From Cymbomonas tetramitiformis (taxonomy: Eukaryota; Chlorophyta; Pyramimonadophyceae; Pyramimonadales; Pyramimonadaceae), in the NCBI GenBank assembly GCA_001247695.2, contig LGRX02033413.1, positions 1 through 64,000 on the forward strand: a stretch of DNA of 64,000 bases, read 5' to 3'. The position numbers were made by a program, and so were the translations under genes. This document shows positions 1 through 64,000 of the stretch, piece after piece (the first letter of the stretch is position 1; each line of letters begins with the position of its first letter). The notes beneath the pieces were generated by a model. That model was not told the DNA's origin and made no database searches. It saw only the letters and a program-made list of their open reading frames with translations.

Positions 1-2104
1 CATGTACGCTTCCGGTCAAAGCTGTGATAAGGTCAACTTTTCACGGCGGTTCGATCTATCGGAAGGGTTTCTTCTCGTTCGCAGGATTCCCGCCTGCTAA
101 CGAGAGCCCTAGGGTAGGGGTTCCCGCCCGATCGTTTCCGCCTTTCAATTTGGCGCATGATGCCTGATATTTGAAAGATTTCCTTCCGATGAATCTTTCA
201 AACTAAAACTTTTCTCTCCGATATACTTCAAGTTTCACTCGAAAACATATCGTCAACGTTCCACTACGGTGGGTACGTTTATCGCTCAGGGTTCGCTTTG
301 ATCCGCTGCATTATCCGCCTTGCAGTATGGCGCATCCAAAAGTGGATAAGATGTATGAAAAATATTCCGAAAGTATTTCTCAAAGACGCAGAAAAGTTTC
401 GCTTAAACGAAACCCTTCTGGCCGTTTTGCGCTCAAAGAAACAGCAGATCAATCTGCTAGTTCTGAAGCGCCATCCCGGATGTGCCGCGGGGCTCGAAGC
501 GTGTGAACCAAATGACCAAATGAAACACAGATGCACACATACAGCGTTGAAAATATGTTTAAGTCGTTGTTATTACTATTTCGTAGCGTTCCCTTCGGCA
601 GGATACCGAAGGGAATGCCGTTTTGCGGATGCCGGTTCCCGCTTCCGTCACACGAAGCGGGGAATCCGGGATCTGCTTCCAGTCACCGAATCTGTGCGGG
701 GATGCTTCCTAGCGTTCATAATACCTTATATTAAACATTATTCGCTTCTAATATATCGCGAAGAGTTATCAATCTCTTCATTAATCTACCCTGCTGCACT
801 AGGATTTCACAGTGTAAAGCGCTTAAGAAGCGCGAACGGAAGCGGACAGATTCCAGAAAGATACCGGTGCGATTTCAATAACGGTTTAGATGTCCTTCTG
901 ATGTAATCGAACGGCTGTACGGAATTTGTAAACAATGAAAAATATAATTCGCATCTGAGGATTTTCATTACACTCTTAATACGCCGTACGGCAGTTTGCC
1001 AGAGTTCTCCATCATTATCTTCATCCACGAAAGCAGTCGGATCAAGAATTCGCTAAATCCAGATCGTTTAACCTCTTAGCCGGTAGCCGTTACGATATCG
1101 TAACAAACCACCCGCGGTCCTTTTGGTTTCGCATGCACGTGTGCTCACCAAAAAGGGTTAGACGAACTCTAGACATGATACAACCTAGGGTATGTGTGCA
1201 TAGTGAGCATGCATGCATCACTCCATGGCAGATTTGTATGGGATACACATACACTCTTATCATATTCATAACAATTTGAACCGACAATAATGCTTTTTAT
1301 AGCCAATTTTGAAACGGAAATCGGCTCAAATCTGCATGATTTAGACAACTTTGACATTTATATGAATGTGCATGACCATATATGTTCAGGGTATGCCACA
1401 TTCAACCATCACATATCGATATATGGGTGCTAAGGGCTATACATCCTCGCTTATATGTGAAATGCACGCAGACTAATCGCTTAAGTATGGAAAACATTGC
1501 TTAAGTATGAAAAACATTGAAGAATCGCATGTTTTTTTCATGTTTTTTTCGTAAAAAGGCCGCGTATATCGAGATGTAGGCACATTTAACTCAACCTATG
1601 ATGACAAAAGTTTAAACATGGCCAAGGCCGATAGCATCGTACTAACGGCAACCGCTTAAGAGACCTTAGGCGACCAAGAATCGCTTTTGCGTAAAGTCGA
1701 TTGCTAAAAATTGGAGAAGTTTTGCTCGTATAATCGGTATATCTCACGATATATATGCCATAGATGTTCATACAATAGCTCAATTTGTAGTTGCGATAGG
1801 TGTCGAAAACATATATAATCACCGTGGCATGCTTATGTATGTGAGCACCACACCCGCTTCCCACACAAAACATGCATTTTTGGCCGGAAATAGCGTTACC
1901 GGCTAAGAGGTTAAAGTAATTTATATTTCGGGTATATTCGATGCATCTTGAGTCAGAAGATGGTGTATAAAATGATGTTCATTACAAACGAAAAACGCTG
2001 TCGTCGTCGACACGTTGTGTTCAGATAGGTGGTCGCCAAGTTTCACGACATGTGACGCAGTCTGCAAAGCTCCTAGAGTGCAAGTTGGTGACACAGTCAC
2101 CCAA
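1..2104. other. Region without a convincing gene
   Basis: The open frames here (for example 298-906 on the plus strand) have no recognisable domain, mixed composition and antisense rivals, so I do not call them. Several short hairpins are visible, such as a stem around 588-618 (CCCTTCGG with CCGAAGGG) and one around 637-675 built from CGCTTC and GAAGCG. A small duplicated word, GCTTAAGTATG, occurs at about 1480-1515. Nothing else is supported. Confidence 0.4.
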
Positions 2105-2375
2105 AAAGAAAGTGTACTAACGGGGGGGTGTGGGGGCGGAGCCCCCACCGGCCTCACCTGGGAAAAAGTGTACTTATTAAAAGGGGGCGGAGCCCCCCAC
2201 CGCTAAGTCCGGAAAAAAAAGTGTACTTATGGGGGGTGGGGGTTGAGCCACCGCTCACCAAAAGAAAAAAGTGTTGGGGGTGTAGAAGTGGATTTCCACT
2301 AGGCTCAGTCTGGGGAAAAAAAAGTGTACTAACAGGGGGGTGTGGGGGGGCGGAGCCCAGAGCAGAGGTACACGA
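2105..2375 (+). repeat. Degenerate GC-rich tandem repeat, about 52-bp unit
   Basis: Five degenerate units follow one another. Each begins near AAAAAGTGTACT, continues with a G run and the inverted-repeat core GGGGGCGGAGCCCCC, and ends in a C-rich spacer. One related copy lies alone at about 14090-14130, in the same orientation, inside the end of another open frame. The two sites bracket the methyltransferase/DUF7869-like region, but I found no clean terminal inverted repeats, so they cannot be called element ends. Confidence 0.6.
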
Positions 2376-3127
2376 AAAAAAAGGACTGCAAAAACGGACA
2401 TAAATTGCAAAAACGGTCACGATTCTGCAAAAGCCTCACTGTACGTTTTCAGATGACTTGTGTATTCTCCCTAATTCCCCGATCCCCCCCGCCATATGCC
2501 CCATGTGGCATCCGCGTATGCCCCCTTGTGGCACACGCGCCCAATGTGTTTGTTGCTCAACTGGTGTGCCGCATTTTGTATGCACTCGCTTACGTGTGTG
2601 TATCGCATTCGTTTGTTTTCATCTTGTATGTTTTCGTTCCGACGTCTTGTGTGGGATCCGGGGGCTTTGGGTTTTTCTCGCCCATCACCGCGCACCGCCG
2701 AAATCCCGGCCATGCTTTTGCCGTGTATGTTCTGTTTGCATAATGTATTTGTCTGACACGCATTAGAACATTTTTAGGCAGAGCACAACACAGCATTTCG
2801 CAGGCGTTGTCGGCTTTGACCTAATTTCGGGTCAAAGTCGTCAATGCCACGTGTCCAGGGCTGGGTCACAGGGCATTGGCATTTTCCCAAATTCGTAATA
2901 TTTCATTTGAATATTGGGGCTGTTTGGCCCCAATATTCTGAATATTGGTGCTGATCAGCACCAATATTCAATGGAATCTTCCGAACAGTGGGAACACGTC
3001 AATGCACTTGACCAATCCAGTTCTGAACACGTGGCCGCCTTACTTCCACATCAGCATTTTATCATTAATATAGCTCAGAATTGCTGCCTGCGTGGCACGT
3101 TTCCATTGGTCCAAACCCGATGTGTCA

Positions 3128-3333
3128 TAAATATATCGTATTTATCGCCGATTATCGGATTGTGATGTCTAACTATCGATTGTGCAGGTTTTGGTGTTAT
3201 ATATTTAATTTATATCAAATCACATATAAATGTCCAAGTAATCGATTATTTGTCGATTTTGCCGATTATCGATACCGTTTTTCGGATATCGGATTGTATC
3301 GATACCGAAAAACCAAACCGATATAGAGCCCTG
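3128..3333 (+). mobile_element. hAT-type MITE, left end degraded
   Basis: About 205 bp rich in CGAT words, ending in CCGATATAGAGCCCTG. The sequence matches, in the opposite orientation, the intact copy at 41201-41436, which has CAGGG-type termini and an 8-bp target duplication. This copy keeps the right terminus, but its left CAGGG end is not recognisable at 3128, so it is truncated or diverged. It has no coding capacity. Confidence 0.65.
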
Positions 3334-3552
3334 GCCGACACTGGCGCGTCAGACGAAATATGATATTTGCTTGACTTGTGTAGACATGGGGCCACCACCG
3401 TTAACCACTGTACAAAACGACATAAACTGCACAGAACGACAGAATTCTGTAAAAAAAACCACAGGCGCGTCAGACGGAAGTGAACGAGTCATTCAACGAT
3501 GAAGACGGACAGGTTTGGCGGCCCGTCACAACCGCTGTGGTCAACGTTCCTC

Positions 3553-3645
3553 GGAATTCATGGTCACGAATTTCAGATTCATGGTCATGAATTCTAAATT
3601 CATGGTCATGAATTTCTGATTCATGGTCGCGAATTTTTAGCTTTC
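3553..3645 (+). repeat. Short tandem repeat, four copies of about 24 bp
   Basis: The word ATTCATGGTCATGAATTT is repeated about four times with small changes. Each unit contains the near-palindrome TTCATGGTCATGAA. On the minus strand the array translates as a repeating peptide (RDHESEIHD-like), but there is no sign that it is a real protein. Confidence 0.7.
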
Positions 3646-4044
3646 GCGAATACTGCACGTCGGATCAACTTTACATTCGAGCGACACTGACCCAGAATCC
3701 CAGATTCGATCCCCGTCCCACGCAGAAATCGAACTTATCGCGAAATGTGTCAGTCCCATACTCCCATTTAGGCAACCTGTAACTTTAGGCAACCTTTAAC
3801 GAACTGTTTGCTGGCTGCTGTTTTTTTCAATATAATATATCGACGTCGTAGTCGATAATATTCGTATTTTTGTAGTCGTTTTCCGTCCTTCCCGCCGTCC
3901 GTCCGTCCCTCCGTATATAAATATGGCTGATAATATTGTTGGAGAATGGGATAGCGCGCAAGGCGAAGCGGAAAGGGTACGTTGGTGTTTACGTTTTCCG
4001 TTGAAAATTGCTTGTGTGAAAAGAAACATCATCCTTTGCAACGA

Positions 4045-4165
4045 GTTGTTTGCGGACCCAAGGTCGGAACTCTCGTTTGCATTCATACCATCGCCTGCGG
4101 ATCTAAGATCGAGGCAGTTCATCCACTAACTATACCACCTGCGGACCTAAGGTCGAGGTGTGTTT
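4045..4165 (+). repeat. Three-copy repeat around TGCGGACCTAAGGTCGAGG
   Basis: Three copies of a 19-bp word (consensus TGCGGACCTAAGGTCGAGG) are spaced about 44 bp apart at roughly 4051, 4095 and 4139. The repeat contains the short palindrome GACCTAAGGTC. Its role is unknown. It lies about 300 bp beyond the 3' end of the methyltransferase-like gene. Confidence 0.6.
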
Positions 4166-4460
4166 GCCATGGTAGTGATAGGTCTTAAACACACTATTCG
4201 ATGAAAATGACATTATCATATGTCATTTTTGGATTTATATATATTTCAAAAAAATCAGGGTTTAGTGATATTTATGCGCGAAATAGGGATACATAAAGGC
4301 AACACGGTAGACAAGTGCAGTATGCGTACAATGAAAACACCGAAATATGCATACATGTATCATTCTTTATTCAAATGTTTACGAGTAGAGTTCTTTTCAC
4401 CCTATACCGTCGAGGCATGACTGATACTATCAGTCAGGGCGGTCGACAAATCCTACTATT

Positions 4461-7400
4461 TTAATCATCATTATCATCTGCGTCATCTTCATCTCCGTCT
4501 TCATCCTCAGATTCGGCAGTGGCCGCTTCCTTGCCCTTCGCCGTCGGTTCGCTCTTCTGTTTTGGCTTCGTCTCGGCGTCCTGATCGGGCTCGTTGTCGA
4601 AATTGGTCAGCCGTTGTTGCGCAGAGCTGACCATGAACTGGTCGTGGTCGAAGCCGATCGCGTTCATACCACACCTCATGGCGGCCATGGACGTCGAGCC
4701 GACGCCGCAGCAAGCGTCGAGAATCCAGTTGAGTGGATGGCCGTTCTCATCCATCTTGCCCGGATTGTCACCGAGCATGTGGCACTGGATCAGCTCCATC
4801 AACAGAGCTTGGGGTTTCTGATGGTTATTCACGGCTTTGTTGTCGCGTTTGAACATCTGGTGCACAACCGGGAAGCCGCGCAAAAGTGACGCGCGGCTCA
4901 CACGTTCACCTTCTCCAGTATCAAAGTTGAACATCCACTCCGGCTTTTTAGTAGACTCCCCCTGGGCATCGCTCTTTACATGGTACCCCAGGACGCCACA
5001 TTCAACGTCATTGTAGCGCACGGTCCTGTTGGGGTTCATGTTCACGTTCTGCTTGTGCCAGAAGAACCGCTCCGCGCGGCCGGAGCAGTAATTGTCAATC
5101 ACCTCCAGGAAATCGCTTTGTTGGACGAAACCGCAAAAGATAGCGATAGTCCATGCCGGGGCGGTGGTCTTGGCGTTGAAAGACTCCAGGAACGGTTGCA
5201 CCTCCTCCTTGGTCATCGCGTCGGGAGTCTTCTCCTTGTCAAGGGCGTAATTGCAGTCGATGATCGTCCCCGTGAAGGGCAGCCTCGGGACGTCCTTCAT
5301 ATCGCTCATGCTGCCCTTGACGATCTTCCAACGAGGGAACATCGGCACGTTCGTCTCATGTGTGGGCTCGTCGTCCTCAAGGCCTGCCTCTCCTGGAACC
5401 TTAAGCTCCGGCCCCTCGGTCCGCGCCTCCCGATAGAGTTTGATGTCGACTTTCACCTCGACCTGTTGCAAGCCTTGGATTTGCCCCGCGCTTGGCGCCT
5501 GCGCTTCTTTGAGATTCGCCCGCGCGTTCTCGACGTAATTGAAGATCGCGTGCGGAACTTCCCCAGATCCCCCCCGGCGCGCTCCCCCCTGAGTTGAAGG
5601 TAAGCAGCCGATCAACGACTCGATTTTCTCTTGGGAGCTCCAGTAGGGGGTGAACTCGTTCTTGAATTCGTCCCAGGTTTGCAATCCCGCCGCGGACACC
5701 AAGTGCTTCTGCACCATGCGTTCCTTCTTGAACTGGCTTATCATCTGGCCCCCCTCTTTTACTGACAACTCCTTGTTGATAATCAGGCGCAGATACGTGT
5801 CCACCTTGTCGAACTCCGCCTCCCCCGCCAAGCCGCCCAAGTTAATCCAGAACGTCATACCCATGGATTTGGCATTGTGGAGAAACTGAGCTTCTTCCAC
5901 CAAAATGCCTGCCCCTTTAGACGAGCCCGCTCCGTGGTCCCCGCCTCCTCGTTGCACCTCGTCTTCCATCTGCAAGTAAAAAAAACATTTTTAGCATGTC
6001 TTAAAATATAGAAAAGGATGCTTTGGGGGGTAAACACTGTTTGAAGCAGAAGTAAAAAGTAATTTACCTGTCGGTTGGAGGTGCCCTTTTTGCCAGCTTT
6101 CTTGGCGGGTCCCTTAGCGGGCGAAGATGAGGCCTTGCGCTTTTTGGTCTTCGAAGCCAAAGGGTTTTTCATGGTCTTCAGCTCAAACCTTCTGTAAGCC
6201 TCCATGATGCTAACGCAGAGGTCCCACGTCTGCGGCCGGAAATTGGCAATTGTCCAGTGCATGAAGTAGTGGTTGATTTGAGTTTCGCCGAACACCGAAT
6301 GCTTGGACATCGCTACTTGCTTCACATGCGTCCTCATAGCTTGGTTCAAGTGAGACATTACGGGGTACCAACTTGTGACCCGATCGAGGTGAGCGTTGAT
6401 GTCATCGTTCAGCGTCTTCATCGTCACCTCTACCTCGGGGAGGAGCTCAGGGTCTCCCTCGCGCTCAAACGTCTGCACATTCTCCATGTACTGGAATCCC
6501 TTGGGATATTTCTCGGGATCCGGGACTGAAAATCCATGCTCTGATTCGAACTCCGCCATTTTTTGCACCAGCCCTCCGACCTCGTAATACCCAGGTTGAT
6601 AAGGGGTACCCCGTTCGGTGTCCTCGGGGACGCCGGCGACGAACTCGGAGATCAACGCTTCTCGGTAAACCCTGTACACGACCCCATGCTTTTCGAAAAG
6701 GGTCGAACGAAGCCCTTGCATGAACTGGGTGTTGTCTTTGCCTTTCGTCTTCTGGTCGATTTGGTTCTGCATCTCGCCTAAAAACCGAATCATGTCAGGC
6801 GTGAGACCGATGTAGATCTTGCTCTCGAAGTGCCAGAAAGCTACCTCCAACGGGATTTCCTCGTGACACTCGTCGGTGGCTTGATAACAGTGCTGGTGCC
6901 CAAAAACCTTGCCTCTGTATTTTCCCTCGAGAGCTTTTCTCAGGGAGAATTCGGCACGGGTTTTGACATCGTCGATCGCAACAAGACCCGCATTGAAAGG
7001 GGCCCACGGGTTCTCCTTCCTGCTGGACTTGATCTCGTTCACCCAGCCCCTCTCTTGATCCCGGCAGGCCTCGTACCCCGTCGCGTGGTACAGGCATTCA
7101 ATGGGGAGACGAAACACACTCCCTTTCTCGGCCGCCTCGTCGGTATCCATCGGGTTCGGCCACCGGTGCTCCATCTCGATTTGCCTGCACAGCTTTGCTT
7201 TCTCCTCATAATCCATCTTTGCTGCATGCTCCACTGTTAGCTTAGCGTGCCACCCATGTGCAGCCACCTCGGCTGCCTTCCTTGCCTCAGATGGGGTGGC
7301 CACTTGAGACATATCCACATTAGCGCCCGCTCCAGTAAACGCTCTGGAGCCACCAGGTCCTTGAAGGGCGCGTTCGGCAGCACGCTGCACATCCGTTCTC

Positions 7401-8511
7401 CTGGCAGCCTGGGACAAGACGAAACTGTTCATTAGCTAATGAACGCCTTCCGCCCCGGTCAGGGCTCAGGGCGCGCGTTTCCAGGCAAAAAGCGTTCATT
7501 AGCTAATGAACGCTTTTCGCCCCGGTCCAGGCGCAGGGCGCGCGTTTCGAGGCCGAAAGCGTTCATTAGGTAATGAACGCTTTCCGCCCCGGTCCAGGCG
7601 CAGGGCGCGCGTTTCGAGGCCGAAAGCGTTCATTAGCTAATGAACGCTTTCCGCCCCGGTCCAGGCGCAGGGCGCGCGTTTCGAGGCCGAAAGCGTTCAT
7701 TGGCTAATGAACGCTTTCCGCCCCGGTCCAGGCGCAGGGCGCGCGTTTCGAGGCCGAAAGCGTTCATTAGCTAATGAACGCTTTCCGCCCCGGTCCAGGC
7801 GCCTGGCGCGCGTTTCGAGGCCGAAAGCGTTCATTAGCTAATGAACGCTTTCCGCCCCGGTCCAGGCGCAGGGCGCGCATTTCCAGGCGAAAAGCGTTCA
7901 TTAGCTAATGAACGCCTTCCGCCCCGGTCCAGGCGCAGGGCATGAAAGGGACGTACCGAAGCCTCTACAACAGGCATCTCGCCAGCAAGTCCGAGGTCAT
8001 CGATCACTGGCGCTGGCCTCCTGCTTTGCCAGAAAGGAGCTGTAATCGACGCTTTCCACGCCTGGTTTACATAGCTCGCTAGATAGAATTCTTTGCTTTT
8101 TTTTTCTTCTGCTGCCCTAGTTTTCAAATTTTGAAAAGCCATAAGCCGATTTGTGTGCTTTGGAAGGCTGAAGGTTTCCTCAAAGTTTGCGCTGTCTAAT
8201 TCGATCACAGTAAGCTTTCTGTTTCTGAATGCGACGAAATACAGAATTGGAGTCTGGTTCTCAATGATACTGTACGCTACGCGTTTCTCAGGAACGAGGC
8301 TACCCTCGACTACAGTCGAAGAGGTAAACGGAGGAAAACTGTAAAACACTTCTTCATTCTGCTCGTTTGGGTCATCAGAGTGAATCACTATTTGCAAGGT
8401 GTCAGGAGGATCGTCGGTTTCAAGCGTTCTGACAATGCTCCACTTGTTAGCTAGATAGTACTGGAAAATATGTGTTTCCCTCAGTACTTGAAATGTTTCG
8501 GGTGTCGCCAT
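4461..8511 (-). CDS. Methyltransferase-like protein with beta-class amino-MTase motifs (three exons)
   Basis: Three exons join in phase: 8511-7957, 7408-6068 and 5969-4461. The donors are GTACGT and GTAAAT; both acceptors end in CAG. The product is about 1134 aa. The C-terminal third shows the motif order of beta-class N6-adenine/N4-cytosine DNA methyltransferases: a motif IV position reading IIDCNYA (about residue 870), then FFWHKQN, RYNDVECGVLGYH, HQKPQALLMELI, and a motif I-like LDACCGVGSTSMAA (about 1049) followed by AIGFDHD. Motif IV lacks the usual PP of DPPY, so activity is uncertain. The first 630 residues match nothing I recognise; they end in a basic KKRKASSS-type stretch that looks like a nuclear localisation signal, and the extreme C-terminus is acidic. 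Intron 1 is filled by the palindromic satellite. The ATG at 8511 (MATPETFQVL) is chosen over upstream ATGs, which would add a leader with no resemblance to coding sequence. The gene is divergent from the DUF7869-like gene, and transfer from bacteria into an element is a reasonable inference. Confidence 0.7.
7409..7956. repeat. Intron-filling satellite, 67-bp unit with a 20-bp palindrome
   Basis: About 7.5 units of roughly 67 bp fill intron 1 of the methyltransferase-like gene from splice site to splice site. Every unit carries the perfect palindrome CGTTCATTAGCTAATGAACG or a one-base variant. The rest of the unit is GC-rich (CCGCCCCGGTCCAGGCGCAG and so on). Units are nearly identical, which points to recent amplification or homogenisation. 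This is not a CRISPR array: the interval between palindromes is itself repeated. Confidence 0.9.
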
Positions 8512-8835
8512 TGCGAAATGAGAGAAATTGGCTGTCAACTGTGGAAGGGGTGTGTGTGAAAGAACTTTGAAAAAATGATGTAACTTTAGCACAATATTGT
8601 AAATCATTTCTGGCGGCTGAAAATGACATGTCAAATATCGATGTCAATTTTAATCAAAAATGACATTTGCTGTCGCTTCCTGATTCGGTCTGTTCAGATC
8701 AAGGATATGATTTGAAGATATCCTGGTATCATTTGCGCTTAAATCGAGAATCGATCGATTTAGTAAGATAGAAATTCTCCGTTGACTCGCAAGTCCATAT
8801 CATTTTCAGAACGTAAAAAACGGCTTCATAAGCTA
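8512..8835. promoter_or_regulatory. Probable bidirectional promoter of the divergent gene pair
   Basis: 324 bp separate the two divergent start codons (8511 minus, 8836 plus). The interval contains the self-complementary words ATCGATCGAT and GATATC, and AT-rich stretches, but no clear TATA box. Both genes would be driven from here. The role follows from gene arrangement only. Confidence 0.45.
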
Positions 8836-11800
8836 ATGACGTCTAATTTTGACGAAAATATGTTTTCTATTCCTTTTGATGAAGGTTGCGAGATTATCTG
8901 CAAACCGTGCCCGAGAATAGTTATTGAAGATTCTATGGAAATAGAGGCTGACTTTTTCAATCATGAGCCAATTCCAAGCACAGCCCCGAGCGCAAATACG
9001 CAATTGGTCCTTTGGAACGCGCCTTTGACGTGTAGATCGGAAGTTAGCTCTAATTCTTCACGCGTTTCCGGGTCACGCGCTTTGCGCGAATTTGACTTAC
9101 AAGAGATAAAAAGCAGACTTGATACAGAATTTTCAGAGACAAGTTTGGACTTGAGGAATGAAGACCCTCTTCATTGTTTAAATGGTGAAGTAAACAAGCA
9201 GATTGTCGTGCGCAAACCGTACGAATCCGACATACGCAAACAGAAATATACAGGCGTAATTAGTATCAAGCAGCGACGTTTGCAGGCTGACAGTATATCA
9301 ATGACAGAAACCATTAAGTGCAATTGCAAGTCGCACTGCTGTCTATCTTTCTCATCGGCAGATATTAAGTCTCTTCGCGAAAAATATTTTCAGCATGACG
9401 CAAAAAGATAGAAAGGAATACTTCATCAAAGACTTGCTAAAAAACAGCTATCGATCTGAGGACAAGTTCGACTTCAAATACTTTTTGGCCAAGAAGCAGG
9501 TATGTTTTTTTTTGAGCTCGTTCATTAGCTAATGAACGGCCTCTGGACAAAGCGCGACTCACACAGGGACACTTTGGCTACGGGAACCGTTCATTAGCTA
9601 ATGAACGGCCTCTGGCCAAAGCACGACTCACACATAGACACTTTGGCTACGGGCACCGTTCATTAGCTAATGAGCGGCCTCTGGCCAAAGCGCGACTCAC
9701 ACAGAGACACTTTGGCTACGGGAACCGTTCATTAGCTAATGAACGGCCTCTGGCCAAAGCGCGACTCACACAGAGACACTTTGGCTACGGGAACCGTTTA
9801 TTAGCTAATGAACGGCCTCTGGCCAAAGCGCGACTCACACAGAGACACTTTGGCTACGGGAACCGTTCATTAGCTAATGAACGGCCTCTGGCCAAAGCGC
9901 GACTCATACAGAGATGCTTTGGCTACGGGAAGCGTTCATTAGCTAATGAACGGCCTCTGGCCAAAGCGCGACTCACACAGAGACACTTTGGCTACGGGAA
10001 CCGTTCATTAGCTAATGAACGGCCTCTGGCCAAAGCGCGACTCACACAGAGACACTTTGGCTACGGGAACCGTTCATGCGCTAATGAACGGCCTCTGGCC
10101 AAAGCGCGACTCACACAGAGACACTTTGGCTACGGGAACCGTTCATTAGCTAATGAACGGCCTCTGGCCAAAGCGCGACTCACAATTAGACACTTTGGCT
10201 ACGGGAACCGTTCATTAGCTAATGAACGGCCGTCCCGCCTGCAGACGTGCAGTGTTGGGGGTGTCTCCCAAGCGTCTTAAATTGGCATGACCTACCAAAA
10301 CCCTTATGCATTTTCTAGATAATGTGTTATTAATTTTTGAGTGACGGTTTTTTTTGTAACAGGTGTGCTTTAAGTTCTACTATATGGCTTACGGCATCAG
10401 CTACGGGTATCTTCACGACTGTCGGACACGCGTGCTCGAGGGCCGACACACGTTTGTTCATGGATTGACGTACGAGGAGGACAACCGCAAGATTTCTCTG
10501 AAACGCGAGTCGGTCGTCGCCTGGCTCAAGAAATACGCCGACGAATACGGACAACACCAACCTGACAAAGAACCGATTCATCTTTCGGATGGATTGACCA
10601 TCGAAGAGCTGTGGGACGAGTACAACGAGGGCTTGCAAGAGAATGAGGAGAGGAAAAAATGCTCTCTCAGTTACTTCTACAAAATATTTGACGAAGATTG
10701 CAGGAAGTGGCTCAAGATTCCATCGACGAACCGATTTTCTCAGTGCGATGTTTGCGCGTCCTTCAAGTTATTGAAGGAAGGCTTAACCAAATCTCAAAAA
10801 GGTGAATATTCATGAATAGCTTTGTGATGTGTTTATATGCTTATGTAATTTGTTCACTGACCCAAATTTGTGTATCTTGCACAGCGCAATACAACGGGCC
10901 TCTCAACAAACATCATGCAATCGCACGAGCGGAGCGCCAGAAGTTCTACAAACATGGTCGTAAAGCGAATATGACCAAGAGCATTACCATGAACAAAACT
11001 TGGCATAAGTATGCCTCGGTGATCATCGATGGCATGACGCAGTGGACCACCCGACTGCCACACTTTCGACGTATCCCTAAACATCTGGACTCTAAGGACT
11101 TCCTTGACGTGCACAACATGGGGAGCATGATCGAGAACGTGGGCCGCTTTATGGATTTCAACTACGCCAACTTCAAGGACGATGCGAACTTCCTTGTCAA
11201 CGTTTTGCACCGGGATATCCTCCGCATTCAAGAGCATCGACGCAACGGGGACGGGGAAAATTCATACCCGATGCCGGAAGTATTGTATGTACAGCTTGAC
11301 AATGTGAGCACCAACAAGAGCAAGTTGATGTTGGCATACGCAGCTTGGCTGGTGCACACGGACGTCTTTCGCAAGGTGAAACTCAACTTTCTGTTGGTGG
11401 GACATACGCACGAGAACATTGACCAGATGTTTTCACGCTTCTCCGTGCGTCTACGACGCAAGCAAGCTTGGACGCTCGACGAGATGATAGAGGTCGCACA
11501 AGAATGCTTTACGGATGGTGTAATATGCGAGCACACCGAGAAGATCTTCGACTTCAGCTCTTGGTTTGATGGTCACGTCTTCGATTGCCACAATATTTTG
11601 GCACAGCAGGCTTTCAAGTTCAAGAAGAACGAGCACGGCGAAGTGGGCATGCAGTACAAACAGTATTCCATTTCACCCAAATGGTTACCCGAGACTCCAT
11701 TGCCAAAGCTTGTTTCTACACCCCCTGTCACGGGGCCTGGATACATCAAGCCGATTCCTTTTACCGAAGAAGGCATCGAAAAGCTTGAGCATACCTTACA

Positions 11801-12664
11801 GGCGTTGAAGGACATTTTGGGCACAAAGCTCACGGAGGTGCACGAAAAGTTTTGGCGCGAGGATGTCATCGAGAAACAGCGCCACCTAACTGCTGGTGGA
11901 GAATGTCAAGCGCCCGCGATACCCTTCCAGCATCCCGAGAAAATCGCCATCGAGCGCAATACCACCTTGGTTCGACTGATAGAGGCGCCCGCGTTGGCGA
12001 TAGAAGCTGCCGAGGCTGCCGCCGTCCCCGCTATACCGGTGCGCATCCAACGCCGAATTGATCGAGCGCCGATAGAAGTGTACAACGGTAAACGGAAACA
12101 CCAAGGTCGAGCCCAAAAGCGAGCAGAGCAGTACGTGGACAACGCCCAGTGGGAGGTCACCTACGGCCAGATGACAGTCGGCAGCTTTGCGGTGGCTCTC
12201 GCGGTGGAATCTGAAAACGACAAGTTCGCGTTCCGCGTACAACTGAAGCGAAGCGAATGGTCGGATCCGTTGTACTTGGTGAAGGTGGAGGCGCGCTATC
12301 CGTCAACTCAACAGCTGCTATATCGCTATTTCCAACCCAAAAGCACACCGACACCAAGAAGAAGCACCTCGGCAAGCAGCTTGCGAGTCACCCAGGAGCT
12401 TTCGCAGCGCCACCGGGGCACCGACCGTCTACCGAGACTTTCGATAAGAATGAAATAGTGTTGGCATGGAATGTGGATGCGAATGACCCCGAACGGAGTA
12501 TACCGAACGAGCAATACGCGCAGATAGTCGTCGCTTTGCTTGCACAACAATCCAAACGCACGCGCAAGGACCTAGGTGACTTGAATGAATCGGATGATTC
12601 CGATGAAGACGAAGCTTTTGATAATTGCGTAGCGGTAGCGGTAGCACCTGAAGTGGACGCGTAA
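8836..12664 (+). CDS. DUF7869-like, transposase-like protein (three main exons, two frame breaks)
   Basis: Exons 8836-9499, 10363-10801 and 10885 onward join in phase (cag|gtatgt, aaag|gtgaat; acceptors aacag and cacag). The N-terminal part has a cysteine cluster CNCKSHCC, and a second pair CDVCASF lies near the end of exon 2. The core has three conserved-looking acidic motifs: SVIIDGMTQW, VQLDNVSTNKSK and VGHTHENIDQMFSRF. As I remember it, this is the pattern of DUF7869 proteins, spread through algae, oomycetes and animals; an RNase H-like DDE fold is an inference. The C-terminus has a segment, SFAVALAVESEND...SDPLYLVKVEA, resembling a small beta-barrel reader. Oddities: the frame changes near 9392, where the frame ending at 9411 is replaced by one beginning MTQKDRKEYF, and again near 12340, after which an acidic tail runs to 12664. 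These are either mutations or unrecognised splicing. Intron 1 holds the 69-bp satellite. Confidence 0.6.
9517..10232. repeat. Intronic satellite, 69-bp unit with the same 20-bp palindrome
   Basis: About ten units of roughly 69 bp lie in intron 1 (9500-10362) of the DUF7869-like gene. Each starts with the palindrome CGTTCATTAGCTAATGAACG. The remaining 49 bp (GGCCTCTGGCCAAAGCGCGA and onward to CTTTGGCTACGGGAAC) have no resemblance to the spacer of the satellite at 7409-7956. Only the palindrome is shared. Units differ by a few substitutions. Confidence 0.9.
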
Positions 12665-13014
12665 AGCAAGACGAACAAAAAACATGTAAATAATATGTGT
12701 ATAACGTGTATATAGATTCTGAGTCAAAAGTTCTGTGTGTTTTCACTCCTCCTAGATTTCGAAAAAGTGCATTTGACCTCAATTTTGTACCATAAAAACC
12801 ATTAAATCTAATGCACAACCTGCACTTGCATGTTCTTGACTGTTAAAATGCGGCTTTTTAAGCCTATCATGAGGTAAATAAGGCAATATCATTTTCACAT
12901 GAGAATATCATTTTCATCGAATAGTGTGTTCTTAGGGTTTTCTTTAAATATGCTCCATGATGGGCGGAAGCGCTGCGCAAAATCTTAAAATTTACGGTTT
13001 GTTTTGCGGTGCAG

Positions 13015-14156
13015 GTTTTGCCGTTGATGTCGGGTGCGGTTGGAAGCGAGGAGCAAGCTAATCGAGAGCTATTACGTTTCGCGATGAACCAAGGAGGTAT
13101 CCCGGTCATCTTTCTCACCCACGACGAGCTCAAGGCCTTCGAGTCTGGCTCGTTGTCGAAAGTGTTACGAAAGTATGTAGTGCACAATTCTAACGACAAT
13201 TTTGTCGTTCTCGTGGCTGCCTCTCGGGACTTTGTGACTCAACCGAAAGAGGGCTCAAGAATTCTTGGGCTCTTGTTACTCGGTCCCTTTTTTTCCTTGA
13301 GGGATCCCCTGTTCGCTGATTTGAGCCCCTGGACATTCGAGGAATATCAGGGGTTGCGCGACGATAGGCGTGCCTTAATGCGCGCAACCCTGAACGAAAA
13401 GGTAGCCTCGAAAACTTGGTGGAGCCCCCACTTCGACCCAAGGGCAGTCGATGTGCCCACGTACGCGTTTCGCGTGCAAATGATTTTATTGTTTCCTCCA
13501 CCCCTCGATGAAAAGCGAGTGGTGTTGGAGCCCGAAATCTTGAGCCAAAAGAGAAACGGCCAATTTTTCAACGACAACCTTTTCCATGCCCTCGCAAGTC
13601 TCTTGGATAGACAAGTCTACAACAAGAGGGCCACGAGGCCATTCAAAGCGGTGTATGGGCCTTCCGCTAGTGGGCCTCCAATACAACAAGAGCAATTCGA
13701 CTTGTTATTTTATGGTGGCGCCCCATCTTTGGTCTCCAAGACATTCGCTCAATCGCCTCCCACCTTCCTCCAATCGCCTCCCACCTTCCTTCCCCTAGTG
13801 CCTTCAAGGGATGCTTCAACGCCCTTGACCTAGGAAATGTGCGCATCGCCTCAAGGCACTCCGAGTCCGGCCGTGCTTTTTTATTGGAATACCTTCAAAG
13901 CAAGGCCAAGGAATGCGCGGGGGGAAAGGATGCCTTAGGCGAGGCCGTTAGCTTTTGGTATGGGTGTGGTTTGATGCCGAACCAACCCTTTGGCTACCGC
14001 CTAAGCAAGTCCGACGTGCAACCGCCGGATCTTGTCATGGCTAGCCTTATGCTTTTGGCCACACAAGAGGCCAATCGTGAAAGCGAAAGTGTAGTTACGA
14101 AGGGGGTGTGGGGGGCGGAGCCCCTCATTGGTCTTAAAAAAACTTTTCCGTATTGA
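13015..14156 (+). pseudogene. Unrecognised gene, probably frameshifted
   Basis: An exon begins after the splice-acceptor-like GCGGTGCAG at 13014 and stays open to 13833 (VLPLMSGAVGSEEQANRELL and on). A second frame continues the coding character from about 13790 (SAFKGCFNALDLGNVRIAS) to 14156. The switch lies just after a duplicated 21-bp word encoding QSPPTFL, so a frameshift there is likely. Earlier exons may exist between 12700 and 13008. I recognise no domain. The sequence has the look of a globular alpha/beta protein (FVVLVAASRDF, FYGGAPSLV). It lies immediately downstream of, and in the same direction as, the DUF7869-like gene, so it may be part of the same element. Its end runs into a single copy of the GGGGCGGAGCCCC repeat seen at 2105-2375. 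Confidence 0.4.
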
Positions 14157-15484
14157 TAGAAGGGGTGGGAGGGTCAACGCAGCGCGCCTTCATAAAAATG
14201 ACGATGAGTACCAGCAATGAGTTTTGAGTACAGATTTGAAAGGTGTAACTATATATATTGAGAGAAGAGACATCAGAGTATCAGGTGAAGCCCACGTGGA
14301 AGCCTTACATACTTCAATTATTGGGTGTGGCTGATACGGGTGATCGGATAAGGTGGTTCGTCCTCCAACCAGGCGTGATAAGCGCTATTATAAGCGCTAA
14401 TATCGAATATAAGCGCTTATATCAATATAATAGTTATGTTTGATATAAGCGCTTATCTTACCGCTTATATTGATATGATATAAGCGTGATTTTCGGGTTC
14501 CCTTAAGCGCTTATGATTATATCAATATGATATAATATAATGGGCTTATATAAGCCATACGCTTATATAAGCCCACACCTCTGCTTGCGTGCTTCAGCTT
14601 GGGTTATCTGACTTACTTCCACGGGTAGATGGTATCTAAAGATACCATTGCTACCCCCCTACCCTAACTACCCAGTCATCACATTTTGGCACGGGCGCGC
14701 AGTGACACGCTACAGTACGCGCGAGTGTTGAGGTTGCTCGGGTCTAGCAGTATTTGTCCCATCATATGCACGCGTTTGCGCGACAGAACCCCTCTGGACC
14801 TCTATGACTAACCCCCGAAATTCCTGCAAAAGTTTTGCAGGCTTTTCTCGCCCCCCTTAGCCCCCCGGCGTGCAAATTACCCCAAGGTACCTACTTGACC
14901 CCTGTGCACCGAAATATGGTCATTGGGCCTACGCTACAGCTCGCACAATGCAGCTGAATCACTACCCCTGGGCTTCCCTCCAGAATTGGAGGGCAAACCG
15001 TCATAGAGATAGAGCCACAATAATAGAAGATTAGATGCTGCTTTCCAATTTACGCAAACTATGAGGTCAATCGCACAAGTATAGCGCAAGATACGCATGT
15101 TGTAGCATCATCTTCGAGCTCCAGTTTGAATATCAGCTTTGCAGTACGGGGACTTCGTCTTTGAGGTGTTAACACTTGGCAAATTCGCAAAATGGAAAGT
15201 AAAACTGGTGAAAAGTTTTAAAGATTTTATGAAACTCAAAGTTTACCTGAAACATTGCAGGGCAAAAGGCCAACGCAAGTATTCTTCACTTTGATAAAAA
15301 CAATGGTTCGATATATTGCATATCGTGTTCAAAAAGGGAATTTTGATGCTCGTCTCACTGCATGCGACACCTACACTGACATGATATCACCATTCGAACG
15401 AAATAGCGTCTAAGTATTACGACCTATTGTGACGTTATGGTGTTTCATTCGCTTGGGTGGCGATAACCATAAGCATACATAAGG
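14157..15484. other. Intergenic region upstream of the 20-kb gene
   Basis: No coding sequence is supported. The left part holds an AT-rich palindrome cluster (listed separately). The right part, 14600-15484, is unique sequence that should contain the promoter of the gene starting at 15485; I see no distinctive element in it. Confidence 0.4.
14380..14580. repeat. Cluster of AAGCGCTTAT palindromes
   Basis: Within 200 bp the words ATAAGCGC and GCGCTTAT recur at least eight times, often as the palindrome ATAAGCGCTTAT, alternating with ATATCAATATGATATAA-type AT-rich sequence. The strand could fold into several alternative hairpins. The function is unknown; a protein-binding array or a decayed AT-rich element end are both possible. 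Confidence 0.6.
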
Positions 15485-18400
15485 ATGCGAATACAGCTGA
15501 TCATACTAGGAATCACTTATCGTTGCGCTCTTGGTGCATACGACAATTGGGGATTTGTAGAACTCAATAGCACGACCAAAAATTGCCTGAAAGATGTGTA
15601 TCCGGTTGATTCACTCCAGGTCTGCGCTCTTCTAGAAAGTCTGAGTTCTACGCGGTCCTTACGACTTTAATGATTTCACGCTTGATATGCTTTGATTTAC
15701 TGTTTAGTTTAGGCGCAAGTGTGTTGCGGTGCTTCAGTTATGTTGAACGAGGAGGCAGGGCATCCGAGTTGTTGTATATTACAAATCAAGTCTTCTCTCA
15801 AGTAATCTGCGTCACTCTACGGTTTGAGTAGAGAGTATTAGCTTCCACTTAATTTAACTTTTCAAATGCGCGCATCGATAACCTTGATATGTTCGCCTCT
15901 TGCTTGCATTCCGTGTAAATCGCAATTGCATTCTCTATCCAATTGAGATGTTTCTGAACTGTTCAGTGGGAGCGTGAGAAGCAAAACCCGAGGAGGTGTT
16001 CAGTGACCAAATTGATCGTTGATGATTGGAAACAGGTATGGGCGGTGGGAGAGGATGATAGCATCCTGCGCTCTGTCGACGGTGGTGACACCTGGACGCT
16101 GACGCACAGCGGCTTACTCCCACCGTGCGAGAACTGTGCGAGGTACAAGTGGCAATCCGTTCACTTCTATGACGAGGAGAATGGCTGGGTGGTGGGTACT
16201 TACGGCATGGTCATGAAATGGACTGAAACAGAGGAAGAGGACGGCGTTTTTGTATGGCAACCGCAGGTATTGCATACAAGATTGCGGCTTGCCCATGGTT
16301 CCACCTGCCGCACTTGACGTATTGCCTGGTGACACATGTAAAACTACACCTGCGGAACGTTGGTGCCACGGGCGAAGCGCCCATTCAAACACACGTCACG
16401 TTATGGTTCGAGAGAAAAGAACGAAGGTTCATAGTTGTGCGCGGCAGTCGCACATGAGCGCCAGGAAAGTCCGACGAGGCGTGGCCGGTTCTCGCTTGCG
16501 ACGCGTCATGGAGACACGCCAGTGTGAACAGAAAGCCTCTAGAAGCTCCCTAAGCTCGAGTGGCTTTCGACAGCAGGGCGCTTCGAGACCACGCATTGGG
16601 CAACTAATGTCCGTTCCTGTGAGAACTACACTTCGCTTCAAGAAATTGAAGCTCCGTTCGAGCTCCGCACTGTGCCAGAAGCAGTCGCGGTCATGACACG
16701 TAAGCGCGCTTCCAGGGTTGCATGCGCACCTGTAGTGATTTCCTTTCTAGGACTGCCAAACACTTTACCATCGAGGCACGGAACTCAATATTTCTGTTTT
16801 CTGGGAGGTTTTCTCGCTTCCTGGCACCCGTCTTTCATCTGGCGGTCGGCTGGCGACCATGCAGATGACGCATGACTCGCTGGTGTTCGACGGCATGCAC
16901 CACACAGTGGATCTTCATGACGTCCAGGTGTGCAGCGGCCCTCTTAGGCCACCTTCATGGCCGCCTCTCCTCTCTTACCTTCTGCGATCTGGTACTGATG
17001 CATGGCATGCAACAAATACGAGTACAGCTGTGTACACGTAGTTGCTCATAGCGAATTAACAATTCGGGTCGAGGGGACCGGCCTGACCGTTTCTAGCACA
17101 CATGACGGATCACATTGTATCGAGTTGCTCGTGTCTTCCTCACCCAACTCAGTCGTTGCCATCTTTCACACAACACCTTTCCACTCCGCTTTCTGCGTGT
17201 TACGAGCACACGTGTTTCTTTCCCTTGCATCGGGATGAAATTGTGGCGGGACGGTTGCCGCCGCCGGTCTCCGATTGTACTACAGGCGGTATCAAGTAGA
17301 ATGGCATACATAGTGGGGGACTATGGTTTCATTATGCGCACAGTCGACGGCGGCGCGAACTGGGTGAAGCTAGAAAGCCGCGTGGTGGACAACTTATACT
17401 CTCTCTCCTTCGTGAACCGCACGCATGGCTGGGTGGTCGGAAGCATCGGCAGCAGATTACTGTTCACCAGCAATGCCGGTCAGACCTGGAGTGTACAGGT
17501 AATCCGCACCTTCCTGATCGGAAGCTTGCTCTTTAGCCACCGCTGCAGTCTCCGCAGGCCATGCAGTGCTAAAAGTAAAATCACGTCGCCAAACAATGCC
17601 GCAAAACCCAGCTCAATCCACCAGTTCAAACTCTTTTGCCAGCTTGCCATTATCTTGAGTAAAAGGTGGCCACCTCCCTTAGGCCAGTACTCGCCCGGAT
17701 AAAACTTTCGGATCGACGGATCCTGTTACAGCGGGTGGAGCCTTGGCTGCTCTTCGCTTTCAGCACTGTGTCGAGGACTCTGATAGCCGTGTCTGCGAGA
17801 GGTGCAGTTTATTTCGGCGGTGAGCTGGCCGCAGCTCTCGGCGGTGTACTTCGCGAGCGGGCTCTTGGGTTGGGCGGTGGTAAGTAACTCCAGGTTCTGT
17901 GCGCTCTCTTGTCCCCGGTTTCCCCGCTTTGTACCTCTTGTCTCCCCACTTGCTAATGAACTTTGCTGGATACCTGTGGTGCGGCAGCCGGGTCTCTGGG
18001 AGAGGCCAGGCCTAAGGGCTCTCACAACCAAGTGGTCCAGAGAGGCGCATCTACCCGCTCGTGGCCTCTCACAACATGGCGTCCTCACCGGGGATCAAAC
18101 AGGGGAGAGAAGGCGGCATCGTACGGACGAAGGACAGTGGGGTCTCCTGGGAGGAGCAGTCTGGTGCGCCGACACTTCCCTTGTTCCTGCTGTCCACAGC
18201 ACGCACGGGCGGCTGAAGTTGACACCCTGAAGCCTGCTCTCGGGGCCCCTCGCTGCGCTGGCTGGAAGCAGCAGGACGCCCTGGCTCGGGGCCCCTCGCT
18301 GCGCTGGCTGGAAGCAGCAGGACGCCCTGGCTCGGGGCCCCTCGCTGCGCCGGCTGGAAGCAGCAGGACGCCCTGGCTCGGCTTAGGGCTCCGCGGCCGC

Positions 18401-21400
18401 AGTTCCTGAAATTGACTCCCTAACACCCGGAGAGACCCTCATCCCCTGTTGTGGCCCCTCTGCCGCCACTGCTGGAGATGCTGCCCTAAGGCCACACTTG
18501 TGGCCCCTAACCTGCGCACGCTGCAAGTGCTTTGTGGGCCATTGATATCCATCTGGGTGATGCGAGCTGAGAGGCAGGGGAGGGGGGGGCTGGATGAGGA
18601 GGATGTGGGCAGCCTGTACAGACCTGGGGTTGCGCAGCATTCGGGTTGAAACATCAACTGGATATGGATTCGCGGTGGGAGAGGAGGGCGTCATCTGCTG
18701 GAGTTATGACGGTGGTGCCAGCTGGGAGCACCGCCTCGTGCAAGATAGCACAGCTCTACATGCGGTGCGCCAATGGCGGCTCCCTGATCATGCCGATGTC
18801 GGCCTCTGCCCACCGTGGCCCCTTCGTCCTCCCCCCTGGCATTGGTCGGTGCCCAAAGCTCAGAGCAAGTCATGAAGAAACATCACTCATGGGAGCACCG
18901 AGCCGCCAGAGCTTGAGAGAGAACCCATTCACAGAAAACGGTTGTGTATTTGTGGGAGAGTCTCAGCAGGCCGCTATAATTTGATTGGAGAGTCTCAGGA
19001 GGCCGCTATAATTTGATTGGAGTCTCAGGAGGCCGCTATAATTTGATTGGAGAGTCTCAGGAGGCCGCTATAATTGATTGGAGAGTCTCAGGAGGCCGCT
19101 ATGATTTGATTGGAGAGTCTCAGGAGGCCGCTATGATTTGATTGGGATGTGGTTGAAGCAAGCTTTTGGAAGCAAGATTGTAACAGCCCTCTGTAGAGAT
19201 TGTAACAGCCCTATGTGGAGGCTGCGTTTCCGGAGTGTGTCAGCCGCTCTCCACAAGGAGGGATCCAATTGTCTGGGGGCCGGATAGATGTTCCAACCAC
19301 CAAAAGCTAGCGCCGCGTGGATGGCTGGAATCATCGTCTGCAAAGTCAGCAGCTCCCAGGGGAGGGCCTGCCATCTTTGGTGAGCAGGTCAACGGTGATC
19401 CAGCAGGGGTGTCATATGTTGTCATCTTTGGTGAGCAGGTCAACGGTGATCCAGCAGGGGTGTCATATGAGCAGGTCAACGGTGATCCAGCAGGGGTGTC
19501 ATATGTTGTCGGAGATTTCGGCGTCAAACGATGCAGTGGAGCGCCGCCACCGCCACCGCCACCGCCACCACCACCTCCGAGTCCCCCGCCCCGCCCCCCT
19601 CCTCCTAGCCCACCTCCCCACCTAAACCATCCCCACCGCCGCCTCCTTCACCACCCCCTTCGCCACCGCCGAGCCGCCTCCTCCCTTCACCCCCTTTCCG
19701 CCCTTTCCACCCCTGCCGTCCCCACCTGCACCACCGCTTCCTCCATCTCCACCGTCCTCCCCTCCGCCAGCATTTCCACCATCGCCCCCATCACCTCACC
19801 ACCCATGCCACCATCTCCACCACCTCCGCCTCCCCGCCCTTCCCCCACTACCCCCATCGCCCCTCCCCTCCAAGCCCTCCGAGTCCGCCATCACCTCCAC
19901 CCCTCCGCCCATATGGCACACAGTGCACTCCACAGAGGGCACTCTTTTTGCACTGTCACTTTTGGCCTCAGGTGTTGGCTACATCGTTGGGGAGCTGGAC
20001 ATTGTTTTACGGACGGATGACTGGGGCAACACGTGGGCCGTACAGCAAACACTGCTCGGAGTTGAGAGCACTGACTGCCAGCCTGTGTGTGAGCGATTCA
20101 CCTGGTACAACCAGCTCCTCCCCCTTCCCCTGCCTTCCTTACCCCTCCTCTCACCACTCTCCCCCCTACTAGCTGTCACCCCTCTTCCTCTCTGGTATTT
20201 ATGCCACCAATCAATATCCATTCCCTTCTCTCCCCTCAGTCTCGGTCCTTTCCTTTGCTACTTTGCGTTGCTTACTGGCGCCCGCACCTCCGCTCGATTC
20301 CGGGGGCGCCGTCAGAATATTAGTGTGGACCGAGTCTGACATCGGGTTGTGGCGAAAGTCTCTGTAAACAGCCCAAGATGTTTGCCTACCACGTCCTTGA
20401 CACAAGAGCCGAGCGTGTGGAGGAGCACGAGTGACACGCACACCCGATGTGGCGCAGGTCGCCTGCCTGACTCACATGCCCTGCGGGACGGGCCTTGCAG
20501 GTACGGAGTGAGCTTCTATGATTCGTGGACTGGATGGGTGGTGGGAGGCTTCAACAAAATCGCACGGACTGCAGATGGTGGAATGTCGTGGAGCGGACAA
20601 ACAGCTCCAGACCCGCAGCAGCTTTCCTCCCTGCTGGCGGTGTCTGCCTCCGAGGTGCGCACGGGCCCTCGAGCGGAGCAGCCCTACTTGGACCATTCAT
20701 TCTTCACTCGAGGGGATAAATCCTCAAAAGTGGTCAACACACAGCATGGCAGGATGATGACATGACAGCATGATATGCGCATGTACCCAGCATGGCAGGA
20801 TGATGACATGACAGCATCGATTCAGTGTGCCTCATACCGGCTTGGTAGTACCACCAATCCTCCGATAAGCGTGTTCTGAAACCCGGGCATGGCCTGGGCA
20901 AGGTTGTATGTTTCCAGCATATGGCATGCTCATGAAGCACTGGTTACTCCCAGATAAACGTTTCGATGCTTGCGATGAGCGACTGTCACGACTGATTCCT
21001 TCGGCGCCATGTAGCCACCGAGGATTGGCTGCGCTAGGCACTGTCTGGCTTTGTCTGGCTTTGTCTGGCTTTTGTCGGCGGACCTTGTGCCGTTCAGTGT
21101 GCACATACACAATCATATTGCAGTCATAGTGTAATAATACTGCAATAGTCGCATGTGTGTTTCGCAGTCATAGTGTAGTCATAGTGTCGTCATATTGCAA
21201 TAGTGGCATGTTTATGTCATACAAGTTCAACCCACCCACGCAAGAATGCTCCAGGCAGTGGCGTTAAATAATTGATAAGGTCGTCCGTGACAACGCTCTG
21301 AAGTTCAGAAGACTGACGAATGTAAGAGTCCACCATCACGAGCATCGAATCATACCACCGGTGCACATGGGGTTGCTTGTTTTGGGGGTTTCTCTTTTGC

Positions 21401-24400
21401 TTGAATCCTCATTTGCCAAAGGCAGGCACTACAATACATTTCATTAAAATGATTTTGTAAAGTGTTTAAAATGCATAAAGTGCTTTTTGAATGCTTTCTA
21501 AATTCTAGTTTTGATGAGATGTCCAGACTGTCTGTGCACGTCACCAAAAGGAAAGAGTCCTCTGGGTCGGGAGCGGTGGGAAGAGCAAAAGGAACAGAGC
21601 TGAACAGGCGTGTCGCTTCGTGGCTACTTGTACATCCTGTTTGTGTCACGGAGCTACATGTGTCATTCGGCTCTACTGCAGCAGGAGTCACGGATTCTGA
21701 AAGTCTGAAACCACAAAAATTCTGTTGCACTCCAATTTGAACATTTCTCTTTTGCTCGAATCCTCATTTGCCATGAAACCAAAGATGAAACTGTGAGGTA
21801 CACAAAAGAAATCTGATCTCTGTCACTGTGACCATGTTAACCAAGCGAAGTAGTAGTCCATGTCTGTGTCCCTCAGAGCTGTCGGGTCGATGTAGTGCTG
21901 CACTGCCGAAGAGAATTGTGACCAGCCTCCAAAGAAGCACACTTTCTCCATTGCAACACCCACAGCTCGAGCACACGTCGTGGCACCCTTCCGGGTGCTG
22001 TGTGCAGAAAAGTGACCTCCTTCCGGAGGTCGGCAGTCCAGCTCGCTGAGAGCCAGACCAATCCAGTCATTTGCCACTGAAGCCTTGAAGTTCTTCGGGT
22101 CCTCGGGTAGCAGCCAGTAGGCGTCAGGTTGAGTCTTCTCAGAACTGTTCCAAGCCGTGTCACGGTGGAACTCCCAGTGCTCGATCAGCTCCTTCAAAAG
22201 AGCCACCCCCTTCCAGGGGATGCACAGGCGTCTCTTCACCAGGTGGTGCCGCCGTCCTTTCTCTTTTAGCAGCACCACCGAGAACTCACTGTCGCCACAA
22301 TGAACGTGCTGCCGTGACAACGAAGTCCCCGTGTCCGGCCTGCCGAAGGTCACGAAGGCAACAACCACGTAGGCGAAGGCTCGCAGTAGCCGCAGCTCCT
22401 CAGGCGATCTCGGAGTCAACTTCAGCGCTGCTTCGTGCACACGTCGTACGTGTGCCGCTGGCAGCCACGTCCGCTGGGTCTCGATGTTCTCCTCCTGCAC
22501 CGCCAGCTCCGCCTGGATGGTCGCCATCCCCTTCACAGCTCGGGTCACAGAACGACCCTTCGCTGGTCCAGGAAACCGTAGGTCCTCGTGGTAGTTGTTG
22601 ATGGCAGACAGGTACGGCTGCAAGGAGGCCGACTTGATGCCCCCGTCCTTCAACAGAGAGGCGATGTACAGCAACACCGTCGCCTCCGATGCTGGCAGCC
22701 ACGGCCGTTGGTGCTGCTCACAAAATAAAATGAAGCGCCGCGCCTTCGGTCCGTAGTTGCTCATCGTCGTGTCCAGCAGTGCTTTTCTCTGCATCGTCAC
22801 TGCCAGTTCCGTGAGCCGGGAAGGTCCCAACTCACCCCTCCACCGCTCACAGAGTGAGCGCGTGAGGAAGTTTTGTACAGCACCACCGCGCTTGTACTCT
22901 TCGTAGTCGCCTCCGCTGATCCGCTCGATGTTCTCGCCGTCCGCGTCCGCTGCCTCGTCCGTCAGCTCTGACACGCTGTTGATGATTTTGAAGTTCTCCT
23001 CGGACAAGTTCAGCGTCTCCTCGTCGCCGTCGTCGTACAGCACGTGCGCCTTCCCGTCCTCGTCGAACTCCTTCACCACACCCGGGTAGAAGCAGTCATC
23101 GTCCTTCCAGAACACCTCGATTTTCGAGCCCACGGTCACCTTGCTCGCTGTCGTACTCGTAGCAGAGCTCCTTCGTACTTCAGCAGCGTAGTAACTCACG
23201 GGCGCGCCTCGATGAAGAACATCACAGCGTCCCACTTTGAGGGCCCGAGCAGCTCGGACCCTCCCAGCCTGCTCGGAGTGAACAGGTCCCTGCGCCGTGG
23301 CATGATCACCACCTCGGTGGCCAGGGCCTCCAGCTCCCTGAACCAGGACTGTCCCGGCCAGTACGGAGCCACCACCGTAGCAGCGGCCCCCTCCTCCCGC
23401 AGCTTGTGCGCCACCTCGTCCAGCAGCGCCCACGGGGGGTTCACCCAATTGTTTTCCCCCCGCCAGTCGTACGTCAGAGAGTCCACACCTTCGCACTTCG
23501 GGTCCTTCCACGCAGCGTAGTACCGAGGAAGCTGCGCGGAGATCTCGGAAGCGAACCGGTCGACTGTGTAGGGCCCCCACTGCTTGTTGGCCCACACGAA
23601 CCAGTCTCGATTGAGCCGCCAGTCGTCCAAATCCTCGCAACGAGAAAGGTTGTCGGCCCACACGTTGGCCTCGCTGCGGATGTAACGAGCCTGCAACTCG
23701 ATGTCGTGCAGATCCAGTAGCAGCCAGAGCCTCCTCATTCTCCTCATCAGGTCCGGGTTTCTGGAGGTGAAGTGCGAGAGCATTGCCACCACCGCCTGGT
23801 TGTCGCAGTAGAGCCGTACGACCTTGCCCTCCAGCTCCTGCAGGAACGCCTGTACGGTCTTGTACACGGCCTCCAGCTCCAGGTGTGTGATGTGCCAGTT
23901 GCGCATCTCGTCTGGCCAGAAACCTCGCGCGGGGAACTTCAGGTTCAGCACTCCTCCCCAGGCCGTCATCGAAGAGTCTGTGTGCACCTTCGCTCTCGTC
24001 GGGGATCTCCAGATCTTGCGCCCGTTCCACCTGCTCATCACAGGCAGCCTGGACCACCATTCTAAGTCCCCCCGAGCTGCACGCGAGATCTTTACCTTTG
24101 CTCCCCAGCTGCGTTTCTCTGCCAGCACGAAGTAGAGCTCCCGTAGGTAGAGCCGCGCCGCTGGTACTGCTAAGTACACGGATTGGCAGAGTCCCGTGAA
24201 GGAAGCCAGTCTCCTGGCAGGAATCCACCTCCGATTTCTCGTTGCGTCGCACAGGATCTCCTTCGCCTTGGTGTGGATCTTGTGTACCCGTCGTTCTGTT
24301 ACACGGAATTGTCCCAGTTTCAGGTCCACCTCCAACCCGAGGTGCTCCACCACCTGTGTAGGCTCCCATTGGCCCTTCTTCTCGTTCCGCCGTAGGCCAA

Positions 24401-27400
24401 GTCGATGAAGCACCAGTTGAACTTTTTCTCGACGCAGAAAGCCTTCTCGTTGAGAGTAGACCAGCACAAGAAAATCGTCCATGTACGGTAGTACTCGCAT
24501 TCCGCTGTGACAGTTCGCGTTCCCGCCAGCACCACCGGTCCTGCGACGGACTGACCATCGCTGTCGTACTACGGAACCGTCCCGCAGCCTCTTGATTTCT
24601 CTGCGATCTTCCGCTGCCTGTGGAGAACGTAGAACTTCCACCATCACGCGTACGAACTTGCAGAACACCCTCATAGCGTCGCTCCACCCGAACGGCATCG
24701 CTGAACATTGAAGCAGGTCCCCTTGCAGGTCGAACTGCATGAATCGTTGAAAGTCCGGGTGGATCCCCAGCGCATGAAAACCGTCCTGGAGGTCGAAGCT
24801 GAAGCACCAGTCGCCCGGTTTCGCCAGTCTCCTTAGTTTCTTCAGCGTCTCCATCTTCACGCGATTTTTCACACACCACTGGTTCAGCCATCGGAAGTCC
24901 ACCACCAGTCTCCACTTGTTCGTACCCGGTTTCGGCACTAAAAAAGCGCGAGAAACATGAGATCTTCTCGTCGCTCTCGTCCAGGCACCGTTCTGTAGCA
25001 GCCTTTCCTTCTCCGCGTCCAGCCACACCTGCTGCTGCCGCGTAGCATCCCTCAGTGACACCCCGTGGTCGAACGGAGGCGGAGGCCCGCGCTTCCACCT
25101 CAACTTCACCCCGTGAGTAATCCATTGCATCACCTCGGAACTGGCGCCCGCCGCGCGCCATGCTCCCCTCCGCTGTCTCACCTGCTGTTGCACGGTGAGT
25201 TTTCCCCGCCCAGCGCCCGGAGAGGGCTGTTGCGCTGGACGGGGTGGCGGCACGCACATCACACATCGGCCGCGGGCTTTCCGCCCCGGCCCTTGCCGCC
25301 TTTTTCGGTAGGCTTCTTACCGTCCTTCTCCTCGTACTTCTTACGTTCCTTCCAGCGCTGGTCTCGGTCTCGTGGATTCACCACCCGCGTTTCCGCGTTC
25401 GCTGCATTTTTCGACGTAAGGCTCAGCATCGCCTTGCCGCGGTTCTTGTCGAAGTCGTTCAGCCACTGCTGCAACACCTCATCTGCCACCACGCCGTCTG
25501 CTGCCTGGTAGACTCTGTCCTCCACGAACTGCAGCTTTGCACGTAGAGCGTCCGATCCTCCCCGCTGTGAAGAACCAGGCTCCTGCTCCAGCTGCCCGCG
25601 CAGTTCCAGCATCGTCCACCTGTTGCACAGTAACGCGTACACGCCGTGCACCGAGTTGGTAACTGTGTGGAAACGTCTCTGCCACTCGTTGTTCGACAAA
25701 TCGCAGTCCTCGTTCACGTCCAACGTGTCGTTGCATTCGCTCACCACGTCGTGCAAATAAGACAGTGCTGGAGCCAGAACCAAGCACTCGTACTTCATTG
25801 AAGAGTTGGACTTCTTGGAGAGAGCATCGTACGTCTTGTTGCCGTGCAGGTCGTACAACTGCGGCATTCTCGATGTCAGCGTAGCCGGCCGCGGCGGGAA
25901 CGGGTTGATTGAGGCTGCTGGCACGTACGCCAGCTTCCTCCTTCTCTCCAGAAGTTGCTCGGCGGTCTTGGCTACGGTGTCCGGGTCAGAAGTCCCAGGC
26001 TTCGCTGCCACCTTCGCCTCCAACTCCACGTTGATTTGTGCTTGTCGTTGAAGCTCGTCACGCAGCAGGCGATGCTCCTCTGCCTGCTGCCTCTGCATCT
26101 CAAGCAGCTCCCCTTGCTGCTTTTGCATGATCAGAATTTGTTGCATCAGCACGTCCTGAGTGGACTGTGCTGCCGGGGAAGGGGAAGCCTGCCCGATGTC
26201 TGGCTTCCCCGGGAGGGGAGGGAAATCCTCTGTAGACTTGCCCTTCGCAGTTCCAGCCATTCCTCTCCCTCAAAGGAGTCACAGTGAAGTCAATCGTACT
26301 GCCGTAGCCGATGTGAAGCCGTCGTTTGAAGTCGTAACGCCGTCCCCGCGACTTCGCTGTCAGATCTCCTGTCGTCGTTCGATCGCCGTCGTACAACCTA
26401 GTGGTCTAGTCACTACCTACTCTACTGTTTACAGGTGAAACAGGTGAAGAAAATCTTACAAAATCGGATTTGCAGTGTGCCTCACAGAGTACCGTAGGTA
26501 CCCGTGAAGTTCCTGTTTGCAAGAGCAAAAGGAACAGAGCTGAACAGGCGTGTCGCTTCGTGGCTACTTGTACATCCTGTTTGTGTCACGGAGCTACATG
26601 TTTCATTCGGCTCTACTGCAGCAGGAGTCACGGATTCTGAAAGTCTGAAACCACAAAAATTCTGTTGCACTCCAATTTGAACATAACCCTTTTGGGGGTA
26701 ACCCGCGTTCTGTTGGCATCCAGAGTGCGTCCACATCACGCCATTCCCTAACCCCACTCTGCTTACTTCCAGGGAAATACCCATGGTTCCTAGTTTCCAG
26801 CTCACCTACATTTTCTGGATCGGGTTATATGTTATCTGGGATGCCAACTGGCGTAGTGAAGCCTCCGAGGCTATCACTGTCTTGATTCTATGTCCACATC
26901 CAAGGGGTTCCATTGATTGACACTTGGTGTGAGATTGCATCTGACGGCCGCGACGGGCTTGGGCCGCCATGTGGGTGGTAGACCGCTCGCGACAACTGTG
27001 TGGGTCCATTTCTCAAGTTGCATGAGCTGTTTGACCTCACATTGCATCAGAATGAGCAGCCGGCGTGTGCAGGAGCATAGCTGTCCCTCACGTGGTGGGT
27101 GCATACCTGCGAGAGCATGAAGAGCAATCGGGGAGCAGCCGGTCGTGACGGTCGGTCAAGGGTTGCGGGTGGCAGATCAATCTGAGGGCTGTGGCGGCGG
27201 CAAGCACCTTGGAGGCATGGGCCGTGGGCGACTACGCGGTGGTGTATCACACCTTGGACGGGTCAGCAAACTCCGCCGCCTGCCTTCCACAAGGCGCTCC
27301 CCTGCGGAAGCCCGCCAGCGGCGCTCGGACTTGGCTGGATGATACAACCCTAACTCTCGTTAATGGGGAGTATTTGGAAGCGTGAATCGGGTCATGCCAT

Positions 27401-30400
27401 GCAACTCGGCGCCGCCTTGGGAGAGGCCTGCGAAGAGGATGAGAAAGGAATAGCGGGCTGGAGCTTGGCAAACTGGTTGCCGATCCAGAGGTAATTTCGA
27501 ACGGCGGGTGTGCGTGTGAGGGGGAGATGGTGAAGGGAGGGAGGGGGATGAAGTGTTGTGCATCTATCGCAGGACAGTCTCAGCGCTATTCGAATTGATC
27601 GGTGTCCATTGCAGGCTGAGCTTGAAGGAGGCGATGGGTGGATGGATGCTCGCAGGGGCGAGAGCTGGGAACACCAGGGTGGCGGGAGCATCTCCAGGTG
27701 CCTGGAGCTGGCCCGCCTTCTTGGGATCCTCTGGTGACAGCGCGGTGATTGCTCCAAGCAACGGAGGGCTGCAGCATTAGAAAATGACGGAGATCGCCAT
27801 GAGGAAAGGTCTCCTCGCAATGCGTTTGAGCGTTTCATCGCATTTGATGCCCCCTCTGGCCGTTCGTGATACGTCGCATCTGACGTCTCGTTCTGAGATG
27901 ATCCTTGATCGAAGATGGGTGTAGGGGTGAAGATGGTTTGCGTACGGTTCGCTCGTTTTTTACGCTGACACAGATCATCGGGGTGGACTGCACTTCAGGT
28001 TGTACGACATGCGGGCGATGCTGAACCTGCAGGGCATGTCACAGTGGGTCTTGGGTGCAGAGACGCCCCTGCTTGCGCAGCGCCTTGCGCAGTTGGACCT
28101 CACCCCGCCCGTCTATGACAGGTCTGGCTCTAGGTCCCATGATTGACTTACCTCGCTGCCAGTAATTTCCATCTTTGGCAGAGGCATCTTCGTGCATGAC
28201 CCACGCCACATTTTTTTGAGACCGGATTGCAAAGGGGCGGCTTCCCTCGGGAAGCATTCCCTTGCCGTGATTTATGGGGACCGCCTCTCCCTGCTCCACA
28301 TTCCATCCCCCCTTCTCGCACGTGAGCCTCCCATTGGCCGCCTTGCGGGACAGGTCTCTCAGCAAAATTTGGCACTCCAGTGACCGCGGGGACACGTGGC
28401 GCGATTCGGGCTTCAACAACAATGCTGTGTACAACGCCATGTTTGTCAGCCAAAATGCCACCCAAGGCTGGGTTGCTGGTGCGCCACGTGGCCCTCCTGA
28501 CTCAGCTCTGCACCCGCTTGCAGTGTGACCCCAAGCACCTACAATGGCCACGCCTCGCGCAATCGGTTCCCCGGGGCTCGCTCTGTCCCAGCATGGCTGA
28601 CAAAAGCGGCCAGATATAAAGCCATCGTCTCCGACCTCCCGGAAACCACAACAGTTCTCCAGGCCATCCTTCACTCTCACCTATCTAACCATAACGCCTC
28701 CACTTAAACCGCTAAATTCGAATCGTCTCCCGCCACAACAGCCTCTTCAAATCTTTCAACACCAGCTATGTACCACCTCCCAGCTACCCTTGCAGCCCTC
28801 AGCGCGCCCACCTACAGAAGTTGCTATCTTCCCTGTTAGCAGGATGGTCCTCCGGAAGTTGCTCATCTCGGGCTCAATCTGATCTCCCACGCCAGCTGCA
28901 CGCACACTGTCCATCAACCCGCTGCAGGCTGCGGATACCCGTCCCTGCTGCCACGGGACGATGGGCCGCCTCCCCCGATGCGCCGCGGTTGGAATCCTTG
29001 AACCACAGCGGAATTCCGCAAAAACAATTCACAACAAGCGAGCACCTCCGAGTTCTTGTGAGTCCCCCCCCTGCAGCATGGTCAGAGCCCTCGTGAGCCT
29101 GCCTCCGCAGCATGGTCAGAGCCCTCACCAGGAATCCTCGCCTTCATCTGCTTGGACTCCTCTCGCCAGTCTCCCTGCATCTCCTGCACCGACTGCCGCT
29201 TCGAGTCCGGTGCTGTCAGAAGCTCTCGCTGAGCGCCCGCCTCTGTCTCCAACTGCAACCGCAAGCCTGGCCCTGCCCGATAGGGTGCCAGCGCTACTCT
29301 CCGAGGTTGAACTGCTGCCCCCGCAGAGCGCATTCTGCGGCAGTCGCTGCGGCATCAATGCTACACGTTCGGTGAAGAGCCTCCCTTGGTCACCAGTTTA
29401 TTGAACCAGGAGGGGCAGCAAAGGAGTTTCCGTGATAGCCTGGTCCAGTCACGAGTCCGTGTCCAGGTATCCCAGGTAATGTACGGTAGCGCTCCTCTAC
29501 TCGTCCCCTTCCGCCCCGCCTTGAAAACCACCCCCAACGCTCCGGCATGTCCTGTTGCCTTTTGCAATACCCCGGAGAGTGCCTATGGAACGGTTCCAAG
29601 CGTAGTTCGTTTAAACGAGGCACAAAACGCTCGGATCCCACCTGCCCACCAGTGCAGGTCCAAGCCCTTGGCCCCTCTCAGCCACATTCTCTAGCTGTCA
29701 CATGCTGGCCAATGGCCATAGCCCATCTGGCGATCACTCATCCATGTCAGCTCACGTACGGCCCTCTGCTTAGATGGTTGCCGCCTGCCCTATGCGGTGG
29801 GAAGGCCGAGCTTTGTATTACAGGCCATGTGAACCATTGCAATGCACTGAAATCACTGTTGAAGCTGTTGGAGGCGTTGAAGCCACTCTGCGGGATTGTC
29901 TTCAGAAAGCTGCGCTGTGCCACATTGTAGTTCGGACCGTTTGTTTTATTTGTTTAGCGTCCTGGCATGCATTAGGGTTCCCACCAAGTCCGCCATAGGA
30001 TCTTCAGTAGGGCTCAGCGTTGCAGTTCCAGCCTGGCACGCCCTGGATGTGCCACCTGGAGATGTAGAGGCACCAAATCGGAAACCTGGTGCAGTGCCCT
30101 TCACCTTCAAGATTGGACTTTCCTCTGGCTCGAGTGCGAGGCAGGTGGGGCGACGCCGGGGCACAGGCGATCAAGGAGCTTTGGCTTACACCGCAGATGG
30201 AGGGACAACCTGGGTGGATCTCGAAGTGAGTGATGCCCTTCCCTGATTTTGCCAGATTTGACTTGCTTGGCGCTTTTGTAGAAACTTTTTGGTTGAGGGG
30301 CGTTTGAAGTTTTTTGGTAGCAGTTTGGGGTGCTTTCTACGGATGTTTAAGAGCTCGGATGTGGACTGTTGGGACATTTTCCGTAATAATAATGTAATGC

Positions 30401-33400
30401 AATTGTCCAGGACCACGTAGCATACAAGGACACACCCACAGGGGCCTCCTACAGCTCCAAAGGGTTGGCGAGCTAACACCAGGAGAATTATATTTCTAAT
30501 CATTTGCATTAATTTGTTCTCTGCATATGCTATATTGCAGCCAGCTTAGCATTACATTTGTTGCTGCTGCGTGTGCTATGGCTCTGGATGATTGGTGCAG
30601 AATGTCGTGTGAGGCGCATCTCGCTGATCTAACCCGCCCATTGCGGTGAGACGCGTATTGTACAATTCCATCACACTGTATAAACTCCTCGCCGGCATAC
30701 TTGGCCCGGCATTTTCTCGAGGGACAAAAAGCCGGATATGATCTGCGGCCGTCTGCGCACGGTCTCCGACTTTTCCCTTCTTCTCGATGCAATGTTAAAC
30801 TCGTATCGCTGCGCTCGACATCATCAAGGGGTGTCATCCTGACAGCTCTTGATCCGACGGCATTGCTCGAGTCGCGGGTCGTCATGGATTGAAGTGCCAT
30901 GAGGGCGCCGCAGTGCTTTGCAGCTTCCTTCCTCGACGCAGCGAGGCCCGACGCAGCCACTCGTTGCAGTGGCGAATCCGCCTCGGTCGCTCCGAGCGGT
31001 GAGGCACGCCAGCCATGCGCCGGCTCAAGCGCGGCCATTTGGCTTGGGGGCAGAAATCTGGACAGCGTTTCTCCGAGGGCGATTTTGTTCTGTTCCAAAT
31101 TGCATGACATGAGGTTTGGGGCAATGGCGTTGGGGGCCCTCAGCCAGCGACCACTGCAAATCTGTACGGCGTCTCCCTCGACGAGTCCTCGGGGCGCGGC
31201 TTCGCGGTTGGGGAGCGCGGGGTGATTGTCCAGACGTTCGACGGGGGGCTGACGTGGACCCACCAGGCAAGTGCCCACCCTCCCAACCTCCCGTGAGCTG
31301 AAGGTCTTAGAGGATGTAGGAAAGGGGGTTGCGCGACGGTCCTAAGGGCCCCCATCCACCTTTCCGCGAGCTTGCATGTCCCAAGGCCCGCTCGAGGGGG
31401 ATCGGGTGTGGTGATGGCGGGGGATCACTGCGCTGACACGTGGATTGGTGTCACGCGCTTTGCGGGCTGACCTCGTCGCCACCATCACGGATGGAGGAGG
31501 GCGGGCTTGACCTACGACAAACCGGACCCCGGGCCGCTGAGGAAGGCATTGCGAGGCACTCTTAGGGTTGTTACGAGGGTAGGCATTGCGAGGCACTCTT
31601 AGGGTTGTTATGAGGGTGGCCTCGGAGATGCAGGTCGTGGACTCAGGACCTCGCGGGAGCCAGCTGGTGGACGGCGTCACCCTACATGCTGTCCAGGAGT
31701 GGCCCACGGCGCCCTTTGCATCCCGCACCTCGGATGCGTGCTGGGCCGCTGGTTTCCACGCCAGCGGGGAAAACGGTGGGTGCACTCTCCTCAAGCCTCA
31801 AGAGTTACCCTACCGCCATCGCCATTTGGGCCCTGTTTGCACTGTGGAAGGGGGTGGAAGGGGTCAGGTTAGGGGTCTCCTTCCCCTGCCACGGATCTGC
31901 ACTTTGCGAGGTGGTTGCAATGAACGTGACATGGTGCCATCGGGGAGATAGGCCTGAACCATCCACGTGCACCGCCGCACTCACCGGCCTGGGCCACGTG
32001 CGCATTGGAGCTTTGCGCCTTTGTGGACGCAGCGCTTCCCGGAGAGTTCAGAGCAAAAGGGCATTTTGCAGGCGAGGTTAAGCGCTTCATCTGCTCCCCC
32101 TTAGCCCCTCCTCCGCCCCAGTCGCCGCCAATGCCAATCTCCCGCCCCCATGCCCGTTGCCCCCGCGATACCCTTATCCGCCCCACCCCCGCCCCCGCCT
32201 CACCACCACCGAGACCCCCTCCGCCACACCCTCCTCCCACCCCGAAAAGCGAACCCCCTTTAACTCCCCCAACCCCAGTTTGCCAACCTGCGTACGAGGA
32301 CACCCTGCACATCAACGTGACTGCAACTTGCTCACTTGCCGCCTTAGATTTTGACACCCTACAGGTACCCACACCGCCTCCCCTCTGCCGCGCTGCTACT
32401 GTGTCGCACTCCTTTCATTGCCGCTTCATGACATGGTGAAAAAGTGACCGATCGCATATGTGACTTGCACGTGGAGGAGAGAGACAGGGGCATGTAGGGG
32501 TGGATCTTGGTGTGGTGCCCGAGCACGATGACACTGCGCAAGGCTGCAGTTCCCTGTGGCGACCTCTTCGCGGAGGTTGGGAGTGCACAACTGCCTCATT
32601 TCCCTCGGTCATCCTCGATCATCCTCGGTCATCCTCGGCCCTCCGCTGTCTCCCTCGTTGGAATTCATTGCCAAGATGATATGCACTGCAGATGATCTTC
32701 GACTGGCAGATTGCTTTTGCACGGCTGGGATGCAAGGCGGATCAGCTGCCAAAGGATTTTGGGATGCGCTGCACACGAGCCTCTACTGGACAGTCAAGGT
32801 GCCACGTGGGTGGGTCACGTTGCAGCAGTCTATTTAGCTCCCAAGGACTGACAGCGCCTTTTCCCATTTGCTCGGCGCTCCCCTCTGGATCCACGGTGCC
32901 GCAGGCTTCACTGGGAGGAGTCGACGATCTAGAGCACCGCATCGTGACCGCCGTGGCCAACTTTACTGCGATGCCATATTGCAGTGTGCGAGTGCTTGGC
33001 ATCGCGGCTGGCAGCACGCACGCTAGCTTTGTTGCCACCTTCCCGACATGTGAGTTCCATGCCTCCTTCACACCACCGGCTCCGCGGCCTCACAACTCCC
33101 ACCATCGTCGCAGCTGTAGATACGCGCGCTTTGCCGACGGCAAGGGTGCAAGGTGAACTTAAGGGGCGGGGGCGGAGGGCTCGATCGGGCGCACTTGTCG
33201 CAGCCCAAGCGGATCAGGCCGACCAGCTTGCTGCAGCGCTTCGTGAGACCCCAGCCTCCGTGTTCCAGGATGTGTATTTCGAAGTCAACGGCCCACTTAC
33301 CCTCCTCGATGTGGCCATCGCAACGAATTCAATTTCGCCGCCACCTCTGCCATCCCTGCCGCCGACCCCGCCCTCATTGCCCGATACCCCGCGTACGCCC

Positions 33401-35481
33401 ACCAACCACTTCTCTTCCGCTGCCTGTCCAAAGAGCCCGCAGAGCATCGCTCAGCTTGGATAAGCTATCTCACAACGCAGGACCTGCAGCCCTCGTCGTG
33501 GGCTTTGCTTGGGGTTGCGTGCATCTGTGCTTGGTACTGCGCTGGCCCGAGCTGCCTGCGTCCCTCACGCAACCAATGGCTCCAAGGCAGGGCGTTCTAC
33601 CGGTATAGATCACAGGATGCTGTGCGGCATTTTGAGTAGGGAATAGCCCCTCTGATGCCCGAGCGTGTTGGGAGGCGCGGCATGTCATCATGGATGGCTC
33701 GGAAGCCTGAGCCTTCAATGGTCTCTTCAAGCGATTTGAGCTGTCTGTTCTGTTGGGGCTGCAGCGACGTCGCCACCACTGCCGCCGAGACCGCCACCAG
33801 TGTGGCTGCTCCCACCCTTTCCGTTAACCCCTTCACCGAATAGCACCTTCGACGATGAAGGCGACCAGGTATCGTAATCCTGCAGCGCCCGTTATGCCTT
33901 GTATGTCTCACCCGGTTGACCCTTCGGGGGATTCCAGTGTGTCAAGCGTCCGTCCCTCAAGGCCAATTTGGAGTGTTGTCATTAATGCTGCATGCGGTGT
34001 GCCTTCTTTCCATGACCACGTGCAGGGAATCAAAGTGCTCATGTGCTGTCATCTGTCATGCCCATCTGACTGTGTGGAGTGGATCAGCGCGTTCAGGCTA
34101 CGCCATGTGTCATCTGTCATGCTCATCTGACTGTGTGGAGTGGATCAGCGCGTTCAGGCTACGCCATGTGTCATCTGTCATGCTAATCTGACTGTGTGGA
34201 GTGGAGCAGCGCGCTCAGGCTACGCCATGTGTCATCTGTCATGCTCATCTGACTGTGTGGAGTGGATCAGCGTGCTAAGGCTATGACGCATGTCAGCTCG
34301 GTCTGACCATCTGCAGGAGAGCGGTGCATGCAGGCGCTGTCCGAGGAAGTGTGGTTTCTCGTGATGGCATCCTTGCTTATGGCCGGGATGGCCGGCTGCA
34401 GCTCATGGTTGGTGTATTATTGCCTTCGGCGTTACCCTCATGCCTGGATGAAAATGGATGAGCACGCGATGAACTCAATAGTGCCTTATTCAGGTATACC
34501 TCGTCCTCCGTCCATTCTTGCCTTCTACCGTATAGTAAGAAGAGAATTTAAGTTTAGAGGCGCAGCGAAGCTCCAAGGTGGGTTGGCACATGAGCCTCCT
34601 CATGATAAAAAGTGAGCGCTCTCGGTTGATCGTTGTTGGCAGGCAGCTCCAGGGATGGCGCCGACTCCCCCGAGGAGTTCAAGCACTGGTGGGCTGCATA
34701 CGCGCAACACTACACTGAAAAGATGGCCATCAAAGAGGAGGATCTAATGCCTGAGAGCCCAACCCCAACCCCATCGTGCGCCCCAACACCTCCCCCTGCA
34801 TTTTTTGTGAGCGATGTGATGAAGCATAAAACAGGCCTCTTCAAAAGCCACCGTTTGCAAAAGACCATACCAGTCCACAGAGCCATGTGTTTACTTGTTC
34901 GTGTCAACCTCGCCAATCCATGGGTGCAGCTCCACTCCAGCATGGTAGCGTATGGGTTGCAGCACTTCCCTGCTGATGACACCTGCTCTCCGTTGCCACT
35001 ATCGTAACCCCTCGCCTGGTGTTGTTGACTTTGCAGGACTCAGAATTCGTCGCCGCCGGCCACCGGCCTCATCGCCAGAACGTTTCCTTCAGAAGCCTCA
35101 TTGATGGGTCCGGGAACTTCTCCACTACCGAAGAAGGGTGCGCGGCACCCTTGCCTGCATATGCGCTTGTAACCCCAGCTTCCCGCCTTGTGGTGGGCTG
35201 GGCATGATCATTCCAGCATTGCCCTGCTAAGTGGGCCAGGCTTATACATCATGCCACTGCTCTTTCAATGGAGCCAAAATAGAGTTGCATATTTTTCAGG
35301 GCATGCGCAACGAGAACAGATTGCACACGTAATCTATCTATATGTTGTTTCTGCTTGGTTCTTCCCATTGGACATAGTGCGTACCCATGCCACTTTCCCA
35401 TGAGCATCACACCTGTTTCCCGCCTGAGTTTGGATGTGCAGGCTGGCTGAATCACGGAAAGAAACCTATGCTCCCCGGTGA
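15485..35481 (+). CDS. Large membrane protein with Ycf48/BNR-like repeats and proline-rich linkers
   Basis: About 25 exons can be chained, most in preserved phase. Among them: 15485-15619, 16036-16266, 16808-16927, 17286-17498, 17835-17879, 18103-18163, 18622-18764, about 19473-20086, 20501-20654, 27176-~27345, ~27615, 27999-~28121, 28354-28479, 30167-30225, 31144-31266, 31634-31775, 32033-32364, 32676-32798, 32905-33049, 33114-33392, 33765-33868, 34334-34493, 34643-34806, 35037-35137 and 35442-35481. The protein opens with a short signal-like segment (MRIQLIILGITYRCALGA). It then repeats the Ycf48/BNR pattern GW(A/V)VG..G.I..T.DGG..W: for example VWAVGEDDSILRSVDGGDTW, YIVGDYGFIMRTVDGGANW, FAVGEEGVICWSYDGGASW, GDQGALAYTADGGTTWVDL. 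Two or three proline-rich linkers follow (19540-19900, 32090-32270, 33330-33870), then a membrane helix (WFLVMASLLMAGMAGC) and an acidic and proline-containing tail. Ycf48 itself assembles photosystem II, but this architecture suggests a cell-surface or endomembrane protein. The last two exons are the least certain; an alternative frame ends at 35532. Confidence 0.65.
18236..18382 (+). repeat. 46-bp intronic tandem repeat, three copies
   Basis: Three near-identical copies of a 46-bp unit (CTCGGGGCCCCTCGCTGCG and so on to CAGCAGGACGCCCTGG) lie in the intron between the exons ending at 18163 and starting at 18622. No function is evident. Confidence 0.85.
18955..19145 (+). repeat. Intronic minisatellite, about 32-bp unit, six copies
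   Basis: Six copies of GAGAGTCTCAGGAGGCCGCT followed by ATAATTTGATTG, with small length changes, lie in the intron after the exon ending at 18764. Confidence 0.85.
19379..19510 (+). repeat. Tandem duplication carrying a 3' splice site and exon start
   Basis: Three copies (about 51 and 39 bp apart) of GAGCAGGTCAACGGTGATCC followed by AGCAGGGGTGTCATATG. The last copy reads in frame into the next exon (VNGDPAGVSYVVGD). Each copy therefore brings a possible CAG acceptor and the same exon beginning. Splicing to different copies would add or remove short in-frame segments. Confidence 0.7.
19535..19915 (+). repeat. Proline-codon-rich low-complexity tract
   Basis: About 380 bp of CCN codons encode a poly-proline and SPP linker in the 20-kb gene. 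The proline frame shifts at about 19618, 19672 and 19800, so no single frame is proline-rich throughout. The segment ends in the frame that opens the next Ycf48-like repeat (IWHTVHSTEGTLFALSLL). Either the assembly has indels in this low-complexity stretch or the tract is decaying. Confidence 0.7.
21581..21744 (-). repeat. Direct repeat of the DIRS-like element, downstream copy
   Basis: 164 bp running from AAGAGCAAAAGGAACAG to TTTGAACAT on the plus strand. It is identical to 26521-26684 apart from one base (CATGTGTC here, CATGTTTC there). It is bracketed by the 30-bp repeat. Confidence 0.9.
21823..23195 (-). CDS. Tyrosine recombinase with N-terminal Tudor-like domain (DIRS-like)
   Basis: The frame is open from 25266, but only the part downstream of the RT stop (23196) looks coding, so I place the protein there. 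No ATG sits at that point; translation probably depends on frameshifting from the RT frame or on splicing. Domain order: a Tudor/Agenet-like module at about 23145-22985 (VGSKIEVFWKDDDCFYPGVV, then YDDGDEETL), a helical core-binding region (RFILFCEQHQRPWLPASEAT), and a tyrosine recombinase catalytic domain with the expected residues: R in VTFGRPDTGTS, H-x-x-R in HSTRKGATT, a GGWS box, and the nucleophile Y in VQHYIDPT. It would integrate the circular cDNA intermediate. The Tudor-like module is unusual and may bind methylated histone tails. Confidence 0.8.
23196..25262 (-). CDS. Reverse transcriptase / RNase H of the DIRS-like element
   Basis: 688 codons. The RT fingers and palm are visible: FLVPKPGTNKWRLVVDFRWLN, FSFDLQDGFHALGIHP, AMPFGWSDAMRVFCKFVRV, and the catalytic YMDDFLVLV. 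RNase H follows (KVHTDSSMTAWGGVL, LELEAVYKTVQ, YCDNQAVVAML), with later residues of the type usual for DIRS elements (ANVWADNLSRCED). It overlaps the gag-like frame by a few bases at 25259 in a different register. It makes the cDNA of the element. No break is visible, so it could be functional. Confidence 0.9.
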   Translation of the reverse strand: MMCVPPPRPAQQPSPGAGRGKLTVQQQVRQRRGAWRAAGASSEVMQWITHGVKLRWKRGPPPPFDHGVSLRDATRQQQVWLDAEKERLLQNGAWTRATRRSHVSRAFLVPKPGTNKWRLVVDFRWLNQWCVKNRVKMETLKKLRRLAKPGDWCFSFDLQDGFHALGIHPDFQRFMQFDLQGDLLQCSAMPFGWSDAMRVFCKFVRVMVEVLRSPQAAEDRREIKRLRDGSVVRQRWSVRRRTGGAGGNANCHSGMRVLPYMDDFLVLVYSQREGFLRREKVQLVLHRLGLRRNEKKGQWEPTQVVEHLGLEVDLKLGQFRVTERRVHKIHTKAKEILCDATRNRRWIPARRLASFTGLCQSVYLAVPAARLYLRELYFVLAEKRSWGAKVKISRAARGDLEWWSRLPVMSRWNGRKIWRSPTRAKVHTDSSMTAWGGVLNLKFPARGFWPDEMRNWHITHLELEAVYKTVQAFLQELEGKVVRLYCDNQAVVAMLSHFTSRNPDLMRRMRRLWLLLDLHDIELQARYIRSEANVWADNLSRCEDLDDWRLNRDWFVWANKQWGPYTVDRFASEISAQLPRYYAAWKDPKCEGVDSLTYDWRGENNWVNPPWALLDEVAHKLREEGAAATVVAPYWPGQSWFRELEALATEVVIMPRRRDLFTPSRLGGSELLGPSKWDAVMFFIEARP
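25259..26260 (-). CDS. Gag-like protein of the DIRS-like element
   Basis: 333 aa from the ATG at 26260 (MAGTAKGKSTEDF). The N-terminal half contains a glutamine-rich coiled coil (MQQILIMQKQQGELLEMQRQQ region). The middle is alpha-helical without a zinc knuckle, and the C-terminus is strongly basic (RWKERKKYEEKDGKKPTEKG). This matches the first ORF usually found in DIRS-order elements. It presumably packages the RNA; the family assignment rests on position. Confidence 0.65.
   Translation of the reverse strand: MAGTAKGKSTEDFPPLPGKPDIGQASPSPAAQSTQDVLMQQILIMQKQQGELLEMQRQQAEEHRLLRDELQRQAQINVELEAKVAAKPGTSDPDTVAKTAEQLLERRRKLAYVPAASINPFPPRPATLTSRMPQLYDLHGNKTYDALSKKSNSSMKYECLVLAPALSYLHDVVSECNDTLDVNEDCDLSNNEWQRRFHTVTNSVHGVYALLCNRWTMLELRGQLEQEPGSSQRGGSDALRAKLQFVEDRVYQAADGVVADEVLQQWLNDFDKNRGKAMLSLTSKNAANAETRVVNPRDRDQRWKERKKYEEKDGKKPTEKGGKGRGGKPAADV
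26521..26684 (-). repeat. Direct repeat of the DIRS-like element, upstream copy
   Basis: 164-bp partner of 21581-21744, on the 5' side of the minus-strand element. It marks the boundary beyond which host-intron sequence resumes. Confidence 0.9.
31267..31633 (+). other. Probable GC-AG intron with an internal 38-bp duplication
   Basis: The exon encoding GFAVGERGVIVQTFDGGLTW ends CACCAG followed by GCAAGT, a GC donor rather than GT. The acceptor CAG at 31631-31633 keeps phase. Inside, the unit AGGCATTGCGAGGCACTCTT followed by AGGGTTGTTA is duplicated at about 31543-31615. Confidence 0.5.
34045..34290 (+). repeat. Intronic tandem repeat, about 62-bp unit, four copies
   Basis: Four copies of a unit containing CATCTGACTGTGTGGAGTGG, then ATCAGCGCGTTCAGGCTACG and CCATGTGTCATCTGTCATG. 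It lies in the intron immediately before the exon that encodes the membrane helix (34334-34493). Confidence 0.85.
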
Positions 35482-37595
35482 CATCTCCGAACCATCAATG
35501 CTGCTGCCTGCCAAGTCAGAAGATATGAAGTAGCTCATTTTGGAGAAACCCCTAAGAGCTCAGGGCCTCCCAAAGCCTCATGGTATTGTTGATGGCCACT
35601 GTTTCCATTTTTATCATCGAGCATGCCTTCAACAAAATGCACATAAGTAGTGGCTTGTAGCATTGATATCACAAGTTTATTCATGGAGTGCACGTCAATC
35701 ACCGATCAAATATCTATTAGAACGAGCACATGCACATTCGCGCACAAAAGTATGTAAAAATGTGTATCAATTGTATGTAACCATAAACATTTGAATTATC
35801 CGACAAATAATTTCGAAATGCGTTATTTAAGAGAAAATAGAAAGGAAAGAGACACCTTGTGCACTGCAAACTTGATACACTGATTTGTTCAGTCTGTGTC
35901 AAAGAAAACTCAGAAAAGTTCATTGCCTCTTTCTTTCTGATGCGCATTACCGTGCCTTGATTACTGATGTTCGTTTAAATCATATATAACATGTTTTTAA
36001 AAACGATGTGCAAAAAAACAAGCATACACAAACTAGTTTAGCTACGACCAATGTGCTAAAAATGAAAACCTCAACAATAAGTTGCTTAAGCGCCTCAACA
36101 ATGAGTAGTTTATAATATGCCTTTTTAAAAAAATAAGATTTTAGGAATAAAAATCGATAATCAAGACACGGTATACAAATGCAGTATGATACACATGATC
36201 AGAAACCCAACTATGGCAACAAGTGTCATTACATTCCCGGATTCGCAGGATAATTAATCAGGAGCAAAATTACAAGTACACTGCAAGATCAAAGGACTGA
36301 CAATTTACGTATTTTATCATCATCTATAACTAGGCCTCACTTCAAGTATCGACAGTGACGTGCTGAAACACTCTGCCAGTTTCCTTTCGCTGCCCTAGCA
36401 AAGCTTCAGCTCCGCCCCCTCCCCCTTCCACTCCCCGTGCCGTTGCGTTTGATGGCTGCCTCTCGATCATAACCTTGACACCTCTCCGATGGTTGATCGG
36501 CGTATCTTCTTCTCGATACAGAGTAAAATGCTTTCCTGCTGGGAATGCGCCATTATGTGTGGGAATAGCCTCGTAAAGGTATGCCTATACTTCAGTATAG
36601 GACTACGGCATTCCTAGGGCTGCCCTTACCTTAGATCTAAATGTGTTACATGAGGTCGGATTTGGTCGCCGGTTTCTATGTTCGTTGACTGGGAAATTGT
36701 TGGGGGGGGGGGTTCGGGCCTTTAGGCCGAATTGGGCTTTGGGGGAAACCCCCTCAACGATTTCCAAGTCACTTCATTGGAATTCAACCTCCTCTTATGA
36801 TTATAATAATGATAGAATTTGGTTCATAACTTGATGCCTTAAGGTCATTAGTACCTCACAATCGATTTGAGTTTGCACATGTGTGCCATTTCCAGTCAAC
36901 TGTTGAGAGTTTGCTACACGTGCCTTACATCTTGCATGACATTGTCATAATGTCCCCTGCAAAGTTTTCTCAAGGGCTTCGCCTTGTGCACCATATCATT
37001 ACATTCATCACCAGCAATGTCATATTAATGTCCCAATTTTGGTACGTCGAATTCGAGACATCCCTCACTGCATGCAGTTCACCTTTAGGCATCAGACAAG
37101 TAAAGTAGCTATCGCTAAGTTATACCATCATTTACTTTTTAGTATCATGCTGCATATAATTATTTCCCTCATGCCCTTCATTGCAACACATCTTTATGCA
37201 ATGTCTACTCAAGACTAGCAGTCTTGTAAAGACTTGCACAAAACTAACTATGCGCTATTCATACCGCCGCAACACAAGAATCATGAAATAAGATCAATCA
37301 TCTGCAAGTATTTTATATTAGCATTACTTGGACAACGGCAAACATAGTCTACAATTTATAAAGTGGGAAGATTCACAAATACCATCTACAGTGTACATTA
37401 CATTTGCAAAAAAAGGGTGAGCAAATATTTTTCCTCATCCTTGTGGGAATCTGGAACAATTTCAGGGTGGTGAGCATCAAGGTGTATGGCGCATAATTGC
37501 ACTGCTTGGAAGATGGCTCACGTTAATCTTACTCAAGCAGCAAATACAATGACAACGCTGAGATGCTTTTACGAAAACTTCGTTGATAAGCTCGG
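35482..37595. other. 3' regions of two convergent genes and intergenic DNA
   Basis: The plus-strand gene ends near 35481, and the minus-strand gene ends at 37596, so this gap holds both 3' untranslated regions. TGTAA, the usual green-algal poly(A) signal, is present at 35776-35780 on the plus strand and at 37402-37398 on the minus strand. A G run of about eleven bases lies at 36702-36712. No further gene is supported. Confidence 0.5.
35776..35780 (+). terminator. TGTAA poly(A)-type signal of the 20-kb gene
   Basis: TGTAA, the consensus poly(A) signal of chlorophyte nuclear genes, about 295 bases after the stop codon. A five-base word can occur by chance, so this is suggestive only. Confidence 0.3.
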
Positions 37596-39219
37596 CTACA
37601 AGCTTGCAACTTGCAGAGCAACGAGCGTTGCCACAACTCCCCCCAAGGCCAAAATTGCACCCACAATAGAGCCCATAGAGGTACTGGCTGTATCGGAACC
37701 GGTGGTGTACCCCTTCTCAGAGTACTGCAACGTGGCACAAGTTCCGGCTCAGTATTACATATGCCGTGGTATGAATACAACGTGAAACTAAGCGTTTGGA
37801 TCTCGGGGAACAAAATGCGGGAGGACAAGATGCGGGGGACAAGACCCTATGCCCTAAGTGTTGGTCTTAGGGTTTCCTGCTCTCCTCCCGCCTCACACAA
37901 GGAAGCACTCGCCTCATCACACATTGGCGCTAACTCTTGTGGGCAGGGCGAATAGCCATCGGCGCGACCCTGCCATCTTCTGAAGAGTGGGCATTTTGCA
38001 TGGGATTTCATTTTCTTGTGAAACGGTGGTCCTATTGACAGGTGCTCACGCCTCAGGCATCGGTGGACTGAGAATACTATGGCAACTAACAGCTAAATGT
38101 GAGCGATACCTTGCCCTTCACGTCTACAGTTTCTCCAAAGAAGCCATCTTTTGTTCCGCCCACCTTCCGCTGCAAGGCGTTATACTGCACCACAACGGAT
38201 ACACATCGTACTTATTGTGCAGTTTGAATCTGACTGGCAACGATGGCTCGCAGCACACGAGAGGTAGCTAATAAATCGAATAGAGGGGAATAAATCGAAC
38301 AGAGGGAACCCCAGGACAAAATTACGAGCTGCCGCTGGAGAAAACCAGCGAGTGCGTTTTCAGGAGCGCTCCGATACGCAGGCGTGGGCACCTGATCACG
38401 GCTCATCTTATCACCCTTCCTCAAGCGTTTTGCTTTTGCCAACAACCCTCTGTCCGCCTCGATGTCCTCCTGAAAGTCTAGGGCCTGAGTGCAATATGAA
38501 GCATAGAGGACTGTCAAACATTACTAATACGCTGCTGGTGTTTCCTTATAATCGACAGCGTGTTCACGGTATGCACTTCTGAACAAGTTTCATATCACTA
38601 GAACCCTAAAGAGGCTGGTTGTCGTTTGAAAACTTGTGAGCAGCATAGGGGAAGGACTTGAACGTCATCATACACAAAAATACAAAACTTCTACGATATA
38701 ACAACTTGCAGGCTGAAATCTGACGAACATCTGTGCATGTTTTGATGAAGGTAGATGAACCGTCCCGCGGGTCTTTACTGCGTCGGCTTACTGCACCAGG
38801 GCTACTGTAACTCAAAAGAATTTTAGGAGTAACCGTATCAACGATAAAGCACTTCGCACGTCACGGAACCTTGGCGTTAATGCCTCTCGGTTTCACATGT
38901 GTGGCTAAACTGTGTACTTCAAAAGGTGACGTTTCTGCGTAGACACGCACATTTTGCACCTTGATGGCCCATACGGCGTCTATCACTGGATAAGGAAGGA
39001 TATTAAACATACCCCAAGAATACCGCCAAGCCCTCCACCACGACCACCCTTCTCTGCGCGCTCGCGCTCAGCCTTAGCACGAGCCCGAGACTCTCTAATC
39101 CGTGCATACGCCTCACTCTGGGACTCACGCGCCTGCACTTTCAGGTTTTTCCGAGAGGTGTCCAAGTTCGACCTCTGCACAGTGAAGATGGGGTTAAGCG
39201 CTCTCAACTGATATGCCAT
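37596..39219 (-). CDS. Small plastid-type membrane protein (four exons)
   Basis: Four exons join in phase 0 throughout: 39219-39013 (donor GTATGT), 38484-38392, 38184-38110 and 37724-37596. The product is about 167 aa. The start MAYQLRALNPIFTVQRSNLD is basic and hydroxylated, with a KVQA-like site near residue 28, as in a chloroplast transit peptide. A highly charged coil follows (ESRARAKAERERAEKG), then a glycine-rich hinge, a charged middle (ALDFQEDIEADRGLLAKAKR), YNALQRKVGGTKDGFFGETV, and a final membrane helix MGSIVGAILALGGVVATLVA just before the stop. I do not recognise the family; thylakoid or envelope anchoring is an inference. Because three of the four exons are under 130 bp, simple ORF searches miss most of this gene. 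Confidence 0.65.
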
Positions 39220-40262
39220 TGCTGAAACTTTCGGTTTCGCTTAGCGAGCAAGTCGAAGTTTAAAGCGAAGTGTGAAGGGAAAAGCGAACACAATCTAATG
39301 CACTCAACTGATGAAATCGGCCAATCTCCAATGCTATGCCAATCTCCATTTGTCATGCAGTAAACTTGCGATCTTGAAAAAACTGGGAAAGATTCCTCAA
39401 TGTCAAATAATATAAACGTGTTCGTCTAATATCGATTTAGTTTTTGTGCTGACGTCGCGTCGATCGATGAAGTTACATCGGTTCATCGTCCACGTTAGCG
39501 AGCTTTCGTTTGTGTGAAACAAGAGACACGTAAAAATATTCTTCACATGAATTCAGGAACCAATGGAAAATTTGCTATTTTACAGCTGTAAGCGCCTTAT
39601 GCACTGGCATATTTGTGTTGGCAGATTTTAATTGGATTGACCAGTATGACAGAACTGGACAACACGGAAAACGGTCTCCGCAGAGTCAGCACAATCTAAA
39701 TCGACATTTATATGCGAGGGGAGCAGTCGAGTGACTTGTCGCTGTCGTGTTGTCGAGTGCGACTGTTCAGCTGTGTGAGTGGTGCTGGTGTTGAAGATTT
39801 TGGACATTTCGATTTGGATTTGGAGAACAATCGGCGATCCAGATTTTCAGACAGAGCGTATTTATGTATTCTTTTAATAATTTTACTATTTTTTCATTTT
39901 ATCGGCCAAAATAAAATAGTCGCAGCGCGCAACCTTGAGTGTGTATCACGTGAGGTGTACCTATCGTAGGATCATTTAACGCCCATATATATATGGCTTG
40001 CTCTAGTTTTGGCAAATTGCGCATAAGTCTCGCACCGTGTGCACGTGGTGTAATCCATCCAATAAACCGTCCTCAACACTAACCCCCCCCTCACCCTCCC
40101 CCATCCCTCACCCACAACATTATCGCAGATGACCGGGCATCGTCGGGTCGCTTGTCAAACGTCTCATTACGGAAGCCAGTGGCCAGGAAGAGTAGGCAGA
40201 AGCAGATGGCCTTAATGTTTTGCATTTCATCCATGCCAGTGTAGAGGCACCCTTTTTGCCCC
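39220..40262. other. Upstream region of the small membrane-protein gene
   Basis: This holds the presumed promoter of the minus-strand gene starting at 39219. The plus-strand open frame 39712-39969 has no recognisable content and is not called. A C run with CCCTCACCC words lies at 40080-40112, just before the LTR element. Confidence 0.35.
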
Positions 40263-40267
40263 GTATT

Positions 40268-40716
40268 TGTTGGATGTGACACCCCGTGTGTCCACGGAGT
40301 CCCCTCCATCTGCCACCAAACACTCCATACGATGGTACAGAATCAAGTACTAGATATCGAAGATAATGCTCATTATTGATAGCCATGTAAGATAAATAAA
40401 CCCCTAAGCCAGGGCTCTGCCCGGAACAGTCTCGGACAGATCCTGGGAGTCTAACTACATGCTCCCAGCAGCAGCATATGAGTACAGAACCCTACGAGAT
40501 CGGTCGGTGGTCGGTGTTGATTGCACAAAGGATGCATCATGGGAGCTTGCAGGACTCCCAGTCGGGCGCCTATGGTTTTTATACAGTTGTCACAGGTTCA
40601 GGGTTTCGGGCTTAAGCCGAGCGACACTCAATCTAACTTCACTTCTTATGTTATCTTAAGTGTAAGCATTCTGTGTTTCAGCACCTCAATATATAGTCAA
40701 CACTATATATCCCACA
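40268..40716 (+). repeat. 5' LTR (449 bp)
   Basis: Begins TGTTGGATGTGACACC and ends TATATCCCACA. The last 127 bp are nearly identical to the 3' LTR. It carries about 250 bp (roughly 40335-40585) that the 3' LTR lacks. Confidence 0.75.
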
Positions 40717-40735
40717 GGTTATGGTGCACCCGGCA
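40717..40735 (+). promoter_or_regulatory. Primer-binding-site candidate (half tRNA-iMet type)
   Basis: GGTTATGGTGCACCC begins right at the LTR end. GGTTATGG is complementary to the anticodon-loop end of initiator tRNA-Met, the primer type known from copia and some green-algal elements. The match outside these eight bases is imperfect. Confidence 0.45.
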
Positions 40736-41104
40736 CCTTCCACTACTTTTGATTGCATGAGTGGCTAAGCCACTCCGCTTGGTGGGGCGTTGGGGGCCCA
40801 ATTTGATGTCGTGATTTTCACAGTTGCGGTCGAGAGCTAGTTTACGGGCGGATTGATTTGGTATCGCTGCAGCGTGCGCCTACCTGGGATTATTTTGTAT
40901 TGTCCGCGTTGGATTTCACTCGACTAGAACTTGATCAATTTTTGTCGTGAGTTTCCTTGGCCGCCGCGTTACGATCTTGCAATTTCACAGTTACGGCTCC
41001 TTAATTATCCGTTCCGGCACTGCATTTTACGGCTCTCGACCGTCTTTCTGTATTCTCCGACATCGGCCCTCTACCCCGACGCTCCCACCTACTGGATCTT
41101 CAAT

Positions 41105-43181
41105 ATGAGTGTGAATTCTCACGTCACGCCTCCCTTGGGGGCCAACAACCGCATTAGACTAGACACGATTTTTTCACGCGACGTCGGCTCTCGTTATAGG
41201 CAGGGCTCTATATCGGTTTGATTTTTCAGTATCGATATAATCCGATATCCGAAAAACGGTATCGATAATCGGCACAATCGATAAATAATCGATTGTTTGG
41301 GCATTTACACACATTTTGTTATAACTTAATTATGGAACACCGAAACCTAAACAATCGATAGTTTGATATTGCAATCCGATAATCGGCGATAAATACGATA
41401 TATCGATAGTATCGGAAATATCGATATAGAGCCTTGGTTATAGGCCGACACCGGATTCTCCCGGTGTTGCCCTCACGGCTGCGGACCGGACTCGGGCTAC
41501 GGCCATCCAAAATTCCACTTGGGACGTGGACATCATCAAGAGGATCTCTCGCGACGCCTTCGGGGCTCCAAGGACGAGACCTTCCGAGGCGATGAGTCGA
41601 ACCGCAACACGCTCTGGACGTCCGTTGTGAAGTCCTTGCAGGGCGCGTTCGAGCAGAAAGACCCCACCAACGCCGCTCTTTTTGATCTGGCGGACGCGAC
41701 GAAGGAGGTCAACGCCATCTTCAACGCTATTCTCTTCTCAACTTTGACATCGTTGACCTCTCCGAATTCACCCGCGCGGCGTTGGGTTGATGCCTCGGGA
41801 CGGGCTTCGCCTCAATGCTGGGTGCACCACATGCCCCAAATGTGGCGCGGATCGGTGGGACGAGAAAATGATGGCGAAGCCGGAGAAGAAGCGCCTTGGG
41901 CGCACGACTTTCTACTATTGGGACATCAAGGACCTACTAAGGAGGATGTACGCGCACCCGGAGTTGGCGGCAGACATGCTCGCGCATGCAAAGCACGTTC
42001 CTACCGAAGACGAGATGCACTACATGTGGGGTGTGTAAATCGCCCGTCCCGTCGAAAGATTCCAGTGCATATGTACCCTTAGCGTACTCGAACCCCGCGT
42101 ACATAGCGGGTGCACTAGTTCATGCACCTCGTACGTGCGTACCCGGCGTGTACCCCCAGTCTGTACCCAATCAACCATGATATCACACGGCTTGCTTGGT
42201 TGCAGATTCGCCGGCGTGGAAGAGACGGCGGGAGAAATACCCCAACTTCTTTAAGGACTCCCGGAACGTCGTGCTCTTGGGCTGCGCGGATGGGGCAACC
42301 GTATGGAAGGACCTCCGCGGCGTTTTCCCCGTTACATTTCAATACCTCAACTTGCACCCCGCCATCCGGGGGAAGTTCGTGAATATGGAGTTGTGGGGGA
42401 TTTGCAACGGAACGAAACCAAAAAGCACGCAGCCGATATACGAGCTCTTCGTGGACCAACTTCTAGAGCTTTGGGAAGGTGTGCCATGTTACGATGTGCT
42501 CGAGAAGAAATCGTTCAACCTCCGATGCATGCTTTTCAAGATGCTTTTCGACATTAAGGGTTTGATGGATGGCGCATGCCGCATGGATGTGGGGGCGTAT
42601 TTCGCCTGCCTCAAATGCATGCATAAGGCCTGGTTCTCCGACGTCTTCAACGGCATGCGGTACACGTTCCGTACGGAATCGGATCCCGGTGAGTGCCACG
42701 GCCCATTCTTATAATTGAGTAGAGGCCGGTGCACCTGCACCCGCTGTGTACCTTTTGTAGGTGCGCGTGTACTCGCGAGTACGTTCTCATTCGTGCTTGT
42801 CAAGTGCGCCTGCACCCGGTGTGTACCGAACCTTTGTTACACTAAACTCACGCGATGTGCACAGAGCCGGTAAGTTATCCTTTACGCACGGACGAGGATA
42901 TTCGCTACCACGCCGCAAAAAGCACGCGAAGTTGTCGGACAGTGGTTTCTTTACGAAGACGCATATCCAAAGTTTCATGTCGGCGTGTGGGGTGAAGCTT
43001 CCGGCCGAATTCTCGCGATTGCCCTATTGGGACGAATCCATGGACTATCTTATCGACCTCATGCACCTCATCAAGAACCTAGGCGAGCATGTTTGCGACT
43101 CTCTGATGGGTGCCGATTTCGACGACAAAGTCCGCGAATGGGCGAAGCAAGAAGGCATCAAGGCTAACTGGTGGACCACAG
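41105..43181 (+). pseudogene. CACTA/EnSpm TNP2-like transposase, interrupted and frameshifted
   Basis: Pieces of one reading frame: 41105-41200 (MSVNSHVTPPLGANNRIRLD), then after the MITE 41437-42030, 42206-42688 and 42865-43181, with good GT-AG junctions (tgg g|gtgtgt joins at WDSPAWK; ccc g|gtgagt). Transposase_21/TNP2 landmarks: a CPKCGADRW pair, the YYWDIKDLLRRMYAHPELA block, DSPAWK...YPNFFKDSRNVVLLG, the LWGICNGTKP and CRMDVGAYFACLKC segments, and RLPYWDESMDYLIDLMHL, equivalent to the usual LDVMHIEKNV block. Frame breaks occur near 41565, 41755 and 42925. The 3' part of the gene is missing beyond 43181. It cannot be active in this state. Confidence 0.7.
41201..41436 (+). mobile_element. 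hAT-type MITE with 8-bp target duplication
   Basis: 236 bp with terminal inverted repeats CAGGGCTCTATATCG and its complement (CGATATAGAGCCTTG), flanked by the 8-bp duplication GTTATAGG (41193-41200 and 41437-41444). CAGGG termini and 8-bp duplications are the hallmark of the hAT superfamily. The interior is rich in CGAT words and non-coding. It interrupts the transposase reading frame exactly between two codons' worth of duplicated sequence. The copy at 3128-3333 is a relative in the opposite orientation. Confidence 0.88.
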
Positions 43182-43249
43182 GTATGCATGCATCTATGCG
43201 TACAGAGCTGCACAGGTACCTTCCTGGGGCTCATGTACCGGACGTGCAC

Positions 43250-43410
43250 CCGGTAGCGGGTCATTTTTGTCGCACCGATGGTCATTTTTGTCGCTGTCGC
43301 AAGAATATTCCTTTGTCACAGGCTGCGACAAAAATGACCAATAGGTCCTTTTTGTCGCAGGCTGCGACAAAAATGATAAAATGGTCATTATTGTCGCAGA
43401 AATTTATTTA
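43250..43410. repeat. Inverted-repeat cluster of TCATTTTTGTCGC
   Basis: The word (G)GTCATTTTTGTCGC occurs four or five times in alternating orientations within 150 bp; for example GCGACAAAAATGACC is followed by GTCCTTTTTGTCGC. The segment could form several competing hairpins. It follows the truncated transposase and may be a MITE or a subterminal repeat. Confidence 0.6.
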
Positions 43411-43867
43411 GAATTGTAAAATTTTAACAAAACAAACCAGTGGGCAAACACACAGCCGACGCAACGGTTATATTCGTTAATTAATAATAACAACCCTACG
43501 AAAAACATCCTCGGATGTACACACAGCATGAATAGAGCATGCACACAGCAAGCGAAATGCATGATGCCGATACAAATGTTCTAATATTACAATACTTACG
43601 TTGCTTTTACTAAGACTCGAGTTGCGACAATTACAAAACGAAAGCTAGTTGTAAATCTATTACGCCTTTGTAGGCCGCTCGTCTTCGATCTCGGCCGAAA
43701 GCTCCGCGTACTACACCGAATACGATTTCCTGCAGAAGTCGAAATCTGCGGAGTCAGTCACAGAATAAATAATAAATCATCAACGCCGGTGACTAAACCA
43801 TACTTGCAACTAACAGACAGACGTGAAGAATGAAAATAACAAACGGAAGACAGGATAAAACGACACG

Positions 43868-44280
43868 ATGACGCACGAGATCCTGCAAAAAACAGCACGC
43901 TAGTCAGCAGAAATGTTGGGAATCGAACCCAACCCGAAGGCCAAGATGCGCAACGGGCTCCAAGCATTCCCAAAACTAACGAAAGAACTGCTATGACGAT
44001 TATCGAATGAGCGTGCTGTCCTGCAACAGCAGCACTGCTGTCGCCGAAACGAAACGCATGCTATCCTGCAAAAAACAGCGCGCTAGTCAGCAGAGGTGTT
44101 GGGAATCGAACCCAACCAGGAGGGCAAAACGCCTAACGGGCTCCAAGCACTCCCAATGTTAAAACGAATAAGCATGCGAGTCGCCAACAACGCACGAGAT
44201 CCTGCAGAAAACAGCACGCTAACCTGCAAAAATGCCGAACCTCACGGGCAGATTGCCCAGAGCTCCAATCAATCCCGGCG
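43868..44280 (-). repeat. Three repeat units containing tRNA-like sequence
   Basis: Three diverged units start near 43868, 44058 and 44193, each with GATCCTGCAAAAAACAGC. On the minus strand the first two contain a Pol III B-box-like GGTTCGATTCCC with flanking bases (TTGGGAA...TTCCCAA) able to form an acceptor-like stem. D- and anticodon-arm equivalents are poor, so these are tRNA-like or SINE-like rather than working tRNA genes. Confidence 0.45.
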
Positions 44281-44857
44281 TAAAACCGAAAAATAAAATA
44301 GCAAACAGTACTGAAGGAAACAACAACGAATACTAGTCAGAAAACAACAAAACACAGAAGTATGCAGGGGTTGGTCGGTGTCGGCGCCTGAGAATAATGT
44401 GTTGACGGCCGCGGAAAGGATAGTTGTTCAAGATGTGACGCTACTATCTCAGGATCGAGTGAGTACAGTATCCCCGGGGGTGTCACAGTGACGTGGCAGA
44501 TCATCAATATTGTGACCAATTGGCATCCGAATTTTCTGGTGGCCGTGACGCGGACTGTGACGCAGTCGAAAAACAGTCGACTGGAGGGCTGCTGTGACAC
44601 TGGATCTTCTACATCCTAGATGCTTGCGACGGTCTTGTGACACTTCTTGTGACAGCCCCGCGATTTGATTTCCGATGCAGATTTCCGATCGATCGAGCGG
44701 ATTTCTGTGAATTTACTGATCGTGCGGTTTGTCGACGGTTCGATCGTTCGGTCGACAAACAGTCGACTGGAGGGCTGCCGTATCTAATGTACGTTGTCCA
44801 AGTACATGCCGGGTACATGCCGGGTACATGTCGGGTACAGGTGTCCTAAATTTGTAG

Positions 44858-44989
44858 GGCATGCACTCCGTCTCCTTCCACGTCCTCTCCAAGGCCTTCG
44901 TTCCGGAGTGTGTTCGATGCCCTCCGGGGTTTTGGCATGACTCCGCGAATTGCCCCACCGCGGACATCAAGTGCGACGCGAGTGCGTGA
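44858..44989 (+). pseudogene. Gag zinc-knuckle remnant
   Basis: A short frame reads GMHSVSFHVLSKAFVPECVR and then CPPGFWHDSANCP before a stop at 44989. The cysteine-histidine spacing (CX2CX5HX4C) is one residue longer than the classical CCHC knuckle of retroelement gag. It is the only gag-like piece left in this LTR element. The acidic ORF continues the coding character in another frame. Confidence 0.55.
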
Positions 44990-44998
44990 TTGAGCAAG

Positions 44999-45960
44999 CC
45001 GACGACGCCGACGGCCTCGTGTCCGCCTTCCAGACCGCGTTCGACACTGAGGACGACACCGCCTTTGCTCGACTCTGTGCACAACATGATCAGCCCTTGG
45101 TTCGGCAGGGCGAGGAGCCCTTCACGTTCTCCGAGGACATTGACGTGGGCCTCCGAGCACAGTACGCGGGATTGACGCCCGCCCAACCCTCACTCCTTGC
45201 TACCCGCGTGCACGCGGCACGCACCGCTCTCCGCGAGCTCAAACAGGTGGCTGGTGGTGCTGAGTCCGACACTCAGCACTTCCCGATGGTCCACTTCGGT
45301 TCGGCCACGCCTTCCGTGATCGACGATGCCGTCGTGGAGCATGAGCCGAAAGTGGCAATCGAGGCCGAAGAGGACGCGTTAATTTACCCGAAGCAGTTCG
45401 CTGACGGTGAGCCGCCCTTCGAGCAGTCCTTTATGGACAACATGTCTGTAAAATTGGGCTTCTTCGAGCCCGAGCCGCAGGTCTCACTTCAATCCTTCAA
45501 CCCCCTGCCTCCGTACATTTCTTCCACGCATGATTCGGCCGGCGTGGATGACACGGAGTCTGACGACGGGGACTTGCATGATGCCGTACCACCACCCGCT
45601 CCACGGGTTGGTGGTGTAAGGACACCTTCAATCGGCGCATTCCTCACGGCAGCAGCTATCCCCGCTTTGTTTCTGTGTGTGAGCATCGCCATGATCGACA
45701 CCGTCACCGCCACTGTACTTTGTGATGTGGAGATTGCTCCACCGTCGGTGGTGTACGGTGTCTGCTCTGATTATCAGGATGGCACAGTGGGCTACTTCAC
45801 TGACCCCGACCTTCTGGACACTGGACCGACTGACTTCTACAACAACTTCAATCTGGACTCTGACGGCTTCGGCATCTACAATCTGGACTTCCAATTTGAG
45901 AACTACGACAACTACAATCTTTGTGAACTCTGCTCTGTGGACCACTTTCAAGGTGGCTAG
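44999..45960 (+). CDS. Acidic ORF with a membrane segment, downstream of the gag knuckle
   Basis: Open frame of about 320 codons (read from VIEQADDADGLVSAFQTAF) ending at 45960. It is strongly acidic, with a proline-rich hinge (AVPPPAPRVGG) before a predicted membrane helix (IGAFLTAAAIPALFLCVSIA) and a tail rich in Asp, Tyr and Asn. It has no protease signature. Upstream it joins the zinc-knuckle frame by a shift, so it may originally have been part of gag-pol. An ORF with a similar layout (acidic, hydrophobic helix, proline-rich) starts at 63387. The family is unknown. Confidence 0.4.
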
Positions 45961-46176
45961 AGTTACTATCAGAAGCCTAGTAGCACAACTAGATCTGTAT
46001 CACGGGCACAGCAGCCTTCAGTGTGTAGTGCTAGCTAGAGATTTGGGACCGCCCTGGCCAAGAGCACAGGCCCCCACTAGAAATTTGTTTCCACCGCTTG
46101 AGATGGTGTGTTTTGTTTCACCTGACAAACTACCTGTTCCACCCTAACTCTTCCTCCGTAATAGTACAGGGTGGTG

Positions 46177-46371
46177 TGCTGGATGTGACACCCCGTGTGT
46201 GTCACAGTCCTCTGTCTGTACTAGTACTCCGTACAGTACGGCTGTCACAGGTTCAGGGTTTCGGGCTTAAGCCGAGCGACACTCAATCTAACTTCACTTC
46301 TTATGTTATCTTAAGTGTAAGCATTCTGTGTTTCAGCACCTCAATATATAGTCAGCACTATATATCCCACA
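46177..46371 (+). repeat. 3' LTR (195 bp)
   Basis: Begins TGCTGGATGTGACACC and ends TATATCCCACA; shares both ends with 40268-40716 but is about 254 bp shorter in the middle. Followed directly by the GTATT target duplication. Confidence 0.75.
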
Positions 46372-46738
46372 GTATTCTTGGAGGGGTGCTTCATTTCATT
46401 GAAGCATATTCTTTGCGTTCTCAAGTGTCATTTTTGCCCAGCAAGCGAGTCACCTTCGCATCCCCTAGACCCGGAAAGAGTGATTTGTGGCGTGCGGACA
46501 CACTTTAACTCCTATGCTAGTATTTACCCCGGAAACGGGGTAAGATTAATTGACATATTCCTTAAATCCTAGCCCCATAATACCCCTCTAGGGACCCCCA
46601 ATGACCTTGGTGGGTATGTCAAATTGACCGCATGAGAGCCATGAGCAACGATATATAGGGTCTTTTAGCGGACACCGTGGTACGTGAGAAAGTTCGAATT
46701 GTACGTCGATCGAAGAGGTAATAAAACCCATACTGAGC

Positions 46739-47720
46739 ATGGGAGTTAAATCACAATCTCTGTGCTTCCATGGCGGTTTTCCCCATCGTGTGAAATTGGG
46801 GTTGTCTATTGTACAGGCAAGGCCAGCGCAACGTGAGATCCCGGATAAAGTTGGCGACCACGCTCGAACCGTGGGCCTTGTACCTCCCGATGGCGTGGAA
46901 CCCCTCATTTATGTCGGGAGGCCGTCATCGGAGCAATGTGATGAATTGCACGAGTACGGCCGCGACTCGACGCGTACAATAACGTTCTACACGCTTCCCT
47001 CAGGAAGCAAATTGAACTTGCACGCAGATGGGAACGGGCAACATGAAGATGCCTTCCTTGCGACGTTGGGAACACCGGCCAAGGGCGGTAGTCCGGTTGC
47101 CATGCTCTTGATCGCAAGCCTGGAGGTATGGGTTGGATCGGACAATCCTTTACACACCGAGTTTGCCTTATTGCCATGCTTCCCAGGTACCCAACCCCCG
47201 ATGCGTGTGCCGGTTCCGACTCATCAAGTACATGTGAGGTCGAGGGTAGCATGAGCTAATGTGAGTCGGTCCCGTAGCTTGAAAGTACGATTCCGCAAAC
47301 GTTGTATTGATCAAGCACACGTGTGCATCGCTCCGTGCAAGCTCCGTCACCACTCTCTCGGCACGACTAGCCATCGGCGGTAATCCCTCGGACTCGAGCC
47401 TGGGCTACGTACACGGGAAGCCTCCTATCGACCTCTTGTCAACGGCTGAGGGGACTCCACATGTCGTGTTGGCATGTAAGCGCTTCAGACTGAGGGAGTT
47501 CGTCGTGCGGCCAGAAGGGGCAGCTTTCGAGAGCGCTATGCGTCCGGCGGGAAGCATCGACTATAAGGACCCCCTACAAGCGGTCTTCAACCGTATGTAT
47601 GTAATCGGGCCTGTAGCTGAAGAGGATGCCTATGCGCCCTTGGTGGAAAGCTTGCGGAGACGTGAAGATATATGGGAGCCCGCATCTTTACATTGTGCGC
47701 ATGAGCTTCCCTTGCCCTAA
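46739..47720 (+). CDS. Hypothetical protein, probably two exons
   Basis: Two adjoining coding-looking frames: 46739-47187 (MGVKSQSLCFHGGFPHRVKL onward) and about 47345-47720 (ending ASLHCAHELPLP and a stop). A CCCAG|GTACCC donor near 47187 fits an intron between them, but the acceptor is not clear. No domain is recognised. The composition matches the retroelement-rich surroundings (IDLLSTAEGTPHVVLACKRF, DYKDPLQAVFNRMYVIG). It lies between the copia-type element and the long-TIR element. It could be a decayed element gene or a host gene. Confidence 0.3.
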
Positions 47721-47805
47721 TTCTATTCCAATTTATGCATGCAAGTCACTGCGAGTCGGTTGGGCCTACCATGAGGTGTGGGGAACCCCTTGTCTCCGGG
47801 GAAAA

Positions 47806-49640
47806 GGTTTATTTTAGATTAATTTTTTGACATCTGTTGGATTAAGTGTTCAGCGGGGTTGGTTTAGATTAAAATTCATAGTGACACGTTCCAATTGCCG
47901 TATAATTCGCGCCTGCTTGTTCGACACAGATCCCAGTCGCTCCTGAGACAGGTCGTCATCGTCATTTCGCCGGATCCGAGGTGCCACCGCACCGCTCCGA
48001 GGTCAGGCGCACATGGTAAAACTGCGAACGGAAGGTCAAAGGCAAAGGGAAAGGCAAAGGGTTTAAGATTTAGCGGCAGTAGGAATAGTTTTCAGAAGCA
48101 TATGAAAATTATTCTAGTCCTTCTGAAAAATATTCCTACTTCTTCTATATCCTAAACCCTTTGCCTTGCCTTTTTACCTCTGCACGCGACCGGCAAGCAT
48201 CTTTGAAACTTCCGAGTTTCAAAGATGCGTTTTGTATTTTGGGTGCACCCTAATTTTACAAAACGGCCGAGCGCTTCCCGTTTGTGCGGGATATTCACAT
48301 TTATTTCATGGAATATTTCACATGGTTTAACACACATGCACACGCATGGGAAACCCTCGGCTGTTTGGCATCTTTGGGTTTGGGTTCGAACCCAAACCCA
48401 AACCCAAAACATCTGCCTTAGAAATAAATTGCGCGTTTCGCGTACAAGTAACTTGAAGCTTTGAGCTTCAAGTAACTTAATTATATGCATCTTGGCAGTA
48501 TTTGTGCCAAGTTTCGCGCTCTATGACGCACGGGAAGCCCTCGGCTGTTTGGCATCTTTGGGTTTGGGTTCGAACCCAAACCCAAACCCAAAACATTTGC
48601 CTTGGAAATAAATTACGTGTTTCGCGCACAAGTAACTTGAAGCCTTGAGCTTCAGGTAACTTAAAGATATGTATCTTGGCAGTATTTGTGCCAAGTTTCG
48701 CGCTCTAGGACGCACGGGAAGCCCTCGGCTGTTTGGCATCTTTGGGTTTGGGTACGTTCGAAGCCAAACCCAAAGGCAAAGGCATAGGACAGTTTCGTAG
48801 ATTCTGTCCCGATGCCTTTGCAACCTCGCATGCTAACTCATATTATAATGAATATTTAACATTAAAGCGTTGGATACCCCACGCCAACGGGAAGCGCTCG
48901 GCTGATTTGTTATTTGGGTATGCGCACCCAAATGACAAACACGCATATCTTTGAAACTCGTTAGTTTCAAAGATGCGTGGCCGATGCCTTCGTGCTTATG
49001 TGTATATTTCATATGAAATATGCCGTGGAATAAATGTCAATATCCCGCACAAACGGGAAGCGCTCGGCTGTTTTGTAATTTTAGGGTGCACCCAAAATAC
49101 CAAACGCATCTTTGAAACTTCCGAGTTTCAAAGATGCTTGCCGGTCGCGTGCAGCGGTAAAGGGCAAGGCAAAGGGTTTATGATATATAATAAGTAGTTT
49201 TTAGAAGCAATCGAATATTTTTCATATGCTTCTGAAAACTATTCCCCAGCATGCAAGCATGCAACCTGCTCTCGGCACCATGCGGCACCATGCAACTTGC
49301 CTTCCCCAGCATGCATGCTCATGCTGCCCTCCGCTCGGCAGCATGCAATGTGTTGATGTGATTTCGCCGGAAATTTCCGGCGAAGAGACGATGACGACCT
49401 GTCTCAGGTCTGATGACCTCTCGATCGCGCGGAACCAGTTCCCACTTCGTGTCCAATATCGTTTACCCATGAGTCGATGACTGACCTACAACGTGTCTAG
49501 TGTCATTCGTTATTAATGAGTAACCTGTGTCACAGGAATTTACTCTAATAGTCACTCGATCGTGTCACATGAACTTAATCTAAATCTACCCCAGACAAAA
49601 CTTAATCCAGTAGATGTCAAAAACTTAATCTAAAATAAAC
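47806..49640. mobile_element. Element with very long terminal inverted repeats and nested hairpins
   Basis: The two ends are inverted copies over several hundred bases. Left blocks at 47806-47895, 47957-47990 and 48160-48320 match, reversed, right blocks at 49560-49640, 49375-49410 and 49005-49180. The outer ends read GGTTTATTTTAGATTAA. Inside lie tandem units of about 185 bp (48345, 48530, and a partial at 48715), each with the palindromes GGGTTTGGGTTCGAACCC and AACTTGAAGC. Perfect hairpins with GCATCTTTGAAACT arms occur at about 48197-48229 and 49106-49137. There is no coding sequence. It resembles a foldback-type or long-TIR non-autonomous DNA transposon. No target duplication was identified with confidence. 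Confidence 0.7.
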
Positions 49641-49780
49641 CCCGAGCCGTGTGCGACACCATCATCAGTATACACACACATAATGCGCAGAGATAGTGTG
49701 TGCGACACCATCATCGGTATACACACACATGCTGTGCAGAGATAGAGCGTGCGATATCGTCATCGTCATACATACAAATG
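49640..49780 (+). repeat. Short tandem repeat, about 57-bp unit
   Basis: Two and a half copies of GTGTGCGACACCATCATC(A/G)G followed by TATACACACACAT and a GCAGAGATAG tail. It abuts the right end of the long-TIR element. Confidence 0.7.
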
Positions 49781-49966
49781 CTGTGATTGTGAATGAATGG
49801 CCATTGTTATCATACTTATCATTATTATTACAGATCACTATCACATGGCATACTGTGATTGTGTGCACGAGATATACATCTGATCAAGCTAGAGATACAC
49901 ATGTATAAATCCAGTATACATACATATATGCATAAATACTTTGCTACTACTGTGCTTTGTATACAT

Positions 49967-50228
49967 CAAGGTTGGGTTTGCGCGGAGTCGAAAATTGCAA
50001 AAACTTTTCAAAATTATTTTATTCGATAAACAGCTCGACCAAAGCAATCTAAACATGTTGCGCACTTCGGGAGCCGAATTGAGCAAGTTATGCAAAAGTT
50101 ATGGCTGATACCGCTCGGTCACCTCCCATACTTAACCATACTTAAGCACATACTTAAATCGCTCATATCTCGAGATCTAGATTTTGAAAAGTTTTTACAA
50201 TTTCCGACTCCGCGCAAACCCAACCTTG
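49967..50228. mobile_element. 262-bp MITE with terminal inverted repeats of about 47 bp
   Basis: The ends are CAAGGTTGGGTTTGCGCGG and its complement, and the inverted repeat continues with a few mismatches to TTTTCAAAAT. A candidate 4-bp target duplication ACAT flanks it (49963-49966, 50229-50232). The interior has no coding potential and carries CATACTTAA words. The superfamily is not assigned. Confidence 0.75.
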
Positions 50229-50389
50229 ACATACATCCATGCATTATTGCTTGACATGCACGCATACAGCCTGATCACGATAGCGGCTGTGCATACTGTC
50301 ATACATACTTATTTACTGTGACATGTTGCTAGAACTTGCAAGTCCAGTGCTATATTGAAAACCCAAGTAGTATAAGATGCCAGTCTTGA

Positions 50390-52422
50390 TTGATAAGACA
50401 GGAATTAATACAGTTGTTCCAAGGGGAGGAATCCGGGATCCGGTTGAGGCGTATCACCCAGTCCAAGTATTCTCGCACGTACGGCTGCAACACCCACGCC
50501 ACCGCCGACGGCCTTGCATGCCCGTATGCCGAGAAATATGCCTTGGACCCCCATACCGGTTTATGGGATGTTTTCCAAAACGGTTACCCCCACGCCACTA
50601 CCCTTTCCAGCGTGCCAGAGATTGGCATCCCTGCACGTTTTCGATCTACCTTGGACGATATTGCTGCCCTCCACCGTGGAAAGCCCGCCCTCGTCCTCGA
50701 TGCTGTCGTGAAAAAGTTCTGGGATGGGACTGACGACATGAAGGCTGAGCTGCCGACTCTCAAGCAAGTACAAAACTACGTTACCCGATTGAAAGCCGCC
50801 GATAGCCAAGCCATTGACACCGTTGCCCAGCTCACTGAATATGTTAGCAGGCATTCCATGCCCGACAACTTTGATTCCTTCTCCCAATGGGCATCTCACC
50901 AAGAGCGTCACGCCTCGTTCATCGTCTCCTATGAAAGGTGACGGTTTCCCCCCTTCTGCCACTTTGTGTGTACACGCGGATTAAAAAGTAAGGACCAGTC
51001 ATTCAACCTTCGTTCAGTTCCGTTGATCGGTTCGAAGGCGACTTTTCCGCGCCTTACGACCATGGGCTTGTACCCCATGGCTCCGGAGGTTTATCCGCTG
51101 TACACATTTTAGTGAATGCACTGCCTACTTGTTAGCCTGTTTACGTTAGCCTGACTCCTTTATTATGTTACTGACTTCCCTTTGTTCGTTTGCACGTTCT
51201 GTCAGGAGTGATCAGTTTGGACCCGCAATCGCCATGACCAATCTGGTTTTGGGAGAAAATATTCGACGAGAATACGCCAGCCATGCTCCTCATAACGTTT
51301 TCACCGTCAAAGCCGATGCTTCATTTGGAAAGACACAGTCCGACTACGTACTTATTGATATGGGCACCGACGGTGTCACTTTCGAGAAGCCTCACTTGTG
51401 GAAAACGATGGACGACACCCGCAACTGCCCGCGGCAGTCTTTCTATCTTTACATGTACGTCATCGCCAAGAGCGAATCTACTTTTTCCTACGAGGTTGGC
51501 CTTCGAGCTCTCATGAAGTATGCAAAGATCGCCTTTGCCATCGACCTACCGATCTCCATCGTGTGTGGCGACAACATGCGGTCTCTGACTGCCGCCGCCA
51601 ACAATATCGACAATCCTGGCAGTCTTGAGTGCCTGGTGTCCCTGAAAGATGTCGAACACGTTCGACGAAAATACATCGAAAAAGTCCATGAGTAAGTTCC
51701 CGCTCTCATGCTCCTGTTAATATGTTGCCTATCTGCCGTGTTGTGTGTGTAACCATGGATATAAAGCCCGGGCGAACACACTCTAATGGGGCGCAACTCC
51801 GCCGGTCCGGCCGTGGGACCGCGCCCCTGTGTTCCATCCCCGCCATGGACGGCCGGCGTTAGCTCCGGAATGGGGCGCGTCGAGACCGGTGGTAAGTCCT
51901 GTTGGTTACACACTTTTGATAGCTTCTGTTAGTATTTGTTTGATTTAGCATGTCGAATTTGTGTAAGTTTTATTGTTGTTGTGTACTATATGTTCCTGTC
52001 AGTGCTACATGGCTGCTAGTTATTGCAATTTCTGTCACTAAGGTGATTGATTTCTGCGCGCAGGCATGTCCCCGAGCGAGGACTTACGGGATCAGATCAT
52101 TGACGATCGACTGATTTTTGAGGGTGCTCTCACTCTCGAGATGCGTAAGGTTATCGCCGACGTTGCTAAACGGGAATGGGACCTGCTAGGCCTCACCGCG
52201 TTCATATTGTCCGTACGCAACTTTACGCACGGGGAGCACATCATGTTCTTTCGGGGAGCTAGCACCATTCCCGGGATTAAGCCCGACATGCAGTCCGATG
52301 AACGCGGGCATCGTGAGGACCGCCGACTAGTTCCTATAAATGCCACCCACTACCAAACTCTCACACAATCGGTTCCGGCGTTACTGAATTCCCGTGCCTT
52401 CAAGAACAAGGAGACCTTCTAG
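50390..52422 (+). CDS. MULE-like transposase gene (three exons, last junction unclear)
   Basis: Exons: about 50390-50937, 51206-51691 and 52064-52422. The first junction joins in phase at ER|SDQFG (gaaag|gtgacg; gtcag). The N-terminal part has a FLYWCH-like cysteine-histidine arrangement (YGCNTHATADGLACP, NGYPHAT), then a helical region (LPTLKQVQNYVTRLK). The second exon has a MULE-type catalytic look: VFTVKADASFGKTQSDYVLI, then SFYLYMYVIAKSESTFSYEV, VCGDNMRSLTAAANN, and a C...H region (LECLVSLKDVEHVRRKY). The GTAAGT donor at 51692 and the acceptor at 52063 do not keep the frame of the third exon, so that part is frameshifted or mis-assigned. The superfamily call rests on motif spacing only. 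The gypsy element follows tail to tail within 40 bp. Confidence 0.45.
51740..51915. repeat. Small inverted-repeat insertion inside the second intron
   Basis: Ends GTGTGTAACCA and TGGTTACACAC enclose about 150 bp of GC-rich, partly palindromic sequence (GGGGCGCAACTCCGCC region). This looks like a MITE in the intron between 51692 and 52063. No clear target duplication. Confidence 0.5.
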
Positions 52423-52461
52423 AACAAATATACTCATCCCAAATCCTGCGTCAGAGTATGG

Positions 52462-53191
52462 TTAGCCTTCATAGGCAGCTATAATGTCTGCTGCATTGGT
52501 CAGCTCTGTGGCTTTGACCCAGGTGTCATGCTCAGGACCGTAGCCTGCATATCGTACTAAATAGTATTTGACACCTCTAGTGAACTTATCCGAGAGTATA
52601 TGTGATATCTCAAACAGTGGTTGCCCTTCTTCGGTGATCATCTGTGGCAGAGGCAAAGGTGCTTGGATCGAGTCCTTGTACAGCTCTAATCTGGATACAG
52701 GCTGTACCGGATGAATACGGATATCAAGATTTCCGAAATCTAACTCGTATGCACGTCCATGGCTAAGCACTTTGGAAATGGTGAACGGTCCAATATATGG
52801 CTGCTTAAAGTGTCTGCCTGCCTCTGTCAAACCAGTCCATTGAATAAACTCGGTCCGTAAAAGAACTTTCTGCCCAACTGCAAACTGCTTAGGCATGTGA
52901 GTCTTATTGAATCTGGCTTGGCTAATTTCTGCTGCTCGGGAAATGTTGTCTACCGCGTTGGCATGAACAGCCGAGTACTGGTCAAAATGATCTCGAATAG
53001 CTCTTTGTATTGGAACAGGAGCTTCTGGCGGAATAGTGATAACCAGGTCATGAGGCGAAAGTGGTTGCGCCATCGAGTCGAGATAAAATGGTGAATAACC
53101 AGTTGATGCAGAAACGGTATTGTTAATTGCAAACTCCACCAGAGGCAACTTGTCCTCCCACGAATTGGCTGAAGTATCGTTGCAACAACAC
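52462..53191 (-). CDS. Integrase C-terminus and chromodomain (second pol exon)
   Basis: This exon continues the integrase after a probable 86-bp intron. It starts at the CAG acceptor (CCCNDTSANSWEDKLPLVEF), includes the TGYSPFYLDS block and the KVLLRTEF...W region of the integrase C-terminal domain, then ends with a chromodomain (YYLVRYAGYGPEHDTWVKAT) whose aromatic positions are typical for binding methylated histone tails. The stop is at 52462. In chromoviruses this module directs integration to heterochromatin. Confidence 0.85.
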
Positions 53192-53277
53192 CTGAGGATG
53201 AAAAAAAATACTACTTAATCAGTTTATAAACCAGAGGATGGTGAAATCATATCATGAATCAACAATTTGAAAAATAC
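53192..53277 (-). other. Probable 86-bp intron in the gypsy integrase
   Basis: Without removal, pol stops at 53259 after RYFSNC. Removing 53277-53192 (donor CCG|GTATTT, acceptor TCCTCAG) restores EDILR|CCCNDTSANSWEDKLPLVEF, the sequence expected between the DDE core and the LPLVEFA block. The length is not a multiple of three, and the 3' end has a T run before CAG. Confidence 0.65.
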
Positions 53278-56200
53278 CGGAGGATGTCCTCAATGAAGGC
53301 ATGGCTCCTCTCATTGGCAGCATTCGACTGTGGATGGTGTGATGACGTCATGGACAATCTCGTACCAGTAGATTTCCACAGTGTCTGCCAGAATGTAGAG
53401 GTGAATCTGGGGTCTCGATCTGAGATGATGTTCCTCGGAAGACCATGGAGCTTGAAGATATGCTGCATATAGATAGAAGCAGTATGCTGAGCTGTCCAGG
53501 TCATGCTGAAGGGAATGAGATGACAACGATGAGAGAATTGGCACATTACCACAAATATACTGTCGTGCCCATTAGTGGTGATAGGCAGGTCAGTGATCCA
53601 ATCAAGAGATACATCTAGCCATTTTGTCTTAGGCACGGAATATCGTATATGTGCCTGACCATAAGGCTTGTGTCGCCTCGTTTTCTGGCGCTGACAAACG
53701 GGGCACTCCCGAATGTACTTGATGGCTGCCGTTGTCATTCCTGGCCAATAATACCGGCTACGCAGAAGATGAAGCATGCGATTTTTGCCTACATGACCAG
53801 AAATAGTGGCTGAGTGGCACTCATGAAGAAGAATGTGGCGAAGTTGTGTGATCTCACCGTCATCTGTGGGGACTTTAGCTGTTGGTGGAATGTACAGCTG
53901 TCTGCCATATATGGTCTTACGATAGATCAACCCCTGAATGAGCTCGAAGCTGTAGCTGCTGACTGACTGTGATGAAGTCGATGATGTCAGCTTAGCCAAA
54001 ATAGTCTGTGCAAATGTGTCACGATCATACTCGGATATAATGATGTCGTGTAGCTGATGAGCTGATGAAGAAGATATAAGAGCAATGAATGTAGGATCTG
54101 CAGATGGAATGACCTCGCTGATGTCCATATGATGAAGACAATCAGTAAGTTCAAAAAGTGCAGAGATACGCGTGAGTGCGTCTGCAACCTTATTCTTCTC
54201 GCCAGCAATGTGCTCTATACGGAAGTTGTATTCAGAGAGCTCATCCAACCACCGTGCCTGTTTGGGGCTCAGTGTGGATTTGGTCTGGAAATAAACCAGT
54301 GGCTGATGATCTGAGCGTACAATAGTCTCAGGAGCTCCCAACAAGATGTGGCGAAAGAATCGGAAGCCTTCCACAATGGCAAATAGCTCGATCTCAGGAA
54401 TAGGCCAACGTCTCTGTGTATCGGATAGAGTGACGCTGTGATAGCCACATGGCTTCATACCTTTTCCTTGATCCTGGAGTATCACTTGACCAACGTGTGT
54501 GCCTGATCCATCGACCTCCATAATAGATGGCAGTTTCTGATCTGGAAGCTGTAGTACTGGAGCGTTACAGATGGCACTTTTGAGGTTATCAAATGCCTGC
54601 TGCTGCTCAGTTTCCCAGACAAACTCTGCATTATCTTTAAGGAGACGATTGAGAGGCTCGGCAACTTTGGAGAACTTTGGTATGAATCTCCTAAATTGAC
54701 CGACCATGCCCAAGAATGACCGAAGGGATGACTTGCCATCTTTAGCCATACGGCGTAGAGGCTGCTTTCCAACGGTGGGACCATAAGACACTGGAGGCTG
54801 AATTGCCATGACTGCTCGGATTCTGTCTTCGATGATGGATAGGCCTGCTTCAGAGATGTGATGTCCGATAAAGTCTATAGATCTGACGAACAACTCCACC
54901 TTGGAAGGCCTGATGTAGAACTGGTGATCTCTGCAACGCTGGAGGAACTGTCGAACATGCTTCACATGGCTGTCAAAATCTGGACTGTATACAATAGTGT
55001 CGTCCATGAATATGACAAGGAACTGGTCGATGAAGTCAAAGAATGCCCGGTTTCCTACACGAAGTGCTGTTGCAGGAGCATTGGTCAATCCGAAAGGCAT
55101 AACTGTCCATTCATAAGAACCGTATCTGGTGCGAATAGCAGTTTTATGAATGTCGTCTGGATGAATGGGGATTTGGTGGAAGAACTGGTTGAAATCAAAT
55201 CTACTGAACCAGCGTGCTCCCTTAAGCTGTTCAAGAAGGGTATCATGGGGTGGCAACGGATATGTGTCCTTTATGGTGATATTGTTAAGGGCACGATAAT
55301 CGCAACACATCCTCCACTTTCCCCCTGGCTTAGGAGCGAAGATGATTGGGCACCCATATGGTGATGATGATGGACGAAGGATACCCAACTCGACATATTT
55401 AATGATTTGCCGTTTGAGCTCCTCCATCATGGGTACTGGAATGGTACGTACTGGCTGTGATGGTGGCTTATGCCCAGGTTCAATGTTGATTCGATGATAA
55501 CCACCTTCAAACCGTTCTGGCCTATGACCAGCTGGGAGATCCTCCAGGAATATGTCTGAAAATTCTTCTCTCACTTGATCACGTGCTGCTGTGACCTCGG
55601 GGTCTTCCATAGTGGTGTCTGAGTCTGATGCTGCAAAGACCAGTTCACCGTCAACCTCTGAGAGAAAGAAGAGATAAGCTATGGCTTCTTCAGCCGAACC
55701 ACTGGATCGAATGCGACGAAGATGCTTTCTCATGGTGGTAGCGCTGACCAATTCCATTTCAGGAAGGTCATCTGAGTCTGGAGTCTGCTCAACTCTGGAC
55801 AATACTGTGCGAATACTGGAGCCTGATGAATGCTTCCTAGTGATCGTCAGATTTTTGGTCTGAAAGTCAATGTGTGGATTCCTCCTCTCCAACCAATCTT
55901 GACCCAGAATGACAGTGAATGGTTTCATGTCAATGATGTAGAAATCTTCTGTATCCTTATACTTGCCCAAAGAAAATGTAGCCTTGGGAAGATAGGATGT
56001 GCATGGTAGTTGGCTTCCTCCAGCCAATCCCACTGAAAATGATGAAGAATCTGTGGGAGCTATACCAAGCTGAGCAGCGAACTGTCTGTCGATGAAAGAC
56101 GATGTGGCTCCTGGATCTACCAAAATGTGAGTACTCTGTCCATAAACTTTCCCTTTATACAACAACAGCTTCTTCTGTGATTTCAGCTGTGCTGTTTGAG

Positions 56201-56340
56201 ACTGCATCTGTGCGATGTGTTCTGTGGGATTGTCCATCTGCTGAAACTGCAATGTCAGACTGGAAAGGACTTCTTCTGAGATACTCTCAATCCGGCCACT
56301 TGCTTCAGTGGCATCTTCAGGCTGATCTACCCTCGGGGTG
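53278..56340 (-). CDS. Gypsy pol: protease, RT, RNase H, integrase
   Basis: The frame is shifted by one base relative to gag and overlaps its end (open from before 56327), so frameshifting is likely. Protease: THILVDPGATSSFIDRQ. RT: WRMCCDYRALNNITIKDTYP, RFDFNQFFHQIPIHPDDIHK, MPFGLTNAPAT, and catalytic IFMDDTIVYS. RNase H: SIMEVDGSGTHVGQVILQDQ and RSDHQPLVYF. Integrase: HECHSATISGHVGKNRMLHL with C-P-V-C completing the zinc site, then DDE residues in VSLDWITDLP, NIISDRDPRFTS and ANERSHAFIEDILR. A slightly aberrant stretch lies after NAPAT (ALRVGNRAFF). The last exon follows at 53191. Confidence 0.9.
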
Positions 56341-57727
56341 CTCTCAACACCGGTACCTGCGCAGTACCCTGAGAGTTTCCCTGAGGAGCTGGAGCTGATG
56401 GAACTGGATCTGGAGTTGCAACTGCTGCATTGATGCTGTGCTGACTCTTCAGTTCCTTGACCAAGGTGTTGATCGTATTGATGAGTTTGCCAGACCCATC
56501 CTTAGCACCCTGATTCTTCTGTGGCTGTCTCTGATTCTGAAAAGGATTCTGAGCTGGTGGCTTACCCTTGATCTCCTTTCCATCATTGGTCCTGGTGGCA
56601 AAACAATCCTTCTCGATGTGACCAACACGACCACAACGATTGCAGGTCTTATCATTCTGTGATTTTCCTTTTCCTTTTCCTTTGCCCTTGCCTTTACCAC
56701 CTTTTCCTTTGTTCCGATTCTGATTGGAGTTCTGACTGCCACTCTGATTCCAATTCCGATTTCTGTTGGATCTGTCATATGGCTTCTGGCCACGTCCTCT
56801 GTCCTTATCCTTCTTGGATGGACCTCCAGATGACTGCTCCTTCTGACCCCGATAGTGAAGGGTTTCTGATTGCTTTGAGTGAATGACGTAGTTCAAATCA
56901 AGCAATATCTGTGTGGTTTCTTGCCACGACATATTGTTCCTCTGCTCTTCTGTCAGGTATCTGAGCTGGAACTGTCTGCGGAGATCAGAATCCATACTGG
57001 TGACGAATCTGTCCTTTATTAGCACATCATTTAAATCAACTGCTGCTAAAGAAGCCAGTGATGTAAATGTGCGCAAATAATCTGCAAAGGTTTGGGTTCC
57101 TTGAGTCAGTGCCATTAGGTGTTTCTTGGCTACTGATCTCTTATGAGGATTACCAAATTGTCTGAGGAACGTCTGTCTGACCATCTCATAAGTGGCATAT
57201 GGTTGTTGTGCCAAGACCTGGAAATAGTGTCTGTCGTTATTCTGTATGAGAGTAAGAAACACTGTGATCAAATCCTTATCATTGACACCTGGATAAGTGA
57301 ACTGGAAATATCTGTCCACTGTATCCAACCAGACCTCTGCGTCCTGTCCTGATTTGAATTCCCTAGGTGGTGTCATTTTCACCTTGGGGACCAAACTGGG
57401 TGGAGCTGGTGGAGCTGGTGCTGGTACTGAATCTGCATCTGGGTCTACAAAGACCATCGGAGGACTGTCTTCTGTATACTCTGCTTCTGGTGCCTGAGGC
57501 TCATTGGCAGGATCCTTGTACCGGCTCATATCTGGTTTCATGCGACTGACATTGTCATAATAGCCTATGTGGTCATATCTGGTTAGTGTATCGGCATAAC
57601 CAGCAATCCACTTTGGAACCTTAAACCGACTGTATGCATCGTATGAACCAAGTATGTCGAAAAACCAAGTCGAATGATCTGGGTTGATATCAGGAATCTC
57701 ATGCTCTTCCTCTTCGATAGTAACCAT
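56327..57727 (-). CDS. Gypsy gag
   Basis: 466 aa from ATG 57727 (MVTIEEEEHEIPDINPDHST). The middle is a retrotransposon gag domain (FKSGQDAEVWLDTVDRYFQF, RQTFLRQFGNPHKRSVAKKH, TFADYLRTFTSLASLA). A basic, glycine-rich stretch follows, then a CCHC knuckle CNRCGRVGHIEKDC. It ends at 56327 within the pol overlap. The frame is intact. Confidence 0.9.
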   Translation of the reverse strand: MVTIEEEEHEIPDINPDHSTWFFDILGSYDAYSRFKVPKWIAGYADTLTRYDHIGYYDNVSRMKPDMSRYKDPANEPQAPEAEYTEDSPPMVFVDPDADSVPAPAPPAPPSLVPKVKMTPPREFKSGQDAEVWLDTVDRYFQFTYPGVNDKDLITVFLTLIQNNDRHYFQVLAQQPYATYEMVRQTFLRQFGNPHKRSVAKKHLMALTQGTQTFADYLRTFTSLASLAAVDLNDVLIKDRFVTSMDSDLRRQFQLRYLTEEQRNNMSWQETTQILLDLNYVIHSKQSETLHYRGQKEQSSGGPSKKDKDRGRGQKPYDRSNRNRNWNQSGSQNSNQNRNKGKGGKGKGKGKGKGKSQNDKTCNRCGRVGHIEKDCFATRTNDGKEIKGKPPAQNPFQNQRQPQKNQGAKDGSGKLINTINTLVKELKSQHSINAAVATPDPVPSAPAPQGNSQGTAQVPVLRAPRG

Positions 57728-60700
57728 CTAAAAACAAAACACAGCACAAAAAATACCTTCAGCTAATTGTCTAACTGAGTGTGTGTGATTTATATGTTAT
57801 ATATGGTATATCGGTATGTTTACATACATGTATTATATTCGTACATAATAATGAGGTAAGTATATATATATATCCACCTTCTTCCCCCCTCAAGGAAGTG
57901 TGTGATATAGTGGCAGTTGTCAATTGCCAATACCTCAAAATAGCATGCATTCCTTATAGGAATCATCTGCCACAGTTCTTGGGTTGTTGCCCGATACATA
58001 ATCATGTTTGTGTCAAAAACAGCATGATATGTTAATGCCAAATACGAAGTTTATCGAAATTATAGTGGTATTTAGGGCATATATAGTTACAGTGGCCCTT
58101 ATACCCCATAATGTGGTTAGGGTGTTACATAGTATCAGTAACCCTAATATAGGTAAAAAATAAGCAGTATAATGTTTTTGCAAAGATTTTTAAGCAAAAC
58201 TGCATTTAATACCTACATGAATGTAAGGTGGTTTTCAGGAGGTACGTTACACCCCTGTTACACACATTTAATTTTAGGGTGTTACAGGGCGTTACACATG
58301 CTGCATAAATCAGGGATTGTTATTTGATAGGTAAATATTCATTTTAGCAAAAAAAATCAATCCGAAATTTTCAAAATGTGTTTTACGTACAGCATTTTGA
58401 GCGATTTATTGTTACAGCAATATGTATACCCCTACATATTCCACACCCAATATCTATGGCGTTACACGAGATATGACATGTGTCATTATGATTTCCTGAT
58501 ACCTCAATAGGTATAAAATCATAATTTTAAATAAAATGGGCACACATTTTTCATTTTGAAATCATGCGTGGAGCATTTTTACCCATTTTACAGCTTTTTC
58601 AGCTATCTAAAATATTGCCTCGGTGACATATCTCAGTGTATATGTGGAATGTAAAGTACAGAATCACTGGAAGGAACTTCACGTTTGCACATGACAAATT
58701 TCATAGCAAATAAGTGAGTTGTGCTGTATATCAACATTTATGGTTGACAGCATTCTGGGTTTTACTGATTCAAACCCATGCACAGCAAATGTACTTTTCT
58801 GATTATGTATAGATTTATCAACTTAAGTGGGAACATCCATTCAGGAACATCCACTTCAGTGATATTTGTCAACCTATGATTTGTTCTGAGCATAGGTCTG
58901 TGCTTTTAAGATTTATCAAAGTGATATATCTTATTTAGAACAAATCTGGACTTTGCTGGATATAATCACAGCAACTTGACACAGCACATTTATGTGTGGG
59001 TGTTGTCCTTAACACTATTGTCAGATATCATGTAAATACTGATATGTGTGTTGCATGCAATTGATCTGATCAAGTCTGATTCAACTGTCAATATGCAACG
59101 TAGTTGTTGTAGTTGCTCCAGCGATGATATGTGGGATGAGACGAGTGGACTGCACCCAACAGTTACCAGTGTTTTATGGGTGCAGTATTTTGCCTTCGGG
59201 TCTGGAGATAACTCCATCCAGCCCTACAGCATGTTGTCTTATCCTGTTCCCTTATGTATCGCCATCATTGACACTTTCCACGCACATGTGTTTGGAAAGT
59301 GGTATCCATATTACCATATACAATATAGTTGATCTATTCACTCTGAGTCAGTGAATCTCAACATGTATAATGAATGCTAGTGTATGTGCAGTGTGTAGTA
59401 CTGCTGATTAGTACTTATGCCAGTGTGTGTGTGTGTTTACTTGTACACACTTTGCAGGATATGTTCTGGGTATCACAATATCCTAGACAATTTATCATGC
59501 AAGACAGTCAGCATACCATGTACTGATTACATCTAACATGATATATCAAGTTTAGGGATCATTGTAATTTCATGCTAATCTCATTACAAAATGAGTTGCT
59601 GGATAGATTTTACATGAAGCTCAGGTGAGCATTCCATCCAGTAATCCACCATAGAATGTACATGTGATCTGGAGAGCATCTCGGCTCCACCAGGACATGA
59701 CAAACTAATTATGGTGTTAAGACTACTTTCGGGCACCCTTTGCTACATGGATTCGAATATAGACTAGCATTCACTGCAATATGCTTATGCTCTATGTACT
59801 ACAGCTGGTATCGTGATCAAGCTGTACAGTATAATAAAGCATGTACAATTCACAATCAATGCAATCATTCAGCATAAGATATGTGCATGGTATAAAAGTG
59901 TATGCACTGCATGTTGATGATTGCTGTGAGTGAAATAAGTGCATGTGTGTGTGTGCTGATCCGCACACACATGTTGTGAACAGATCATTGTGCTGCTAAT
60001 AAGCATAATGCTGATGATTAAAGTATTTGTGCAGTCATCAGAACACTTTGGAATTTGCTGCAGTATGATAATAATACATTCACAGCAACATAGTGGTAAT
60101 GTATCCAAAGCAGTATGTATCCACAGCATAACGATCATGTGTCCACAGCATTCCTGCATGTATACAATCATTCTGCATATGATTTCGACGCGCGTATACA
60201 TATGTGCTTCTCACTGCATGTAAACACATCAAAAATTGTACGCGCTAAAATCGAGCGTTCTTCGCATGTGACGAAATCATGAAGAACGTATATCGTGCTG
60301 ACAGGCCATAAATCATTGTACGCGCTGGTATTGTAAACAGTGCGAAGGAATTATTTGCAAAAATCGCTGATGTACGTCGCATACGAATGCGAGCGCGCTG
60401 CTGATGAAAAGCATGTATTGTCGTCGCCATTCATCAGCGCATGATACGAGCGCTGACATGTATACGAATCAAAATTCTGTCGATGACCACTATGTAATAT
60501 ATCATTCTGGACAATTTTCGAACGTGATTCATACAAGCGCGCGCATGCTGCGATTCACTTCTGTAAAAATATGCGACCATCGCGCATGCTGCCATCTGCA
60601 AATTAGTGACCATCGCGCATCAACATGTATGAAGCCGTACAAAAAGTAATTTAGTGCAATTATGAAAATCGTGATACTGCGCTGATGATTTTCCGCGCGA

Positions 60701-61425
60701 AAACGATTTCGCCGCTGATTTATCGCATCTGCGAACATGCATACATTTGCGAACCATTTATGCGAATACGTTTCATTGCTGCGCCGATGTATGCCATGTG
60801 CACACCTTATCGCGTATATGTGCGATCAGCTGTTTCTGCGTGTGCGCTGCGAAAAATCTCCTCGCGCAATCTCTGCGTTGTCGATATGCGAGCGTATATT
60901 ATTCGAGCTGCAGATATTCAATATTACTGCGAGCGCTGTCGCTTATGCGCCCACCTGCAAACCTGCGAACAATATGAAATATGCTACGTCTATCGCTGCA
61001 CCCACTTGAGTTCTCGAGTATCGTGCCTTGACGAGTTTCTTTTAGAATACCATCTGATACGGCGAGATAAACAGGCGCCGTGAATATATTATCAGTATAC
61101 AAATAAACACTGCAAAGTTGGACAGCAATGCAAGTGTACGGATGAGCGGGTTTGTGAGTGCAGTCTCTGTAAGAAGATCTGCTGAAGCACAACGCTTCCT
61201 CACTTTTGTACCATACGTCTCCCATCATCTTAGATGGTACCGCCATTGGGTTGTGAACCCGAGACGTAGGTTGAACGACCAGCATGGTAATAACGACTAG
61301 TTCGTTCATGCTGCGCATGCGAGTTCCGCGCATGCTGAAAGCCAAGATGGTTCTTGTTTGTATTCAAGATGTATCTTTGCTTTGCCATCTTCGAGTTCGA
61401 CATACGAACTCTCGATGACAGGGAT
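57728..61425. other. AT-rich intergenic region upstream of the gypsy element
   Basis: No gene is supported over 3.7 kb. Between 58100 and 58470 the word GTTACA(C) recurs about eight times, including GGGTGTTACAGGGCGTTACAC. The minus-strand TGTAACACCCTAACC at about 58130 is typical of an LTR start. From 60180 to 61080 the sequence changes character, with many scattered GCGC, TCGC and CATGCG words; its open frames on both strands look like products of composition. Confidence 0.45.
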
Positions 61426-61665
61426 GCCTGATGATATGACATTATCATCTGGCGACATGTACAGTCATCGTCGACCGTACTGACGACTGTCATATTAATA
61501 TATGACGCGACTCGACATGTACAGTCATGATCGACCATACTGTCGACTGTCATAATAATATATGACACGACCGACTGTCATAATAATATATGACATGACA
61601 TGGTATGACATGTCTGACAGGTATGACACGTATGACACATATGTCATCGGTCATGACCCTGACAG
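61426..61665. repeat. Repeats of ATATATGACxxGAC and CTGTCATA
   Basis: GACATGTACAGTCATCGTCG is repeated once at a spacing of about 70 bp, followed by three copies of GACTGTCATAATAATATATG-type sequence and then a run of TATGACA words. Several of these pair with one another as inverted repeats. Confidence 0.6.
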
Positions 61666-61667
61666 GG

Positions 61668-61745
61668 TTCCATTCACATATGTGTCATATGTGTCATATG
61701 TGTCATGCAAGCTGGGCTATGTAGCCGCAGCTGATTAGAAAACTG
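61668..61745 (+). repeat. First copy of a dispersed repeat
   Basis: Starts GGGTTCCATTCACATATGT and includes GCAAGCTGGGCTATGTAGCC. It recurs at 62490-62566 with small indels, 820 bp downstream, so the two copies flank the terminal exon at 61924-62045. They may be remains of LTRs or of a duplicated insertion. Confidence 0.65.
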
Positions 61746-61923
61746 ATGGTTTTCTGATCAGTGTAGTATGACAGGCAGTATGACTGTCATACGGAGCAGA
61801 TCTGAAAACTGAGGTTTTCTGATCAGTCGGAGGCCTAAGAGGCCAGCAACGGGACTGAGAAGGCTTCTTGCCGTGTTACTGTGAGTGTGTGGACTTTCCC
61901 ACCCGCCCTCCCTTGTGCTTCAG

Positions 61924-62045
61924 GTACGGATGTGGAGAGGCCGCTTTCAGTGCAGGAGCTGCAGGACTTGGAGGACCTGGAGCAGCTGGGCTCTGAGCTG
62001 GAGGCTGTGCAGATCCGGCCCGCAGAGGGGCAGTCGGCTCATTAG
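61924..62045 (+). CDS. Terminal exon of a host gene
   Basis: A pyrimidine-rich acceptor (CCCTTGTGCTTCAG) precedes a GC-rich exon that reads TDVERPLSVQELQDLEDLEQ and then LGSELEAVQIRPAEGQSAH before TAG at 62045. Leucine and glutamate spacing suggests a short coiled coil. The upstream exons are not visible, perhaps displaced by the repeats to the left. Codon choice (CTG, GAG, CAG) resembles that of the 20-kb gene. A TGTAA signal follows at 62462. No family is recognised. Confidence 0.5.
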
Positions 62046-62461
62046 AGTGTAGGTAGAGGAGACTAGGACCTGTGCCTGTTCAGTGCCGACCGTTGTGATG
62101 AGAGGTAGCTATAGTTATCCTTCGATGGGGGGCTGCGAAGCTGCCTCATGCTGCTTCTCATCTAGGCACTGTTCAGTAGGCTTTGCTAGGTGATGGCTTT
62201 GTTATTGCTGTCGTGCCTGACTCTGTGCTGGAGCGGGTAATTATGCTTTTTGAGGGTTTCAGCCCTAGCTTAGCATTTTAGGTCCATAGTCTGTACTCTT
62301 TAGGGTAATGATAGTTATTTGCAGGCCTCAGTCCTTTGGCACGAGGGGCGTGTGCCCGCATGCAGAAGGCTGGGGTCAGCAGTCGGGTCGTGGGACCCTG
62401 ATTCCTGTCTGGCGGGAGTCCTTGGTTGTGGCACTTCTGGATTTTTCGTATTATTATTTTT

Positions 62462-62466
62462 TGTAA
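62462..62466 (+). terminator. TGTAA poly(A)-type signal
   Basis: TTTTTTGTAATTCCACACG, about 417 bases after the stop of the terminal exon, fits the chlorophyte poly(A) signal. The dispersed repeat begins just beyond it. Confidence 0.4.
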
Positions 62467-62489
62467 TTCCACACGCAGTGCACCGGCCG

Positions 62490-62566
62490 GGTTCCATTCA
62501 CATATGTCTTATGTGTCATATCGATATGTGTTATGCAAGCTGGGCTATCGTATGTAGCCCCAGCTG
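62490..62566 (+). repeat. Second copy of the dispersed repeat; possible LTR start
   Basis: GGGTTCCATTCACATATGTC to AGCCCCAGCTG matches 61668-61740. The following 350 bp up to about 62920 could be an LTR: TTTTTGGTGCCGTCAGC at about 62925 resembles a TGGTGCC-type primer site. The partner LTR would lie outside the window. Confidence 0.35.
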
Positions 62567-62968
62567 GTACTCGTGAAGGTCTCGACCAGTTCTCTCAACC
62601 GGTTCCTTAAACTCGTGACACGCCTCTGTCGAGCTCGTGTCGTCGACCAGTTCTCCTGGACCCAATGTGAATTGTGAGATAATAATATAAAATAATATAA
62701 ACGTGCGTGTAAACGTGCGTGTCAGCAAATCTCTCCAGAAGAATTTATAAGCCCATATTCAGTAAATCAACCGTACTTCCAACCTTTCATGCGGATAGTG
62801 GACACACACGCTCGCTGTAAGACAAGCAAGAGTTGAGAGACTCATACGATTTCACGTCAGCACGGCACAAGTTGATGATAACCTAGTGTGCTATTGTGAA
62901 TTACTTGGAACTGCATATTTATTTTTGGTGCCGTCAGCTTTCTCTGTATCCACTCGAAATGTCCGAAG

Positions 62969-63247
62969 GTGATGGGGGCCATGCGTGCCCGGAGCGTGCC
63001 CGGAGCGGCTAATGCGTCCGCAGAAGTTGCGCTAGAGGTGCCCGTGGACGTAACAGTAGAGTCTGCAGGCGTCGCAGATCCCGATGACATCGTGGTAGAT
63101 CCTAGGGGTGTCCGTGATGCATGGATGGTGCCGCCTAGGGGTAAGCGGAGCCGCGTGGCAACCGTCTCGCGTACGAGTAAGCGGAGCCGGATGGCGGTTG
63201 GGCATTATGCACACATGCACAAGGGAAAAGCATTAGGAAATAAGTAA
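62969..63247 (+). other. Short open frame, possibly the start of a retroelement gene
   Basis: 92 codons (MMGAMRARSVPGAANASAEV onward) ending in a basic stretch, with the word GTAAGCGGAGCCG repeated at 63140 and 63178. It follows the possible primer site. No homology is recognised and an antisense frame covers part of it, so it is only a weak candidate. Confidence 0.25.
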
Positions 63248-63386
63248 GCAACGGTGGGTAACAAACATCTCTCACCGTGATAGAAAATAACGATCTGCTG
63301 AAAATTAGCCCTTGACACACCGTAAAGTTGTCCGTATACACCCTCTAAAATGTGCATGTGTTGAAAACTGAAAAAGAGACTTCGCG

Positions 63387-64000
63387 ATGAGGTACATGCA
63401 CGCCGAGTCGGAGACCGACTCTTGCGACGGCGACGCGGACGGGTCTGCAGCTGGGTATGACCCTATTGACGGTGAGGATGCGGTCCCGCAGCCTCTAGCG
63501 TCTCGTCGGGGATGCGGTGCACCGCCTTGGGGGTTTGGCCGCTCTTCGGCGATTGCGGTGATGGTGTGTGCTCTCTTCTGTGTTTGCGCCACCGCGGCGC
63601 CAATCTCGGCTGCCACTCTTGGCGAGGCATGTGCACCGGACAACACCGGCCTGGAGGTCGGTGGTGCTGCCGAGGCGACCACCAGCGGGCCTGCATTCAC
63701 TTCTGCGGCACCGGTTGCTATTCCACCGCGCCGACACGGCCGGCACCGTGCTCGGCAAGGCCTTCACAATGCACCAATCGGGCTTTACATCCCGGTACCT
63801 CCACTCCCGGTCCCGCCCACTTCACCGTTGTATTGGGATGCACCACCGTCGCCGGACTACTCGCCGGGACCGACTACTGACGAGGAGGACGGGGAGGATC
63901 CCTCGCACGACGATCGAGACCTTTCAGATTTCTTCTGGAGCTCTACGAATGATTCAATCACGGCATCGACATCTTCAATTAACGGCACCATGACTGTGCT
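63387..64000 (+). CDS. Acidic, proline-rich ORF with a hydrophobic helix, runs off the window
   Basis: An ATG at 63387 opens a frame with no stop before the end of the window (over 200 codons). It starts MRYMHAESETDSCDGDADGS. It then has a hydrophobic segment (SSAIAVMVCALFCVCATAA), a basic patch (PPRRHGRHRARQ), a proline-rich stretch (IPVPPLPVPPTSPLYW) and an acidic part (TTDEEDGEDPSHDDRDLSDF). The layout recalls the ORF at 44999-45960 in the copia-type element. It may be the gag-pol linker or an extra gene of a similar element. The family is not recognised. Confidence 0.45.
   Translation, partial: MRYMHAESETDSCDGDADGSAAGYDPIDGEDAVPQPLASRRGCGAPPWGFGRSSAIAVMVCALFCVCATAAPISAATLGEACAPDNTGLEVGGAAEATTSGPAFTSAAPVAIPPRRHGRHRARQGLHNAPIGLYIPVPPLPVPPTSPLYWDAPPSPDYSPGPTTDEEDGEDPSHDDRDLSDFFWSSTNDSITASTSSINGTMTV

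Follow-up and report, generated by a model that had tools for sequence, protein, structure and literature searches.

Two divergent genes of the green alga Cymbomonas tetramitiformis, one for a methyltransferase-like and one for a DUF7869-like protein, lie head to head in the window considered here (64,000 nucleotides of contig LGRX02033413.1), and each carries a satellite in its first intron. Do they belong to one mobile element and, if so, what do the satellites serve? A preliminary description had proposed a single unit at 4461-12664. Both genes did prove to be one unit, but its true span was larger: they are enclosed in a transposon of 8,743 bp (4188-12930), composed as follows.

4184-4187, no strand: left target-site duplication CTTA (read from sequence and by script)
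4188-4222, plus strand: 35-nt left terminal inverted repeat, with 91% complementarity to its right-hand counterpart (inverted-repeat comparison)
4461-5969, minus strand: methyltransferase-like exon 3, with a beta-class amino-methyltransferase-like domain, motif I ILDACCGVGS and DCNY at the motif IV position (profile matches, alignment)
6068-7408, minus strand: methyltransferase-like exon 2, without family match (profile search, splicing)
7409-7956, minus strand: methyltransferase-like intron 1, holding the 67-bp array 7420-7941 with 8 palindrome sites (repeat analysis, splicing)
7957-8511, minus strand: methyltransferase-like exon 1, start codon at 8511, without convincing family match (profile search, splicing)
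8512-8835, no strand: divergent intergenic region, presumed promoter (from sequence)
8836-9499, plus strand: DUF7869 exon 1, with a frame break near 9,390 in the window copy (copy comparison; exon end read from sequence)
9500-10362, plus strand: DUF7869 intron 1, holding the 69-bp array 9519-10231 with 11 palindrome sites (repeat analysis; borders agree with P0022)
10363-10801, plus strand: DUF7869 exon 2 (read from sequence, agrees with P0022 and P0032)
10885-12664, plus strand: DUF7869 exon 3, encoding the RNase H-like transposase domain and its motifs IDGM, LDN and HENIDQMFSR, with a frame break near 12,345 in the window copy (profile match, motifs, model, copy comparison)
12896-12930, minus strand: right terminal inverted repeat (inverted-repeat comparison)
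12931-12934, no strand: right target-site duplication CTTA (read from sequence and by script)

Borders were compared in 18 copies, the window copy and 17 genomic ones (L007, L008 and L013-L027). The latter were every end pair 5.9-9.9 kb apart among the approximately 100 first-listed of 1,571 end places; the presence of two ends in all 17 was therefore by construction, whereas that of target duplications was not. Left out were L009-L012, fetched at palindromes (L012 displayed one end, L009-L011 none in the stretch read), and longer pairs on contigs C977 and C1038. A perfect 4-bp target duplication flanked 16 of the 18 copies, no two being alike; L017 had none and that of L027 was 3 bp long. Copies were 5.9-9.9 kb long and all contained parts of both genes. 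Exon 1 of the methyltransferase-like gene was present in 17 of them and exon 2 in 16; 17 also had DUF7869 exon 2. The genome (851.7 Mb, 25,745 contigs) was searched for ends and palindromes. The exact 23-mer end was encountered in 797 + 774 places (reversed control, 0), which together with 9,729 palindrome sites pointed to several hundred copies; further copies and defined ends, both of which the preliminary description had recommended looking for, were accordingly at hand.

Since inverted ends and 4-bp target duplications enclose both genes, and since the head-to-head pairing and the shared-palindrome arrays recur in divergent families (see below), the element is a transposon family and not a chance gene pair, as the proposal of one mobile system had anticipated. 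Three findings had been named in advance as speaking against it: genes that never co-occur, a single-copy region of conserved synteny and a C-terminal domain unlike methyltransferases. None of them held, as the genes co-occurred, the region was multicopy and the domain matched methyltransferases weakly. The element is a TIR DNA transposon (class II, DDE/D), displaying inverted ends, a target duplication of fixed length and a putative transposase whose RNase H-like fold bears three acidic residues. Target duplications of four bps are typical of superfamily Sola1, which the element fits in this respect, and it was not assigned to Sola1. Sola2 elements likewise generate 4-bp duplications (PMC3627910).

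The plus-strand gene (8836-12664) has two introns, whose borders were read from the sequence and agreed with NCBI protein models P0022 and P0032. Its identification as DUF7869-like was confirmed by a match to PF25273 (3.6e-48), and the predicted model, which resembled mariner-type transposases, had an RNase H fold of transposase type in which three acidic residues are conserved. The domain is present as initially read, but the frame of the window copy is not intact. The break near 9,390 differed from 16 of the 17 other copies, the 17th (L027) being disrupted there, and the break near 12,345 differed from at least 12 of the 17; an assembly error is possible at both, because both sit in A-runs. 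Taken together, ends, duplications and fold are naturally read as signs of cut-and-paste transposition, and the DUF7869 protein would thus be a DDE/D transposase moving the element through its ends.

The satellites comprised 7.8 units of 67 bp (7420-7941) and 10.3 units of 69 bp (9519-10231), one in intron 1 of each gene, and had in common the palindrome CGTTCATTAGCTAATGAACG, as the preliminary description had stated. The 67-bp array was found in 16 and the 69-bp array in 17 of the 18 copies, with four to 12 sites per array in the family of the window copy (family A). Palindromes appeared more conserved than spacers (0.98 vs 0.90 and 0.99 vs 0.96), a biased comparison that was not used as evidence because units had been picked by their palindrome matches. 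The palindrome core was absent from the ends of the window copy. One viral contig (L001) with a single palindrome site was set aside.

Three divergent families displayed the same organisation. In family B (represented by P0014, at least six copies), exon 3 was 55% identical to that of family A. Its element on contig C818 was 8,372 bp long, with head-to-head genes, a TACC target duplication and ends (AACACGCTATTCGCAGAAAATGA) that differed from those of family A at three of 23 positions; the three pieces of its DUF7869 gene were 76%, 68% and 39% identical to family A, and the methyltransferase-side end was located in five of the six family B loci. The C818 arrays (4.1 units of 68 bp and 4.0 units of 67 bp) carried the palindrome GTATCATTAGCTAATGATAC on the methyltransferase side and the consensus centre ATTGGCCAAT on the DUF7869 side, where one unit had ATTAGCTAAT; the family A 20-mer was missing from this element even when up to five substitutions were allowed. 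Family C (C1636) had two 67-bp arrays sharing ACGTATCATTAGCTAATGATACGT, and family D (C6839) had 68- and 67-bp arrays sharing GTTCATTAGCTAATGAAC. Whole elements were read for families A and B, and 3.2 and 3.4 kb for C and D, respectively. Thus all four families displayed an intron-1 array in both genes, a palindrome common to both arrays (in family B with its centre mostly changed in one of them) and unrelated spacers, and the consensus period was 67-69 in all eight arrays. Family D was nearest to A and carried the A-type site. Identity to family A was 23% (B), 28% over 69 residues (C) and 41% (D) for methyltransferase-like exon 1, and 39%, 46% and 56%, respectively, for the first DUF7869 exon.

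The arms around ATTAGCTAAT were GTTC or GTATC according to family, i.e. one arm change and at least two site types across the four families. The GTTC-type 20-mer (CGTTCATTAGCTAATGAACG) was present at 9,729 places and the GTATC type at 42 (reversed control 0 for both). Of these 42 sites, 35 were located on six contigs where methyltransferases of family B or C had also been matched (13 on C1636, six on C17208, five on C818, four each on C280 and C5660 and three on C11736), from which it follows that the rare palindrome accompanies the rare protein families. The remaining seven were on four other contigs, and the family B locus on C23324 had no GTATC-type site.

The minus-strand gene encodes, as previously described, a spliced protein of 1134 aa (exons 8511-7957, 7408-6068 and 5969-4461, GT-AG introns) with a methyltransferase-like C-terminus. 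Exon 3 matched phrog_67 DNA methyltransferase at 1.6e-11 (family best 3.9e-13) and PF01555 (N6_N4_Mtase) at 1.8e-5, its 25.3 bits narrowly missing the cut-off of 26.7 bits. Family members P0014 (33.1 bits) and P0085 (31.9 bits) exceeded this cut-off, while P0084, P0016, P0013, P0012 and P0005 remained below it; 18 of 22 members matched PF01555 at E <= 0.1 (best 7.1e-8). Pfam searches at E up to 10 returned three weak, unrelated rows for exon 1 and none for exon 2, and a ParB-like domain was found in neither, HMMER filters dropping most weak matches. The AlphaFold2 model (mean pLDDT 52) was not used for the fold, and searches against solved structures gave weak rows (ten at E 0.23-0.97 with the single sequence, one at 0.67 with the alignment). 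Judged from the profile matches, which are weak, the C-terminal domain is related to beta-class DNA amino-methyltransferases.

The order of its motifs was that of the beta class: the IIDCNY tetrad, the FCGF strand, NNHQKP (QKP helix) and then ILDACCGVGS. We take the last to be motif I and the tetrad to be at motif IV, so that the cofactor motif follows motif IV with the QKP helix between them. Among the 20 of 23 family proteins with a readable tetrad (three lack the stretch), 19 displayed D-x-x-Y (DCNY, DGNY, DCVY or DSMY) and P0019 displayed DGNC; in the fetched loci from L007 on, a pattern demanding D-x-x-Y retrieved DCNY 23 times and DCVY six times. (D/N/S)PP(Y/F/W) was encountered nowhere in the 23 proteins, which were not classed as canonical beta-class members. 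Canonical forms are SPPY, DPPY, NPPY, DPPF and DPPW, and replacement of the first and last residues of SPPY abolished activity (PMC8885841). Compared with these, D was kept, Y was kept with one exception and both prolines were gone, so that base methylation by this protein is no more than plausible.

Matched arrays in two introns are most simply caused by an element protein that reads the palindrome. The methyltransferase-like protein would be the likeliest candidate, reading the palindrome by way of its rapidly diverging N-terminus; in its favour, exon 1 of its gene changes most of all while the ends remain similar. The first transposase exon also changes, and a single arm change has been seen. 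In the explanation to which we lean slightly, by analogy with a known plant system, the DUF7869 transposase would move the element through its inverted ends, and the palindrome-binding protein would mark the introns and the central promoter of its own element by amino-methylating bases or, should the altered catalytic motif be inactive, by binding alone. The likely benefit would be to keep the genes of the element out of host silencing, as VANC does on VANDAL elements.

Binding without catalysis also defines the best surviving rival, which overlaps this last version: a catalytically dead protein would act as a sequence-specific regulator of both divergent genes, for autoregulation or copy-number control. 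We regard it as a serious contender that nevertheless falls short of probable. The 19 D-x-x-Y and one DGNC tetrads and the lack of a canonical form in all 23 proteins speak for it, as do the PF01555 matches, which begin at profile position 43 or later, i.e. past motif IV. Against it, families approximately 55% identical to one another retained the cofactor motif, the QKP helix and both outer tetrad residues, D and Y, and dN/dS between A and B was ~0.22 at dS ~1.8 for the exon-3 core (30 pairs); this attests to maintenance of the domain without speaking to its activity. The corresponding ratio for the DUF7869 exon was ~0.06 in 11 pairs, whose dS of ~2.7 approaches saturation. Among family A copies, the summed ratio reached 0.92 for exon 3 over 105 pairs, and the DUF7869 exon gave 0.56 over 55 pairs. 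These figures were obtained from 17 of 31 exon-3 core sequences (93% of the core, no stop) and 12 of 31 DUF7869 exons, a family B copy offered twice being counted once. There is thus constraint between families and little or none among recent copies.

A somewhat unlikely possibility is that of an active enzyme: the D-x-x-Y methyltransferase would recognise and modify the family-specific palindrome in both introns, each family would place a DNA mark of its own on its copies and so escape host silencing, and change of arms and N-terminus would separate the families. We find it unlikely that the arrays instead bind the DUF7869 transposase, or a host factor that it recruits, and serve as internal enhancers of transposition or transcription, with the methyltransferase-like gene as a separate passenger. 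The N-terminal transposase exon does diverge along with the palindrome. The ends, where a transposase must act, are nevertheless alike in A and B while the arms change, those of the window copy lack the palindrome core, and one of the two arrays lies inside the methyltransferase-like gene in all four families. That the arrays are ordinary intronic satellites spread by slippage, without functional meaning, is very improbable: site numbers in family A arrays vary freely and some spacings are irregular, but one palindrome in two arrays with unrelated spacers and a period of 67-69 in four families is not expected from slippage.

A prokaryotic or viral source of the methyltransferase was considered and rejected: scans of viral contigs with both proteins gave zero confirmed relatives, and of 68 pattern matches in prokaryote genomes none was confirmed. 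A region search with protein P0012 retrieved ten proteins, from Cymbomonas and metagenomes only, and no near source. An identity with the CHeCME elements of Cymbomonas (heliorhodopsin, mirusvirus-like) was discounted, the gene content described for them being different (PMC10675990); the main text of this assembly paper contains neither "methyltransferase" nor "DNA methyl" nor "methylase".

Proteins with the DUF7869 domain (PF25273) and the same IDGM, LDN and GHTH..IDQ motifs occur in Chara, Riccia, Adiantum and many metagenomes; DUF7869 was not named in the open-licence papers searched, none of which combined Cymbomonas and 6mA. The viral elements Mariner-2_PGv and Mariner-1_OLpv are likewise DNA transposons with a methyltransferase gene, but they have three genes including an endonuclease, carry methyltransferases of other families and reside in viral genomes (PMC3627910). 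N4CMT of bdelloids is also a bacterial-type amino-methyltransferase in a eukaryote and acts at transposons and certain tandem repeats; it differs in that the host encodes it, with the canonical SPPY and a fused chromodomain (PMC8885841).

A close counterpart is Sola1-1_Ec32 of Ectocarpus, a DNA transposon that encodes, opposite to its transposase, a 1104-aa protein combining ParB with an N4C/N6A methyltransferase (PMC12477816, 2025), comparable in size and arrangement to the Cymbomonas protein and suggested to bind and modify its own element. It is larger (21.5 kb) and has a recognised ParB-like domain, for which exons 1 and 2 of the Cymbomonas gene gave no match in the Pfam search; the sections of PMC12477816 available made no mention of palindrome arrays. 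The same paper cites transposons with such methyltransferases in green and red algae (its references 50 and 51), so that the notion of an undescribed class is not supported. With brown, green and red algal cases mentioned, the class is already in print and, as far as seen, the Cymbomonas element is a variant of a reported, apparently little-studied kind of transposon. These sources yielded no description of how the element is built, of palindrome arrays paired in this way and matched to protein families, or of a methyltransferase domain lacking the motif IV prolines; nor were palindrome arrays in such an element recognised in the titles and abstracts of the open-licence papers listed. Algal transposon-borne amino-methyltransferases have, in the papers available, been noted briefly, with the suggestion of self-binding or self-modification. 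Proposed targets can now be specified: a defined palindrome, located in two introns and repeated over several hundred copies, with two or more site types among the four families and protein families to match. Any 6mA or 4mC at the palindromes could be revealed by the existing nanopore reads of Cymbomonas (PMC10675990). How a transposon distinguishes its own sequence from host DNA thereby becomes directly testable.

VANDAL elements belong to another superfamily and, to our knowledge, VANC has no methyltransferase domain. In VANDAL21 of Arabidopsis, the anti-silencing protein VANC binds a short motif in tandem repeats, located in introns of two element genes, and co-evolves with it (PMC5735166, PMC10398659). 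VANC differs in removing silencing marks and in its non-palindromic motif YAGTATTAY (PMC5735166, PMC10398659). Both systems nevertheless display tandem-repeat arrays in introns of two element genes, with site and protein differing together. By this analogy, the matched arrays of Cymbomonas look like a case of self-recognition.

Among copies of family A, to which the window copy of the element belongs, the methyltransferase half was more divergent than the DUF7869 half, with median dS values of 0.034 and 0.013, respectively. At the amino-acid level, many of these copies displayed ~96% identity to the window copy in the methyltransferase half and 98-99.8% in the DUF7869 half. This unequal divergence may stem from exchange between sublineages.

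The methyltransferase-like and DUF7869 models appear side by side in the public annotation as well: the NCBI protein models P0005 (CYMTET_38922) and P0028 (CYMTET_38921) carried consecutive locus numbers, and the longest contig given for each was 106,345 bases. Two further public models joined methyltransferase parts to other genes, being fused with a DUF7869 C-terminus in P0017 and with a different N-terminal part in P0020; these fusions are likely deletion derivatives or annotation joins.

The element (4188-12930) may have inserted into an intron of another gene. As judged by eye, a start-like exon was located upstream (3923-3976) and an open frame preceded by a splice-like CAG downstream (13017-13833). 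Family search of positions 12964-13830 yielded no match.

Other features of the window were as follows:

18239-18381, tandem array, 46-bp unit
18948-19145, tandem array, 32-bp unit
21826-25377, minus strand, open frame of 1184 aa, whose Tudor/Agenet and phage-integrase SAM-like matches were weak and fell short of the cut-offs
34047-34283, tandem array, 61-bp unit
52462-57727, minus strand, coding region of an LTR-type (Gypsy-like) retrotransposon: gag, protease, reverse transcriptase, RNase H, integrase and chromodomain

The palindrome common to the intron-1 arrays of the element's two genes was absent from the consensus units of these three arrays, all situated outside the element. The 1184-aa frame perhaps represents a tyrosine-recombinase element.
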